DNA of 49,461 bases from a virus. The notes below the pieces were generated by a model. The model had not been told where the DNA came from, searched no databases, and worked only from the letters and a program-made list of their open reading frames with translations. A program made the translations under genes and the position numbers. Where the stretch lies: IMG/VR virus record IMGVR_UViG_3300046009_010293, positions 1 through 49,461 of that record, one strand, 5' to 3'. Of this stretch, positions 1 through 49,461 are shown one piece after another (position 1 is the first letter of the stretch; the number at the start of each line of letters is the position of its first letter).

Positions 1-100
1 AAGGAGGAGCGCGTGGCTCACCCCCCGGGAGGACCCGAGGCCCTAAGGCGCGCCAGGCACACACCGAGGGCAGCTGCAGGCGCGCCAGCTGGTGGGCGCG

Positions 101-224
101 CACCACGCCCACCACCGGCACCACGCCCACCACCGGCACCACGCCCACCACCGGCACCAGGTGCACCACCGGCACCAGGTCACCACCGGCACCAGGTCAC
201 CACGCCCACCACCGGCACCAGGTC
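101..224. repeat. 18-bp tandem repeat array near the left end
   Basis: Three perfect head-to-tail copies of CACCACGCCCACCACCGG occupy 101-154. Degenerate units built from CACCAGGT and CACCACCGG follow, up to about 224. Two GGCGCGCC/GGCGCGCC-like palindromes precede the array (around 49-56 and 79-86). The array lies between the genome edge and the first promoter. Possible roles are iterons, terminase or cos-flanking sites, or simple slippage; the sequence alone does not decide. An open frame runs through it but has no ribosome binding site of its own. Confidence 0.85.
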
Positions 225-292
225 GCAAAGCTGCAAACAAAAAAAACCCATGAACTTAGGGTTTGTCCTAATAAATATTTTGAATTCTTTTG

Positions 293-321
293 TTGATGTA
301 ATACAAAGGGTGGGATATACT
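293..321 (+). promoter_or_regulatory. sigma70 promoter for the left-end plus-strand genes
   Basis: The -35 box TTGATG (293-298) and -10 box TATACT (316-321) are separated by exactly 17 bp in an AT-rich stretch, 75 bp upstream of the first good start codon. A short inverted repeat TTAGG-GTTTGT-CCTAA lies at about 257-272 and could be an operator or upstream element. This is the best-looking consensus promoter in the window and would drive the genes from 397 to 5064. Confidence 0.7.
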
Positions 322-396
322 GACACCACTGCAGCAAAATCGCTGCAGCAACCTTCAAGCCGCTACCCAAAATCGGGAAGGCGCAGGAGAAATCAA

Positions 397-1149
397 ATGA
401 ACGCATCTACCGTCACTCGCGACGCCTTTGGCTCAATCACCAAAGGCGAGGCCCTGACCACGGCCCGCGCCCTGGTCACCATGGCCAAAGCAAAAATTCC
501 CCCAGCTTATGACGAAATGAGCTGGGGCCGCTCGGGCAAAGAGCGCGGCCACCGCATCGGCTATGCCTGTCACCACGAAATTTATGACGTCAACGCCGAA
601 GGCACCCGCGCCCTGGTGTGCGTGCGCGAAGTAGAGGGTACAAAGTACGGTGTCAAAACACTCATCAAAGAGTATTTTGTAGTCGCCCGACACGGGCTTG
701 GTGTGCGGGTGCTGCCCGCAAACAAAGCGGTTGCAGCCAAAGCCGCCAAGGCCGCTGGCGAAACCCTGGGCATGGCGATTGATGTGGCCCTGGGCAAAGC
801 CAAGCTGCCCGTCAAGCCCGCCGAAATCAAGACTGGTTACAAGCTGTTGGTGCGCAGTGATGATGGCTTTGTCTCGGCTTGGGACGGCAGCGCCTGGCAA
901 ATCGGCAAGGCCCGCGTCGAGGCCGCAAGCGACAACCACACCGGGGGTTTTTACTACTACGCCGATTTGGCGGAAGCACTTGAAGCCGCCGACGCAAATG
1001 ACGTTTTTGGCAGTGCCCGCGAGCACAACCGCTTGGCAGTCGTCGAAGTGCAGGCCAGTGGTCGCCACTATGCCCACCGTGCCGCCCATGGAACCAAGCT
1101 GTGCGCCACTCGCGTGATGCCTGTGCGTGAAATTGCGTCAACCCTTTAA
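397..1149 (+). CDS. Hypothetical phage protein, 250 aa
   Basis: The start was chosen at 397 because AGGAGA (385-390) sits just upstream; the open frame continues further 5' only through the tandem repeat and promoter. The N-terminal half is strand-rich with a conserved-looking RSGKERGHRIGY segment. A lysine/alanine linker (about residues 105-145) follows. The C-terminal part ends with a GFYYYADLAEALEAAD...VVEVQASG...KLCATRVMPVREI pattern, which loosely resembles DUF7666-type domains seen in phages; that resemblance is tentative. It is the first gene after the promoter at 293-321 and is followed 22 bp later by another small gene, so probably co-transcribed. Function unknown. Confidence 0.8.
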   Translation: MNASTVTRDAFGSITKGEALTTARALVTMAKAKIPPAYDEMSWGRSGKERGHRIGYACHHEIYDVNAEGTRALVCVREVEGTKYGVKTLIKEYFVVARHGLGVRVLPANKAVAAKAAKAAGETLGMAIDVALGKAKLPVKPAEIKTGYKLLVRSDDGFVSAWDGSAWQIGKARVEAASDNHTGGFYYYADLAEALEAADANDVFGSAREHNRLAVVEVQASGRHYAHRAAHGTKLCATRVMPVREIASTL

Positions 1150-1171
1150 TTTACAAACCCAAGGAGAAATC

Positions 1172-1360
1172 ATGAACGTGTACATCAAAACAGACAGCTC
1201 GCAACAATTTGCGGCCGTCCGCGCAACACGCGCACAGGTGCTCAAAGTGATGCCGGACGCGGTATTTGTTGGTGCAACAAAAAAAATGCGTGAGATGGCC
1301 AGCCTGGGCGTCATCCCGACACTGCGAATCACCGACGATGGCCGTCTTGGCTATCTCTGA
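1172..1360 (+). CDS. Small hypothetical protein, 62 aa
   Basis: The start at 1172 is supported by AAGGAGA nine bases upstream. The product is a small mixed alpha/beta protein: MNVYIKTDSS, a helix with RATRAQVLKVMP, then a TLRITDDGRLGYL end. No catalytic motif, signal peptide or membrane segment is visible. It follows the 250-aa gene closely and is probably in the same transcript. I do not recognise the family. Confidence 0.7.
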   Translation: MNVYIKTDSSQQFAAVRATRAQVLKVMPDAVFVGATKKMREMASLGVIPTLRITDDGRLGYL

Positions 1361-1411
1361 TCCAAGCCTGATTTTTTAACCGCCTCCTATTGGGGCATTC
1401 AAAGGGCATCT

Positions 1412-1858
1412 ATGCCAAAACACAGCCTGTATTTTTCCGCGCCCATGTACGAAAAACTCGACGTTGACCACGACGGCCCCGAGGGCTTGAGCGCCCGCGT
1501 GTCCAGTCTTTGCGACGCAGCAATTGAAGTACTCAAAGACAACGTGCCCCCTATGGCTTTGCGGGAATGGCAGGCCACGCTGTCAATTTTAAACGGGGTC
1601 ATGCACCCCAACGAATTCGGCCCCCAAGCCGTTGCCGACTCGGTCTATTTTTCAATTCTTGAGTCGGGGCCAGATGTCAACCAGCAGTTTGGCGTCAATG
1701 CCGTTTCAATGGCTAAGCGCTTTCAAGCCCTGCCCCTGGTGTCACAGCTGGCCGTGGTCGAGGTGTGCCGCCGCTTTTGGGTGCGTAAAGACGTAAATGC
1801 CAGATTCGACAATTACCGCGATATTTTGGGTGCGCACGGGGCCAAATTCACTGATTAA
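1412..1858 (+). CDS. Hypothetical protein, 148 aa
   Basis: ATG at 1412 follows a weak AAAGGG site. The protein begins MPKHSLYFSAPMYEKLDVDHDG and is mostly helical, with acidic and alanine-rich helices and no transmembrane segment. No known motif was recognised. It sits between two unknown plus-strand genes and 92 bp upstream of the 806-aa gene, which has its own strong ribosome binding site. The spacing suggests one operon of unknown, probably early or accessory, function. Confidence 0.7.
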   Translation: MPKHSLYFSAPMYEKLDVDHDGPEGLSARVSSLCDAAIEVLKDNVPPMALREWQATLSILNGVMHPNEFGPQAVADSVYFSILESGPDVNQQFGVNAVSMAKRFQALPLVSQLAVVEVCRRFWVRKDVNARFDNYRDILGAHGAKFTD

Positions 1859-1950
1859 ATTTCACTCCCAGGCCCTGCGATCCAGGGCCTCACAGTGCAA
1901 TTTCGCACAACACCGCCAGGCGCAGCGCCCGGCAGCTTTAGGAGTAAACC

Positions 1951-4371
1951 ATGCAAGCAATCAACGCCCAGAGCATCATTAACCAACTGGCACAACTGGC
2001 CATCACGGCAAGCGAAGGCGACATATGCGGACCTGTCAATTTTGTGACTGTGCGCACAAGCGAGCGCGGATCTGTCCGCCTGCGCAACTTGCGCAGCAAC
2101 ATTGAGGCATACGCGGCCAGAGTGCGCAAAAATGCCGCTGCTTTTGGCGGTGGTTTGATCAAAAAACCAAAGGCAGGCCCAGCCATCATCTGGCCTGCCG
2201 GGTCAGTGAAACTGGTGGCCGAGATGCTCGAGGACGGCGACAAAGCAGGGGCCGCCACTCTTGCAATCCAAAAATGTGGCGCATTGTTTTTTATGTGGGG
2301 CTCGACCCCTTTTATGGCATGGGCACCCCAGGCAGTGGAAGGCCTGCCCGATTGTTTGGCCTCAGTGCGCAGCTCTTGTGCTGAAAACAAATGGCAGGTA
2401 ATCCACACAGAAACCGGCCGAAAGCTTGGCGACAACTTTTCAAGCCGCAAAGCCGCAGAGCAAAGCGCCCTGGACGCATGGGCCAATAAGCTTAACGACG
2501 CACAGCGCGCCCAGGTGCCCGCCATGAGCAAAGACCACAGCACCGAACAAGCACGCGCCCAATATTTGGCAGCAGCAGGCATTACCACTACCGAAGACCT
2601 GCAGGCCGACCCCGCACCCGTGCGCAAAGCAGCCAAAGCCACAGCTGTAGCCGTGATCGAAAGCGCCACCGAAATAGCAGCAGTGGCCGCCGTGGTGGCC
2701 ATCGCTCAGGCCCAGGCCAGCAGCGCAGCCGACCAGGTGGCGGCCGAGGCAACCCAAGCCGAGACCGAGGCCCTGCCCGAGCTGGTGACCGCTGAGGCCG
2801 AGGCCGACACGGTGGCCACGGTGGCGCAGGCCAACTACAGCGCACCGCTCAAGACCTTGACGCAGGCACCGGCGGGTCACTGTATGGCGTCGCTCAAGAC
2901 CCCGGCGGCAGATTTGCGCCACGAGTTTGGGCGCGCCAGTGTGCAGCGCAGCGCCGGTCGATCTGGCGCATGGTCGGCGGGTTTGTTTCGCAGTGATTCA
3001 GGGCGCGCGGCTTTGATGTTTGTTGGGCGTGATGGTGCGCACCACTTCAGCGACTATGAAACCGGATCTGAGCGCATGCGCGCCCTGCAGGCCATGGCCA
3101 GGCAGGCCGAGGCCGAGGCCGCACGCACGGCGGCCGATGGGGGGCATGGCCTGCAGAACGAGGCGCAGCCACGCAGCCAAAGCCAGGGCCAATCACAGCC
3201 ACAGCCACACGACCACGACCAGGCACACGCCCACGACCAGGCGGCCGAATGTGAGGAGCGCAACGACCACGGCGGGGCGCTGATGTGGCGGTGCATCGCG
3301 GCAGGGCGTCACGACTTGGCCGAGCGCGTGAGGGCCTGCAACACCCGGCAAGACCAGGCCGGATACTTGACCCCTGAAATCGGGCGCGCACGCGACACGA
3401 TCGCGCAGGAGTTGCGGGACTACATGGGATCGCTCAAGACCCAGGGGGCAAACACCCCCAGCGACTACATGGACCCCCTCAAGACCTTACCAGCGGTTGC
3501 AGGTTTTGAGCGTGCGAGGCCCTTGCGTGTTGATTTGCGGCTTTTGCTCAAAGGGGGCATGAGCATGGGGCAGTTGGTGGGCTTGGGGGTGAATTATTCG
3601 GGTGACCGGGCCAACCCAGCCCGCACGGGCGCTATTGTCAGCGCTGAGCCCTGCAAGTATTACGGGGTTCGGGTTGGCTTGGCTTTTGAAGATGGCAGCG
3701 AATGGGCAACCGATGCCCGCAGCTTTGGCGACAGCCCAGGCAACCGCTACGCCTTGAACTGGAAATACCACGGCGCGCCTTACTTGGCCCAACTGCAGGC
3801 GGCGCAAGCAGCCAAAAAGGCCAGCGAAAGCAGCGCCAAAGAGCGGGCCCAACACGCACACGCTCAAGACCTTGCGCGCTTGTCGGTAGAGTTTGCGCAC
3901 CTTGAGCGCGCCGAGGGCAAGCACCACGGCGGCCTGATGGCGGCGCGCAACATTCGGACTGTGCTCAAGCACGCATTCAAGACCGCTTATCCGGCGGTCA
4001 AATTCAGCGTGAAAAGCGATTACAGCAGCTGTTCGGTGAGTTGGACCGACGGCCCCAGCCAGGACGCGGTAGATGCACTTTTGGCACCGTTTGACATTGG
4101 GCGCAGTGACGCCCAAAACGATTATTTTTACACCGAGGGAACGGCATTTTCTGAGCTATTCGGGGGCGTGCAATACCTCAACACAAAGCGCGACTGCAGT
4201 CCCGCCATGGTTCAGGCCGCGATTGATGCCGAGTTTGCCGACTACTCAGAAAAACCCACAGTTCAGGATTGGGAAAAAGCGACGGGCATGCTCGACCATC
4301 ACCACAACTTGAGAAGCAGGATCTATGGATGCTTGCGTGCCATGAGTGCCCCAACACATGCCAAAGCCTGA
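1951..4371 (+). CDS. Large multidomain protein with an LPD29-like polyvalent-protein domain, 806 aa
   Basis: TTTAGGAG (1937-1944) supports the ATG at 1951. Residues 1-210 form a folded N-terminal region. Residues 215-290 are an alanine/glutamate-rich helix. Residues about 385-435 are low-complexity Gln/His/Ser. A compact domain follows at about 525-620 (LKGGMSMGQLVGLGVNYSG). Residues about 660-750 contain KFSVKSDYSSCSVSWTDGPS, resembling LPD29, a domain that occurs as an appendage in phage and plasmid polyvalent proteins. Such proteins are often thought to be injected with DNA or to counter host defences; that role is inference. Five copies of a dispersed DNA repeat lie inside the gene: four are read as PLKT or SLKT peptides and one, at 3852-3873, is read in a different frame. 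Confidence 0.75.
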   Translation: MQAINAQSIINQLAQLAITASEGDICGPVNFVTVRTSERGSVRLRNLRSNIEAYAARVRKNAAAFGGGLIKKPKAGPAIIWPAGSVKLVAEMLEDGDKAGAATLAIQKCGALFFMWGSTPFMAWAPQAVEGLPDCLASVRSSCAENKWQVIHTETGRKLGDNFSSRKAAEQSALDAWANKLNDAQRAQVPAMSKDHSTEQARAQYLAAAGITTTEDLQADPAPVRKAAKATAVAVIESATEIAAVAAVVAIAQAQASSAADQVAAEATQAETEALPELVTAEAEADTVATVAQANYSAPLKTLTQAPAGHCMASLKTPAADLRHEFGRASVQRSAGRSGAWSAGLFRSDSGRAALMFVGRDGAHHFSDYETGSERMRALQAMARQAEAEAARTAADGGHGLQNEAQPRSQSQGQSQPQPHDHDQAHAHDQAAECEERNDHGGALMWRCIAAGRHDLAERVRACNTRQDQAGYLTPEIGRARDTIAQELRDYMGSLKTQGANTPSDYMDPLKTLPAVAGFERARPLRVDLRLLLKGGMSMGQLVGLGVNYSGDRANPARTGAIVSAEPCKYYGVRVGLAFEDGSEWATDARSFGDSPGNRYALNWKYHGAPYLAQLQAAQAAKKASESSAKERAQHAHAQDLARLSVEFAHLERAEGKHHGGLMAARNIRTVLKHAFKTAYPAVKFSVKSDYSSCSVSWTDGPSQDAVDALLAPFDIGRSDAQNDYFYTEGTAFSELFGGVQYLNTKRDCSPAMVQAAIDAEFADYSEKPTVQDWEKATGMLDHHHNLRSRIYGCLRAMSAPTHAKA
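2832..2901 (+). repeat. Dispersed repeat, pair 1 (inside the 806-aa gene)
   Basis: Two copies carry the core CGCTCAAGACC. Copy one is AACTACAGCGCACCGCTCAA plus GACCTT, and copy two is GTATGGCGTCGCTCAAGACC. The CTCAAGACC cores are at 2848-2856 and 2893-2901, exactly 45 bp apart. They are translated as NYSAPLKTL and CMASLKTP. They belong to the same repeat family as the tandem array at 5073-5157. Confidence 0.85.
3418..3486 (+). repeat. Dispersed repeat, pair 2 (inside the 806-aa gene)
   Basis: Two copies (GACTACATGGGATCGCTCAA..., GACTACATGGACCCCCTCAA...) have CTCAAGACC cores at 3433-3441 and 3478-3486. They are again 45 bp apart, the same spacing as pair 1. They are translated as DYMGSLKTQ and DYMDPLKTL. 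Confidence 0.85.
3852..3873 (+). repeat. Dispersed repeat copy in a second reading frame
   Basis: ACACGCACACGCTCAAGACC matches the array unit ACACGCACCCGCTCAAGACC at all but one base. It is read in a different codon phase (QHAHAQDL) from the PLKT copies. The match is therefore at the DNA level and not a repeated peptide motif. Confidence 0.75.
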
Positions 4372-4388
4372 CACAAACACAAACACCC

Positions 4389-4451
4389 CAGGGCGCCAAA
4401 GCGTGCCCAGCGTCGCCCGGCGGCATTGTCGCCGGGCGAGCTGGCGCCCTG
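4389..4451 (+). other. Nested perfect hairpins between two genes
   Basis: The outer arms CAGGGCGCCA (4389-4398) and TGGCGCCCTG (4442-4451) pair perfectly over 10 bp. The inner arms CGCCCGGCG (4414-4422) and CGCCGGGCG (4430-4438) pair perfectly over 9 bp around a 7-nt loop. There is no T-tract, so this is not a canonical intrinsic terminator. It lies between the 806-aa gene and the helix-turn-helix gene, whose start is 23 bp downstream. Possible roles are an RNA processing site, attenuator or leader structure. Confidence 0.7.
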
Positions 4452-4473
4452 CCCGCAACCGAAAGAGTCAACC

Positions 4474-5064
4474 ATGAACCACCAAACATCCAAAGGCCAA
4501 CTACACACACCCGCTCAAGACCCAAGCCAGGGCACCATGACGGGCGCTGAGCTGGACACCTTGCGCCGGGCTTGCGGTTGGGACCGGGAGGACTTGGCCG
4601 ACTTGTGCCAGGTGCAAACGCGCACCATTAAGCACTGGCAAAGCGGGCGCGCAACCGTGCCTGACCAGGTGGCGCGCTTTGTCAGGGCGCAGGCGCTTTG
4701 GCTGCAGCATCTGACGGCGCGCACATTGCGGGAATATGCCGACGTGCTGGAGCTGGCCAGGGCCGACAAGCTGGGCGCGCCGCTTGAAGTAGTTTTGGTG
4801 CGCTACAAGGACTACGCGCACATTGTGGCGGGCAAGGGCTTAGAGACGCTCACGCCACCCCTGCACGCGGCGCTGACTTTGCGGGTGATGTTGGCCCTGC
4901 AGGCGCAAGGCTTGGTGGTGCGCTTGGTTTGGTTTGACCCGGTGGCGTTTGGCGAATGGGCCAAGCGCCAAGGGGTTGGCGACACCCCGGCCAGTCGCTC
5001 CGCTTGGGCCGCCGGTGAGGGTCTGGACGCGCAGATGCACGCCCACGGAAGCGGGCCGGACTGA
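4474..5064 (+). CDS. Helix-turn-helix DNA-binding protein, 196 aa (or 175 aa from 4537)
   Basis: The conserved part begins MTGAELDTLRRACGWDREDL and continues ADLCQVQTRTIKHWQSGRAT, an HTH of the Cro/C1 or YdiL (DUF1870) type. That type often starts directly at MTGAEL. The start at 4474 has a weak GAAAGAG site; the alternative is 4537. The 21 extra residues of the longer form are largely a copy of the dispersed repeat read as LHTPAQDP, so the repeat may have extended the gene or may lie in its leader. The C-terminal 110 residues are a helical domain of unknown role. It ends beside the tandem array at 5073. Confidence 0.75.
   Translation: MNHQTSKGQLHTPAQDPSQGTMTGAELDTLRRACGWDREDLADLCQVQTRTIKHWQSGRATVPDQVARFVRAQALWLQHLTARTLREYADVLELARADKLGAPLEVVLVRYKDYAHIVAGKGLETLTPPLHAALTLRVMLALQAQGLVVRLVWFDPVAFGEWAKRQGVGDTPASRSAWAAGEGLDAQMHAHGSGPD
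4499..4522 (+). repeat. Dispersed repeat copy at the start of the HTH gene
   Basis: AACTACACACACCCGCTCAA followed by GACC matches the 31-bp array unit with one or two changes. The core CTCAAGACC is at 4514-4522. It lies between two candidate start codons, 4474 and 4537, so it is either N-terminal coding sequence or leader. Confidence 0.8.
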
Positions 5065-5072
5065 GCGGGCCA

Positions 5073-5157
5073 ACTACACGCACCCGCTCAAGACCTTGGG
5101 GCGACTACACGCACCCGCTCAAGACCTTGGGGCGACTACACATACCCGCTCAAGACC
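5073..5157 (+). repeat. Tandem 31-bp repeat array, 2.8 copies, filling a convergent intergenic gap
   Basis: The unit ACTACACGCACCCGCTCAAG plus ACCTTGGGGCG starts at 5073, 5104 and 5135, an exact 31-bp period. The last copy stops at the reversed stop codon of the minus-strand zinc-finger gene (5158-5160). The first copy starts 8 bp after the HTH gene's stop. The whole gap between these convergent genes is therefore repeat. There is no hairpin plus T-tract, so it is not an obvious terminator, and no unique spacers are present, so it is not a CRISPR array. Confidence 0.9.
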
Positions 5158-5379
5158 TCACCCCGCAGCATCCAACGCCTTGAGCGCCTGCAAGATCGCC
5201 GCTTTGCTGGGTGCGCCTTGGTGGCGGGCGATGCTGGCGAACATGGCTTGCTGCGCGCCTTTGAGTGGACGCGCTGAGCGGATCAAGCGGGCGCAGCATT
5301 GGGTGCAGGTCATGCTGTACAACCCACTGAGCGGCTGTTGTTTGAAGTATTCGCAAGAGGTACATGGGGTGCTGGTCAT
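5158..5379 (-). CDS. Small cysteine-rich, probably zinc-binding protein, 73 aa
   Basis: The start at 5379 forms an ATGA overlap with the helicase stop, so it is probably translationally coupled to it. The N-terminus carries CTSCEYF and, about 15 residues later, CTQCC: two CxxC pairs that could bind one zinc ion. The rest is a basic helical tail (RSARPLKGAQQAMFASIARH). It is the last gene of the leftward early operon and its stop abuts the tandem repeat array. A role in DNA or RNA binding during replication is likely by position, but the family is not recognised. Confidence 0.75.
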   Translation of the reverse strand: MTSTPCTSCEYFKQQPLSGLYSMTCTQCCARLIRSARPLKGAQQAMFASIARHQGAPSKAAILQALKALDAAG

Positions 5380-6755
5380 AACTCGGGTTTGCTGCCAAAG
5401 CGGCCGCCGGGTTTGAAGGGTGGTGAGCCCGTCCAGTTGGTGAATTGGGTTTGTGAGCCCTCGTAGTGCAGGTGTAGCAACCCTGTCCGGCCCTGCCGGT
5501 TTTTGGCAACGCTCAGTTTGGCGTAGTTTTGCCACTCTGGCCCCAGGTCGGGGTTGGCCATAATGGGGCGTTTGATGAAGACAACGATGTCAGCATCTTG
5601 CTCAATGGCCCCGCTGTCTCGCAGATCGCTCAACATCGGCATTTGGTCTGGGCGCTCTTCGGCTTTGCGGCTGAGCTGGGCCAAGCACAGCACGCAAATT
5701 TGCAGTTCTTTGGCCAGCGCTTTGAGGCCGCGGCTGATTTCCTCAAGCTGGGTGTTTCGGTTGGCTTTGCTGTCCAAGCCTTGCATGAGGCCAATGTAGT
5801 CGACCACCAGCACATTAAGCCCATGCACCCGCTTGAGCGCCCGGGCTTTAGAGCGCACCTGGTTGATGTTCAAGCCGCCTTGGTCGCTGATGTGCAGGTT
5901 CAGCGTTCTGGCCCGCTCAACACCCTCGACCACACAATTCCAGTCCAGCCCCTGCCCGCGTGCTGGCCGCTTGACGGATGACAAACTCACACGCCCCAGC
6001 ATCGCCGTCAAGCGGTCATTCAATTGCGAGTGGCTCATTTCCATGCTCAGCAGGCCCACGGTGTAGCTCTCGGCCATGTTGACGCCAATGGTCAGGCCAA
6101 GCGCTGTTTTGCCCATGCTGGGGCGTGCGCCCACAATGATCAAATCACCAGGTAACGCGCCGCCATCAAGGTAGTCATCCAAATCAAACAAGCCCGTTGG
6201 CCATGCCTGAATCTTGCCGTCTTGCCGGTCTTGCAAAACCTGCATATGCCCACCCATGCCGTCAAAGGCGCTGACCCAATCGTCTTGAGGCGCATCCACC
6301 ACCAGGCCCGCCAACAGGCCTTGGGCCTTGTCGATGCGCTCGGCAATGGGGGTGTCGTGGTCGGCGGCCAAATCGATGCACTCGCCGCCCACACCCATGA
6401 GCTGGCGCGACTGGAAGCGCTCGACCACCAGGTCGGCATAGCGCCGCAAATTGGCCGCGCTGGGCACAAACTGCGCCAAGGCATTCAGCTCCTCAAGGCT
6501 GGCCGTGCCCCCCAAAGCGGCGGCCATGGTCAGTACATCGCAGCCCTTGCCAGCGGCCAACTGGCGGGCCAGCTCGGCAAAAATGGCCCGGTTTTGACTG
6601 CCCGAAAAATGCTCTGGCCGCAGCTTGTCGCCCAGCCTTTCCCAAGCCGAATTGTCCAGCAGCAAACAGCCCAAAATCGCATGCTCAGCCGTCGCAGCAG
6701 CGGCGGCAGATGTGGCCGCTTGGGCGTCTGCAGCGCGGGAATCGTAGCCCCTCAT
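5376..6755 (-). CDS. dnaB: Replicative DNA helicase, DnaB family
   Basis: At 459 aa it is the usual length for a phage DnaB-type hexameric helicase, which unwinds the fork 5' to 3' using ATP. The N-terminal domain starts with EHAILGCLLLDNSAWERLGD. The Walker A motif GARPSMGKT is at residues 209-217. Downstream are LNVLVVDYIGLM (Walker B), EISRGLKALAKEL, CLAQLSRKAEERP and SDLRDSGAIEQDADIV, all hallmarks of the family. It overlaps the upstream loader/initiator gene by ATGA and the downstream zinc-finger gene by ATGA, so the three form a replication module. Confidence 0.97.
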   Translation of the reverse strand: MRGYDSRAADAQAATSAAAAATAEHAILGCLLLDNSAWERLGDKLRPEHFSGSQNRAIFAELARQLAAGKGCDVLTMAAALGGTASLEELNALAQFVPSAANLRRYADLVVERFQSRQLMGVGGECIDLAADHDTPIAERIDKAQGLLAGLVVDAPQDDWVSAFDGMGGHMQVLQDRQDGKIQAWPTGLFDLDDYLDGGALPGDLIIVGARPSMGKTALGLTIGVNMAESYTVGLLSMEMSHSQLNDRLTAMLGRVSLSSVKRPARGQGLDWNCVVEGVERARTLNLHISDQGGLNINQVRSKARALKRVHGLNVLVVDYIGLMQGLDSKANRNTQLEEISRGLKALAKELQICVLCLAQLSRKAEERPDQMPMLSDLRDSGAIEQDADIVVFIKRPIMANPDLGPEWQNYAKLSVAKNRQGRTGLLHLHYEGSQTQFTNWTGSPPFKPGGRFGSKPEL

Positions 6756-7651
6756 GCGGCGTCTCCAGTTTTTTCAATCACGTGTTTCATGCCTTTTTCG
6801 GTCAACAAAAAATCAAAGTCGCAGCGCCACCCGGCGTGAGGCCCGGCGCGGGCAATTCGGCCCATCAAAAAGTCGTTGTCTCGGGCTCGGGCAAAGTATT
6901 CGCCCAGCCAAGCCATGGCCTCGTTGGGCCCCGTGGCACGGGGCGTGCCGTCTGATTTTTTGGACGTGAGCACCCACCGCCAAAGCGTGCCAATCGCTCG
7001 TTTTCGCCCGGCGTTCAAAAGTTTGACTCGAGGGAGTTCAGGGAGTTTTTCGTGAAAAACATCGACCACCGCTTGCGTTTGGCAAGGTGGCAGACCGGTC
7101 GGCAGCTTTGCTGGCGACGTATGTATTTCTTCTCTTACTCTTTCTCTTTCTCTAGGTAACGCACTGGTAACGCTTTGAGCGTTAGTTTTTTCTTCATCTC
7201 GCGTTAGCGGCTCTTGAAAAGCATGTTTTTCAGGCTGGTTCAGGCCTTCATCAGCACCATCGCCCAGGCCTTCACCCAAGCCTTCACCCAAGCCTTCAAC
7301 GCCCTGCAAAGCCTTGTGCTTGGCCACGCGCTTGGCCGTCTCGCAGCGCTTTTTGGCTGACGAACCGTTGTGCCGCTCAAAGTCCACAATGCGCACCCCG
7401 TCAGGGTGATCTGCCAACCAGTCGATCTGGCAAAGCGCATCGCCAAACCCCGATAACCCGGTTTTGCGGTCGATCTGGCGCAAGCTCAGGCCCGGCATCA
7501 CCCCGTCCTCAGTGTGCTGGTCGGCTGTGGCCCAAAGCCAATACAAAGCACCCACCACGGCAGCCTCTGAGCTGTTGGTCAAGTCCACCAACCGGGCAAC
7601 CCGTGGGTCATCCCACAAATTGCCACGCATCTTGATCCAATCACCCGCCAT
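6752..7651 (-). CDS. Phage replication initiator / helicase-loader-like protein, 299 aa
   Basis: The protein starts MAGDWIKMRGNLWDDPRVAR, typical of the winged-helix N-terminus of phage O or replisome-organiser proteins. Domain order is: N-terminal DNA-binding region (1-120), a basic stretch (AKKRCETAKRVAKHK), short GLGE repeats, a disordered linker, and a C-terminal helical domain (AMAWLGEYFARARDNDFLMG) like that of DnaT/O-type proteins that recruit helicase. A frame upstream of 7651 is open but only overlaps the preceding gene; the ATG lies inside the TATGGCGGGTGA end of that gene. Its stop overlaps the dnaB start (ATGA). Direct pairing with DnaB supports a loader role. Confidence 0.8.
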   Translation of the reverse strand: MAGDWIKMRGNLWDDPRVARLVDLTNSSEAAVVGALYWLWATADQHTEDGVMPGLSLRQIDRKTGLSGFGDALCQIDWLADHPDGVRIVDFERHNGSSAKKRCETAKRVAKHKALQGVEGLGEGLGEGLGDGADEGLNQPEKHAFQEPLTRDEEKTNAQSVTSALPRERERVREEIHTSPAKLPTGLPPCQTQAVVDVFHEKLPELPRVKLLNAGRKRAIGTLWRWVLTSKKSDGTPRATGPNEAMAWLGEYFARARDNDFLMGRIARAGPHAGWRCDFDFLLTEKGMKHVIEKTGDAA

Positions 7652-7961
7652 AGCGATAACCCCGCGCTGTATGGGCCGCATCGGCCTTGGCCAACGCCTG
7701 TTCAAACGCGGCATGGCGGGCGTACTGCACCGCGTCTGGCCGGGCCAAGATGGCCGCATCGCGGCGGGCCAAAAAATCAACCGCTTGGGCGCGGTGGTGG
7801 GGGTTGCCCGTGCGCACAAACTCAGCATAAGCCTGTTCGATCAACGGGCTCAAGCTGTTGATGTGGGCCTCAAGCTCCCGAGGGCTAGGGCTTGGCGATA
7901 ACGCAGCCACGGCAGTGTCGCAAGGGGCGCAAGGGGCGCAAGGGGCAAAAGTGGCGCTCAT
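7641..7961 (-). CDS. Hypothetical early protein with CAP repeats, 106 aa
   Basis: ATG at 7961 overlaps the upstream gene's stop (ATGA). The N-terminus contains APCAPCAPCD, produced by three copies of a 9-bp unit (around 7919-7947). A proline/serine stretch and a helical region (RELEAHINSLSPLIEQAYAE, then HHRAQAVDFLARRDAAI) follow. No known domain was recognised. It overlaps the replication initiator gene by 11 bp, indicating coupled translation within the early operon. Confidence 0.75.
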   Translation of the reverse strand: MSATFAPCAPCAPCDTAVAALSPSPSPRELEAHINSLSPLIEQAYAEFVRTGNPHHRAQAVDFLARRDAAILARPDAVQYARHAAFEQALAKADAAHTARGYRYGG

Positions 7962-8305
7962 GCCAACAGCCTCAGTTGCTTGGCAGGCACCACGTAGGTC
8001 TTGCACTTCATGCCCGTCTCGGGGTTCACCCGGGTGCCCACCACCAGCAGCGACTGCGCCGCCACCAACTCATTGACGCGGCCCGAAACCGACCCGTCTT
8101 TTTGACGGCCAAGCAGCCGCTCCATTTCGTCTTGAATCTCGGATCGCGTCACATCCGGCTGGCCGGTTTTGTGCAACCGAACAGCCGCCTCTAACACTTG
8201 GCGCATGGTGCGCTGGCGCACCCTCAGGCCCAACTGCTCAAAAGCGTCTGCAGAGGTGTTGACCACCTCAGCAGCGCTTGCGATAACTTGTTGATCATCT
8301 GTCAT
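7958..8305 (-). CDS. Winged-helix-like early protein, 115 aa
   Basis: A GGAGG site precedes the ATG at 8305. Residues about 30-90 have the helix-helix-strand layout of a winged helix (TRSEIQDEMERLLGRQKDGS, then VSGRVNELVAAQSLLVVGTR). The product is probably a small DNA-binding protein in the early operon. Its stop overlaps the next start (ATGA). No specific family was recognised. Confidence 0.75.
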   Translation of the reverse strand: MTDDQQVIASAAEVVNTSADAFEQLGLRVRQRTMRQVLEAAVRLHKTGQPDVTRSEIQDEMERLLGRQKDGSVSGRVNELVAAQSLLVVGTRVNPETGMKCKTYVVPAKQLRLLA

Positions 8306-8323
8306 GGTTTTGCCTCCAAAAGT

Positions 8324-8626
8324 TCAGCGCCACACCTGGCACACAAACGACAAAGCGTCCAGCCGCTCAGGCGCAGCTGGGGCCAACGAATACACACCCG
8401 CAGCGCGGCCGCCACCGGTGCGGCCGGGCTCGCCTGCCATGGCCAGCTCACCCGTGGCGCGCATGCGCTTGACGGCGTAGCGCACCCGCTCGGGCGGCCA
8501 GCCCGTGTGCTGGGCCAGCACATCCAGCGGGCCAGACACACCAGCGGCCAAGGCGCGCACCAGGGCAGCGCGCACAGGGCCGCATGTGCCACGCGGGCGG
8601 CCGGGTTTGCGGGGGGCGGCGGTCAA
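8324..8626 (-). CDS. Small HTH-like protein with TTG start, 100 aa
   Basis: The only sensible start is TTG at 8626, which forms a TTGA overlap with the stop of the CII-like gene. This matches the coupled style of the operon. The protein begins MTAAPRKPGRPRGTCG, a basic AT-hook-like GRPRG segment, then has a winged-helix pattern (LAQHTGWPPERVRYAVKRMR, ATGELAMAGE). A DNA-binding regulator is likely. No exact family was recognised. Confidence 0.7.
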   Translation of the reverse strand: MTAAPRKPGRPRGTCGPVRAALVRALAAGVSGPLDVLAQHTGWPPERVRYAVKRMRATGELAMAGEPGRTGGGRAAGVYSLAPAAPERLDALSFVCQVWR

Positions 8627-9009
8627 CCAACCACCTTCATGCGGGGTGGCTGCATGTTGTTCAGCCGCTCGATGCGCTTCATCAGGTCACCCAGCTGGGC
8701 GGTGGCCTCTATAAACTGGCGCTGCAGCTCTTGGGTTTCGTCGGCCACAGACACGGGCGTGGTGGGGGCATACCCCAAAGCGGTGCACAGCCAATCCATG
8801 GCCCCGTGCCATCCGCAGGCACGGGCAGACCGCATGACCAGCAGCACTTGTGTGGGGCTGATCTTGGCCTCGCGCTCGGGGTTGAGCGCGTCAAGCAGGC
8901 GGCGCTGGGCCTTGTCAACCGGCATGTCTGGCCAGAGGGTTTGGCCCACCTTTTTAGACCCGCCAGCGGCCTTGACGGCCTCGATCAAAACATCGTTGAA
9001 ATCATCCAT
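8623..9009 (-). CDS. CII-like (CP76-type) phage regulatory protein, 128 aa
   Basis: MDDFNDVLIEAVKAAGGSKK followed by VGQTLWPDMPVDKAQRRLLD, LNPEREAKISPTQVLLVMR and CGWHGAMDWLCTALGY match the pattern of Phage_CP76 (CII-type) regulators of betaproteobacterial and P2-like phages. A coiled C-terminal tail follows (QELQRQFIEATAQLGDLMKR). AAGGAG lies 7 bases before the ATG. It is the first gene of the early replication block after the divergent intergenic region, which carries an inverted repeat (9024-9074) likely to be its operator. Confidence 0.8.
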   Translation of the reverse strand: MDDFNDVLIEAVKAAGGSKKVGQTLWPDMPVDKAQRRLLDALNPEREAKISPTQVLLVMRSARACGWHGAMDWLCTALGYAPTTPVSVADETQELQRQFIEATAQLGDLMKRIERLNNMQPPRMKVVG

Positions 9010-9023
9010 TTTTTAACTCCTTA

Positions 9024-9074
9024 CGAACGCTTGCGAATCTTTGTTGACGGTGTTTTTTGTTTCGCAACCGTTCG
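9024..9074. promoter_or_regulatory. Inverted-repeat operator upstream of the CII-like gene
   Basis: CGAACGCTTGCGAA (9024-9037) recurs inverted as TTCGCAACCGTTCG (9061-9074), matching at 13 of 14 positions, with centres 37 bp apart. The intervening sequence is T-rich. It lies immediately upstream of the CII-like gene's ribosome binding site, where its promoter should be. The spacing of about 3.5 helical turns suggests two sites bound by one regulator, perhaps the CII-like protein itself. Bases 9075-9176 show nothing else I can support. Confidence 0.6.
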
Positions 9075-9176
9075 GATGACACCGGCGAGACAAAAAAAGA
9101 CACTTGCTGCATGAACCAAAAAACGAAACAGATAACCGGCGGCGGCCAAACAGTGGCGGCCCAGCTGGCAGAGGGT

Positions 9177-9240
9177 GGGCGCGTCCAGACGGGTACAGTT
9201 GGGCTTCTCACCACCAAACCGCAAACGAAAGGACGCGCCC
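9177..9240 (+). promoter_or_regulatory. 64-bp hairpin leader, copy 1, sequestering the ribosome binding site
   Basis: Arms GGGCGCGTCC (9177-9186) and GGACGCGCCC (9231-9240) are perfect reverse complements. The second arm begins inside the AAAGGA ribosome binding site and ends at the base before the ATG at 9241. The 44-nt loop contains GTACAGTTGGGCTTCTCACC. The same element, 60 of 64 bases identical, precedes the gene at 9991. Conservation starts exactly at the 5' arm; sequence further upstream is unrelated. Confidence 0.75.
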
Positions 9241-9603
9241 ATGAAACTGAACAAGGACGGAACGCTGGCACAAATCGATGTGAAGGGCCTGAAGACGGCA
9301 GCAGATGTGGAAGACCTGATAGAACAATTGGCCTTGCTGCGCGAGCACATGACACCCGCTGTGCCAGAAAACAAAGACGACACGAAGCTGCTACACATGA
9401 TCGACAACCCCAGCTTCAGCGCCGCGAGACTCAAGGACGGCGGGTTCAGGCTCTATGCCCGCAGCAGCGCCCTGGGCTGGATTGCGCTGAACATCAACAA
9501 AGACAACGCGCCCATGCTCACCAGCTGGATGCTGGCCAACATGGACTGGCTCAGCGGCCTCATCAAGCAAAGCGACGGCGAGGGGGATGCGTCGGTACAT
9601 TAG
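9241..9603 (+). CDS. Hypothetical accessory protein, 120 aa
   Basis: The start at 9241 follows AAAGGA, which lies at the edge of the hairpin leader. The N-terminal helix includes AADVEDLIEQLALLREHMTP. The C-terminal part (FRLYARSSALGWIALNINKD, APMLTSWMLANMDWLSGLI) is hydrophobic but not clearly membrane-spanning. It is on the plus strand, opposite to the surrounding early operon, and overlaps the end of the next minus-strand gene by 4 bp. It is probably an independently expressed accessory (moron) gene controlled through its leader. Not recognised. Confidence 0.7.
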   Translation: MKLNKDGTLAQIDVKGLKTAADVEDLIEQLALLREHMTPAVPENKDDTKLLHMIDNPSFSAARLKDGGFRLYARSSALGWIALNINKDNAPMLTSWMLANMDWLSGLIKQSDGEGDASVH

Positions 9604-9887
9604 GTACTCTGCCTTTGGGTGGTTTGGGTATCGGCGGGGTCACTCATACCAATGGCCGCCTGAGAGGCCTGGATGGACTCGGAAACCAGCTCGGCAATCA
9701 CCTTCTCGACATAAGCACCAACACGCACACCGTGCTTGATAAAGCACGAGGAAGAACACTGGCCGCCGGCGGAATAGGCGCGGACCTCAACCCCCCCGAG
9801 GTCCGTATTGATCCCAACCGTCACATAATCAAACCCCTTGTGAAGGGTGTGTTTTGCCTTTGTGCGGCTATTGAAAGAAATAAGCAT
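9600..9887 (-). CDS. Hypothetical early protein, 95 aa
   Basis: AAGGAA lies just upstream of the ATG at 9887. The sequence shows a strand-rich core (HKGFDYVTVGINTDLGGVEV), two cysteines (GGQCSSSCFIKHG) and a helical C-terminus with AELVSESIQASQAA. No motif was recognised. It lies in the leftward early direction between two plus-strand accessory genes. Confidence 0.65.
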   Translation of the reverse strand: MLISFNSRTKAKHTLHKGFDYVTVGINTDLGGVEVRAYSAGGQCSSSCFIKHGVRVGAYVEKVIAELVSESIQASQAAIGMSDPADTQTTQRQST

Positions 9888-9926
9888 TTAGATTCCTTGC
9901 CTTTGGGCGGTTGGGTTGGCGTGGGC

Positions 9927-9990
9927 GGGCGCGTCCAAATGTGTACAGTTGGGCTTCTCACCACCAAACCGCAAACGAAAGGACGCACCC
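9927..9990 (+). promoter_or_regulatory. 64-bp hairpin leader, copy 2
   Basis: Arms GGGCGCGTCC (9927-9936) and GGACGCACCC (9981-9990) pair with a single C-A mismatch. The same 44-nt loop layout, AAAGGA site and immediate ATG (9991) occur as in copy 1. The distance from first arm base to ATG is 64 bp in both copies. Only four bases differ between copies, three of them in the loop and one in the 3' arm. Confidence 0.75.
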
Positions 9991-10206
9991 ATGAAAAAGA
10001 AAATCAAGACCATCACAGTTGCAGAGTTACGAGTCAGATTGCTCAACGAGCTAAACGCCTTAAACGACAACGACGAAGTGACCTTTGGAGGCGGCAGGCT
10101 CAGCCTGTGTCGCCCAAAAAACAGAGGGCCAAAGACTGGCAAACAACTGGTGGACATAGAGTTCAACGAGGTTTACGAAGTGGTAGCGGACCCGAACGAC
10201 TCTTGA
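9991..10206 (+). CDS. Small hypothetical accessory protein, 71 aa
   Basis: The product starts MKKKIKTITVAELRVRLLNE and reads LNDNDEVTFGGGRLSL, then ends with VDIEFNEVYEVVADPNDS: a small alpha/beta protein. It resembles the first leader-controlled gene only in its 5' leader and MK start, not in sequence. It overlaps the convergent 129-aa gene by 34 bp. Function unknown. Confidence 0.65.
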   Translation: MKKKIKTITVAELRVRLLNELNALNDNDEVTFGGGRLSLCRPKNRGPKTGKQLVDIEFNEVYEVVADPNDS

Positions 10207-10562
10207 ATCTGCGCCCTCAAATCAGCCAAAAGCTCTGGGACTGCAACCCCAAGCAGCCGCTGGTCGCTTTGGTGGGCGTAACTCGAATCAACCTCCCCCA
10301 TGAATTGACTTCCCAGGTACGCCCGGCCCTCTTTGTTCAGGAGGATTTCAATGCGGGCCACTGTGTCGTACAAGCCGGGCTCTGCAGCCGGGGCGGCCTT
10401 TGGCTTGGTAGCTTGGCGAACCGGAGCGCCGTCAATATCCCAGCGATTGTTCATTCGGGACAGATACTTTTCGAGCAGTTCATTGGTCTTGCGCTGCTCA
10501 GCCAACATGTCGGCAATCAATGCCTCGGAGGCGGGCGTGAGCGTGGGCTTGGATTCAGTCAT
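10173..10562 (-). CDS. Early protein sharing the RWDIDGxPVR motif with the tape measure, 129 aa
   Basis: AAGGACT precedes ATG 10562. A helix (ADMLAEQRKTNELLEKYLSR) is followed by MNNRWDIDGAPVRQ, then a basic linker and a C-terminal helical part ending QESFGSATTS. The segment RWDIDGAPVR (10416-10445) matches RWDIDGVPVR at the C-terminus of the tape measure protein (30602-30631), in both cases right after a helix. It lies between Cro and the CII-like gene in the early operon. The function is unknown. Confidence 0.7.
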   Translation of the reverse strand: MTESKPTLTPASEALIADMLAEQRKTNELLEKYLSRMNNRWDIDGAPVRQATKPKAAPAAEPGLYDTVARIEILLNKEGRAYLGSQFMGEVDSSYAHQSDQRLLGVAVPELLADLRAQIQESFGSATTS

Positions 10563-10578
10563 GGGTGAGTCCTTGGGG

Positions 10579-10794
10579 TTAGGCGTTGGTGGGGGTATCG
10601 GCGGGGGTTGGGGTGGGTGGTGTTGCGCTGTCCGAGAGGCCGACAAACCACTCAGGCCGCATGGCCTTCATTTGCCAAACCCGCGCATCAGGGACCGATT
10701 CGCCCCACTGCGAAACAGCACTTATTGATATGCCCAACAGGCGAGCGAGCGCGGTCGAAGAACCGGCCAGCTTGATTGCATTTTTTGTTTCCAT
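10579..10794 (-). CDS. Cro-like repressor, 71 aa
   Basis: The sequence METKNAIKLAGSSTALARLL with GISISAVSQWGESVPDARVW is a YdaS/Cro-type helix-turn-helix of expected length. GAGG sits just upstream of the ATG. It is the first gene of the leftward early operon and is divergent from the CI-like gene, 66 bp away. The intergenic gap carries the operator GTTTAGCATACTAAAC overlapping its probable -10 box. The C-terminus is a proline/threonine tail. This is the lytic side of the switch. Confidence 0.85.
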   Translation of the reverse strand: METKNAIKLAGSSTALARLLGISISAVSQWGESVPDARVWQMKAMRPEWFVGLSDSATPPTPTPADTPTNA

Positions 10795-10800
10795 GCCTCA

Positions 10801-10843
10801 GTTTAGCATACTAAACGAAAATTGGAAGCCCTCTAAACTTTTA
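10801..10843. promoter_or_regulatory. Immunity operators between cro-like and CI-like genes
   Basis: GTTTAGCATACTAAAC (10801-10816) has perfect 6-bp arms with a 4-bp centre. CTAAACTTTTAG (10832-10843) carries related half sites in the opposite arrangement. On the minus strand a TTTAGA / TAGTAT pair, spaced 18 bp, overlaps both elements and would be the leftward early promoter, repressed when the operator is occupied. The same 16-bp operator occurs at 11906-11921. Confidence 0.7.
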
Positions 10844-10860
10844 GCAGGCTTAATAAGCAC

Positions 10861-11349
10861 ATGGAATTAAAAGACCGCATCAAAGCAGCGATGCAGCACG
10901 CTGGACTTGAAAAGTCAGCGCTGGCAGCGCGCTCGCGGGTCTCCAAAGGGGCTGTGACCCAATGGCTAGACGGAACAACCAAAAGCCTCAAGGCGGACAA
11001 AGCCGAATCACTCGCCACAGCGACGGGCGTAAGCATCAAATGGCTTGTTACAGGGGTGGGCCTCATGGTCAACCCAGCCGGTCAAACACAGGGGCCACAA
11101 AATCACCATGTTGCCGATACATTCACCCCCCTGTACCCCAGTAACACCCCCCAAACTCATGACATAAAAAAGGCCCTTCAAACCCTTTCGCAGGCTTTGA
11201 CCGACTTGGATATGGTTGGTCGGCAGCAAATAGCCCCGCTCTTTGAGAGCTTTGCAAGAGCCCCCGGCCAAGTCATCATTGAAGACATTGCCGCACTGCT
11301 GAAAGAACGCAAGCAAATCAAAAGCAGCGCAGCCGAAAAAGCTGCTTAG
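10861..11349 (+). CDS. CI-like repressor lacking a self-cleavage domain, 162 aa
   Basis: The N-terminal HTH domain reads MELKDRIKAAMQHAGLEKSA, then RSRVSKGAVTQWLDGTTK and LATATGVSIKWLVTG, typical of HTH_3 phage repressors. The C-terminal part is short and helical (DIKKALQTLSQALTDLDMVG). There is no S24/LexA peptidase Ser-Lys pair, so induction cannot proceed by RecA-stimulated autocleavage and must use an antirepressor or another signal (inference). No clear ribosome binding site is visible before the ATG, so the mRNA may be leaderless. It is divergent from the Cro-like gene. Confidence 0.85.
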   Translation: MELKDRIKAAMQHAGLEKSALAARSRVSKGAVTQWLDGTTKSLKADKAESLATATGVSIKWLVTGVGLMVNPAGQTQGPQNHHVADTFTPLYPSNTPQTHDIKKALQTLSQALTDLDMVGRQQIAPLFESFARAPGQVIIEDIAALLKERKQIKSSAAEKAA

Positions 11350-11500
11350 AAAAACCGGCAACGTCTTTTTTTTGTCTTGGAAGTAAACTTTATTAGTATT
11401 TTTGATTTTTTAGTAGTCTCATACAATTCATTCAACATTCGACTCATTGCGTCAAATTGTTGACAGTCAAATTCAGCAATGTTTCTTTCAGGGGAAGTTG

Positions 11501-11788
11501 ATGGTTCCAATTTATCTGGCGTCCGGCATATCCATTCTTGCGGGTCTTTTTTTGGCAACCCTGAGCGCCAAAGGGCCGGACAGCATGATTCAGCTCTTGG
11601 CTAACGGCATGGGTTGGTATTTTGTAGCCCGGGGCATCTACATGGCCGCCAGCGTGCGCAACATAGCGAACATGGCCCAGGGCCTCAACGCACCCAACAA
11701 GGCCACACACAAGCAGTGCGACGCTTGCTATCTGTGGGTGCCCAAGGGTGCAACAAAATGCGGGCACTGTCACTCACCACTTGAGTGA
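11501..11788 (+). CDS. Small membrane protein with C-terminal zinc ribbon, 95 aa
   Basis: GGGGA precedes ATG 11501. Two hydrophobic segments (VPIYLASGISILAGLFLATL and, later, LANGMGWYFVARGIYMAA) suggest two membrane passes. The tail has CDACYLWVPKGATKCGHC, a zinc-ribbon-like pair of CxxC motifs. It follows the CI-like repressor and precedes a terminator, so it is probably expressed in the lysogen. A superinfection-exclusion or sensor role is possible but unproven. The 150 bp upstream (11350-11500) are AT-rich and include a TTGACA box at 11460-11465 without a convincing -10. Confidence 0.7.
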   Translation: MVPIYLASGISILAGLFLATLSAKGPDSMIQLLANGMGWYFVARGIYMAASVRNIANMAQGLNAPNKATHKQCDACYLWVPKGATKCGHCHSPLE

Positions 11789-11818
11789 ACTGCGGCACAA
11801 CACCCACCCCCACAAAAC

Positions 11819-11843
11819 AACCCGCCCCGAGCGGGTTTTTTTT
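11819..11843 (+). terminator. Intrinsic terminator after the immunity genes
   Basis: The stem AACCCGC (11819-11825) pairs with GCGGGTT (11831-11837) around CCCGA, followed by a run of T residues. It closes the CI-like and zinc-ribbon transcription unit. Confidence 0.9.
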
Positions 11844-11892
11844 CGCCCAAATTCGACCATAGGGTAAATACTGATGAAAAAATTTAGCTTAC

Positions 11893-11922
11893 TTTACACT
11901 AATGGGTTTAGTGTGCTAAACT
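11893..11922 (+). promoter_or_regulatory. Operator-controlled promoter of the structured transcript
   Basis: TTTACA (11893-11898) and TAAACT (11917-11922) are separated by 18 bp. The spacer contains GTTTAGTGTGCTAAAC (11906-11921), the same operator as between the Cro-like and CI-like genes, so repressor binding should block polymerase. The predicted start of transcription is near 11929. Confidence 0.6.
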
Positions 11923-11928
11923 TTGTTT

Positions 11929-12303
11929 CAACGCGGACCAAACGGATCGCGCCAGCCCTTCCGGCAAGCCGGATTGTCAGGCGAGCACCGGCAGGGGTGG
12001 AAACGTGCATGAGGCCAGGACGCCAAGAGAAGCAAGTCCAAGCGCAGCGGGTGCTGCGCGACGAAGGCCCCAGCAATGGGGTCATCACAGAAGAGGCGGT
12101 GTTGAAGGAAACACAAGAACCGATAGCGCCCCAGGCACAAGGGTAGCGCGGGGACGATAAAGGCTAATAACCTCGTCGTGCAAGCTGGAATCAAGCCCAG
12201 CCATCTTCTGTGATGGTTTTGGACCATCACCGCGCTTTCCTCCCTGGCGCGGCCCACGTAAGTGGTTCAAGCCCCGATCGTTCACACGGTCGGGGCTTTT
12301 TTT
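11929..12303 (+). ncRNA. Putative structured non-coding RNA of the immunity region
   Basis: About 375 nt lie between a repressor-controlled promoter and a strong terminator, with no supported gene. Hairpins include TCCGG-CAAG-CCGGA near 11960, GCGCAG-CGGGTG-CTGCGC near 12045, GACGA...TCGTC (12153-12177) and GTGATGG-TTTTGGA-CCATCAC (12210-12230). A long-range 12-bp perfect pairing joins CATCACAGAAGA (12083-12094) to TCTTCTGTGATG (12204-12215). It excludes the 12210-12230 hairpin, so two folds are possible. A 90-codon frame (11874-12146) begins upstream of the operator and lacks a ribosome binding site. A role in immunity, as an antisense or decoy RNA, is inference. Confidence 0.5.
12270..12303 (+). 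terminator. Intrinsic terminator of the structured transcript
   Basis: AGCCCCGA (12270-12277) pairs with TCGGGGCT (12290-12297), 8 bp, followed by seven T residues. It overlaps the 3' end of the convergent membrane-protein gene. Confidence 0.9.
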
Positions 12304-12757
12304 AAATCAGCGCAGCCCACACGCGCTGCAGTCGGCCGAGTGGCACCGCGCCATGGCTTGCGCCGGTAGCGTGCGCGGTGGCGTTAAATGCGAGGTCTTT
12401 GATCAGGGAAATGCCGCCCGGCCCTTCTGATTGCAGGTCTGCGACAGCCGACGACAGGTCGGCATCGCTCAAGTTTTGCGCCCGGCCTTTGAGCCTCAGG
12501 AATGCGGCTTTGCAGGCGCGGTGTTGTTCGGCCTGCACGCCAGGCTGGACCAACAGGCTGATAACGGCGCAGACCGCCAGCGCAAAGCCTGACTGGATGA
12601 CAAAGGCGGGTTGGTCGCTGAATGCGGCCATGGCCGCAGCCGATCCGCCCAGCAGCTGCACGGCGTTGAGCACCAGGTCTAAGGCACGGTACGCCCGTTC
12701 GTTGATCTGGTTGAACCAGTAGCCGTATTCGATTTCAAACAGTCGGTCTTCGCGCAT
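12302..12757 (-). CDS. Two-pass membrane protein, 151 aa
   Basis: GAGG precedes ATG 12757. The protein starts MREDRLFEIEYGYWFNQINE (charged, cytoplasmic) and has two hydrophobic segments (VLNAVQLLGGSAAAMAAF; FALAVCAVISLLV), then a soluble helical tail. The layout resembles SLATT-type small membrane effectors, but no family can be assigned with confidence. It is isolated on the minus strand between the immunity RNA and the accessory operon, a position typical of lysogenic-conversion or exclusion genes. Confidence 0.75.
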   Translation of the reverse strand: MREDRLFEIEYGYWFNQINERAYRALDLVLNAVQLLGGSAAAMAAFSDQPAFVIQSGFALAVCAVISLLVQPGVQAEQHRACKAAFLRLKGRAQNLSDADLSSAVADLQSEGPGGISLIKDLAFNATAHATGASHGAVPLGRLQRVWAALI

Positions 12758-12763
12758 AGAGCC

Positions 12764-12838
12764 TCATTTCTGTGGTGGTGTCGGGGGCCGTGGGTAGGGT
12801 GGAACCTGCGACTTGCCCGGCGGTATTTGATAACCCAT
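12764..12838 (-). CDS. Proline-rich micro-ORF, 24 aa
   Basis: An AAGGGA site lies 7 bases before the ATG at 12838. The peptide begins MGYQIPPGKSQVPPYPRPPT and stops (TGA) 6 bp before the start of the membrane-protein gene. It may be a real small protein or a leader peptide coupling ribosomes to the next gene. The good ribosome binding site and tight spacing are the evidence; there is no family match. Confidence 0.45.
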   Translation of the reverse strand: MGYQIPPGKSQVPPYPRPPTPPQK

Positions 12839-12940
12839 TTGTAGTCCCTTCGCGTTGTGATAAGCCGAAGGATAGCGCAACCCTGCAATGCGCGGTAGGA
12901 CGGGTGACAGCCGGGAAAGACCGGCACCAATTTCAACGCT

Positions 12941-12965
12941 AGCCCGCCATCGTGCGGGCTTTTTT
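12941..12965 (+). terminator. Intrinsic terminator/attenuator in front of the accessory operon
   Basis: AGCCCGC (12941-12947) and GCGGGCT (12954-12960) form a 7-bp stem followed by six T residues. A small hairpin GCCGG-GAAAGA-CCGGC lies at 12910-12925. The first operon gene starts only 23 bp after the T run, so this probably acts as an attenuator overridden by antitermination, or it ends a short leader RNA. Confidence 0.8.
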
Positions 12966-12987
12966 CATGAAACCAAGGGAGCCGATT

Positions 12988-13134
12988 GTGCATTTCAAAA
13001 TCAAGATCAAAACAGCCGCCGGTGTGCAGCACCTGGACGGTATTTTTTCCAACAAGTGGGCTGCGGTCGTCGCTGGCATGGAAGCGCTGGGCGATGCCGA
13101 GGGCAACGTGGTGGCCACGCAGGTGCTGCCATGA
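12988..13134 (+). CDS. Small hypothetical protein, 48 aa, GTG start
   Basis: GTG at 12988 has AAGGGAG eight bases upstream. The alternative ATG at 12967 is directly after the terminator T run and has no site. The peptide starts MHFKIKIKTAAGVQHLDGIF and is a compact alpha/beta protein. It opens the rightward accessory operon and overlaps the next gene (ATGA). Function unknown. Confidence 0.65.
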   Translation: MHFKIKIKTAAGVQHLDGIFSNKWAAVVAGMEALGDAEGNVVATQVLP

Positions 13135-13286
13135 ATGCCGCGTCATTCAGCCCGATCTTCGAGGTGGGGCTTTACTGGTACTGGACGCCCACCAGCTGGA
13201 GGGTCTGCTTTTTTAACGAAGGCACACGGCTGCCACTGCTCAAAGCCGTGGTCGATGATTTTGGCAGTCTGGTGGTGGTGCCATGA
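13131..13286 (+). CDS. Small hypothetical protein, 51 aa
   Basis: ATG 13131 overlaps the previous stop (ATGA), and its own stop overlaps the next ATG (ATGA). The sequence FEVGLYWYWTPTSWRVCFFN is rich in aromatic residues. No motif is recognised. It is called on the basis of coupling on both sides. Confidence 0.6.
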   Translation: MNAASFSPIFEVGLYWYWTPTSWRVCFFNEGTRLPLLKAVVDDFGSLVVVP

Positions 13287-13633
13287 GCTGGGATTGCTGC
13301 ACCCCCAGCGGCGCTTGCCAGCGCGGACACGGCTGCCCAGCTGGTGGCGCATGCCACAGCCAACCCGGCTGCGCCGACACGGCCTGCCCAGGCCACCCCG
13401 GCCAAGTGGCTGGCCGCAAAAAAGCAACGCCCGATCTGCGGCGGGTGCAACTGGACGGCACGCGCGCGGGTGGCCGCAAGGCCAGGCGCAGCGCGTTGGC
13501 GCACCTGTGCAAGCGCCTGTTGCAACTGGTGGTTGTGGTGGCTGTGGTGTTTGTTTTGGGTTTGGCCTTGTTGGCTTTGCCAATTGATGACGACAGCGCG
13601 CACAAGCGCACCCACTGGACGGAGGCCGCATGA
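13283..13633 (+). CDS. Cysteine-rich small protein with C-terminal membrane segment, 116 aa
   Basis: The N-terminal 45 residues hold about eight cysteines in CCTPSGACQRGHGCPAGGAC-like spacing, a pattern seen in small Burkholderiales phage proteins (CxPxGxCxxGxxCPA). A basic linker and one transmembrane helix (LLQLVVVVAVVFVLGLALLA) follow. It is coupled to both neighbours by ATGA overlaps. The role is unknown; metal binding at the membrane is likely. Confidence 0.65.
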   Translation: MSWDCCTPSGACQRGHGCPAGGACHSQPGCADTACPGHPGQVAGRKKATPDLRRVQLDGTRAGGRKARRSALAHLCKRLLQLVVVVAVVFVLGLALLALPIDDDSAHKRTHWTEAA

Positions 13634-14001
13634 CCACAAGACAAGACAAACCCGTCAAGCTGAGCAAGCGCATGAAGCAATTGCTGGCCATGCTTGAAAA
13701 AGGCATGAGCAACAAGGCCATTGCCCAAGAGCTGGGACTTTCGGAGCACACCGTCAAAGTGCATTGCTGGAGGCTGTTTATTCGGATCGGTGTGCACAGC
13801 CGCACCCAGGCCGCGAAGTGGTGGAACACGCACCAGCCCGCCAACATTCAATTTGCGCTGAGGGAGGCTTTTGACGCCGCCTGCCGGTTACACGACCAGT
13901 TGATGGTCGACGGCGGCGACGTTTACCCGGCCGAATTTGCGCACCACCGGAACATGGTCAACAAATTGACACAACAAGGACAAGGACATGGACATGACTG
14001 A
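13630..14001 (+). CDS. LuxR/GerE-type helix-turn-helix protein, 123 aa
   Basis: GGAGG precedes the ATG, which overlaps the previous stop. Residues about 14-65 (MKQLLAMLEKGMSNKAIAQE, LGLSEHTVKVHCWRLFIRIG) form a GerE DNA-binding domain. There is no receiver or ligand domain, so it is a stand-alone regulator. The C-terminal half is helical and histidine-rich at the end (QQGQGHGHD). It probably controls phage or host transcription from within the accessory operon. Confidence 0.85.
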   Translation: MTTRQDKPVKLSKRMKQLLAMLEKGMSNKAIAQELGLSEHTVKVHCWRLFIRIGVHSRTQAAKWWNTHQPANIQFALREAFDAACRLHDQLMVDGGDVYPAEFAHHRNMVNKLTQQGQGHGHD

Positions 14002-14800
14002 AACCACCACCCGAAACCCTTTAACTGCCACACGACCCACAGCGGTGCAGCTGTTGCGCATCACGCAGTGCCAAGACCCGCAGCTTTGGTATGCGGGCAT
14101 GGTTGGCAAGCTGGTGCCACGGCGGTATTGGACACCCGAAGACGGGTATGTAAGCTCAGAGCCTGCCGGGTTTACAAACTTTGTGCGGACCACCGACGCC
14201 GTGCAGGTGGACATGGTGGTAGAGCCCGACAAAATGGGCTGCTGGCCCTACACCATTGGGGGCGGAAAACGGGTGGTCACCCGCCCGGCTGGGCCAAAGG
14301 GGGCCATGCCCGAATACGTAAAGCCAGCCCCCGGCACACCCCTTGTCGGGCACAGCACAGAGCGCAACGCGGCCCCCGATGCCGCGCAGGCGTTGGGTGT
14401 GCGCATTTGCGAGGCAACTTGCGCACGGTTGGGCATTTGCCAAGCGCTTGATATCTGCCAAGACAAGCACCGCATAGACGCCCAGCTGGGCAAGACGCTA
14501 CAGGCGGCCAAGGCGGCCAAGGCGGCACAGCAGGCCGCAGGCGCAGCGCCAGGCCAAAGCCAATCCCACAGCTGGGCCGAGGCGGGCGCGAACATCGTTG
14601 TGGGATTTGGGGTGAGTGTGGTGATCACTGCTTGGCTTTTGCCCGCCATGGGGCACCAGGTGAGCTTGTCGGAAAACGTGTTGATGACGAGTGTTTTCAC
14701 GGTGGCCAGCTTGCTGCGCAGCTATGGCGTGAGGCGAATTTTTAACCGCTTGCAAACCAAGGGGGCCAAGCGAAATGACGGCCTATTACAACGAGATTGA
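13988..14800 (+). CDS. Hypothetical protein with C-terminal DUF7220-like membrane domain, 270 aa
   Basis: Tandem AAGGAC sites precede the ATG (13988; 13994 also possible). The N-terminal part (LWYAGMVGKLVPRRYWTPED, EPAGFTNFVRTTDAVQVD) resembles a small conserved phage domain that often stands alone. The middle has four cysteines (ICEATCARLGICQALDIC), then an Ala/Lys linker. The C-terminus (IVVGFGVSVVITAWLLPAMG, SLSENVLMTSVFTVASLLRS, YGVRRIFN) fits the DUF7220 two-helix membrane domain. It looks like a fusion of a soluble phage domain to a membrane anchor. It overlaps the methyltransferase gene by 26 bp. Confidence 0.75.
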   Translation: MDMTETTTRNPLTATRPTAVQLLRITQCQDPQLWYAGMVGKLVPRRYWTPEDGYVSSEPAGFTNFVRTTDAVQVDMVVEPDKMGCWPYTIGGGKRVVTRPAGPKGAMPEYVKPAPGTPLVGHSTERNAAPDAAQALGVRICEATCARLGICQALDICQDKHRIDAQLGKTLQAAKAAKAAQQAAGAAPGQSQSHSWAEAGANIVVGFGVSVVITAWLLPAMGHQVSLSENVLMTSVFTVASLLRSYGVRRIFNRLQTKGAKRNDGLLQRD

Positions 14801-15929
14801 CCCGGCGGCCGCCCAGTGGCTGCGCAACCTGATTGACGCCGGGCACATCGCGCCCGGCATTGTGGACGAACGGAGCATTGAAGATGTTTACCCCAGTGAC
14901 CTTAGAGGCTTCACCCAGTGCCACTTTTTCGCCGGGATCGGCGTATGGAGCTACGCCCTCAGACAAGCCGGTTGGAGCGACGACCGACCTGTTTGGACAG
15001 GTTCCTGCCCGTGCCAACCTTTCAGCGCGGCAGGCAAAGGCGCTGGGTTTGATGACGAGCGGCACCTGTGGCCAGCCTTCCACCACCTCATCAAAGAGTG
15101 CGCGCCTGCAATCGTCATTGGTGAGCAAGTTGCAAGCAAAGACAGCGACCCTTGGATCGACCTTGTACACACTGACCTGGAAGCCCTGGGTTACGCCTTC
15201 GGGGCGATCCCGTTCCCGTCTGCGGGCGTCGGTGCGCCGCACATCCGAGACCGGCTTTATTGGGTGGCCAACGCCGCGGGCGGTGGATGGAGAAAAGAAC
15301 AGCAGAACAGCCGAGGGCGCAATGCGGGAACTGGCACGGGGCAAGCTGTCTTGTGTTCCGGGGGTTGCAACACTGGCGGGCTGGCCAACCCCGCGAACGA
15401 GCGAGAGCACGGAATCAGCGGAGACTCTGAATGCCAGAGCGGAAAGCAACTACGGGCGCAACAAGAACGGCTTGAACATGACGGCGGCGGCGCAGCTGGC
15501 GGGGTGGAACACGCCGGACAAAACGATGCTGCAAGCCAAGTCAACGCCGCCAGTGTTGGGGAATCGCAAGCCATCGGACCCGCAAATCAGCTTGGCAGAT
15601 CAGGCGTTTCACTTTGCGGGTTGGCCGACACCGAACGCGAGCAATATCAAGAATGCCTACCAAGACCCGGACAAAGTGATAGCCCGGAAAGAAGCTGGCA
15701 GGCAATCAAACCTTCAGGATTTTGCGGCATTGGCGGCAGGCCCGGCCCGACTAACGGCATCTGGCGAGCTGCTGACTGGCTCCTGTGCCGTGATGGAAAG
15801 TGGCGGCCAGTTGAACCCGGCACATTCCCGCTGGCTCATGGGGCTACCGCCCGAGTGGTGCGCCTGCGCGCCTACGGCAACGCCATCAACGCGAAAGCCG
15901 CGCAAGCCTTCATCGAATCACTCACTTAA
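14775..15929 (+). CDS. DNA (cytosine-5)-methyltransferase, Dcm-like, 384 aa
   Basis: It transfers methyl groups from SAM to C5 of cytosine in a specific site, most likely to mask phage DNA from host restriction. Motif I FAGIG is at residues 52-56, the catalytic PCQ is at 79-81 (GSCPCQPFSAAGKG), the ENV-type motif appears as EQV (117-119), the RDR motif is in IRDRLYWVAN, and motif X is near the C-terminus (RLRAYGNAINAKAAQAFIES). The middle (about residues 175-300) is Gly/Asn/Gln-rich with no clear target-recognition fold, probably because it is constrained by the overlapping frame at 14833-15954. Confidence 0.9.
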   Translation: MTAYYNEIDPAAAQWLRNLIDAGHIAPGIVDERSIEDVYPSDLRGFTQCHFFAGIGVWSYALRQAGWSDDRPVWTGSCPCQPFSAAGKGAGFDDERHLWPAFHHLIKECAPAIVIGEQVASKDSDPWIDLVHTDLEALGYAFGAIPFPSAGVGAPHIRDRLYWVANAAGGGWRKEQQNSRGRNAGTGTGQAVLCSGGCNTGGLANPANEREHGISGDSECQSGKQLRAQQERLEHDGGGAAGGVEHAGQNDAASQVNAASVGESQAIGPANQLGRSGVSLCGLADTEREQYQECLPRPGQSDSPERSWQAIKPSGFCGIGGRPGPTNGIWRAADWLLCRDGKWRPVEPGTFPLAHGATARVVRLRAYGNAINAKAAQAFIESLT

Positions 15930-15954
15930 CCCAGAAACACAGGGGAACTCATGA
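14833..15954 (+). CDS. Conserved phage protein encoded in an alternative frame of the methyltransferase gene, 373 aa
   Basis: This frame reads LTWKPWVTPSGR, repeated GWPTPR segments, and SGGQLNPAHSRWLMGLPPEW, signatures of a protein family commonly annotated in phages, often as hypothetical or methyltransferase-associated. The C-terminal SRWLMGLPPEW is the shifted frame of the methyltransferase motif X region. Its stop (15952-15954) overlaps the ATG of the next gene as ATGA, the coupling used throughout this operon; the methyltransferase frame stops 22 bp earlier. The true start is uncertain. Function unknown; it may be a methyltransferase partner. Confidence 0.6.
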   Translation: MTPGTSRPALWTNGALKMFTPVTLEASPSATFSPGSAYGATPSDKPVGATTDLFGQVPARANLSARQAKALGLMTSGTCGQPSTTSSKSARLQSSLVSKLQAKTATLGSTLYTLTWKPWVTPSGRSRSRLRASVRRTSETGFIGWPTPRAVDGEKNSRTAEGAMRELARGKLSCVPGVATLAGWPTPRTSESTESAETLNARAESNYGRNKNGLNMTAAAQLAGWNTPDKTMLQAKSTPPVLGNRKPSDPQISLADQAFHFAGWPTPNASNIKNAYQDPDKVIARKEAGRQSNLQDFAALAAGPARLTASGELLTGSCAVMESGGQLNPAHSRWLMGLPPEWCACAPTATPSTRKPRKPSSNHSLNPETQGNS

Positions 15955-16328
15955 AATTTTGCAACACACAAAACAGCCTTGGCGTGGTCAAGGTCACCAT
16001 CTTGCACATGCTGCAAACAAACGGACGGGCCAAAGTGCTCGACCTTGAAATGCAGATGGGCCGGGGCGGCTTGCGGGCCTCTGTTGCAGCGCTGGTGGCG
16101 CAGGGGTACGTGGCGCGCGTGAAAGACGTTGCGTTTGATGGCGTGGCCATCACCAACGCGGGCCGCACAGCAATTGGCGTTGCAGTGCCCAACGATGCGC
16201 CGCAGCGCCCAGCCCGGGTTTGCAATGCGTCACAAACACAGCCACTGGACTTGCTGCAAGACACACACATGGGCCGAGTGGGCTTGGCGCGGTTTGGGGT
16301 GGCGATGCGGGCGGGGGTGGCAGCATGA
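15951..16328 (+). CDS. Winged-helix-like protein, 125 aa
   Basis: AGGGG precedes the ATG. Residues 10-75 (VVKVTILHMLQTNGRAKVLD, LEMQMGRGGLRASVAALVAQ, GYVARVKDVAFDG, ITNAGRTAIG) have a MarR-like winged-helix order. The C-terminal 45 residues are a basic linker. It is coupled by ATGA both to the alternative-frame gene upstream and to the next small gene. It is likely a DNA-binding accessory protein. Confidence 0.7.
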   Translation: MKFCNTQNSLGVVKVTILHMLQTNGRAKVLDLEMQMGRGGLRASVAALVAQGYVARVKDVAFDGVAITNAGRTAIGVAVPNDAPQRPARVCNASQTQPLDLLQDTHMGRVGLARFGVAMRAGVAA

Positions 16329-16522
16329 ACCGCAAGCACCGACTCCAACACGAAGCCAAGCGCGCCCAGCTCGACCACTACCACGCGCTGGATGCTGAGC
16401 CCGCTGAGGGCTTGGACGGCATCGATGCCGACGATGACGAAGCTGGGGACTTTGACGCCCGTGGCGCGGCTGCTTGGCCAGCTGCGCAACAGGGCCAGCA
16501 AGCGCATGGCGCCAAGGGGTAA
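16325..16522 (+). CDS. Small acidic hypothetical protein, 65 aa
   Basis: ATG 16325 overlaps the previous stop. The peptide starts with a basic helix (MNRKHRLQHEAKRAQLDHYH), then an acidic stretch (GLDGIDADDDEAGDFDARGA). No motif is recognised. It is supported by operon position only. Confidence 0.55.
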   Translation: MNRKHRLQHEAKRAQLDHYHALDAEPAEGLDGIDADDDEAGDFDARGAAAWPAAQQGQQAHGAKG

Positions 16523-16524
16523 GC

Positions 16525-17034
16525 ATGGCCGGACGCACCAAACCCAAAACGCGCCGAAGCTGGATTGACCGGCACGCCCACAGCTTGAAGGCCCGTGCAC
16601 GCACCCAGGCCGTGAGCCAACTTGAGACCCGCGCAGAGCGTGAGTTTCAGAGCCAGATCATGACCGCGCGCATCAAGCTTTATCACGCCGAGGATGGCGA
16701 GGACGCGACGGAGTTGCTGTCTTTGCTGGCTGTCGTGATAGGCACACCGTGCGACTACGGCGCGCTGGTGCACGGCCGCACCGACTGGGTGCGGCAGTTG
16801 CATGGGGCGCTGCGCACCATCCAGACTTTGTGCCTGGACGGCTATCGCTGGCGGTCGGCATACGCCCCGGCGATGGATCGGGCGGTTGATCTGGCAGCCA
16901 CGCAAGACCTGGGCGAAATCACGCCCGAGCTGCGCAAGCACTGGGAGCAGGCGTGGCTGGACGCGTGCCACTTTTCAAACCTGATTGACCGGCACGCGGT
17001 GACCGCCGACACGGTGGCGGGGGTGATTGCATGA
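16525..17034 (+). CDS. Hypothetical helical protein, 169 aa
   Basis: AAGGGG precedes the ATG at 16525. The basic N-terminus (MAGRTKPKTRRSWIDRHAHS) is followed by long helices (RTQAVSQLETRAEREFQSQI) and a compact C-terminal region with several tryptophans. No known domain was recognised. It overlaps the next gene by ATGA. An open extension to 16474 lacks a better site. Confidence 0.7.
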   Translation: MAGRTKPKTRRSWIDRHAHSLKARARTQAVSQLETRAEREFQSQIMTARIKLYHAEDGEDATELLSLLAVVIGTPCDYGALVHGRTDWVRQLHGALRTIQTLCLDGYRWRSAYAPAMDRAVDLAATQDLGEITPELRKHWEQAWLDACHFSNLIDRHAVTADTVAGVIA

Positions 17035-17225
17035 CCGCCCACATTGCATGCGTCGCGGCCCTGGGCGCGGTGGCCGCCGCCATAGGCGTGGTGCTGCAGA
17101 TTTTGACGCACCCCAAGCCCGCAGCACCCACCCAGCCCAGCACCTGCCCTGAGCTGATCGCCAAACACCAAACCACGGGCGTGCCTGCCCATATTCAAAT
17201 TAAATGCAGGGAGTTTTTGACATGA
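17031..17225 (+). CDS. Small single-pass membrane protein, 64 aa
   Basis: ATG 17031 overlaps the previous stop. The N-terminal segment ACVAALGAVAAAIGVVLQIL is one membrane helix or an uncleaved signal, followed by a proline-rich linker. The tail GVPAHIQIKC is identical to the end of the 366-aa Ea22-like gene because the 3' part of this gene belongs to a 204-bp direct repeat (17178-17381 / 18290-18493). Confidence 0.65.
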   Translation: MTAHIACVAALGAVAAAIGVVLQILTHPKPAAPTQPSTCPELIAKHQTTGVPAHIQIKCREFLT

Positions 17226-17381
17226 CACACATCACAATTGAACGAGCCGACTTAGAAAACTGGGCGAAGGCGCTGAAGATTGCCCACGATCAACTTGTTA
17301 ACCCGGTATACGCGCCGATCGGCTGGAGCGCGTCACGCCTTGCCGAAAATTTTTCTGCAATGCAGAAAGCCCTTGCACAGC
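17178..17381 (+). repeat. 204-bp direct repeat, copy 1
   Basis: This segment covers the end of the 64-aa gene, the intergenic region and the first ~53 codons of the Ea22-like gene. It recurs 1112 bp downstream with no indels and only a handful of substitutions. Recombination between copies would remove the 366-aa gene precisely. Confidence 0.9.
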
Positions 17382-18322
17382 CTGTGCAAGAGCCTGTGGC
17401 GTGGCCCGTTGGGTCGGCTGAATATCAGCGAGGGCTGCTTGCTATGGGCAAGGCGCTGGCAAAGGAACGCAGCCGGGAAATTGGCGATGCTTGGAACCAG
17501 TTGGCGAACCTGCTTACGGTTCTTGAAAAAGCACGTTCTGCCACCCAACCTGCACAGCCAGCACCTCCTGTGCAGGATCGAGTGCGTGGGCTTGAGTGTG
17601 TGATTGCCGACCTGCAAGCTGAATGCAAAGCGCTTCGGGCAGCACAGGTGCAGCCTGTGCAGGATGCTTCCCTCATTGATGAGGGTAAGACCGCAGCACC
17701 TGTGCAGGAGCCAATCGCTTGGATTGAGCGTGACATGATGTGTGATGACTTTGATCCAGATAGTGTGACCTGCAAAAAGCCGGAAATCGCGGCAGAGGGA
17801 TGGGAGTGGGTCGGTCTGGTCATTGCAACCACCCCACCCGCACAGCCAGCACCTGTGCAGGAACTTGAGGAGCAACTTGCAGACGCTCTGGATAGCTTAA
17901 ATTTTTACCGCCGCCGAGTTGAAGCCTTGCAGCAGTGGCAAAGCAAGATGCGCGACCCCGAGCGCATCATCGTCTGCGACATTCTTGCAAACGGCCACAC
18001 CCTTGAACCCGCTGGCGACCGATACGCTACCCCACCCGCACAGCCAAAGCAGGAACCTGTGCAGGATCCGGTGGCGATCACAGATCAAATGGCTTTTGCC
18101 TTTCACAATGCCATCACTTACGGTGCGATTGGTACTGACGATTTAATGGAAATCATGCGAGGTCTTGAAGCCGCATTTGCACACATCACCACCCCACCCG
18201 CACAGCGCAAGCCGCTGACGGATGAGCAGCGCCAAGACCTTATGAACAAGGCTTGGCATAAGTGGTTGATTGAGACGCACCGAGCCAACGGCGTGCCTGC
18301 CCATATCCAAATTAAATGCTAG
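17222..18322 (+). CDS. Ea22-like modular protein with VQEP/PPAQPA repeats, 366 aa
   Basis: GGGAG precedes the ATG. The N-terminal module MTHITIERADLENWAKALKI (to about residue 55) is duplicated in the next gene. Beyond it, at least five DNA cassettes containing CCTGTGCAGG encode PAQPAPVQE-type linkers joining short modules; such linkers are typical of Ea22/DUF551-like mosaic phage proteins. A PLTDEQRQDLMNKAW motif and GVPAHIQIKC end the protein. The region is more AT-rich than its neighbours, suggesting recent acquisition. In lambda, Ea22 lies near int in a non-essential region, as here. Function unknown. Confidence 0.75.
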   Translation: MTHITIERADLENWAKALKIAHDQLVNPVYAPIGWSASRLAENFSAMQKALAQPVQEPVAWPVGSAEYQRGLLAMGKALAKERSREIGDAWNQLANLLTVLEKARSATQPAQPAPPVQDRVRGLECVIADLQAECKALRAAQVQPVQDASLIDEGKTAAPVQEPIAWIERDMMCDDFDPDSVTCKKPEIAAEGWEWVGLVIATTPPAQPAPVQELEEQLADALDSLNFYRRRVEALQQWQSKMRDPERIIVCDILANGHTLEPAGDRYATPPAQPKQEPVQDPVAITDQMAFAFHNAITYGAIGTDDLMEIMRGLEAAFAHITTPPAQRKPLTDEQRQDLMNKAWHKWLIETHRANGVPAHIQIKC

Positions 18323-18493
18323 GAGTTTTTGACATGACACACATCACAATTGAACGAGCCGACTTAGAAAACTGGGCGAGGGCGCTGAAGATTGCCCACG
18401 ATCAACTTGTTAACCCGGTATACGCGCCGATCGGCTGGAGCGCGTCACGCCTTTTCGAAAATTTTTCTGCAATGCGGCAAGCCCTTGCACAGC
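18290..18493 (+). repeat. 204-bp direct repeat, copy 2
   Basis: Copy of 17178-17381, offset by 1112 bp. It covers the end of the 366-aa gene, the ribosome binding site (TAGGAG here, CAGGGAG in copy 1) and the N-terminal codons of the 193-aa gene. Confidence 0.9.
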
Positions 18494-18915
18494 AAGAATC
18501 GGTGCAGGAGCCTTTGGAGTCTACCCGCAGCACAGCCAGCACAGAGCCTGTTAATTTGTTAGAGGCCCGAAAAATTGCTGCTGAATACGGAACGCCAGAT
18601 TCTCAAGTGGACGATGGCAACTTGTATTTTGCTTTGAGTAAATGCTTGGAGCATATCGAAGCCCTTGTCCGTGCTGATGAGCGTGAACAGGGCCAGCGTT
18701 GGTTTGACGCTGTGACAGCGCAGCACAAGCAGATGATACTTGTCGAGCGAGAGGCGTGTGCAAAGCTGGCTGAATGGGAAGCATGTGCAAAGGTGGCTGA
18801 ATGGGAACCGTGGAGGACTAACACACCGAAGCGCATTGCCGCCGCCATTAGAGCAAGGGAGAACATGACTAAAGAAGCATTGACGCTTGATTCAAGAAAG
18901 AAAGGCCCGCTATGA
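18334..18915 (+). CDS. Ea22-like paralogue, 193 aa
   Basis: The first ~50 residues are nearly identical to those of the preceding gene (MTHITIERADLENWARALKI). The body then diverges to a LEARKIAAEYGTPDSQVDDG module and an internal duplication, EREACAKLAEWEACAKVAEW, ending with a basic helix. This is a second cassette of the same modular family. Its stop overlaps the following excisionase-like gene (ATGA). Confidence 0.75.
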   Translation: MTHITIERADLENWARALKIAHDQLVNPVYAPIGWSASRLFENFSAMRQALAQQESVQEPLESTRSTASTEPVNLLEARKIAAEYGTPDSQVDDGNLYFALSKCLEHIEALVRADEREQGQRWFDAVTAQHKQMILVEREACAKLAEWEACAKVAEWEPWRTNTPKRIAAAIRARENMTKEALTLDSRKKGPL

Positions 18916-19136
18916 GCGACGCAATAATGATGGAGCGCATCGAGCAGCTGACCACCGCGGTGCAGTCGCTCAGCACGATGCTGGGTGCCCGCCTGACACG
19001 GGCGCAGCTTTGCGAGCGAATGGGCATTCATCGCAACACCCTGGCCCGGCGCTTGATTGAGCCGGGGTTTCCACTGCCAGGCAAGGATGGCAAGTGGTTG
19101 TTGAGTTCGGTTATTGAATGGGAGAGAAACCAATGA
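18912..19136 (+). CDS. AlpA/excisionase-like small DNA-binding protein, 74 aa
   Basis: LTRAQLCERMGIHRNTLARR followed by PGFPLPGKDGKWLLSSVIEW is the MerR/AlpA-type winged HTH found in recombination directionality factors. The N-terminal helix (MERIEQLTTAVQSLSTMLGA) may dimerise. It lies 595 bp from the convergent integrase gene and about 1.75 kb from the attP candidate, so it is the best excisionase candidate. It is coupled to neighbours by ATGA on both sides. Confidence 0.75.
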   Translation: MSDAIMMERIEQLTTAVQSLSTMLGARLTRAQLCERMGIHRNTLARRLIEPGFPLPGKDGKWLLSSVIEWERNQ

Positions 19137-19774
19137 AAGAACGACCAATCCTTTTCAGCCCACCCATGGTGCGACCCTTGCTGGATGGCAGCAAGACACA
19201 GACGCGGCGGGTGGTGAAGCTTCGCAATGGCCAGTACATGCCACCTAGCGAGAGGGCAGACATAAACGGCTGGCGGCAACTCTTGCGAAACTGCCCCTAC
19301 GGCCAGCCAGGTGACAGGCTTTGGGTGCGGGAGAATTTTGCAGACCTTCGTGGCACAGGAATTGAGCACAGGCCCGACCCATCAGGCCCACTCAAACGCT
19401 ACGCTTTTGCAGCGGATCACCCACCAGGCTCACATGGGGACGAAGCCCGTAAAGAATTTGGGGTCAAGTGGAAGCCTAGCATCCACATGCCCCGTGCCGC
19501 CAGCCGCATCACGCTGGAAATCACCAGCGTGCGCGTGGAGCGCCTGCAAGACATCAGCGAAGACGATGCGCTTGCCGAGGGCTGCTCATCCACAGCAATA
19601 GTCCACGAAGACGGCGAGGACTACACGGGCCACTACGCTTCGGAGGAATATCAAGACCTATGGGAGTCCATCAACGGCCCTGGAAGCTGGGGCGCTAATC
19701 CATGGGTATGGGTTGTCGAGTTTCGCAAATCTAACCCGCCATCCGCTTCGCCAAATCCCCCGCGCTCGGATTGA
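19133..19774 (+). CDS. ASCH/PUA-like phage protein, 213 aa
   Basis: The start MKERPILFSPPMVRPLLDGS with KTQTRRVVK is the signature of a widespread phage family, sometimes labelled morphogenetic protein, thought to have an ASCH/PUA-like fold that binds nucleic acid. GDRLWVREN, SRITLEITSVRVERLQDISE and the C-terminal YQDLWESINGPGSWGANPWV, WVVEF agree. It is the last gene of the rightward operon and its end overlaps the convergent integrase gene by 44 bp. Confidence 0.8.
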   Translation: MKERPILFSPPMVRPLLDGSKTQTRRVVKLRNGQYMPPSERADINGWRQLLRNCPYGQPGDRLWVRENFADLRGTGIEHRPDPSGPLKRYAFAADHPPGSHGDEARKEFGVKWKPSIHMPRAASRITLEITSVRVERLQDISEDDALAEGCSSTAIVHEDGEDYTGHYASEEYQDLWESINGPGSWGANPWVWVVEFRKSNPPSASPNPPRSD

Positions 19775-20741
19775 AATAGGTTAGCGCCCTGGTGGTGGAT
19801 TTCCACCCAAAGACCTTGCACAAGTCCAACACATGCAGCCGCTGCGCCAAGCGCGTGGCGGCGGTGTGGCGGGTGTCGTGAAAGGTGAAGCCCACCAGCC
19901 CCGCCTTATCCCTTGCCCGCCTGAAAAACGCATCCAGCGTTTGCGCTTTGATGCCCAGCAGGGTGTCGCCACTCCAACCTTCCAGCATCTTGATCACGCG
20001 CACGGCCGTGGGCGTCAGGGGCACGTCACGTTTGCCGGTTTTGCCGGATCTGATCTTGAGGTGGTCCGGCATCACATCGCCAGGCTTCAGGCCGCAAAGC
20101 TCGCCCGCACGCATGCCCGTCATCAGGGCCAGCACAAAAGTGACGGCGGCGGCTTGCTGCACGTTGCGCACGCGGCGCAGGCCATACGGCTGCCGGGTAG
20201 GCCAGCCGAGCTGCCGCATCATCTTGCGGGTTTCGAGGCCGGTGATCACGCGGTCGCGGTGATCAGGCTGGGCAGGTCGGCGCACGCCTTGCGCGGGGTT
20301 GACATCGAGCCAGCCCCATTCACGCCGGGCGTGCTCCAGCACCGAGGCCAGCAGCGTGAGGTCGCGCAGCACGGTGCCCTTGGCCACTTTGGCCAGGCGG
20401 GCATCGCGCCACCGGGCCACATCTTCGGGCACCAGGTCGGCCAGCTTTTTACCCAGGGGCAGGGGGGCGTGGGCGGGTGTCTCAAAGGATTGCAGGCGAA
20501 TGACCTCCCACCGCTCGCCACGTTTGGACGGGCTGACCTCTTCGGCATAGCGGCGCAGCGCATCGCGCAAAGTCTTGACCGACCCGGCGCGGCCTGATCG
20601 CATGGCCCGGAGCTCGGTGGCTTTGCGGGCAGCCCAGGCGGTGGCTTGGGCTTTGGTGTCAAACGTGCCGGATGGCCGCTGGCCAGCCACTTGAATCTGA
20701 ACCCACCACCTGCCTGTGGCTGTCTTTTTTGGCGTTGCCAT
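19731..20741 (-). CDS. int: Tyrosine-family site-specific integrase, 336 aa
   Basis: It recombines attP with a host tRNA attB. It has a typical arm-binding start (MATPKKTATGRWWVQIQVAG), a SAM-like core-binding domain, and a catalytic domain with Arg in ALMTGMRAGELCGL, a Lys in SGKTGKRDVPL, the HxxR box HDTRHTAATR, and the nucleophile Tyr in ALTYFNPS. The usual second His is a Trp (FGWKS), an accepted variant. The gene lies beside its attP candidate (20886-20906) and convergent to the rightward accessory operon, so read-through may regulate it. Confidence 0.97.
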   Translation of the reverse strand: MATPKKTATGRWWVQIQVAGQRPSGTFDTKAQATAWAARKATELRAMRSGRAGSVKTLRDALRRYAEEVSPSKRGERWEVIRLQSFETPAHAPLPLGKKLADLVPEDVARWRDARLAKVAKGTVLRDLTLLASVLEHARREWGWLDVNPAQGVRRPAQPDHRDRVITGLETRKMMRQLGWPTRQPYGLRRVRNVQQAAAVTFVLALMTGMRAGELCGLKPGDVMPDHLKIRSGKTGKRDVPLTPTAVRVIKMLEGWSGDTLLGIKAQTLDAFFRRARDKAGLVGFTFHDTRHTAATRLAQRLHVLDLCKVFGWKSTTRALTYFNPSAGDLAKRMAG

Positions 20742-20781
20742 TTTTTAGGGATTTCGTTAGCGTCCTGTTAGTGATAGCTTA

Positions 20782-20878
20782 GTGCAAACGGGTGCAATTG
20801 CTGCACTTTACCAAAAAGACCACCGGGCTGGAAGCGTTTGTTTATGCGGGTTTGTGCTGTTTTTGCACTGCGTTGCAC
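20782..20878. promoter_or_regulatory. Candidate integrase arm-type sites
   Basis: The hexamer GTGCAA/TTGCAC appears at 20782-20787, 20792-20797, 20863-20868 and 20873-20878 in both orientations, with a related CTGCAC at 20801-20806. The cluster lies directly between the integrase start and the attP core, as expected for arm sites recognised by the integrase N-terminal domain. Confidence 0.45.
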
Positions 20879-20885
20879 TTGGCGA

Positions 20886-20906
20886 TGGTGCCCCCGACAG
20901 GAATCG
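20886..20906 (-). other. attP core: tRNA 3'-end sequence
   Basis: TGGTGCCCCCGACAGGAATC reads on the minus strand as GATTCCTGTCGGGGGCACCA, i.e. the T-arm, acceptor stem and CCA of a tRNA (arginine-type tRNAs often end this way; isotype uncertain). No full tRNA cloverleaf is present, so this is a fragment that would restore the host gene upon integration. It lies 145 bp from the integrase start. Confidence 0.65.
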
Positions 20907-20977
20907 CAAACGCCGTATTTACTTGGTTTTTTTTGGTTTTAGTATTTTTTTAGTGTTCTTTTTTTTCATGCTGCAGC

Positions 20978-21017
20978 CCAAAAAAAACGCCCATCACCCT
21001 TGCGGGCGGTGGGCGTT
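20978..21017 (-). terminator. Terminator of the leftward late operon
   Basis: AACGCCCA (20986-20993) and TGGGCGTT (21010-21017) form an 8-bp stem; read leftward it is followed by a run of eight T residues. It ends transcription of the late operon before the attP/integrase region. The T-rich stretch 20920-20975 between it and the attP core shows no other feature. Confidence 0.85.
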
Positions 21018-21066
21018 AAGCCGCTTTGTGGGCGGCATGGAGACAACTGCAATCAGTCGCGGGGAA

Positions 21067-21549
21067 CTATTGGGGGCTTTGGGCCGGGGGATGGGCTGGT
21101 CTTGGCCATGCGTCCCACAGGGTCATTCGGTCGGCGTGGAGGCGGTCAGCCGTTTGTGCCAGGTCTGTAAGAGCTGCTGCACATTGGCCGAGTAGCTCGC
21201 GGGCGGGATCGGTTCGGTCAGTGGCGGCGGGGCAGGTATTTGCACCGGTGTGAGTGGGGCTGGTGGCGATGGCGTCGCGCAGGCGGTCAAGCTCAGTGCG
21301 AGCGCTGTCAGCGTCAGCGCGGTGGCGCTGCGCCCGGGTGGCGGCTTGGGCAATGGCATGGTCTTTGTCCTTTTGAAGTTGGGCGGTGGTGGCGGCCGCC
21401 TTGGCGGCCGATTCAAGCGCTGCGACGGCGTGCTCAGACTGTGCGCGGGCATAGCCTGCCAAGTCGGCTTTGATGTGGATGCGCCAGGCCACTGCCAAAG
21501 CGGCCAATACAGCGGCCAGAAGCAGCGCGGCGCGTGCGGCAAGGGTCAT
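21067..21549 (-). CDS. Rz: i-spanin (Rz-like), 160 aa
   Basis: The inner-membrane spanin subunit spans the periplasm and fuses inner and outer membranes in the last step of lysis. The N-terminal membrane anchor (RAALLLAAVLAALAVAWRI) is followed by a long coiled-coil periplasmic domain (ARAQSEHAVAALESAAKAAA...RADADSARTELDRLRDAIAT). Two cysteines in the C-terminal region may form disulfides. ATG 21549 overlaps the upstream membrane-protein stop. The o-spanin Rz1 is encoded inside it in another frame. Confidence 0.88.
   Translation of the reverse strand: MTLAARAALLLAAVLAALAVAWRIHIKADLAGYARAQSEHAVAALESAAKAAATTAQLQKDKDHAIAQAATRAQRHRADADSARTELDRLRDAIATSPTHTGANTCPAATDRTDPARELLGQCAAALTDLAQTADRLHADRMTLWDAWPRPAHPPAQSPQ
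21123..21359 (-). CDS. Rz1: o-spanin lipoprotein (Rz1-like), 78 aa, nested in Rz
   Basis: It lies entirely within Rz in a shifted frame. A basic start (MPLPKPPPGRSATA) is followed by a hydrophobic signal and the lipobox LTAC (LTALALSLTAC), then a proline-rich short mature part (TPSPPAPLTPVQIPAPPPLT). This is the classic Rz1 layout: an outer-membrane lipoprotein that partners the i-spanin. The start codon chosen is the one that places the lipobox about 25 residues in. Confidence 0.88.
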   Translation of the reverse strand: MPLPKPPPGRSATALTLTALALSLTACATPSPPAPLTPVQIPAPPPLTEPIPPASYSANVQQLLQTWHKRLTASTPTE

Positions 21550-21857
21550 GGTGCGGTCCTTGTAAAAAATCGCTTGGCGGCCGGGAAAAGGCAATACTCC
21601 ACGGCCAAGCGGTCGGCCAGCGATGCGAGCCAGCCGACCAGCACGCCCGCGCTCATGGCGGCTAGCAGGGTGGACAGGGGCACGTCAAGCCGAATGCTGC
21701 CGCCGGTGACAGCGGCCACGGCCGCGAGCTGGCCCAACAGCGTGAGGTAGCGAAGGGGCATGCTCCAGCTTGCGCCGATGATGCAGCGCCACACGCGACG
21801 ACTGTGCCCACCAAAGGCGGTGGCCACGCGCATGCGCCAAGAGGGGTGTGGGGTCAT
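21546..21857 (-). CDS. Small membrane protein in the lysis region, 103 aa
   Basis: Coupled by ATGA to the fibre gene upstream and to Rz downstream. Hydrophobic segments include LRYLTLLGQLAAVAAVTGG and LSTLLAAMSAGVLVGWLASL. Adjacent to Rz/Rz1 it could be a holin or antiholin, but two other holin candidates exist at 26126-26862, so its role is uncertain. Confidence 0.7.
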   Translation of the reverse strand: MTPHPSWRMRVATAFGGHSRRVWRCIIGASWSMPLRYLTLLGQLAAVAAVTGGSIRLDVPLSTLLAAMSAGVLVGWLASLADRLAVEYCLFPAAKRFFTRTAP

Positions 21858-24685
21858 GCGGGCAGGTCCGTTTTGTGGGGCACGATGTTGCTGGCTTTTT
21901 TGACGCCGGCATTGATGACGGCCAGGTCGGGCTTGACGGCGGCCCTGACGGCTGCGGCCAAAGCCGCCACATCCAAGGCGGGCTTGACCAACGGAATTTC
22001 CACCCGCAGGTTGTCGCTGACCCGGCGTGGGTTGATGGTGTAGCCAGGCTCAATCACTTTGGCGGGGCCGCTGTTGAAAAACCCCGCGATGGACACATCG
22101 GTCGCGCCCGCGCCAAGCACCAAAAACACGGCGGGTTTGTTGAGTTGAATTTCGTCGGGCTCCACGTCCACGGTTGTGGACATCCCGGGTGGCAACAAAG
22201 CCCGCATGCTGCCCTCAAGCCCCAGCAAGCGATGAAGAATAGCCTTGGCGGGCTCGATGCCGGGCACGGCCATATTGGCATTGAAGGTGGCGGTGAACGT
22301 GCCGCTGGCATACGTCACTGAGATGTTGGCCAGGTAGGCCGACACATCCAGCGCCACGTCCACATCGGGCTCGGGGATCATGTCGGCCAGCAAGCTGAAA
22401 CCGCCGTTGGTGGTTTGAATGGTGCGGGTGAATGTCAAGTACCCCAGCGTCCATATGGCCACCTCGACGGGCTGGCCAAGGGGCACGAGGAATGTGTCGG
22501 ACGTGAGGCCCGCGCTGTAGCCCAAGTCGGTGAATGCGCCTGTGGTGCCGTAGCGTTTAACGAGGTTGAATGTGTTGCCGCCGTTGACCGCGACCGTGCA
22601 TTGCACTTGCACCGAGATGTTTGCGCCCGCCGTGCCCACGGTGGTGGTGCCTGCCAGCACAACCACCAGCGGCGCGGTGCCGTTGTTGATGATGTTGCCA
22701 ACGTGCGTGACGTTGGTCAGCGTGATGGTGGTGGCCGCAGTGGGCGCATAAATCAAGTCGCCAGTGACGGTGACACCCGTCAGGTTGGTGGGCGTGTTTT
22801 GCGTGAGGTTGCCGGTGATGCTTGCGCCCGATGCCAGTGTGCCGGTGTTGGTGACGTTGCCAACCACTGCGCCGCTGATGGTGCCGCTGTTCACGACGTT
22901 GCCCGTGATAGCGCCTGAGACTGTGCCAGCGTTGGTGACGGGGCCGGTCAAATTGGCGGCGACTGTGGTGCTTGCAGCGACTGTGATGGCCGATGCTTGC
23001 ACGGCGTCAAACTTCGCACCCTTGGCCAGCGTGCTGGCCTTGGCTGTGATCACGTTCGTCGAAGTGTTGACCACAAAAGCCGATGCAGCAGCCGAGTCGA
23101 TGACGATGCTTCGCGCCCCTGCGTCTGCCACCTTGCCAGCATCCTCAATAATCATCGTCGTTGAAGATGGATACTCCAAAATAGCGATGGTCGGGTCAGT
23201 GCCCCAGGCGTGTGCGCGATCAAGCAAGTCGTCAACAGTAGCCAGGGTGGTCAATGCCAAAGCAGCGGTTCGGCTTAAGGTGACGGCGGCATTGGGCAGC
23301 AAAACGACGGGCTGGGTCAGCACACCCGCGCCCTTCATCGACAAGTCAAATGAGGTCAACAGGTAACCGTATTTTTTGACGTAGAAACCGAAAATGTCGG
23401 TGTTGTCGAGGTTTTTCGAGCGGTAGCTGAAATTCGTCAACAAGGTGTTGAACGTGCCAAATGCCTCGCCTGTGTATACCCGTTGAAGCGCTGCTGCACC
23501 TGTGGCATCGGTACTCCATACGTAGGTGCGATCAGGTATCCAGTTTGTACCGTTTGCGTTATGGCGGCGGCCATCGTTGTAGTCCCTTGCAAAAATTTGC
23601 ACATCTTGCAAAGCCACACCCGCTTGCGTTGCGGCGGTGAAAGCCACTTCTTTTGAAAAATCAATGGAGTGGTTGAAGCCCGTACCAAAGCTGCTGATTG
23701 CTTTGAATACCGTGCCATTCACTGCGTTAATCATCGCAGTTCTTAGTGAGCCGCCAGGAGTGTAAACCGAGTAATCATTGGCGCAGCCCACACTTACAAA
23801 ATCGCGTTTTGTTAATGTCTGTCCGGCAGTGTTATTTTCGTTGTAAAAAGCATATGACGTTGATGCAAAGTATTCACCGCCTAAGTCATTCACCACAATG
23901 ACGCCGCCGGACCCAACAAAGTCAAAATATAGGTTGTAAATTCGATAGTTGATAGCGTCAAGGGTGACACCTTGACCAATTAAAACCCGTTTTGCTGCCA
24001 CTTTAGTGCCGCCATCAATCACGGCATCGCGCAGTTTTAGGTAAGCTGACGCGCCAAAAAAGTCAATGCGCGAATCAGCGTAAATAGCGCAACCCAAAAT
24101 TTCTACGCGGCCATTGTGACGAATGTGTACGTTGTTGCCGTCATTGCCCTGCCTCACGCCTACGAAGGCGTAGTTTTCAGACGCAAATTGCACGCCGTTG
24201 ACGGTGTAATAACCCGTCATAATTAGTGTTGAAGTAGCTGGGCCAGACCACCCAGGCCAAGTGGTGCCGGTGTATTGAAATTGCTCGGTTTGAGCGGGGA
24301 TGGTCGTGCTGGATGAAGCTGCCTGCACGACCGGATGCTGAGTTCGGTATTCGGTATGCGTGGTCGCCAAAGCGTTTTGCGTGCGGTACACACCGGGGAC
24401 GCTGGCCAAGCCGCTCAAGTTTGCATCGGTGCCTGTTTGGGTAATTGCAGCATTGGCATTCGCCAAACTGAATGCAGCACCCGACACCGCTGTGGCAAAG
24501 ACAGCATCCAAAATGATGCTGGTGGTGCTGACAAACGTCTTGATGTAAGCCCACTGCGAACCCACGATGAACAGTTTGTTCACGTCTCCCGCTGCAAAGG
24601 TGGTGCCTGTGCCGGTGACGATGGCGGTGTTGGCGGCAATGGTGACGGTGCCCGTGCCTGCGGTTGATGCAATGGCGAATGTCAT
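21854..24685 (-). CDS. Tail fibre / receptor-binding protein, 943 aa
   Basis: GGAGG precedes the ATG. The N-terminal 100 residues are Thr/Ala-rich (TGTVTIAANTAIVTGTGTTF). The middle contains right-handed beta-helix-like hydrophobic repeats (NNVHIRHNGRVEILGCAIYA). Residues about 560-700 hold repeating GNV-NSGT/GNL-TGT units (e.g. GNVVNSGTISGAVVGNVTNT), followed by a C-terminal part ending NAGVKKASNIVPHKTDLPA. The section encoded by about 23400-24560 is clearly more AT-rich than the rest, suggesting an exchanged receptor-binding module. It presumably determines host range. Confidence 0.75.
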   Translation of the reverse strand: MTFAIASTAGTGTVTIAANTAIVTGTGTTFAAGDVNKLFIVGSQWAYIKTFVSTTSIILDAVFATAVSGAAFSLANANAAITQTGTDANLSGLASVPGVYRTQNALATTHTEYRTQHPVVQAASSSTTIPAQTEQFQYTGTTWPGWSGPATSTLIMTGYYTVNGVQFASENYAFVGVRQGNDGNNVHIRHNGRVEILGCAIYADSRIDFFGASAYLKLRDAVIDGGTKVAAKRVLIGQGVTLDAINYRIYNLYFDFVGSGGVIVVNDLGGEYFASTSYAFYNENNTAGQTLTKRDFVSVGCANDYSVYTPGGSLRTAMINAVNGTVFKAISSFGTGFNHSIDFSKEVAFTAATQAGVALQDVQIFARDYNDGRRHNANGTNWIPDRTYVWSTDATGAAALQRVYTGEAFGTFNTLLTNFSYRSKNLDNTDIFGFYVKKYGYLLTSFDLSMKGAGVLTQPVVLLPNAAVTLSRTAALALTTLATVDDLLDRAHAWGTDPTIAILEYPSSTTMIIEDAGKVADAGARSIVIDSAAASAFVVNTSTNVITAKASTLAKGAKFDAVQASAITVAASTTVAANLTGPVTNAGTVSGAITGNVVNSGTISGAVVGNVTNTGTLASGASITGNLTQNTPTNLTGVTVTGDLIYAPTAATTITLTNVTHVGNIINNGTAPLVVVLAGTTTVGTAGANISVQVQCTVAVNGGNTFNLVKRYGTTGAFTDLGYSAGLTSDTFLVPLGQPVEVAIWTLGYLTFTRTIQTTNGGFSLLADMIPEPDVDVALDVSAYLANISVTYASGTFTATFNANMAVPGIEPAKAILHRLLGLEGSMRALLPPGMSTTVDVEPDEIQLNKPAVFLVLGAGATDVSIAGFFNSGPAKVIEPGYTINPRRVSDNLRVEIPLVKPALDVAALAAAVRAAVKPDLAVINAGVKKASNIVPHKTDLPA

Positions 24686-24799
24686 TTATTCAGCCCTCCG
24701 CGTTATTTCATGCACAGCCGCATTGACCGTGACAGTGTTGGTGCCCGCTGCGGTGAGAGTTTGAAGGGCGTACTTACCGCCAGTGACTGTGAATGGCAT
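24686..24799 (-). CDS. Micro-protein before the fibre gene, 37 aa
   Basis: AGGGG precedes ATG 24799. The peptide MPFTVTGGKYALQTLTAAGT, ending VNAAVHEITRRAE, stops with TAA directly at the fibre start (TAAATG). Its beta-rich TVTGG...TVTV content resembles fibre N-terminal repeats, so it could be a small fibre-associated protein or a separated piece of the fibre. It sits tightly between the collagen-like gene and the fibre. Confidence 0.6.
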   Translation of the reverse strand: MPFTVTGGKYALQTLTAAGTNTVTVNAAVHEITRRAE

Positions 24800-24802
24800 T
24801 TG

Positions 24803-25354
24803 TCAGCCCCTGCTTGCAATCAAGCCGCTGCAAACGCCAGCGGCAAAAGCGGAATAAAAAGCGTCTTGCGCCAGCGCGCCAGAGTCTGGAATAAGCCGGT
24901 AGCGCGTGACGCCACCCAGCGTGTAGGCCTGCACATCACCAAGGGCCGGGGAGGTGGCGCGGCCTTGGTCGGTGGGGTCGGCGCTGAACTGAAGCACAAG
25001 GTAACTCCAGGTCAACACGGGTTCACCAGGCAGGCCGGGTTCACCTTGCGCACCTTGCGCACCTTGCGCACCGGGCGCACCGGGCGCACCGGGGTCGCCC
25101 TTGAAAAACGGGGCCAACTGCGCGACCACCTCTATGGACGGCTGGGCGTCAAGCTCCAGCGTGCCGCCTGTGCCCATTTGCAGCACGGCACTGGCACTGA
25201 AGTAGGGCTGGGCCTCAAGCACCAGCGTGCCGCCCGTGCCCAGCTGCAGCACGGCGCTGGCCGTGAGCTGCGGCTGCGCGTCAAGCTCCAGCGTGCCGCC
25301 TGCACCCATGTGCAGCAAGGCGCTGACTGTCAGGTAGGGCAACAGGGTGCTCAT
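24803..25354 (-). CDS. Collagen-like tail protein, 183 aa
   Basis: Three 22-residue repeats (e.g. LTASAVLQLGTGGTLVLEAQ) open the protein. A collagen-like Gly-X-Y stretch (GDPGAPGAPGAQGAQGAQGE) follows, which can trimerise fibre stalks, then a globular tip (TWSYLVLQFSADPTDQGRAT). The Gly-X-Y DNA is a 9-bp tandem repeat prone to length change. Coupled to the previous gene by ATGA. Confidence 0.75.
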   Translation of the reverse strand: MSTLLPYLTVSALLHMGAGGTLELDAQPQLTASAVLQLGTGGTLVLEAQPYFSASAVLQMGTGGTLELDAQPSIEVVAQLAPFFKGDPGAPGAPGAQGAQGAQGEPGLPGEPVLTWSYLVLQFSADPTDQGRATSPALGDVQAYTLGGVTRYRLIPDSGALAQDAFYSAFAAGVCSGLIASRG

Positions 25355-25680
25355 GGGCGAGTCACGTCTTTCACAATGGACAAGGCAGCCGTGGGGGTGC
25401 TGACAATCTCGCCCGCCGGGGTGGTGAGCTGAATGTCAAGGTTGGCCAGGGTAATGGGCCAGGCGGTAGTGTCGGCACAGCGCAGGCTTGCTTGGCCGGT
25501 GGCGGCGTTGAGCCAGGTGAACTCAAGCGTGGCAATGAGTGCGTCTGTGGTGGCGTCGCGCAGCTGGCTGGCTCCTGTCCAGCTTGTGAGGTTGGTCACG
25601 GCCACGCCGCCCACGGTGGCGGTGATGGTGCCCGCCACAATGAAGGTGTCGCCGCGCTTGTGCTGGGCTTTGGTGCTCAT
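25351..25680 (-). CDS. BppU-like / Ig-like baseplate-associated protein, 109 aa
   Basis: ATG 25680 overlaps the endolysin stop. The sequence is strand-rich (KRGDTFIVAGTITATVGGVA, WPITLANLDIQLTTP, PTAALSIVKDVTR), similar to the N-terminal domain of BppU-type tail proteins in layout. It lies between endolysin and fibre genes and is probably a structural component of the fibre attachment. Confidence 0.6.
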   Translation of the reverse strand: MSTKAQHKRGDTFIVAGTITATVGGVAVTNLTSWTGASQLRDATTDALIATLEFTWLNAATGQASLRCADTTAWPITLANLDIQLTTPAGEIVSTPTAALSIVKDVTRP

Positions 25681-26135
25681 GCCAGCTCCTGAATGCCAAG
25701 CCGTGCGCCAGCGTCGGTGATGGTGATGACGCGGTTGCTTTCCTTGAATGGCGCACGGGTGGACACATGCACCCATTGCTTGCCCTTGACGCCCTCCAAA
25801 ATGAGTTGCCCTATGCCAATGGTCTGCACCAGGGGCGCGAGTGTTTTGGCCACTGCGTAGGGGCTGCCAAAGGCGGGGGCCACTAGGTCGGCGGCTTGGC
25901 ATTGTGTGTGGTCTGAGCTGGTGACGCCGCCCACGGCGCGGTTCAGCGCGGGGCTGCGGTAAGCGCTGGTGACGATGACGGGCACGCCCAGCGTGGCTCG
26001 TATGCGCTCTAGCAGCTCAGCCAACAGGCCCAGGCGCGACAAGGCGTCGGCCGGGGGTGTGTTATCAATGCCCAGGCGGGCAGCGGTGTTGCTGGCCGTG
26101 AGTTCGGCCAGGCTGAAGTGGGGGCTTAGCCGCAT
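25677..26135 (-). CDS. Endolysin, M15 peptidase family, 152 aa
   Basis: A D-Ala-D-Ala/L-Ala-D-Glu type zinc peptidase that cuts the peptide cross-links of murein. FSLAELTASNTAARLGIDN is the usual start; the metal ligands lie in TSSDHTQCQAADL (His and Asp) and WVHVS (His). There is no signal peptide, so export needs a holin. It overlaps both the upstream membrane protein (10 bp) and the downstream gene (ATGA). Confidence 0.88.
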   Translation of the reverse strand: MRLSPHFSLAELTASNTAARLGIDNTPPADALSRLGLLAELLERIRATLGVPVIVTSAYRSPALNRAVGGVTSSDHTQCQAADLVAPAFGSPYAVAKTLAPLVQTIGIGQLILEGVKGKQWVHVSTRAPFKESNRVITITDAGARLGIQELA

Positions 26136-26464
26136 GTGTGTTTGCCCTTCAAAAAAGTGCTGACGTGAAAGCCTTTGGCCCAAAAGCGCAGCAAAAACAC
26201 AATGAGCCCGCCAGACATGACGGCCAACATGGTGACAAGTTGCAGCAGGTCAAAAAACACGGCGTCCAGCATGACGGCCAGGCCCGATGCGGCCAAGGCC
26301 GCAATGAGCACGGCGTCCAGCACGTAAGCCGTGTGGCCGATGACGCGGAACGACATGCACGCAAAGTGCAGCAGCACCATGGTGCCCGCGGTGAACGCGG
26401 CCATGCGCACCAGGGCGACTTGCAGGCTGCCGGCTTGGGTAAAGATGTTCAGCAGCTCGCTCAC
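26126..26464 (-). CDS. Holin-like membrane protein, 112 aa
   Basis: It has three hydrophobic segments (RMAAFTAGTMVLLHFACMSF, TAYVLDAVLIAALAASGLAV, FDLLQLVTMLAVMSGGLIVF) and a short charged tail. Directly upstream of the M15 endolysin with overlapping frames, it fits a class I holin or a holin partner. No sequence family is claimed. Confidence 0.65.
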   Translation of the reverse strand: MSELLNIFTQAGSLQVALVRMAAFTAGTMVLLHFACMSFRVIGHTAYVLDAVLIAALAASGLAVMLDAVFFDLLQLVTMLAVMSGGLIVFLLRFWAKGFHVSTFLKGKHTCG

Positions 26465-26862
26465 GGTTGGCCTCCGGCTATTTTTTTCTCAAGGCGTTTT
26501 TGCAGCAGTGGCCACAATTGCTGCAGCAAGGCCACGGCGGCCGGCCACAGGGCTGAGAGGGCAAAGGCCACCAGCAACTGGCCGGGGGCCAGGCCCGTGG
26601 TGGCGTGCAGGTAGTCGGCCGCAAAGCCAGAGCCCAGGCCGCCCAGCATGACGCTGGTGATGCCGTTGGCAAAGCCCTGCATGCGGCTTTGTTCTTTGAG
26701 CTTGGTCATGACAATGACTGCGCCAAAAACGCTGACGATCCAGGGCCATTTGTCGGCGTTGCCCACGTCGGCCGCCAGGGCGGCAAGCCCACCCACGGCG
26801 GCGGCGGCTTGGGCTTGGGCGGTGGAGAGCGCGGCGGCGGCTGCGGCAATGAGTTTTTTCAT
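26461..26862 (-). CDS. Holin candidate / membrane protein, 133 aa
   Basis: The N-terminal alanine-rich segment (MKKLIAAAAAALSTAQAQAA) resembles a signal sequence. Further hydrophobic stretches are WPWIVSVFGAVIVM, SVMLGGLGSGFAADYLHATT and LLVAFALSALWPAAVALLQQ, with a basic tail (LLQKRLEKKIAGGQ). It neighbours the second membrane protein and endolysin with ATGA overlaps; one of the two is likely the holin. Confidence 0.65.
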   Translation of the reverse strand: MKKLIAAAAAALSTAQAQAAAAVGGLAALAADVGNADKWPWIVSVFGAVIVMTKLKEQSRMQGFANGITSVMLGGLGSGFAADYLHATTGLAPGQLLVAFALSALWPAAVALLQQLWPLLQKRLEKKIAGGQP

Positions 26863-27347
26863 GCGCGCACCCCGCTGAAAAACTCTTGCGTGACATCGTG
26901 GCCCACGCTTAGGCACAGGCTTAGCCCCAATGCGGGGCTGTAGTAGTGGGGGGCCACGACGAAGGGGGCCAACACGCTTTCGGTGCAAAAAAACTGGTTG
27001 GCTTTATGCTTGCCGGGCAGCAGTGTGGCGGCGGCTCCGCGTGTGTCGTAGGTAACCCCAGCTTCAATGACGCCGTCAAAAAAGTCGATGCTTTTTTGCT
27101 CATCCCAGCTGGGCACGTCGACCACCAGCCAGCGGCCGGGCACCAGGCGCGTGCGCTTGCGGCGCACGCCGCCATCAGCAATTGAGCTGCTGGCCATGGT
27201 GACGCTGCCGTCGCCGTGCACTTGATGCACGCATTCGGTGTGGGTGCAGTGCCCATAAGGGGCTTTTTGCCCGGTCGTGATAAGCCACCAGCCGATGTGG
27301 GGCAGCACGCCAGGCTTGGGGGGGCCAATGTAATGAAGGGTCAACAC
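26859..27347 (-). CDS. Papain-like / NlpC-type hydrolase, 162 aa, GTG start
   Basis: AAGGAG precedes GTG 27347. The pattern FFDGVIEAGVTYDTRGAAAT and NQFFCTESVLAPFVV, with Cys followed by Ser/Glu, matches the catalytic Cys region of YiiX/NlpC-P60 circularly permuted papain-like enzymes. HTECVH contributes histidines. In phages these cut murein during entry or lysis. The family call is by pattern only. Confidence 0.6.
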   Translation of the reverse strand: MLTLHYIGPPKPGVLPHIGWWLITTGQKAPYGHCTHTECVHQVHGDGSVTMASSSIADGGVRRKRTRLVPGRWLVVDVPSWDEQKSIDFFDGVIEAGVTYDTRGAAATLLPGKHKANQFFCTESVLAPFVVAPHYYSPALGLSLCLSVGHDVTQEFFSGVRA

Positions 27348-27365
27348 AGGGTGCTCCTTTTTTTT

Positions 27366-27827
27366 TCAGATTCCGAGCTTTGCGCGCTCAATCTTGGCCA
27401 ACGCCCGCGCCTCTTCTGCCCGGGCGGCGAAGGCTTGAGTCAGGGCGATTTCTTTGGTGGTCATGGTGTACATGCCCGAGAGCTGGCCCAGGTTGATGCG
27501 GCTAAAGTAAAGCTCGTCATCCGCGCTGTATTTGGCCCGGATGTGCTCTTGCAAGCGGCGGGCAATGAGCTGCATAGCGGGCGACGCGGCGATGATTTCG
27601 TCGCGCAAATCGTCGGGCAGCGGGGTGGGTAGAGGTTGAATGCTTGCGGCGATGGCGGCGGGCTGGTTGGCGGGCAAGGTGTAGTCACCCAAAAGCACCA
27701 CCACGGTGCGGCCGTCGGCCAGGGTGCACAGCTCTTGGCTGGTCTGCTTGCTGCCGTCAAACGGCGCGCGCAGGGTGTGGGTGGTGATGGCGTCGGTAAC
27801 TTTGCGGTAAGCGTAGAGGGCAGGCAT
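27366..27827 (-). CDS. Hypothetical tail-region protein, 153 aa
   Basis: AAGGACT precedes ATG 27827. It begins MPALYAYRKVTDAITTHTLR and has a strand-rich N-terminal region (GRTVVVLLGDYTLPA) and a helical C-terminus (MTTKEIALTQAFAARAEEAR). It lies just downstream of the lectin-type tail protein, where many diversity-generating elements place their accessory gene, but no Avd-like four-helix pattern is convincing. Confidence 0.6.
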   Translation of the reverse strand: MPALYAYRKVTDAITTHTLRAPFDGSKQTSQELCTLADGRTVVVLLGDYTLPANQPAAIAASIQPLPTPLPDDLRDEIIAASPAMQLIARRLQEHIRAKYSADDELYFSRINLGQLSGMYTMTTKEIALTQAFAARAEEARALAKIERAKLGI

Positions 27828-27885
27828 AAAAGTCCTTGAGTGTGGTGTGGGGGTGGCGTAGGTAGTGGTGGCCAGAGGGGACAAG

Positions 27886-29211
27886 TCACAAATAAGAGGC
27901 GGCGCGAAACCCAATGTAGCTGTACGAGTCGCCGCGCGCGCCGGCCAGAGTCAGCGCCCAGACCCCGGCACTGCTGCCGTAGTTCCAGTTGCCGCCAGAG
28001 ATCACACAGAGCTCATTTGGGCGGGCGTCATACAAATAATCACTGCCAAACTGGTTGCTGCCGCCTGTGCCCGTGGCCAGCGGGATGCCTGCGCCTGCTG
28101 CGGCCCAGGCGGTGCCGCTGGTGGCGTGGCTGAGCACTTGGCTGGCCGATCCAAAGTATTTGACGCTGTCGGTGGCGGCAAGGCTTTCGTATGTCGCACC
28201 AATGCTGTCGTACAGGGCGGCCAAGCCGGTGGCGCCCCAGGCGTCGGTGGCCAAGGTGGTGCCACTGGTGATGGTGGCCACGTCTGTGCTGGTCTTGAGC
28301 AGGTAGTAATTTGTGCCGTTGCTGGTGATGCCCAGATTGACTTCAAAAATGTTGCCGTTCAGGTCCATCACGCCGCTCAGCTGGCCGTTGTGCGCGGTGC
28401 GGGCCGGAAAGTTGGCGCTGCCAGTTTTGCCGCAGTTCGGGTAGCCGTCTGACACATAAGCAATGGTGGCGTCGTTGCTGTCGCCCAAGGCGTTGTTGTT
28501 GTTGCCTTTGGGGAAGTTGGCGGCGGGCATGTACCAGGCGCAAAACGTGGTGCTGGTGCTTGCCGATGCGTGGGCGTTGGCCAACAGCGCCAGGGCCGCG
28601 TGGATGAAGCGGGTGTTGCAGAAAAAGCGGCTGCCGCGTGTTTTGGCGGCGGTGATGGCGCCTGCATAAATGTTGCTGTGCGAGCCGGTCAAACCGCTGA
28701 AGGGGTTGTGGTCGGACGCGCTCGACAGTGGGTTGCCGTTGCGCAGGCTTGACGCGATGCCGCCGTTGTTGCTGCACTGGTATTTGTCCACGAAAAAGCC
28801 GGGGCGGATGCTGCCCGCGTTGTAAAAGGCGCGGTGCAGCGCGTAGCCTGCAGCGTTGGCTGCGGCCAGTGATTCGTAAGCGCCGAAGGATTTGACATCG
28901 ACCACGTTGACGGCCAAGCCGTTGGTGCCGGTGCCGTATTTGTAGACAAAGGCGGGCACGTAGACCATGACAGAGCCGTCAGAAAATTGGTAGTTGCCAT
29001 AGTTGCCACTGGCCGGGTCGGTGGTGCCGCTCAGCTCGGTGAAGCCCGTGGGCAGCTCGAGCGCAATGCCTACGCCAAAGCCTTGTTGGCCGGGCATGCC
29101 AATGTCATTGGCGGTGCCCGATCCACCGGATCGGCCGATGCGGATGCCATACGGAAAGCTGACGGGCGAGCCGTCGGGGGTGATGATTTCTCTGACGTTC
29201 AAAGTGCTCAT
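27886..29211 (-). CDS. Tail protein with C-type lectin (DGR variable-protein-type) domain, 441 aa
   Basis: The C-terminal 120 residues read MDLNGNIFEVNLGI, WGATGLAALYDSIGATYESL, RPNELCVISGGNWNYGSSAG and YSYIGFRAASYL, the fold and wording typical of the variable proteins of diversity-generating retroelements (formylglycine-enzyme-like C-type lectin fold ending in GFR). The variable patch would map to about 27886-27990. The N-terminal part is a tail-attachment region. No reverse transcriptase, Avd or template repeat was found in the window. ATGA overlap with the upstream gene. Confidence 0.8.
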   Translation of the reverse strand: MSTLNVREIITPDGSPVSFPYGIRIGRSGGSGTANDIGMPGQQGFGVGIALELPTGFTELSGTTDPASGNYGNYQFSDGSVMVYVPAFVYKYGTGTNGLAVNVVDVKSFGAYESLAAANAAGYALHRAFYNAGSIRPGFFVDKYQCSNNGGIASSLRNGNPLSSASDHNPFSGLTGSHSNIYAGAITAAKTRGSRFFCNTRFIHAALALLANAHASASTSTTFCAWYMPAANFPKGNNNNALGDSNDATIAYVSDGYPNCGKTGSANFPARTAHNGQLSGVMDLNGNIFEVNLGITSNGTNYYLLKTSTDVATITSGTTLATDAWGATGLAALYDSIGATYESLAATDSVKYFGSASQVLSHATSGTAWAAAGAGIPLATGTGGSNQFGSDYLYDARPNELCVISGGNWNYGSSAGVWALTLAGARGDSYSYIGFRAASYL

Positions 29212-29678
29212 GTGATGCTCCAGGTGCTGTGTTGTGCGATGGTGACGGCGACGCCGTCGTCGATGGAAATGGGGCCGACCGAATGCGCGTTGTAGCCGGT
29301 GGCTATGGCCAGGGTGGCGGTGATGCGGCGGGTGTTCAGCCGCACGGGCGAGTCAGGGCTGACGGCTTGCGCCTGCGTGGCGTAGGCCTGCGCCTGCATG
29401 GCAGCCAGTTGGGCGGCGCTGGCGTTGGCTGCGGCGTTTTGTACGGCGGGGCTGGCGGCCACGGCGGCGCTGGTGGCGGCGGCTTGGGTGGCGGCGGTGC
29501 TGTTGGCTTGCACTTCGTTGGCGCGGGCCGTCATCCAGGCGCCAAAGGCCGTGAGGTAGGCCCAGGCGGTGGGGAACCAGGCCACAAAGGCGTCGGCCCG
29601 GGCGTCAAAGTTGAGCGTGTCGGTTGACTGCGGGGGCGTGGGTGGCAGCACTTGGGTGGGTGGGGCGGGGGTGGTCAT
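29208..29678 (-). CDS. Alanine-rich tail/stalk protein, 156 aa
   Basis: Pro-rich N-terminus (MTTPAPPTQVLPPTPPQSTD), then the aromatic DAFVAWFPTAWAYLTAFGAW, then a long Ala/Gln helix (NEVQANSTAATQAAATSAAV) likely to form a trimeric coiled coil, and a beta C-terminus. It probably links the lectin-type tail tip to the tail. Coupled on both sides by ATGA. Confidence 0.7.
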   Translation of the reverse strand: MTTPAPPTQVLPPTPPQSTDTLNFDARADAFVAWFPTAWAYLTAFGAWMTARANEVQANSTAATQAAATSAAVAASPAVQNAAANASAAQLAAMQAQAYATQAQAVSPDSPVRLNTRRITATLAIATGYNAHSVGPISIDDGVAVTIAQHSTWSIT

Positions 29679-30568
29679 GTGAGTCCTTCGATTTCAAGCG
29701 TGCAGAGGTGGTGCATGGGGTAGCTGGCCTCAATGGAAAAGTCGCGGTAAAAGCCCACAATGGAAAACGGCGCATAGTCGCCGCTGTTTTCCACACCCAC
29801 CCACACGGCGGGGGTGGCGTCAAGCGCTCGCAGGGCTGAATAAATGGCGTTAAATTGCGCCCGGTCTTGCACCAGTTGCCCGCTCATGCGCTTGGCGCTG
29901 GGGCCGGGCCTGAGGGTTTGCACGCCGGTGGCGCTGGTGTCTTTTTTGCTAAAGCTGAGGATGCTGGCCGCAAAGCCGTATTGCGCCTCGCCGATGTACA
30001 TGCTGTTGCCGGGCAGCACGGCGCTGCACGCGGCCGAGCCGCCCACAGCCACAACAAGCACCTCCAGTGTGCTGTTGGTGCTGGGCACCAGGTTGGTGAA
30101 CACGGCCTCTTGCACCTGTTGGCGGGGCTCATAAAAATAGCTTTTCCAGCCGTTGGGGTTGCTGAGCAGGGCGCGGGTTTCGGTCCACAAGGTGGCGCCC
30201 AAGGCGTTTTTTTGCGTGAGGGTGATGCTGCTGCCCACCAGGCCAAACACGCCCACGGCGTTAAAGCGCGGCCCCACGGCCAGGGTGGCCGTGAGGTTGC
30301 CTGCGGTAACGGTGGCGGTGCTGATTTCAGCGTCCCACATGGCCCAGCGGTTGCTGGGCTGGGCGCGGGTCCAAAACAGGGGGTTGCTGCTGGGCAGCTT
30401 GCCCAGCGCCGGGGCCTGCACGCATTCGTAAGTGCGGCCGTCTGCGGGCAAAAACACGCGCGCGCCCAGCGCGTAGCTGGTGGCGGGGTTGTAGTCGGCA
30501 TCGAGCGCGCCCGCGTTGCTGGCGGTGACCATGGCGGGGGTAAGGGGTGTGGGGCGAATGACCAGCAT
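29675..30568 (-). CDS. Tail tip protein, 297 aa
   Basis: It starts MLVIRPTPLTPAMVTASNAG, contains a carbohydrate-binding-like NPATSYALGARVFLPADGRT motif and a beta-sandwich region (RFNAVGVFGLVGSSITLTQK), and ends with a MHHLCTLEIEGL strand. This layout is common in tail-tip genes next to the tape measure of siphophages. Three bases separate its start from the tape-measure stop. Confidence 0.7.
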   Translation of the reverse strand: MLVIRPTPLTPAMVTASNAGALDADYNPATSYALGARVFLPADGRTYECVQAPALGKLPSSNPLFWTRAQPSNRWAMWDAEISTATVTAGNLTATLAVGPRFNAVGVFGLVGSSITLTQKNALGATLWTETRALLSNPNGWKSYFYEPRQQVQEAVFTNLVPSTNSTLEVLVVAVGGSAACSAVLPGNSMYIGEAQYGFAASILSFSKKDTSATGVQTLRPGPSAKRMSGQLVQDRAQFNAIYSALRALDATPAVWVGVENSGDYAPFSIVGFYRDFSIEASYPMHHLCTLEIEGLT

Positions 30569-30571
30569 GGT

Positions 30572-33500
30572 TTAGACCAGTTCTGCGTCGGCTGCGGCGC
30601 TGCGCACGGGCACGCCGTCTATGTCCCAGCGGGTGTTTTGGCGCACCAAGGCGCCGGTGTTGACCATGGTTTGCTCCATGGCCACTTTGAGCTCTTGGCG
30701 CATGGCCTTGAGCTCGGCCACCAGTGCGGCGTTGTCGTTGCCACCCGCGCCCGCGCCGCGCATCATGGCGGCGGTTTGGCTGGCGTTCCAAATGCGGGCC
30801 GGGCCTGTGACCTCCAGTTCGGGGCCGTATTCGCCCACCATGCGCAGGCCGCCCGAGTGGAAGCCGCCCGTGGCAAAGGCGGGCACGGGCTTGCCGGTGA
30901 GCGCCGCCACCACGGCGCGCAGGCCGTTGGCCGTGCTGTCTTTGCCCGCCTCGATGGCCTTGACAATCATTTGGTCGGCCGTCAGTGCCCCGGCCTCTAT
31001 GGCGGCCAGGGTGCTGTCGATGGTGCCCAGCAGCCCCAAGCTTTCGGCTTGGTAGTCTTTGGGGGCGTTGGCGTCCAGGCGGGTGGCGGTGGCTTCGGCC
31101 CGGGCCAAACTGGTGTTGAGCAAGTTGCTGTATTGCACGCCCGTGAGGCCCGCAGCCTGCGCGGCTTGCAGCAAGGGGTTCAACAGCCCGTTCAGCTCTT
31201 GGCCGTACTTGGCCATGGTCTCGCCGCTGGTGGACAGCGCCATGCTGTAAGCGGTGTTGAAGCGCTCCTCTAGGTTGGCCAGCTGGGCCTGCGGGTCGAG
31301 CTGGTCAAACCGTATGGCGGACACACTGGCGCGCAAGGTGTCGGCCGTGCCGGTCATGAGGGTGCCCAAGGCCTTTTGTGCGTCGTAGTAGCGCACGGTT
31401 TCCTCGCGCAGGCGGCCCAGCTGGGTGACTGCGCGGCTGGCGTCGACGCTGTACTTTTGCAGGCTGGCAATGTAGTCGATCTGGGCTTGCTTGGCGGCGT
31501 TGGTGGCGGCGGTTTGGGCGGCGGTGGCGGCGGCCACTTGCTGGCTAGACGATGCAGTGGTGTTGGCCAAGCTGTCCTTGGCGGACTTGACCAGCAGTTC
31601 AGACATCTCAAGCTTCCAATTGCCGCCAGCCAATTCGTTGACCAAATTTTGTTTGCGCGGATCTTGGTTAAATCCGTTCAGGTCTGACCATCCCCAACTG
31701 CCCCAGGTCGAATAATTCCACCCGTAGTCGTTGAGCCGGTTGGTATTGGCGTTGTATTGGTAGGCGGTGCGGCCCATGCCTTCGCCTGGCCCTTGGTTGG
31801 CCGATACGTTGCCATACTGCTGCTGCAGGGCCACAAACTCTGCATACTTTTGCTTGTAATATTCGGGCAGCATGGCGGCCTGGGCTTGCTGTTGGGTAAG
31901 CAGGGCATTGGCCCGGGCAATGGCGTCTGCCGAACTGGTTTTGGCCAGGCTGAGCGCCGCGTCGGAAGCGCTGAGCTGTTGCTGCGCAGCCAACAAACCC
32001 GCGTTGCTGGGCAAGCCCACCGAGCTGGCGGTAATTTGGGCCCGTATTTGCTCGGGGCTCATGACAGGCGAGCCGATCATGTTGATGGCGGCCTCGCGCA
32101 AGGCGGCGCGCTCGGAGCCAATGTCACCGAGCACGGCCTTGATGCGCTCGCCAATGACCTCAAACACCCCGGTGACGGTGGCCACAAAGGTGCGGGTCTC
32201 TACGTTGGCCAGGGCTTGGCTGAGCCCGGCAATGTCCACCGTGGTGGCGCTCGATTGGCCGCTGAGCAAGTTCACCTCGCGCTGCAGCTGCGCCACGGCC
32301 AGTTGCGCGGGGTCCAGCTCGCTGGTGGTGGTGCTCAGGCGCTCGCCAAAGGTGAGCGTGCCGCTGCTGGCGTCGCCCAACAGGCGGTTGATGGTGTGCA
32401 CCTGCCCGCTGAATGCGCCGGTGGTGGCGGTGGTGGCGGCCAGGCTGGAGGCGGTCAGGCGCAGCGCGGGCACCAAGCCGGTGCCGCCAGTAAACCGGGC
32501 AATGAGCTTTTGGGCAGCCTCTTGGGCCAGCTCTTCGCTGGCGGTGGTTAGCGCATCAAAGGCCGGGGCCAATTGCATCAGGGCAGCATAGGTTTGGTGC
32601 GCGCTTGCGCCCATGGCGGCCTGCGCGTCAACCAGGGCGCGGAACTCTTCACGGGTGCGGGGGGTTTGCAGGCCTAGGCGCGCCATACCGGCTTGCAGCT
32701 CTCTGGCCTGCACGGCTTGGCGCTCGGATTCGGTGTAAAACTTTTCAAAATAGTCTTGGGTGCGGTCGGCGTAGTTTTGCACCCCGCCAAACGCTTCGAT
32801 CAGCGCATTGGCGCTCAGCGCGCCTTGCGTGCCCGCCAGGGTGACGGCATTGCCCAGCCTGGCGAACATCAGGTTGGCCAGCTCTGTTTGCTGAGCGGCG
32901 CGAACCAGGGTTTGGTAATAGCCCTCGCCCACGGCCTGCATGGCGGCCAAACCGGGCATGACGCTTTGGGCAATGCGGTCGCTTTCGGCGCTGACCACGT
33001 TGTTCAGCTTTTCGGCAATCTGGGTGCCGCTCAGGCCCTGCAGGTCGACCCGGCCAATGTTGACCACGCTCGCTTGAATGCGGGCGTTCACGGCCTCCAT
33101 GTCGGAGCTCAGGGCTTGGGCCGCCAACTCAATGCTGTTGCCCACACTGCCAAAGATTTGTGCAAACTGGTTTTCAAGGCCGCTGTCCATGTCGCTGGTG
33201 CGGGTGCTGTTTTTGCTGCTGTAGGTGATGCCAAACGCCTTTTTCTTGGTGTTGACGTCGCTGTAGTAGCCGCCTTGGAAGCCTTGGTTTTGTATGTCCC
33301 CCAGGGTTTGGGCGTCGGCGTAGATGCCGCTGCCGGTGATGCTGACTTTTTGGCCAAAAAGCTTGGTGACGAGGCCGCCCAAGACCGGCACGACACTGGC
33401 CAAGGCACCGTAAACGCCGGTGACGATGGGGTTTTTAAGGGCCGAACTCAAGGCCGTGTCCGACATCCCCGTGGTCACGCTGGCGTTAAGCCGCTCCATG

Positions 33501-36487
33501 CCGCCGGTGCGCACCAGCATGCTGGCAAAGCCGCCAATGTTGTTCTCGATGGTGCGCAAGCTGCGGGCCATCTCGCGGCTGTAGGTCAGCGCGGTGTCTT
33601 GGGTGCTGTTAAGAAGCTCTAGGCTTTGGGCCAGGCTTTCGCTGGCCGTGGCGTTGTCGCCCAGCACGGTGCCCATGCCGCTGTTGGTGGGCGCGCTCTT
33701 GGGGGTGCGCCCGCCAGCGCCGGCCACCACAAAGCCAAGCGCGGCCATGATGGCGGCCATGGCGGCCATGCGGGGAAAGGCGGTGTAAGGGTCGCCGCCG
33801 GCCTGGTTGGCCACGCCTGCCACAGCGTTGGCGCTGCCCTTGGCCATGGCGGCGGCGGTTTCTGTGCCTGCGGCGGCCACGGCGCTGGCGGCCATCACCT
33901 GGTCGCTGGCCACCTTGGTGGTGGTGAAGGCGGCAAGCAGGCCGGACTTTTGGGCCATGGTGCTCAGCGTCATGGCCAGCTGATAGGCGTGAAACACGCG
34001 CTCAGCGGCCTCTAGGCCTTTGTAGGTGCGACTGCCTTCTTTGGCGTAGCCCTTGAGTGCGCCGGTCATGGTGCCGTAGGCGGCCATGTTGGCCAAGGCG
34101 CTTTTGTTGGCAATGTCTTGCTGCACTTGGCCAAACTTTATGGCGTCTTTGCTGTTTTGCACTTGGTTGGCGGCATGCGCGGCGTCGGTTTTTTGCTGCA
34201 TGTCGCCCACCAGTTGCAGCGCGGTAATGAATTTGCCCGCGCCGCTGATGGCACCGTCAAACAAATTGTCAAGCCGGGCGGCGTCTACGCCTTCGGTGAG
34301 TTTTTTGAACTCGTCCATCGCCTTGGCGGCGTTGTCCAGGTTCTTGGCAGTGTTGTCCAATGCTGTTTGTTTGCTGCCGCCCACTTCTTTCAACCGTGCC
34401 AGCTCTTCAAGGGCTTCGGCTTGGGCGCGGTACAGGTTGCCCAACTGGCCAGACAAGTCAATGTCGTCAGCCAAACCCGCGTTGCGCATTTGCTGGGTGG
34501 CGGCGTCGCGCAGGCGTGCGCCCTCAAGCTGGGCCACGGCCTCTTTGCTCAGGCCCATTCCGGCGTTCAGCCGCTCTTGCTGAACCACTTGTTCACGCAA
34601 ACTTTCAACATGTTTCAGGGCTTGAGCAAAGCTGGCGGCGTTGGCGCGGGCGTCTTCCTCTTGGCTGCGGGTCAATGCCTTGGTGGATTCTTCAGCGGCT
34701 TTGATGCGGTCTTGCTCTAGCTTGATGCCTTTTTCCAGCACGATCAACCGTTCAGCGTCTTCCAGGGCCAGCACACGCAAAGCGCGGGCCGAGCCGGTCA
34801 GGGTGCCCGTGAGTTCTTGCCTGATTTTGATGGCCTCTTTTTCGCCATCGGTCAGTTTGTCGGCTTCGGCCCCATAGGTTTTCAAGCGGCCAAGGTACTG
34901 CTGAGCCGCTTCAATTTTGGTGACCAAACCCGACGTGTATTCAGCAGCGGCGGCCATGGGCTTGATGTAGTGCGCGCGGATTTTGGCTTCAATGGCCGGG
35001 GTGTACAAATCGCCCAGGGCTTTTTTCTGTGCGTCAATTTCTTGCAGCATTTTTTGCTGCGGGCTGGCGTATTTGTCGCCAAAGGCTTTGAAGGCGGCTT
35101 GTTGGTCGCGCAAGCGGCGCTCTTCTTTTTCGGCCATCTCCCCCACGGTGGGGGGGGTGACCATGCCGCGCCCTGCGCCTGCGGCTGGCCGCGTGAGCAA
35201 GGCCTGGTATTCGTTGCGGGCTTCGCGCAGGCTGACAATGTAGCGAGCCAGGTTGCCCAGCTCGCTTTTTAAATAGATGTTGTCAGGCTCTTTTTTGACC
35301 TGTTCGCGCAATCGGTCGTATTCAATGCCCGCGTTGCGCAGCTTAATCAAGGTGTTGTCCAGGGCAATGGCGGTGGGGCGCAGGGAGTCTGGGGTTAAAT
35401 TCAAGGAATGGTTCAAACCCAAAACACCGTTTGTCAACCCGTAAATCATCAAGTTGGCTTTGTTGACAGATTGCTCATATGCCTCAACGGCGGCAATCGC
35501 CGCTGCAGTGGCAGCCACATTGCCTATGGTTCGCCACATGCCGTGACCCCGGATGCGAGAGGTCTCGATCACGTCTCCCAGCACATTGATTTGCCCAGCA
35601 AAGGCGTTCATTTCGGTCTGAATGGCCGCGCCTATGCCGCTTTGCACCAACTGCTGTTTGAAGTTGGTCCAAGAGGTCGACATGCGGTTCAAGCTGGCCT
35701 GCATGCTTTGAGAGGCTTCTTCTACCGAGCCCGCCAGCTCTTGGCGCAGCTGCATGGCGAACTTGGGTAAAAAGTCTTCGGCCATGAGGTTGCCGGTTTC
35801 CATGAACTTGTTCAGCTCGGCCTCTGTCATGTTCATGGATCGGGCCGCAATGCCAAAGGCACCAGGCAGGTGTTCGCCCAACTGGCCGCGCAGTTCTTCG
35901 GCTTGCACTTTGCCCTTGCTCATCATTTGGCCCACGGCCATGAAGGCGCGCTCGCTTTGCTCAACACCCAGGCCCATCACTGTGCTGGCCTCTGCAATGG
36001 CTTTGAACACGTCGCGGGTTTGCGCGCCCGCCAGGGCAGAGCCCCTTGATGCGGCAACCAGCTTCATGTACTGCTGCGCCGTGCCATTGATTTCCAAACC
36101 CAAGCGGTTGGCCTCCATCCGCACAAAGGCCAATTCTTTGGCCCCTGCAGCAGGCCCGCCCGTGCCAAAGTTAAAGCCGTTGCGCAGCCGGTCAAGCTGC
36201 ACTTGGGCCTCTATCAATGCACCCGCCACGCCTGTGATTTGGTTCTTCAAGGCAATCAGGCCCACGGCCACGCTACCGCCTATGAACGCGCCTTTGATGC
36301 CTTGGGCCAGGCGCTGCATGCTTTCGTCGGTGTGCCCAGCCTCTTTGGACACCTCGCGCATGGCGGTGCCCGCTTTTTTGCCAAAGCCTTCCACCGCGCC
36401 ACCAGCTTGCCCGAGCTTGGTTTGCAGTTCGCCCAGGTCGGCCTTGAAGGCGACACCGAGGTCTAGGTTTCCGATTTGAAAGCTCAT
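30572..36487 (-). CDS. Tail length tape measure protein, 1971 aa
   Basis: The largest gene in the window, in the expected place between chaperones and tip. Helical repeats dominate, with a tape-measure N-terminus (LGELQTKLGQAGGAVEGFGK; GTAMREVSKEAGH), conserved GVEQSERAFMAVGQMMSKGK and QLGEHLPGAFGIAARSM, and a hydrophobic stretch (MAAMAAIMAALGFVVAGAG). The C-terminus ends RWDIDGVPVRSAAADAELV, sharing a motif with the early 129-aa protein. At about 0.15 nm per residue it predicts a tail near 300 nm; that figure is a rule of thumb. Confidence 0.93.
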   Translation of the reverse strand: MSFQIGNLDLGVAFKADLGELQTKLGQAGGAVEGFGKKAGTAMREVSKEAGHTDESMQRLAQGIKGAFIGGSVAVGLIALKNQITGVAGALIEAQVQLDRLRNGFNFGTGGPAAGAKELAFVRMEANRLGLEINGTAQQYMKLVAASRGSALAGAQTRDVFKAIAEASTVMGLGVEQSERAFMAVGQMMSKGKVQAEELRGQLGEHLPGAFGIAARSMNMTEAELNKFMETGNLMAEDFLPKFAMQLRQELAGSVEEASQSMQASLNRMSTSWTNFKQQLVQSGIGAAIQTEMNAFAGQINVLGDVIETSRIRGHGMWRTIGNVAATAAAIAAVEAYEQSVNKANLMIYGLTNGVLGLNHSLNLTPDSLRPTAIALDNTLIKLRNAGIEYDRLREQVKKEPDNIYLKSELGNLARYIVSLREARNEYQALLTRPAAGAGRGMVTPPTVGEMAEKEERRLRDQQAAFKAFGDKYASPQQKMLQEIDAQKKALGDLYTPAIEAKIRAHYIKPMAAAAEYTSGLVTKIEAAQQYLGRLKTYGAEADKLTDGEKEAIKIRQELTGTLTGSARALRVLALEDAERLIVLEKGIKLEQDRIKAAEESTKALTRSQEEDARANAASFAQALKHVESLREQVVQQERLNAGMGLSKEAVAQLEGARLRDAATQQMRNAGLADDIDLSGQLGNLYRAQAEALEELARLKEVGGSKQTALDNTAKNLDNAAKAMDEFKKLTEGVDAARLDNLFDGAISGAGKFITALQLVGDMQQKTDAAHAANQVQNSKDAIKFGQVQQDIANKSALANMAAYGTMTGALKGYAKEGSRTYKGLEAAERVFHAYQLAMTLSTMAQKSGLLAAFTTTKVASDQVMAASAVAAAGTETAAAMAKGSANAVAGVANQAGGDPYTAFPRMAAMAAIMAALGFVVAGAGGRTPKSAPTNSGMGTVLGDNATASESLAQSLELLNSTQDTALTYSREMARSLRTIENNIGGFASMLVRTGGMERLNASVTTGMSDTALSSALKNPIVTGVYGALASVVPVLGGLVTKLFGQKVSITGSGIYADAQTLGDIQNQGFQGGYYSDVNTKKKAFGITYSSKNSTRTSDMDSGLENQFAQIFGSVGNSIELAAQALSSDMEAVNARIQASVVNIGRVDLQGLSGTQIAEKLNNVVSAESDRIAQSVMPGLAAMQAVGEGYYQTLVRAAQQTELANLMFARLGNAVTLAGTQGALSANALIEAFGGVQNYADRTQDYFEKFYTESERQAVQARELQAGMARLGLQTPRTREEFRALVDAQAAMGASAHQTYAALMQLAPAFDALTTASEELAQEAAQKLIARFTGGTGLVPALRLTASSLAATTATTGAFSGQVHTINRLLGDASSGTLTFGERLSTTTSELDPAQLAVAQLQREVNLLSGQSSATTVDIAGLSQALANVETRTFVATVTGVFEVIGERIKAVLGDIGSERAALREAAINMIGSPVMSPEQIRAQITASSVGLPSNAGLLAAQQQLSASDAALSLAKTSSADAIARANALLTQQQAQAAMLPEYYKQKYAEFVALQQQYGNVSANQGPGEGMGRTAYQYNANTNRLNDYGWNYSTWGSWGWSDLNGFNQDPRKQNLVNELAGGNWKLEMSELLVKSAKDSLANTTASSSQQVAAATAAQTAATNAAKQAQIDYIASLQKYSVDASRAVTQLGRLREETVRYYDAQKALGTLMTGTADTLRASVSAIRFDQLDPQAQLANLEERFNTAYSMALSTSGETMAKYGQELNGLLNPLLQAAQAAGLTGVQYSNLLNTSLARAEATATRLDANAPKDYQAESLGLLGTIDSTLAAIEAGALTADQMIVKAIEAGKDSTANGLRAVVAALTGKPVPAFATGGFHSGGLRMVGEYGPELEVTGPARIWNASQTAAMMRGAGAGGNDNAALVAELKAMRQELKVAMEQTMVNTGALVRQNTRWDIDGVPVRSAAADAELV

Positions 36488-36495
36488 GTCTTTTT

Positions 36496-36918
36496 TCAGG
36501 GCTTGTGTGTTGGCGGGGTGGGCGGCTTTTTATCGGTGTTGGCTTGGGTTTTTTGGGCTTCGGCTTGGGCGTTCAGCCAACAGGCGTCAATGGCAAAAAT
36601 GCTGTTGATCTCCCATTCGCTAAGCTGGCGGCCATAAAGCTGGCACCAGGACAGCAGGCGGGCCTCGTCAATAGGGGCGGGGCCAAAGCTGCCGCCGCGC
36701 CGTTGGTGTAGCTCTGTAAAGATGCGCCACACACCCCGGCACAGGGGCGGCAGGGGCGGCACGTCAAGCAACTCATGGCGCGGCCCGCTTTGGGCCAATG
36801 GGTTGGCTTGCGCGGCAAGCAGGTGCTCGCGCAAGCTGGCCCCATCGGCCTGCGGTTGGTCCAGTTTGAAGGTGGCCTGAGCATGGTCTTTGAGCGCTTG
36901 GCTCAGGCCTTGATAAAA
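36496..36918 (-). CDS. Tail assembly chaperone extension (GT-type), likely made by -1 frameshift
   Basis: This frame stays open back to 36918 with no good start; the first near-start is a TTG at about 36834 without a ribosome binding site. It meets the chaperone gene at CTTTTTA (36914-36920), where a -1 slip of TTT onto TTT would join them just before the upstream stop at 36903. The peptide reads SQALKDHAQATFKLD, then WRIFTELHQRRGGSFG and a proline tail. This is the standard G/GT arrangement before the tape measure. Confidence 0.6.
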   Translation of the reverse strand, partial: FYQGLSQALKDHAQATFKLDQPQADGASLREHLLAAQANPLAQSGPRHELLDVPPLPPLCRGVWRIFTELHQRRGGSFGPAPIDEARLLSWCQLYGRQLSEWEINSIFAIDACWLNAQAEAQKTQANTDKKPPTPPTHKP

Positions 36919-37385
36919 AGCTCAGCGCTGTTCAGCGCTTGCAGCAACTGGTTGACCAGCCACTGGTTTTTGGGGTCGGCGTACAGCTCGGCGGCGGCCT
37001 GCGGGGTAAAGGCCAGGGCCTGGCCGTTTTTGCCTATGCCGCTCCAGCCCAGGGTGGCCTTGACCAGGTTGTCCACACCCTCTTTCATGTCGGCCGCAGG
37101 GTCGCGCACGTCAGCCTCTGGCGCTTTGAAGCGTCCAGGGCGGCGGCTGGCCTCAATGAGTTGGGTTTCACGCAAAGCGGCCTCTGCACGGGCGCGGCGC
37201 ATGATGGCCATGACCACTTCCTTGCGTGTGGGGTGCTCAGGCCCGGCCAGAACAATGACGCCGCCGGTGGGCTGTTGCGTGCGGGGGTGCAGCACCTCAT
37301 AAGGGGCGCTGTCGAGGTCGTGCACCTCGTCCAAGTCCAGCATGGGGGCTGCAGCTTGTATTTGCTCGGGGGTGGTGGTTTTCAT
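36903..37385 (-). CDS. Tail assembly chaperone (gpG-like), 160 aa
   Basis: The start at 37385 (MKTTTPEQIQAAAPMLDLDE) has only a weak GAAAG site and lies just behind a hairpin. The core TRKEVVMAIMRRARAEAALR and the C-terminal AELYADPKNQWLVNQLLQAL fit siphophage chaperones that coat the tape measure before tube assembly. The gene ends in a T-run where the -1 frameshift to the extension is expected. Confidence 0.75.
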   Translation of the reverse strand: MKTTTPEQIQAAAPMLDLDEVHDLDSAPYEVLHPRTQQPTGGVIVLAGPEHPTRKEVVMAIMRRARAEAALRETQLIEASRRPGRFKAPEADVRDPAADMKEGVDNLVKATLGWSGIGKNGQALAFTPQAAAELYADPKNQWLVNQLLQALNSAELFIKA

Positions 37386-37394
37386 GTTCGCTTT

Positions 37395-37453
37395 CTTGCA
37401 GGTGGTTAAAAAACACTTGTTGCCCGTGCCCCAGACCGGCCTCCACCTGCAAG
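37395..37453 (-). promoter_or_regulatory. Hairpin leader upstream of the chaperone gene
   Basis: CTTGCAGGTGG (37395-37405) and CCACCTGCAAG (37443-37453) are perfect 11-bp inverted repeats around a 37-nt loop, ending 10 bases before the chaperone ATG. Together with GACC/GGTC pairings at 37454-37490 they make the whole 118-bp gap a folded leader. It may slow translation of the chaperone relative to the tail tube. Confidence 0.65.
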
Positions 37454-37503
37454 AGCGGAGAACCGGCCCGAGGTCGGTGCCCGGGGTCTGGCTTGAACGG
37501 GGT

Positions 37504-38709
37504 TCAGGCCAGGCTGTCTTGGATGGCGATGGTGGTGGCCTCGCGCTCGCCCGCTGTGGGGTTGACCGATGCGGTGAAGGCATAGGTGCGCACAATGCCG
37601 CCACGGCCGTCGGCTTTGTCGGCGCTGTTGACCTTGACGCGGTTCAGGCTGAAGGTCATGAACTCGGCGGCGGCGGTGTTGTCGCTGGTCATGAGCACGT
37701 CGAGCGTGGTCACGGTTTCGTCGTAAAACAAGGCGGGCAATGTGCCGTCTTCAAAGTAGGCGCTGAAGCTTCCGGTGACCTTCACGCCTTCGGCGAACTG
37801 AAAGTTCTTGGTGTTGCTGCCCACGGTGGCGTCGCCGCTGAAGGCGCTGGCAATGTCAATGTCCAGACTGGTCACGCACAACTGAGCGCCGCCGCCAGTG
37901 CGCAGCAGGCCGTTGACGGCGGCAAGTGAGGCGGCCTCAGTTCCCACGGTGGGGGTGGTGAAGTAGCGGGTAGCGCCAGACTGCGCCAGGTCTTTGCCTG
38001 CGCCGGTGATGGCGATGGTGGCCAAGCCGCTGGGCGGCATGCGCAGGGCGGCTTGCGCGGGCTTGAAGCCGGTGTACACCTCGCAGCGGGGCACGTCAGA
38101 GAACCACTCTTCCACGGTGTAGCTGTCTTCTACATGACCAGTGAGGGGCACATAGGTGTATTTGCCGGGCACGCTGAGCGTGGCGCTGGCCACGGGGCCT
38201 TCGGCCACCAGGGCGCTGCCGTTGGCGGCCACCACGGTGAGCGTGGTGGCGGTGACGCCCAGCACAAACAGATTTTTGTTCAGGTTGGCGGTGTTGAAGG
38301 TGCCTGCCGTGAGGCGCACCACTTGGCCCACGCGCTTGCCGCCAGTCAGCCAAGAGCCTGCAGCGCGGGTGATGGTGTAGTTGTTGCCAGCGGTGGCAAT
38401 GGTGATGCTGATCGCGGTTTCGGGCGCCACGGCGGCAAATGCGCGTTTGCAGACGGTGCCAATCACGTCGCTGAGCGCGCCGGGGACCAGCTCGTCATTG
38501 ATGGTGCCGGACACGCTGCGCACGCCGTGGCGGGCGTCGCCATATTGCAGGTCGGTGCGAATGCGGTTGCTTTCATAAGCCTCTTTGGCGAGGTTGAACA
38601 CGCCATCGACTCGCGCCAAGGTGCGCGCGCCGGTGGTGCCCGCCAGGGTGCCGTAGGCGGTTTCTTTTTTGATGGAGACTTGCTTGTAGATTCCAGATGC
38701 AGCGGCCAT
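37504..38709 (-). CDS. Major tail tube protein, 401 aa
   Basis: AAGGAG precedes ATG 38709. It starts MAAASGIYKQVSIKKETAYG TLAG-style, typical of phage tail tube proteins (tube_2 family). Further landmarks are RTDLQYGDARHGVRSVSGTI, an Ig-like middle (NYTITRAAGSWLTGG) and SAYFEDGTLPALFYDETVTT. It polymerises into the non-contractile tail tube. At 401 aa it is longer than many tube proteins because of an inserted beta domain. Confidence 0.88.
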   Translation of the reverse strand: MAAASGIYKQVSIKKETAYGTLAGTTGARTLARVDGVFNLAKEAYESNRIRTDLQYGDARHGVRSVSGTINDELVPGALSDVIGTVCKRAFAAVAPETAISITIATAGNNYTITRAAGSWLTGGKRVGQVVRLTAGTFNTANLNKNLFVLGVTATTLTVVAANGSALVAEGPVASATLSVPGKYTYVPLTGHVEDSYTVEEWFSDVPRCEVYTGFKPAQAALRMPPSGLATIAITGAGKDLAQSGATRYFTTPTVGTEAASLAAVNGLLRTGGGAQLCVTSLDIDIASAFSGDATVGSNTKNFQFAEGVKVTGSFSAYFEDGTLPALFYDETVTTLDVLMTSDNTAAAEFMTFSLNRVKVNSADKADGRGGIVRTYAFTASVNPTAGEREATTIAIQDSLA

Positions 38710-38721
38710 GGTGGGCTCCTT

Positions 38722-39195
38722 TTAAATGAGGGTGAACGGGTTGTTGCTGTAGGTGCGGTATGCGCCGCTGTACAGGGTGTTTTGTCGGGCCAGGCGCTGC
38801 TCGGCGCCGTCGTCATGAAGCCATTGCTTGCCCTCGGGGCGCAGCAGTTGCTTGCACACGCCGCCCAGGGTGGGGTTTTGGCCTATGGCTTGCTGGGCTT
38901 TGGCTGAAATGAGCCGGGCCTGTGCCAGTGCGTCGGTGGTGCTTTTGGTCACCACTTGCACCACCAGTTGCAGGCTGTGCGTTTGCAGCAAGGGCACGCC
39001 CAAGCCGCCCCCAAAGGTGCTGGGGGTGTCTATGTCTTCTTGCACCAAAATCAGGTTGACAGCGGGCAACTCGGTGGGCTCAAAAGCGTCATCCACCCCG
39101 CGCATGATGTGAATGCCTTGCGCGCCCAGGCTGGCCGCGCCCAGCACGGTTTGCAGGGCTTGCAGCACTTGGGTTTCAGCGGGTACGGCGCTCAT
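38722..39195 (-). CDS. Tail terminator / minor tail protein, 157 aa
   Basis: Located between the tail tube and the head-tail genes. The sequence EPTELPAVNLILVQEDIDTP, HSLQLVVQVVTKSTTDALAQ and LGGVCKQLLRPEGKQW fits small tail-completion proteins that cap the tube. Coupled to the next gene upstream by ATGA. Confidence 0.7.
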   Translation of the reverse strand: MSAVPAETQVLQALQTVLGAASLGAQGIHIMRGVDDAFEPTELPAVNLILVQEDIDTPSTFGGGLGVPLLQTHSLQLVVQVVTKSTTDALAQARLISAKAQQAIGQNPTLGGVCKQLLRPEGKQWLHDDGAEQRLARQNTLYSGAYRTYSNNPFTLI

Positions 39196-39539
39196 GCGGC
39201 CTCCCGCAGCTCAAGGGTGAGCAGGCCTAGCCCGTCGGGCGCGGCGCGGGCCACCTCAAAGGTGAACACTTGGCCGGGCTGGCTGGGTGCGTCTGGCGTG
39301 ATGTGCAGCACATCACCCCGAGCCGCGCCGGGCATGTCTTGCGCAAAGGCGCTGGCCGTGGGGTTGCTGTCGTTCACCATGCCGTCAAGCGCAAGCGCCG
39401 AAGGCCGATCAAACACCACCCGCAAGCCGCCCACAGCCGCACCACCCTGCCCGCCCTGCAGCCACACGGCGGTGGCGTTAGAGAGGTGGGTGGTAGCAGC
39501 GCGGTTTAAGCGCTGCTCAAGGGCTGCAAAGTTGGGCAT
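39192..39539 (-). CDS. Head-tail joining protein, 115 aa
   Basis: ATG 39539 begins MPNFAALEQRLNRAATTHLS. The middle has NATAVWLQGG and an FDRPSALALDGMV strand, and the end VFTFEVARAAPDGLGLLTLE. Size and position (after the DUF2190 protein, before the tail terminator) match neck proteins of lambda-like phages. The open frame upstream of 39539 is not supported. Confidence 0.65.
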   Translation of the reverse strand: MPNFAALEQRLNRAATTHLSNATAVWLQGGQGGAAVGGLRVVFDRPSALALDGMVNDSNPTASAFAQDMPGAARGDVLHITPDAPSQPGQVFTFEVARAAPDGLGLLTLELREAA

Positions 39540-39577
39540 GTGGCTTGTGGGCTTTAGGCTTTGAGGCTTGGGGCCGC

Positions 39578-39916
39578 TTACGCGGGCAGGCCGTTCATAA
39601 GCACGTTGACGCTGGTGGCGCCGTTGCCGGCCGCAGCAGCGGCCACGCCTGCCAGGGTGTTGCCCGAGGAGGTGGTGGTCATGGCGCCGCTGGCCGAAAC
39701 CAGGTACACCAAGGCGCCCTGGGTGATGACGTCGGCGCTGACTTTGGGCATGTTGAACACGCCGCAAATTTGCACCGAGCCGGTGGCGTTGGCAGCAATG
39801 TTGCCCAGGGCCACGCCCACGCGGGTGCCCACCAGCACGGCAGCGCCGGAGGCAATGGCGGTGGCGCCGTTGGTGAAGTCCAGCACTTTGCCGGGTTGGA
39901 TGAATCGAGTGGTCAT
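39578..39916 (-). CDS. DUF2190-family capsid-associated protein, 112 aa
   Basis: CAGGAG precedes the ATG. TRFIQPGKVLDFTNGATAIA, SGAAVLVGTRVGVALGNIAA and GVFNMPKVSADVITQGALVY are typical DUF2190 wording; the family is encoded after the capsid gene and is thought to be decoration or stabilising. It sits directly downstream of the protease-capsid fusion. Confidence 0.85.
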   Translation of the reverse strand: MTTRFIQPGKVLDFTNGATAIASGAAVLVGTRVGVALGNIAANATGSVQICGVFNMPKVSADVITQGALVYLVSASGAMTTTSSGNTLAGVAAAAAGNGATSVNVLMNGLPA

Positions 39917-39954
39917 GAGGTTTGCTCCTGAATGGGTGGGTGGGGTTTGACGCT

Positions 39955-42087
39955 TTAAGCGCCCGCGTTGGTCACGGCGCCGCGCCAGTCAAAGCCGGCC
40001 ACGCCGTAGTCCATGCGCACCTTCAGGCGGCCGCCGTCGGTGTTGAATGCCTGCTCGGTTTCGAGGTAGGGCTCGCTTTGGCCGTTCAAGAACGCCACCT
40101 CAATGGCGGCGGCTTCGGCCGGGTTGGCCAGCAGGCTGTAGCGCGTGCCGCTCAGGCGGGGGCTGTCCACAATGTCGCGCACCAGGCCGCGCACGCGGTT
40201 GGGCACTTGGAATTTGTTGGACACGCTGGTGTCAAACTCAGCGCCAATCAGCACGCGGGCGGTGCCGCCCAGGGCCAGGGGCACAAGCATGACTTCAGGG
40301 CGCATGTCCAAAAAGTCGTTGCCGGTCACGTCCATTTGGCTGGCCATGAGCACGCGCATGGCCTCCAGGCTGTCCACGCTCATGGCGACAGCGGTGGCAA
40401 TGTTTTTGTGGTCGGCGTGGAACAGGGTTTTGCCGTCGTTCATGACGGGGCCCAGGCCCGAGTTGCTGGTCAGCAGTGCGTACACATCGGCCTCTACCGT
40501 GCGGGCTGCAGAGCGGCCAGCGGCGGCGGCTTGGTCGGTCAGGGCGCCGAGGTCATCGTTGATGATGGCCTCGCGGCTGATGTTCAAAATAAAGCCCTTG
40601 GTGGCAGCGGAAATGCTGGATTTCTCGCCGTCAGGAATGGCAATGTTTTTGTACTCGCCCAGCTCGTTTTTGCCCTGCATGTTGCCCAAGCTGCCCAGGC
40701 GGTAGCGGTTGTGGGCACGGAAGTCGCTCACGGTGCCGCGCTTGCAAAAGCGGCTCCAGGTCATGGCCTGCAGGCCGTAGGAGCCCAGCAGGGTTTTGTA
40801 CATGACGTTTTCCAGCAAGACCGGAAAGTCGCTTGAGCTTTGGGTGAAGGCGGCCGACACAATTTGGCGGCTTTCCATGCCTTCGGTGCGAATGCCTGCG
40901 GCGTTGAGCGAGGCTTCTGCAATGGCCAACAGGGTGCGGCCACGGTAGGGGTTGGCGCCTGCGCTGGCTTGCGCTTCTTTGCTGGCGGCGTTCACGCGCA
41001 GCAGCAAGGCGTTGGCCATGCCGTCACGGCGTTTGTCGGTCTCGTCTGCCACGGTGATGACGCGGCCACCGGCCACGGGCTCTGCGCCTTGGCCAAGTTT
41101 GGCCAAGATGCGGGCGTTAGCCACTTGTTCGGTGATGGCGTGGTCGTTTTGCAGGCCGACCACAAAATCGGCCATGCCCGCGTGCGCCATGAAGGGCTGG
41201 GCGGCCATGGCAATGGCGCTGCGGCGGGCAGCGTCTTCGCGCAGGGCGCTGGCGCGCACTTCGGTTTCAGAGGTGCCAGCGGGTGCGGCGGCTTGGATGG
41301 TGGCGGTGTTCGGGGTTGCCGCCGTGGTGTCTACAGTGCCTTGTGGCATGGGTTGCTCCAGGTTGGATGTGGCTTTCGCCACGGGGAAAGCGGCGGCTGC
41401 CGCTGTGAGGCTTGGCTTTGCCAGCGCCACAGGGGCGCTGGCAAAGCGGGAAAGGTCAAAAGAGGCCATGGCGCTGGCGCTCTCGGGGGAGGCACTGACC
41501 ACGGTGTCTGCAAAGCCTTGGGCCTGCGCGTCGGCGGCGGTGTACCAGTGGTCTTTGCCGTCTTGCATGAGGGCCAGCATTTCGTCGGCGGACTTGCCGC
41601 TTTTGCTGGCGTAGCTGGTGCTCATGCTTTGTGACCAGGCGTCGAGCATGTCGGCATAGGCGCGCAGGTCTACGGCGTTGCCGCTCACGCCACCCCAGGG
41701 GGCGTGGATCATGAGCATGGCGTTTTCTGCCATTTGCACTTCGTCACCAGCCATGGCAATGAGGCTGGCAATGCTGGCGGCCAGGCCGTCAATGGCCACG
41801 GTCACGGTGGCGGGGTGGCGCTTGATGGCGTTGTGAATGGCGATGCCGTCTGTGACGCTGCCGCCGTAGCTGTTGATGCGCACGGTCAGCGCGTCGGCCT
41901 TGATGGCGGCCACTTCTTGCACAAAGCTGGCGGCGGTTACGCTGTCGCCAAACCAGCTCTCGCCAATGTCACCGTAAATGAAAATCTCGGCGCTGGCCTG
42001 CACGCCACGGGCCGCACTGGCGACGGGCGTGTGCTGGCGAATGCTGTACCAAGGCTTGGGGTTTGCGGGTGTGTTTGCTTGTGGCAT
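39955..42087 (-). CDS. ClpP-type head maturation protease fused to major capsid protein, 710 aa
   Basis: Residues 1-230 are an S14 prohead protease: a strand-turn INSYGGSVTDGIAIHNAIKR, the nucleophile Ser105 in GLAASIASLI, and His128 in MIHAPWGG. A low-complexity Ala/Thr linker (about 230-280) may serve as a scaffold or delta domain. Residues about 290-710 are the HK97-like capsid protein (KGFILNISREAIINDDLGAL, FHADHKNIATAV, YLETEQAFNTDGG). The protease is expected to cut the linker during assembly. The fusion is intact with no stop or slip site seen. Confidence 0.93.
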   Translation of the reverse strand: MPQANTPANPKPWYSIRQHTPVASAARGVQASAEIFIYGDIGESWFGDSVTAASFVQEVAAIKADALTVRINSYGGSVTDGIAIHNAIKRHPATVTVAIDGLAASIASLIAMAGDEVQMAENAMLMIHAPWGGVSGNAVDLRAYADMLDAWSQSMSTSYASKSGKSADEMLALMQDGKDHWYTAADAQAQGFADTVVSASPESASAMASFDLSRFASAPVALAKPSLTAAAAAFPVAKATSNLEQPMPQGTVDTTAATPNTATIQAAAPAGTSETEVRASALREDAARRSAIAMAAQPFMAHAGMADFVVGLQNDHAITEQVANARILAKLGQGAEPVAGGRVITVADETDKRRDGMANALLLRVNAASKEAQASAGANPYRGRTLLAIAEASLNAAGIRTEGMESRQIVSAAFTQSSSDFPVLLENVMYKTLLGSYGLQAMTWSRFCKRGTVSDFRAHNRYRLGSLGNMQGKNELGEYKNIAIPDGEKSSISAATKGFILNISREAIINDDLGALTDQAAAAGRSAARTVEADVYALLTSNSGLGPVMNDGKTLFHADHKNIATAVAMSVDSLEAMRVLMASQMDVTGNDFLDMRPEVMLVPLALGGTARVLIGAEFDTSVSNKFQVPNRVRGLVRDIVDSPRLSGTRYSLLANPAEAAAIEVAFLNGQSEPYLETEQAFNTDGGRLKVRMDYGVAGFDWRGAVTNAGA

Positions 42088-42109
42088 AGGTCTTACTTTG
42101 ACGCTTAAG

Positions 42110-42141
42110 CTGTCCGGTTTTTAAGCAAGAAACCGGACTTT
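42110..42141. repeat. Portal-flanking hairpin repeat, copy 1
   Basis: A 32-bp sequence with arms GTCCGGTTT and AAACCGGAC around TTAAGCAAG. It is identical, over all 32 bp, to 44064-44095. It lies in the gap between the portal and the protease-capsid genes. Read in the direction of transcription no T-run follows, so it is not a standard terminator. Confidence 0.9.
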
Positions 42142-42168
42142 GTGAGCCCGGTTTCAGGTTTTCTTTGT

Positions 42169-43770
42169 TCAGCTTGCCGATGCCTCTTTGGGCTTTGGCA
42201 GGTCTTCAGGATCAGGCACCTCGGGCGCGTCAGGCGCTGCGGCCTTGGCTTCGTGCGCGGCGTCGCTGTTGAACACCAGCCCGGCGTCGTTGACCTCTTG
42301 CCGGAAGGTGCGCACTTGTTCCAGCAAGTCGCGGGGGTTTTGGCCGCGCTTGCGGATGACCTCCACCTCGCTGGCAAAACCGGCCTGCACCAGCGTCACG
42401 TAGGCGTTGGCCTCTTTGAGTGGGTCGATCCAGGGCATGGACTGCGCAATAAAGAGCGCGTCGTCCCAGCTGCCGGGCTTTAAGTCGCGGGGCATGGGGG
42501 CGACGCCGCTCAGGTGCGCAGCCATCACAAAAAAGCGGTAGCCCGGCGCTATGTCTTGACCCACAAATTCGTCGGTGAGGGTGGCGTAGTTCACCCAGCC
42601 CTCTACCAACTCTTGGCGCTGGGCGCTGAAGGTGCCGTCATAGCTGCGGCTAATGCTGCTGAACGTGGCCCCAATGCCGGCCGCGTAGGCGCGCAGCTGG
42701 CCTTGCCTGAACGTGACCACGTTGGGGTTGGGCCGCTTGCTGTCGATCATGCCGATTTCTTCACCCACGGCCAGGCCGTCAATGATCATGCCGGGGGCCA
42801 TGCTCAGGTTGCGGGCGGTGGGGTTGCCGTTTTCGTCCACGCCCGAGGCGCTGCTGCTGTCATACCCTTCGGGTGATGTTTTCTTGACGTAGGCCGTCAG
42901 CGCGGCGGCTACTTTGGCGGCAATGCGTTCGCTGTCTTCGTATTCCTTGATGTCTTGCAGGCGGTTGAACACGCTGGCAAATTCACTGAGGCCGCGCATT
43001 TGGCCTATGCGGTCGCGCCGGGCCAGGTGGGTGATGCGGGCGGCGTCCACCTCCTTCATGCCGGCCAGGCCTGCGGCCAAGGTGGTGCTTTCTTTGGGGT
43101 TGCCCTTGTACACAAAGTAGCTGAGCGGGCGGCCCCAGGCGTTTTTGCGGATGCCTTGCACCAGGGTGGCGCCGTCGTCCAGATCCAGAGGCACAAAGTC
43201 GCTTTCAAACACCTCTTGGCTGTAGGGTACTGTGCTGCCGTGCACCAGCCCTGCCACGGGGCCAATCAGGTGCTGGGTGAACACCTCGCCGTCGCGCAGC
43301 CAGGCGGCGGCCTTCATGCGTTGCAAGGCGCTGTCGGTGTAGAGGCCTGTCACCTCTGGCTTTTGCCGCCATTCGCGGTGCAGCTCGCGCAGGCGTTCGG
43401 CGTATTGGGTGTGGATGCTGCCGTCCATGCGGCGGGGCTGTGGCTCTATGCCTATGCCGTTGGGGCCAACGGTGTTTTGCACCAGGGTGCGCAGCGCGCC
43501 ACGGCCAATGTCGTTGTTGCGCTCCATGTCGCGGGCCAGGCCGCGCAAGGCGGCAGCGCCCTGCCCTACGATGGCGTTGGGGCCTGCCATGTCGCGGGCA
43601 AACTTGCGGTTGCGGCTGGGCTGGGCCGCTTCGTGGGCGCGGCTGAAGGCTTGCACATGCGCAAGGGCGCTGCGGGCCTGCAAGCGGCGCAGCCCAGCCT
43701 CGGGGCTAAGGGTGCCCACCAGGCCGTCAATCAGGCTGGCAAAAAAAGGGGTTGGCTTGGGTTGGCTCAT
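42169..43770 (-). CDS. Portal protein, lambda-type, 533 aa
   Basis: Forms the dodecameric DNA channel at the capsid vertex. It starts MSQPKPTPFFASLIDGLVGT; the core shows NDIGRGALRTLVQNTVGPNG, ESDFVPLDLDDGATLVQGIR and SFSAQRQ-type (TFSAQRQELVEGW), all characteristic of GpB/PF05136 portals. An upstream TTG start at 43797 would overlap the previous gene; the ATG at 43770 gives the usual N-terminus. It has an acidic, proline-rich C-terminal tail. Flanked, with the gpW-like gene, by identical hairpin repeats. Confidence 0.95.
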   Translation of the reverse strand: MSQPKPTPFFASLIDGLVGTLSPEAGLRRLQARSALAHVQAFSRAHEAAQPSRNRKFARDMAGPNAIVGQGAAALRGLARDMERNNDIGRGALRTLVQNTVGPNGIGIEPQPRRMDGSIHTQYAERLRELHREWRQKPEVTGLYTDSALQRMKAAAWLRDGEVFTQHLIGPVAGLVHGSTVPYSQEVFESDFVPLDLDDGATLVQGIRKNAWGRPLSYFVYKGNPKESTTLAAGLAGMKEVDAARITHLARRDRIGQMRGLSEFASVFNRLQDIKEYEDSERIAAKVAAALTAYVKKTSPEGYDSSSASGVDENGNPTARNLSMAPGMIIDGLAVGEEIGMIDSKRPNPNVVTFRQGQLRAYAAGIGATFSSISRSYDGTFSAQRQELVEGWVNYATLTDEFVGQDIAPGYRFFVMAAHLSGVAPMPRDLKPGSWDDALFIAQSMPWIDPLKEANAYVTLVQAGFASEVEVIRKRGQNPRDLLEQVRTFRQEVNDAGLVFNSDAAHEAKAAAPDAPEVPDPEDLPKPKEASAS

Positions 43771-43780
43771 GGCGTGGGCT

Positions 43781-44041
43781 TTAGGGGGTGTTGCCAAAAT
43801 TGGCCAGGCTGTAGCTCACGCCGCCAAAGCTGGGCGCGCCACCGGCCTGCGCCTGCAGCCCGGCCACGCGGCGCTCCCACTCTTGGCGGCCTTTGCGCAG
43901 CTCGGCCAAGTCTTCAGACCGCCAAAGCCGGTCTGTGCCGTTGCCTGAGCTGCCCAGGCGCACCTCTTTGCCCAGCAAAATGTCGGCCTCGGCGGCGAGG
44001 TACTTTTCAAGAATGGCCTGAGCCTGTGCGAGTGTGGTCAT
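43781..44041 (-). CDS. DUF6148 / gpW-like head completion protein, 86 aa
   Basis: MTTLAQAQAILEKYLAAEAD followed by ILLGKEVRLGS, then DLAELRKGRQEWERRVAGLQ: the helix-turn-helix of gpW-type connector proteins that sit below the portal. The size fits. It ends 10 bp before the portal start. Confidence 0.8.
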   Translation of the reverse strand: MTTLAQAQAILEKYLAAEADILLGKEVRLGSSGNGTDRLWRSEDLAELRKGRQEWERRVAGLQAQAGGAPSFGGVSYSLANFGNTP

Positions 44042-44063
44042 TCGGCCAAGGGTGCATCAAGCA

Positions 44064-44095
44064 CTGTCCGGTTTTTAAGCAAGAAACCGGACTTT
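44064..44095. repeat. Portal-flanking hairpin repeat, copy 2
   Basis: Identical to 42110-42141, in the same orientation, in the gap between the gpW-like gene and the Mor-like gene. The two copies frame the portal plus gpW cassette (1.95 kb apart). Confidence 0.9.
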
Positions 44096-44111
44096 TGGCG
44101 GTTTTGCGCGC

Positions 44112-44459
44112 TCACCGCTTGCCCACAATCTCATACAACCGGCTGCGGCTGACGCCAAACTCGCGCATCACGTCGGCGGCGTTGGTGCCCACAAACTTGG
44201 CGCGGATGGCGGCGTCGCGCTCGGTTTTGTCAATGCTGGGAATGTACAAGCGCCGGGCTCCGTGCACACGGCGCAGGCCGCGCACCAAAGCCAGGGCAAT
44301 TTGGCTGGCAAATTCTTCGCGCATGCCAATTTCGGTGCGCACAATCTCGGTGAATTCGCTCACCAAGAGCATGGCGTCGTCTTCGCGCTGGGCGGGGCTG
44401 CGGCGCTCGTCTTGGCTGTTCTCGCACGGGGCGGTTTGGCGGTTGAGGGTGTTGTTCAT
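44112..44459 (-). CDS. Mor-family transcription activator-like protein, 115 aa
   Basis: RLYIPSIDKTERDAAIRAKF followed by VGTNAADVMREFGVSRSRLY EIVG is the C-terminal HTH of the Mor/C family that activates middle and late genes in Mu-like phages. The N-terminal half (LLVSEFTEIVRTEIGMREEF) is the dimerisation helix. It is unusual in being inside the packaging operon between terminase and head genes. It probably controls late transcription or host genes. Confidence 0.8.
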   Translation of the reverse strand: MNNTLNRQTAPCENSQDERRSPAQREDDAMLLVSEFTEIVRTEIGMREEFASQIALALVRGLRRVHGARRLYIPSIDKTERDAAIRAKFVGTNAADVMREFGVSRSRLYEIVGKR

Positions 44460-44474
44460 GGTGGGGCCTTGGGG

Positions 44475-46688
44475 TTATTCAAATCCGCGACTGAGCCAGT
44501 CGCTGGGTGCAAAGGGGTTGGCGGCGGGCTGGGGCCGGGGCGTGGGCGGTGGGGGCACGCGCTGGGGCCGGGGTGCGGCGGGTTGGTTGGCTGCCGGTGG
44601 CGCAGCGGGCACGGGCGCAGAGGCCGCCACCTTGGGCGGATCCACCACCTCCGTGGCCACCACATCCACCACCACCCTCGCCCCGGCCTTCACCGGCTCC
44701 ACAAACGTGCCCGAGGGCTCAAACAAGTCAGGCAGCAGGGCTTGCTCCAGCCGCTCCCATTGGCGTTCGGTCAGCTTGTGGTGGTCCAGCGCTTGGCTGG
44801 CAAACAGGGCGTACACAAAGGTGTCCAGCGGCTCGTTGCGGTCGCGCACTTTCATCCAGCGGTGCTTTACGCCCGTGGTGGTGCGCACTTGGCGGCGCAC
44901 TTCGCTGGTCAGGCCCTCAAAGTAGCCGCTGGTCAGCGCTTGGCTGAAGTGCACATACCCCGGGCCCGGGTCTTTGAGCGTGAGGCGCGAAAAAATCAGG
45001 TCTTTGGCGGTGTCGGTGCCCACCCACCACAGCTTGAGACCGCGCTTGATGACGCGGCCCTTGTGGTTCACGTCCACCACACTGGCCTTGCCCTTGATGG
45101 GCTTGCCCTCGGCGCTGTCGCCCTTGATGGCAAACACCCGTTCGGCCGAATGCGCCCGGCAAAAGTTGTAGGCAATGTGGGTGTGGTTACCGCCGGTGTC
45201 AACGGCCGCAGCAGATATGCGCATGGGCGCGCCGTGCCAGTGGTAGAACGTGGTTTGCAGGTAGGGCCAGAGCTTGGCATCCCAATCGCGCTCGTCGCCG
45301 GGGTTGCCGTCAAACTCCACGTAGTCGACCACCCAGGTTTGGCCGTTGCGGCCTATGGCCAGCACGGTCACGGCCCACCATTTGTCCTGCGTGTCCACCC
45401 CGGCCACCAGGTCGAGCCCGCCCACGGGCACGCGGCGCAGGGGGTAGGCTTCGGCCCGGCGTTGCAGTTCGTGGCTGTCGGCTTTTTCTACCTCTTCTTC
45501 CCAGGTCTCGCCCAGGGTTTCGTTTTTGAACCCCTCCATCGCCCCCCGGTCGCCCGCCTTGAAGGCCGCCAGCGCGTGCAAAAACTCCCGCATAATCACG
45601 GCCCAGGTGGTTTGGGGGCTGTAGGCCGTCCACACATGCGCGCCTACATGGCGCGGCGGCGTCATGAGCTTGCAACCCGCGCCGTCTGTCCAAAAATAGT
45701 TCCCGTCTTCCAGCGCGTGGCAGCGGTAGTTGCCGCAGTCGCTCACCCACAAACCGGCGTGCCAAATGCGCAAATACTGCGCCTGCGTCAGCTTGTGGTG
45801 GCAATGCGGGCACACATGGTGCACCGTGCCCTCGGGGTCGTGCGCGTCCCACTTAAAGCCGTGCTGCACATCGGGCCCACCCCACTGCAGCGGGTGCTCT
45901 ACCCCGCAGCTGGGGCACTCCACCCGAAAGCGCATGCGCGCCTGCGCCGCCAAAAACCGGCGCTCAGTGTGGTCCATGCCCTTCAGGCGCGGCGTGCTGC
46001 CCACGATGGCCTTGGGCCAGGTGGCGCCCTCCAGGCGCTTCCACATGAGCGTCCAGGGGTCGGCGCTTTTTTCAATCTTCTGGTCAAACGCGCTGAACTC
46101 GTCGGCATACACGGTTTGCAGCGTCATCCGCCGGTAGTTGCCCGCGCTGGTACCGCCCTTCAAGAACAAAAGCGAGCCCAGAAACTTCTTCATGTTCAAG
46201 GTGTTGGCCTTGCTTTTGCGCATGTGGTCAGGGAACACGCCCTTCATCACCTTCACGTCGCGCAGCATGGGCTCAATCTCAGCCTTGCAAAACTCGTCGC
46301 TGTCGGCGTCGGTCGGCTGCCACAGGCACTGGTTGCGCCGCTTGTGCTGCGCCCCAAACGCCACGCTGGCCAGCAGCATCTTGGTATACCCAGTACGAGC
46401 GCTTTTGAGCATGTCCACCTCTTCAATGTGGTCGTCGCCCATCATGCAAAGCAGCCCGCGCTGGTAGGGGTAGCTCACCCACTTCTTTTCGCCCTGGCTG
46501 CTTTCAGCGCTCAGGTAAAAATGCCGCTCCGCCCACTGATGCAACGTCAACGGCTCCGGCGTCTTCAAAGCCTCCAACCCCCGCGCCACCGCCGCCCGCA
46601 CCGCCACCCGCAACCCCGAAGGCATGCGTCCCCAGCTGGCGGCCGTCAGCTCGGGGCGAATGTCGAACGGGAGGTCGCGGGCGCTCAT
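44475..46688 (-). CDS. terL: Terminase large subunit, GpA family, 737 aa
   Basis: ATP-driven motor and nuclease that cuts and packages DNA at cos sites. The Walker A-like motif SARTGYTK is at residues 96-103, Walker B VYADE at 193-197. A zinc-binding insert (CPSCGVEHP...CPHCHHKL) and the nuclease domain with Asp residues (GGLDLVAGVDTQD, AAAVDTGGN, PLDTFVYA) follow. Length matches the lambda GpA family. A proline-rich C-terminal tail ends PSDWLSRGFE. ATGA overlap with the methyltransferase upstream. Confidence 0.95.
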   Translation of the reverse strand: MSARDLPFDIRPELTAASWGRMPSGLRVAVRAAVARGLEALKTPEPLTLHQWAERHFYLSAESSQGEKKWVSYPYQRGLLCMMGDDHIEEVDMLKSARTGYTKMLLASVAFGAQHKRRNQCLWQPTDADSDEFCKAEIEPMLRDVKVMKGVFPDHMRKSKANTLNMKKFLGSLLFLKGGTSAGNYRRMTLQTVYADEFSAFDQKIEKSADPWTLMWKRLEGATWPKAIVGSTPRLKGMDHTERRFLAAQARMRFRVECPSCGVEHPLQWGGPDVQHGFKWDAHDPEGTVHHVCPHCHHKLTQAQYLRIWHAGLWVSDCGNYRCHALEDGNYFWTDGAGCKLMTPPRHVGAHVWTAYSPQTTWAVIMREFLHALAAFKAGDRGAMEGFKNETLGETWEEEVEKADSHELQRRAEAYPLRRVPVGGLDLVAGVDTQDKWWAVTVLAIGRNGQTWVVDYVEFDGNPGDERDWDAKLWPYLQTTFYHWHGAPMRISAAAVDTGGNHTHIAYNFCRAHSAERVFAIKGDSAEGKPIKGKASVVDVNHKGRVIKRGLKLWWVGTDTAKDLIFSRLTLKDPGPGYVHFSQALTSGYFEGLTSEVRRQVRTTTGVKHRWMKVRDRNEPLDTFVYALFASQALDHHKLTERQWERLEQALLPDLFEPSGTFVEPVKAGARVVVDVVATEVVDPPKVAASAPVPAAPPAANQPAAPRPQRVPPPPTPRPQPAANPFAPSDWLSRGFE

Positions 46689-48034
46689 GGGTGGGCGGGT
46701 TCGCTGAAGAGGTCAACGGTATGGGCGTCGCGGGTTGAGGCTGGCACCAGCTTTTCAGCGCCTGCGGTCTTGAGCAGCTGGGCGTGTTCAATGCGCGCGC
46801 GGGCAATGGCCAGGTATTCGGCTTCACGCTCGATGCCGATGAAATTGAAGCCCTCCAGCACCGCCGCTTTGCCCGTGCTGCCACTGCCCATGAACGGGTC
46901 CAGCACCACACCGCCGGGCTGTGTGACCAAGCGGCACAGGTAGCGCATGAGGTCGGTGGGCTTGACGGTGGGGTGGACGTTGGCGCGCGTAAGGTTTGGG
47001 TTTTTATCCGCATCCTTTGACCATCCACCGCCTCCACCGTCTTTGCTTGCAATCTGGCCGGCCTGTCTTTTCTCAAACCCCTCCAGCCCCGCGTCCCGGT
47101 CTGACTTGTCGGCTTTGGCGCAGTAGAAGAAACGGGCGGCGCTGCCTCCGCTGTCGTTGTGGCCCTCTCTTGTTCGCAGTGGGTTTAATTCATTCCAACT
47201 CATTGGATTGGCGTTGCTTCCAGCCTGGCCGCCACTTTTGCTTGCAGCAGTTTCGGGAAAATGCGCCAGCACCTCTTCACTGCCATCGTGAATCAGGTTT
47301 GCGGGCCAGCGGCCATCCTCGTGCGGCTGCGATAGTGTTCCGCGCTCCCCACCGTTCGCATTCATGATTCCGCCGCTGCTGCGTTGCCCGCCTTGGGTAA
47401 CTTGCGGAGCAACTCCGGCAACCCTGCACCCATCAATGTTCAGCCCACCAGTGCCATGCTTCAACAAGTTCGCCGCCACAGTGCCGTCCAGCGGCTTGCG
47501 GGCTACGGTGATCGGCTCCAGCGCAGGCTTTAGCGCAGTGCCCCAGCCTTGCCACTGGCGGGCGGCATCGGTGGCGGGCGCGGTAATTTCAAGTTCAATC
47601 GCCCCCCGGTTCGCCTGCGTCCATGCGTCTTGCGCAAATGTTTGCGAGCCACCAATGCCGGATTTAGTTCGGCAGCCCACCACCTCCCGCTCTGCACCCG
47701 CCGCTTTGTCAATCGCCTTGCTCGCATCCATCGACTTGGGAAACCCCGATCCATACACCCAGGCGATCATGTCGCGGATCTCAAACCCCGCATCCTCAAT
47801 GCGCACGGCCATGCGGTGCTGTGTGCGGGTGCCCGCAAAGGCCAACAAGTGCCCACCAGGCTTGAGCACACGCAGGCATTCGGCCCAAACCTCTACGGCG
47901 GGCACGTCATAGTCCCACTTCTTGCCCATAAAGCTCAGGCCATAAGGCGGGTCAGTCACCACGGCATCCACCGAACAATCGCGCATGCCCCGCAAAACCT
48001 CCAAACAATCGCCGTGGTGAAGGGTGTAGCTCAC
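46685..48034 (-). CDS. DNA methyltransferase, beta class (N4-C or N6-A), 449 aa
   Basis: DPPY (residues 28-31) comes before FMGSGSTG (near 385), the order of the beta class of exocyclic-amino methyltransferases. Between them are KPGGHLLAFAGTRTQHRM and a long middle region for target recognition (about residues 110-340), then NVHPTVKPTDLMRYLCRLVT. It lies between TerS and TerL, coupled to both; it could modify cos or protect phage DNA from restriction. Confidence 0.92.
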   Translation of the reverse strand: MSYTLHHGDCLEVLRGMRDCSVDAVVTDPPYGLSFMGKKWDYDVPAVEVWAECLRVLKPGGHLLAFAGTRTQHRMAVRIEDAGFEIRDMIAWVYGSGFPKSMDASKAIDKAAGAEREVVGCRTKSGIGGSQTFAQDAWTQANRGAIELEITAPATDAARQWQGWGTALKPALEPITVARKPLDGTVAANLLKHGTGGLNIDGCRVAGVAPQVTQGGQRSSGGIMNANGGERGTLSQPHEDGRWPANLIHDGSEEVLAHFPETAASKSGGQAGSNANPMSWNELNPLRTREGHNDSGGSAARFFYCAKADKSDRDAGLEGFEKRQAGQIASKDGGGGGWSKDADKNPNLTRANVHPTVKPTDLMRYLCRLVTQPGGVVLDPFMGSGSTGKAAVLEGFNFIGIEREAEYLAIARARIEHAQLLKTAGAEKLVPASTRDAHTVDLFSEPAHP

Positions 48035-48567
48035 GCCACCACCTCATCGTCATCCAACTCCAACCCATCCCCATCATCCCCAGCCTCATCGCGCGCCACC
48101 TCGGCCTCCAACTCATCAAGCACACTCAGCGCCGCCGCCGCCGCCACATCGCACGCCTGCGACACCGTGCGCTGCACCATCACCACGTCCTCGGGGGTCA
48201 GGGCTGGGCACAGCTTGGCCAACTGCCCGGCCAGCGGGTCCAGGGTGCCCGCAATCTTGCGGCCCACGGTGGCCAGCACTTCGTCAATGCGGGCCACCGG
48301 CGCATAGGTTTTGCGGTCAAGTTCAAGCTGAATTTCATTGCGCTCACGGCTCACGCGGGCCTGTAGCGCCCGTTCGTGCGCCAAGTCAGAATCACGCCCC
48401 GCCGCCACCAGGCGCTGCGCGGCGCAATAGGCCAGCAACCACTCGCCCAGCGTGGCCCCGCGTTCAATCACCTCGCGCTCCAGCATCTCGCTCACCGCCT
48501 GCTGGCTCACGCCAATCACCTCGCCAAACTGCGCCTGCGTGCAGGGCTGGTCAAGCATCAAACTCAT
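48031..48567 (-). CDS. terS: Terminase small subunit, 178 aa
   Basis: The N-terminal HTH (TQAQFGEVIGVSQQAVSEML) recognises packaging sites; the middle has ALQARVSRERNEIQLELDRK, a helix pairing region common to small terminases of the Nu1/GpA-partner type; the C-terminus is very acidic (DEAGDDGDGLELDDDEVV) and would contact TerL. ATG 48567 overlaps the previous gene (ATGA); an upstream open extension is not supported. Confidence 0.88.
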   Translation of the reverse strand: MSLMLDQPCTQAQFGEVIGVSQQAVSEMLEREVIERGATLGEWLLAYCAAQRLVAAGRDSDLAHERALQARVSRERNEIQLELDRKTYAPVARIDEVLATVGRKIAGTLDPLAGQLAKLCPALTPEDVVMVQRTVSQACDVAAAAALSVLDELEAEVARDEAGDDGDGLELDDDEVVA

Positions 48568-49373
48568 GCGCGCCTCCCGGCCATGGCCTGCTTTTCCAGC
48601 ACCCGCGTGGTCACGTCCCGTAAAACAGACTTCCAAATCGCTGGGCCTTTGGCCTTCACGGCATCCACCACCAGGGTGGGCATGTTCAGGCGGCGCTTGT
48701 AGGCGGCACGCGGCATAAACTTAAAGTATTGCTCCAGCTTTTTGCCGTCACCCACACGCCTGTAAACCCCGGGCGGTAACCACCCGCCGCCCTTGGCCAA
48801 GGTGTTGCGCCCCCGGCCCACCGCAAAAAACTCAGACCCCACCCCCATCTTGGCCGCCCGGCTCGCGCTGGCCTTGCTCACGCCCTTAAAGTACCTGTCG
48901 CCCGGCGCACGGATCTGCAAAGACCGAATCACCTGCTTGTAATAACTGCCCGGCACGTTGCCATACCCATCGAGCTTGCCCTTCAAAAACGAGCCCGGCG
49001 TGGTGATCCACCCCGCAGGCAAAGCCCCCTGGCGCGTCAGCAAAAACTCAGTTTTTTTCTGGTTACGCCGCATCGAGCCCAAAGCGCCCGGCCGCAAATA
49101 CTCATGCTTGGGTTTGCCCGCCGCGTCATTGGACTGAGGCACACCCACAACCGAACGCAAATTGCCCCGCTCGGCAAACGTCGCCGTCACCCGGCCCACG
49201 GTGTAAGGCGTCGGCCGATCAAAAGCCCGTTCCATGCCCCGCTGCACAAAAGGCACAGACGCCCGCGCAAACTCAGTGAGCACCCGCGCACCAATTCCCG
49301 GCAACTCCCGCGACAAAGCCCGCAACCCCCGCGCCGCAGCATCCACCCGCACATCCACAGTCACAAAAGCCAT
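48564..49373 (-). CDS. Hypothetical phage protein, 269 aa
   Basis: ATG 49373 (MAFVTVDVRVDAAARGLRAL) is the best start; a frame reaching to 49439 adds a hydrophobic start with no site. It is basic, with SREL PGIGARVLTEFARAS-type helices and a C-terminal GVYRRVGDGKKLEQYFKFMP region. It is the first gene of the late operon, just inside the putative cos end, coupled to TerS. It could be a head-associated minor protein. Not recognised. Confidence 0.75.
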   Translation of the reverse strand: MAFVTVDVRVDAAARGLRALSRELPGIGARVLTEFARASVPFVQRGMERAFDRPTPYTVGRVTATFAERGNLRSVVGVPQSNDAAGKPKHEYLRPGALGSMRRNQKKTEFLLTRQGALPAGWITTPGSFLKGKLDGYGNVPGSYYKQVIRSLQIRAPGDRYFKGVSKASASRAAKMGVGSEFFAVGRGRNTLAKGGGWLPPGVYRRVGDGKKLEQYFKFMPRAAYKRRLNMPTLVVDAVKAKGPAIWKSVLRDVTTRVLEKQAMAGRRA

Positions 49374-49461
49374 ACAACCCCCAACCGCCAGCACCATTAC
49401 CAGCAGCCCGGAATTTCTCAAAAAAAGCAATGGAGCCAAAACTAAATCGCACCCCCCCCCA

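Follow-up and report, generated by a model that had tools for sequence, protein, structure and literature searches.

The window, i.e. the whole stretch of DNA that was analysed, is an IMG/VR record of 49,461 bp read as a temperate phage; the hosts of this phage group are probably Burkholderiales. Nine copies of a short repeat lie on one strand of this record, in and between two rightward genes and in the gap to a convergent gene (Table 1).

The protein of 806 amino acid residues has N-terminal homologues in the related phage G409 and in G251, and contains a low-complexity stretch rich in A/E that is followed by copies 1 and 2. For the HTH regulator, the alignment with Aca2 begins at its second ATG (4537) as Met1. 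Copy 6 had been described as lying between two possible starts of this gene; a start at this ATG would place positions 4500-4522 in the leader instead. An AlphaFold model of the HTH protein, calculated without alignment, was of low confidence (pLDDT 46), and a search of 401 genomes, run without a positive control, yielded no homologues. The Aca2-like protein may have its operator, or an RNA stem-loop target, in the inverted repeat upstream of the gene. The Cys-rich gene was considered as carrier of the repeat and rejected, as its homologues in other genomes have no repeat in their readable flanks. One phage homologue of this gene sits in a nin-like region.

Table 1 Repeat copies, genes and further features in the window
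Feature	Positions	Strand	Remarks
806-aa gene	1951..4371	+	C-terminal LPD29 (large polyvalent protein-associated) domain, PF18847, E=3e-12; holds five copies
Copy 1	2834..2856	+	In 806-aa gene (NYSAPLKTL); both blocks 0 mismatches
Copy 2	2879..2901	+	In 806-aa gene (HCMASLKTP); ACTACA 2 mismatches, core 0
Copy 3	3419..3441	+	In 806-aa gene (DYMGSLKTQ); 0 mismatches
Copy 4	3464..3486	+	In 806-aa gene (DYMDPLKTL); core 1 mismatch
Copy 5	3849..3871	+	In 806-aa gene, different frame (HAHAQDL); ACTACA 2 mismatches
GC-rich strong inverted repeat	4391..4450	+	Upstream of HTH gene; RNA fold z=-3.25, 0/200 shuffles as stable
Copy 6	4500..4522	+	Probable leader of HTH gene; ATG 4537 starts 14 nt downstream
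175-aa HTH regulator	4537..5064	+	Aca2-like over about 100 aa (PDB 7ezy Aca2, E=8e-4); HTH_31
Copy 7	5073..5095	+	Intergenic; first of tandem array, 31-bp period
Copy 8	5104..5126	+	Second in tandem array
Copy 9	5135..5157	+	Third in tandem array; adjoins stop codon of convergent gene
73-aa Cys-rich protein gene	5158..5379	-	End of leftward replication operon, convergent with HTH gene; adjoins array in G002 too
Origin-like element	7127..7209		Inside Rep gene; polypyrimidine/polypurine tract and GGTAACGC/GCGTTAG repeats

Conservation of a two-part unit

The 9-mer CTCAAGACC starts at positions 2848, 2893, 3433, 3478, 3863, 4514, 5087, 5118 and 5149, always on the + strand, and the longer core CGCTCAAGACC was found eight times in the window, every time within the region claimed in the earlier note. 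Reversed-pattern controls gave no match to CGCTCAAGACC, and in 300 dinucleotide-preserving shuffles of 2801-5200 the maximum count for any 11-mer was three, compared with the eight observed. The nine copies within 2.3 kb reported in the earlier note stand; that they occur nowhere else is true of the full unit, whereas the bare 9-mer has two further occurrences, at 28291 and 46766 (- strand), that lack the remainder of the unit. Position-weight scoring of the window assigned 37 bits to the lowest true copy and 16.6 bits to the next match, hence there are no intermediate copies. Also as described before, two pairs are spaced by 45 bp (2848/2893 and 3433/3478), and a tandem triplet with a 31-bp period fills the gap from the stop of the HTH gene (5064) to that of the convergent gene (5158). 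Copies 7-9 have their linkers in common, a sign of recent duplication.

The repeat had been presented as a 31-mer. This length applies only to the tandem period; conservation instead follows a bipartite 23-mer, ACTACA-N6-CGCTCAAGACC. Outside the tandem array, the six copies show a nearly random 6-bp spacer between two almost invariant blocks: relative to the tandem consensus, mismatches affect 1 of 66 positions in the core, 4 of 36 in ACTACA and 19 of 36 in the spacer (p=2e-9), where part of the core invariance may stem from copy selection, the copies having first been located via the exact core, although no degenerate copies turned up. The unit is direct and non-palindromic, without a substantial inverted repeat in its 23 bp; its + strand has no stop in any frame, its - strand has stops in two. 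The absence of such an inverted repeat and the confinement to 2.3 kb distinguish it from mobile miniature repeats (MITE/REP-like), and the abutting tandem units and otherwise irregular gaps from CRISPR arrays, in which unique spacers of constant length separate regular repeats. A Rho-site reading of the C-rich array was rejected, as it leaves the invariant 9-mer unexplained.

Within the 806-aa gene, LKT is read in four of the five copies and AQDL in copy 5, the one copy previously assigned to another frame. All four in-frame LKT copies are written CTC AAG ACC, with a chance of 1e-6 to 9e-4 given the codon usage. The test set beforehand, namely whether the same peptide is kept with changed codons, therefore favours DNA within this phage; close homologues of the 806-aa gene fit for a codon comparison between phages were not found. 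Since copies are read in two different frames or lie in non-coding DNA, the constraint acts on DNA. The proposal that selection or spread works on DNA is supported by the two-part conservation, by the use of different frames, by synonymous positions that do not vary, and by the presence of the site in a second phage and in a CRISPR spacer.

Recurrence in a related phage and in a CRISPR spacer

The related phage G002 (IMGVR_UViG_3300048672_001068) carries three tandem copies with a 33-bp period, every core being invariant. Its array lies past an HTH gene and at the stop codon of a convergent Cys-rich gene, hence at the same convergent junction, and agrees with that of the window at 85% over 94 bp, compared with identities of about 30-70% for most shared proteins. 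G002 has the tandem triplet only; the scattered pattern was seen only in the window. A conserved RNA fold of the array was dropped as a candidate: the + strand of the window array is somewhat more stable than its shuffles (z -2.67), but the G002 array is not (z -0.15). The second related phage, G409, has dispersed repeats of two types, A and B, at the same place, both unrelated to the 23-mer.

Position-weight scoring left G002 as the sole clear second viral locus, in agreement with a stricter tandem scan. Among the matches listed for a loose 22-bp pattern in genome contigs and for a loose tandem pattern in viral contigs, most were due to chance. The wider search revealed no copies dispersed over other genomes, and the INPHARED phage records contained nothing matching the array or the 806-aa protein. 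A lone in-gene match (L029, score 38.9) in an apparently cellular gene was taken as chance, and a single 30-bp match on a Rhizobium plasmid (H5, E=6e-3), standing alone, was set aside.

A further match is located in the bacterium G215, which possesses a type I-F system (Csy1-3) with an array of 122 spacers. Its spacer 75 matches one G002 repeat unit at 28 of 32 positions, with a 5' CC, and its spacer 71 matches G002 elsewhere at 30 of 32. The element recurs in at least two phages and probably in a third, predicted from spacer 75. Judging from this spacer, a repeat of this kind is a target for a host, in which case one spacer could cut one genome at several places.

A putative recognition site and its alternatives

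Among the readings offered in the earlier note, a protein-binding array is the best, on the same grounds that support the DNA-level proposal above. With a probability of about 0.52, ACTACA-N6-CGCTCAAGACC represents a family of non-palindromic, two-part putative recognition sites, which a factor of these phages would recognise by sequence. The binder of each site would be a protein, perhaps a monomer that touches DNA with two of its parts, and its footprint would span some two helical turns. Where the copies are in tandem, with a period of 31 or 33 bp (about three turns), they would form a strong cluster at the point where the convergent operons end; the scattered copies would be weaker sites, free to change in the spacer as the coding sequence requires. 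In their most likely role, the sites would act as a polar roadblock to transcription, or silence it, both along the accessory rightward operon and over the convergent junction; this role carries about half of the confidence placed in the reading as a whole. No intrinsic terminator-like site was found in the gap 5064-5158 of the window, which is weak support for a roadblock because terminator-like matches occur nearby in both phages, that of the window and G002.

Phage genomes are dense, and it is unusual for recognition sites to run through coding sequence in two or more frames. The closest parallels are the stoperators of L5-type mycobacteriophages, short asymmetric sites oriented with transcription, bipartite with a variable middle and scattered over a temperate phage; the L5-type repressor is a monomer with two DNA-binding domains that binds asymmetric sites and halts elongation (PMC9283540). 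In our case, all nine copies likewise follow the direction of transcription, together with the 806-aa and HTH genes, although three of them constitute one tandem block. In contrast, the L5-type sites are 13 bp long, occur genome-wide and at promoters and are bound by the immunity repressor, whereas those described here span 23 bp, are confined to 2.3 kb, lie partly in coding sequence, and are absent from recognised promoters and from the immunity region (9009-10861). Another phage-specific element, the SPbeta repeated element (SPBRE), was likewise recognised in silico, and its binder MrpR was identified only decades later (PMC10516654); it differs in being 15 bp long and located in promoter regions, while most copies here reside in coding sequence and one convergent gap. 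If protein-bound, the 23-mer would be a testable new site family, and a handle on the organisation of accessory operons and on the separation of convergent transcription in this phage group.

Alternatively, the copies may be a miniature selfish repeat or drifting minisatellite, copied locally by slippage or recombination and without function for the phage. Such a repeat would be tolerated, being open in all three + frames and landing in linker regions, and the position of copies 1-2 after the low-complexity stretch, the shared linkers of copies 7-9, and the unrelated scattered repeats of G409 at the same place, as if the locus tolerates repeats, all point this way. Neutral copies should decay evenly, yet conservation is limited to the blocks and the spacer varies; moreover, the site persists at the same junction of the diverged G002, and dispersed copies in other genomes did not emerge. 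We regard this explanation as unlikely. A more speculative and rather doubtful extension of the recognition-site reading is that each phage of the group has its own dispersed, frame-independent sites ending the accessory operon (the window/G002 type, and the unrelated A and B types in G409), which co-diverge with a putative binder separating or silencing convergent transcription. If true, such site sets would represent a new class of phage regulatory array running through coding DNA.

The neighbouring HTH protein, proposed earlier as the binder, is a weakened candidate, possible but not favoured. The 23-mer copies would then be its operators, with autoregulation via the leader copy and the triplet past its stop. 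The proximity of copy 6 to the probable start and the triplet directly past the gene, in G002 likewise past an HTH gene, fit this arrangement, and an Aca2-like regulator gene flanked by copies recalls the Aca2 systems. However, Aca2 proteins bind inverted repeats as dimers (PMC8434428), whereas the 23-mer is direct and non-palindromic, and a separate, strong inverted repeat already precedes the HTH gene. In addition, the neighbouring HTH protein of G002 is a different one: tblastn with the protein of the window did not recover it, and the recognition-helix region differs. We therefore consider operators of the HTH protein improbable.

Two further functions proposed for the array lack support. 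For a recombination hotspot no evidence was found, and it is very improbable that the copies are iterons to which the Rep (O-like) protein binds at the replication origin of the phage. Direct repeats in one orientation, close to the Rep and DnaB genes and spaced by nearly three helical turns, would suit an origin of the lambda type, whose iterons reside within the initiator gene beside an AT-rich tract (PMC7466680). The array, however, is separated from the Rep gene by about 1.6 kb, on the far side of DnaB, and an element of that kind, with a polypurine tract and GGTAACGC repeats, is found inside the Rep gene and is the likely origin. Of the 80 Rep loci, 66 had purine runs of 20 or more, and in 42 a tract was preceded by at least two CGTTA-type motifs, compared with 2% of random windows. 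In the DNA examined, none of the 80 Rep relatives, up to 76% identical, had a counterpart of the array.

Largely refuted is the notion that the 806-aa protein repeats a peptide motif, (N/D)Y-x-x-(P/S)-L-K-T, and that the DNA pattern simply follows from it. The LKT frame of four gene copies and the G002 33-bp array, open in the same frame, speak for it; the frame of copy 5 and of the HTH-leader copy, the 31-bp period of a triplet beyond the HTH stop, and the invariant synonymous positions speak against it, and four of five copies would share one frame by chance with a probability of about 0.14 (binomial estimate). The peptide could nevertheless be part of the source of the bipartite pattern in the four in-frame copies.

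Gene layout and anatomy of the repeat

Protein family searches show that the window, an IMG/VR virus record of 49,461 bp, has the gene content expected of a temperate tailed phage, with head and tail genes in addition to those tabulated. The leftward operon encodes the CII-like protein, Rep, DnaB and a 73-aa Cys-rich protein, and the rightward operon encodes proteins of 250, 148 and 806 aa, followed by an HTH regulator. Both converge at 5158. The rightward operon ends in the repeat cluster, which also fills the gap before the leftward one.

Coordinates of phage genes in the window
Feature	Position
DnaB helicase	5376-6755
O-like Rep	6752-7828
CII-like protein	8623-9009
CI-like repressor	10861-11349
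Integrase	19731-20741
Terminase large subunit	44475-46688

All nine copies claimed in the earlier note were recovered (9/9, + strand). Chance is excluded, since in 300 shuffled versions of the region every 11-mer stayed at three copies or fewer, versus eight observed. In the window, the weakest true copy scored 37 bits with a weight matrix and the next-best match 16.6 bits; with as many as 5 of 17 positions allowed to mismatch, no further plausible copy emerged, and the 9-mer by itself occurred at two further sites (- strand) without the remainder of the unit. The conserved unit spans 23 bp, ACTACA-N6-CGCTCAAGACC. Between the six non-tandem copies and the tandem consensus, mismatches numbered 4/36 in the ACTACA block, 19/36 in the spacer and 1/66 in the second block, or core (spacer versus blocks, p=2e-9), the core's invariance being partly by construction as it was used to collect the copies. 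Within the 806-aa gene, four copies read LKT and one AQDL; the four LKT copies use identical codons, though CTC represents only 13-16% of Leu codons. Copies 7-9 sit between two stop codons. A peptide motif is ruled out by frame or position for at least five copies.

Related phages and a CRISPR spacer

Among the matches listed from IMG/VR scans, one other clear repeat locus was found (L015), in the diverged phage G002 (IMGVR_UViG_3300048672_001068; 44,264 bp). Three tandem copies (33-bp period) follow an HTH gene there and extend into the stop codon of a gene homologous to that for the Cys-rich protein (45% across the part that aligns). The two arrays share 85% aligned identity over 94 bp, and the two phages have terminase, head, tail and the Rep N-domain in common, mostly at ~30-70% protein identity. 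An RNA fold was rejected, as none is common to both.

In a sample of 401 bacterial genomes from one family, that of Limnohabitans sp. B9-3, five single matches occurred, one being a CRISPR spacer in G215. This array (122 spacers; L278, about 1940-9380) adjoins Csy1, Csy2 and Csy3, indicating type I-F. Spacer 75 matches the second copy of G002 at 28/32, with a 5' CC, the usual I-F PAM, contributed by the preceding repeat unit; spacer 71 matches a non-repeat site in G002 at 30/32, without CC. These matches make G215 a plausible host or host relative. Since spacer 75 is identical to neither phage, a third repeat-bearing phage probably exists; the carriers found are two phages and one spacer.

Proposed role of the repeat

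Two blocks at fixed spacing, a free spacer, a single orientation and frame independence are the traces expected of a non-palindromic protein-binding site. The L5-type repressor offers the closest parallel in logic: it is a monomer, has two DNA-binding domains and halts elongation, and its sites vary most in the middle (PMC9283540). Where the operons converge, the tandem triplet would act as a roadblock or silencer of transcription, in our judgement the most likely role given this position and the window's gap, in which no intrinsic terminator was found.

The main rival is a selfish or drifting DNA unit. The related phage G409 (IMGVR_UViG_3300032322_001560; terminase 55%) encodes an N-terminal homologue of the 806-aa protein (35%) and carries CCTCCGGCGGAAG (six copies) and CGTGCAAAAGACAC (four copies), both unrelated to the window's repeat, at the corresponding place (L367 6170-6990). 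They occupy the second half of the homologue and the next gap up to a convergent gene, in mixed frames and also outside genes. This suggests that the locus gains repeats repeatedly, by selection or tolerance. Among 86 sequences scanned on one strand, only the window and G409 had such irregularly scattered repeats; the other repeats found were in tandem at regular intervals or belonged to weak families with few copies.

A replication origin is disfavoured for the array, which is absent from the 80 Rep loci examined (L284-L363). Within the window's Rep gene, GGTAACGC/GCGTTAG repeats followed by the polypurine tract AGAGAAAGAGAAGAG (7127-7209) probably form a lambda-like origin; in lambda, too, the origin lies inside the initiator gene, O (PMC7466680). 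Similar elements occur in most of the 80 loci: 66 have purine runs of at least 20, and 42 have at least two CGTTA-type motifs upstream of a tract, versus 2% of random windows.

HTH operators are likewise not favoured: Aca2 acts as a dimer on inverted repeats (PMC8434428), and a strong GC-rich inverted repeat (4391-4450; RNA fold z -3.25), possibly an operator or RNA stem-loop, already lies between the 806-aa and HTH genes. Immunity repressor stoperators are also disfavoured, with 0 copies in the window's immunity region.

Other observations

The HTH protein (4537-5064) resembles the anti-CRISPR-associated Aca2, and a link to a type I-F host is plausible. Its Aca2 alignment begins at the second ATG (4537), so copy 6 probably lies in the gene's leader. 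A GC-rich minisatellite of 9/18-bp units, CACCACCGGCACCACGCC, occupies 97-220 at the record's left end, and a 66-bp tandem repeat (2.8 copies) lies at 25138-25325.
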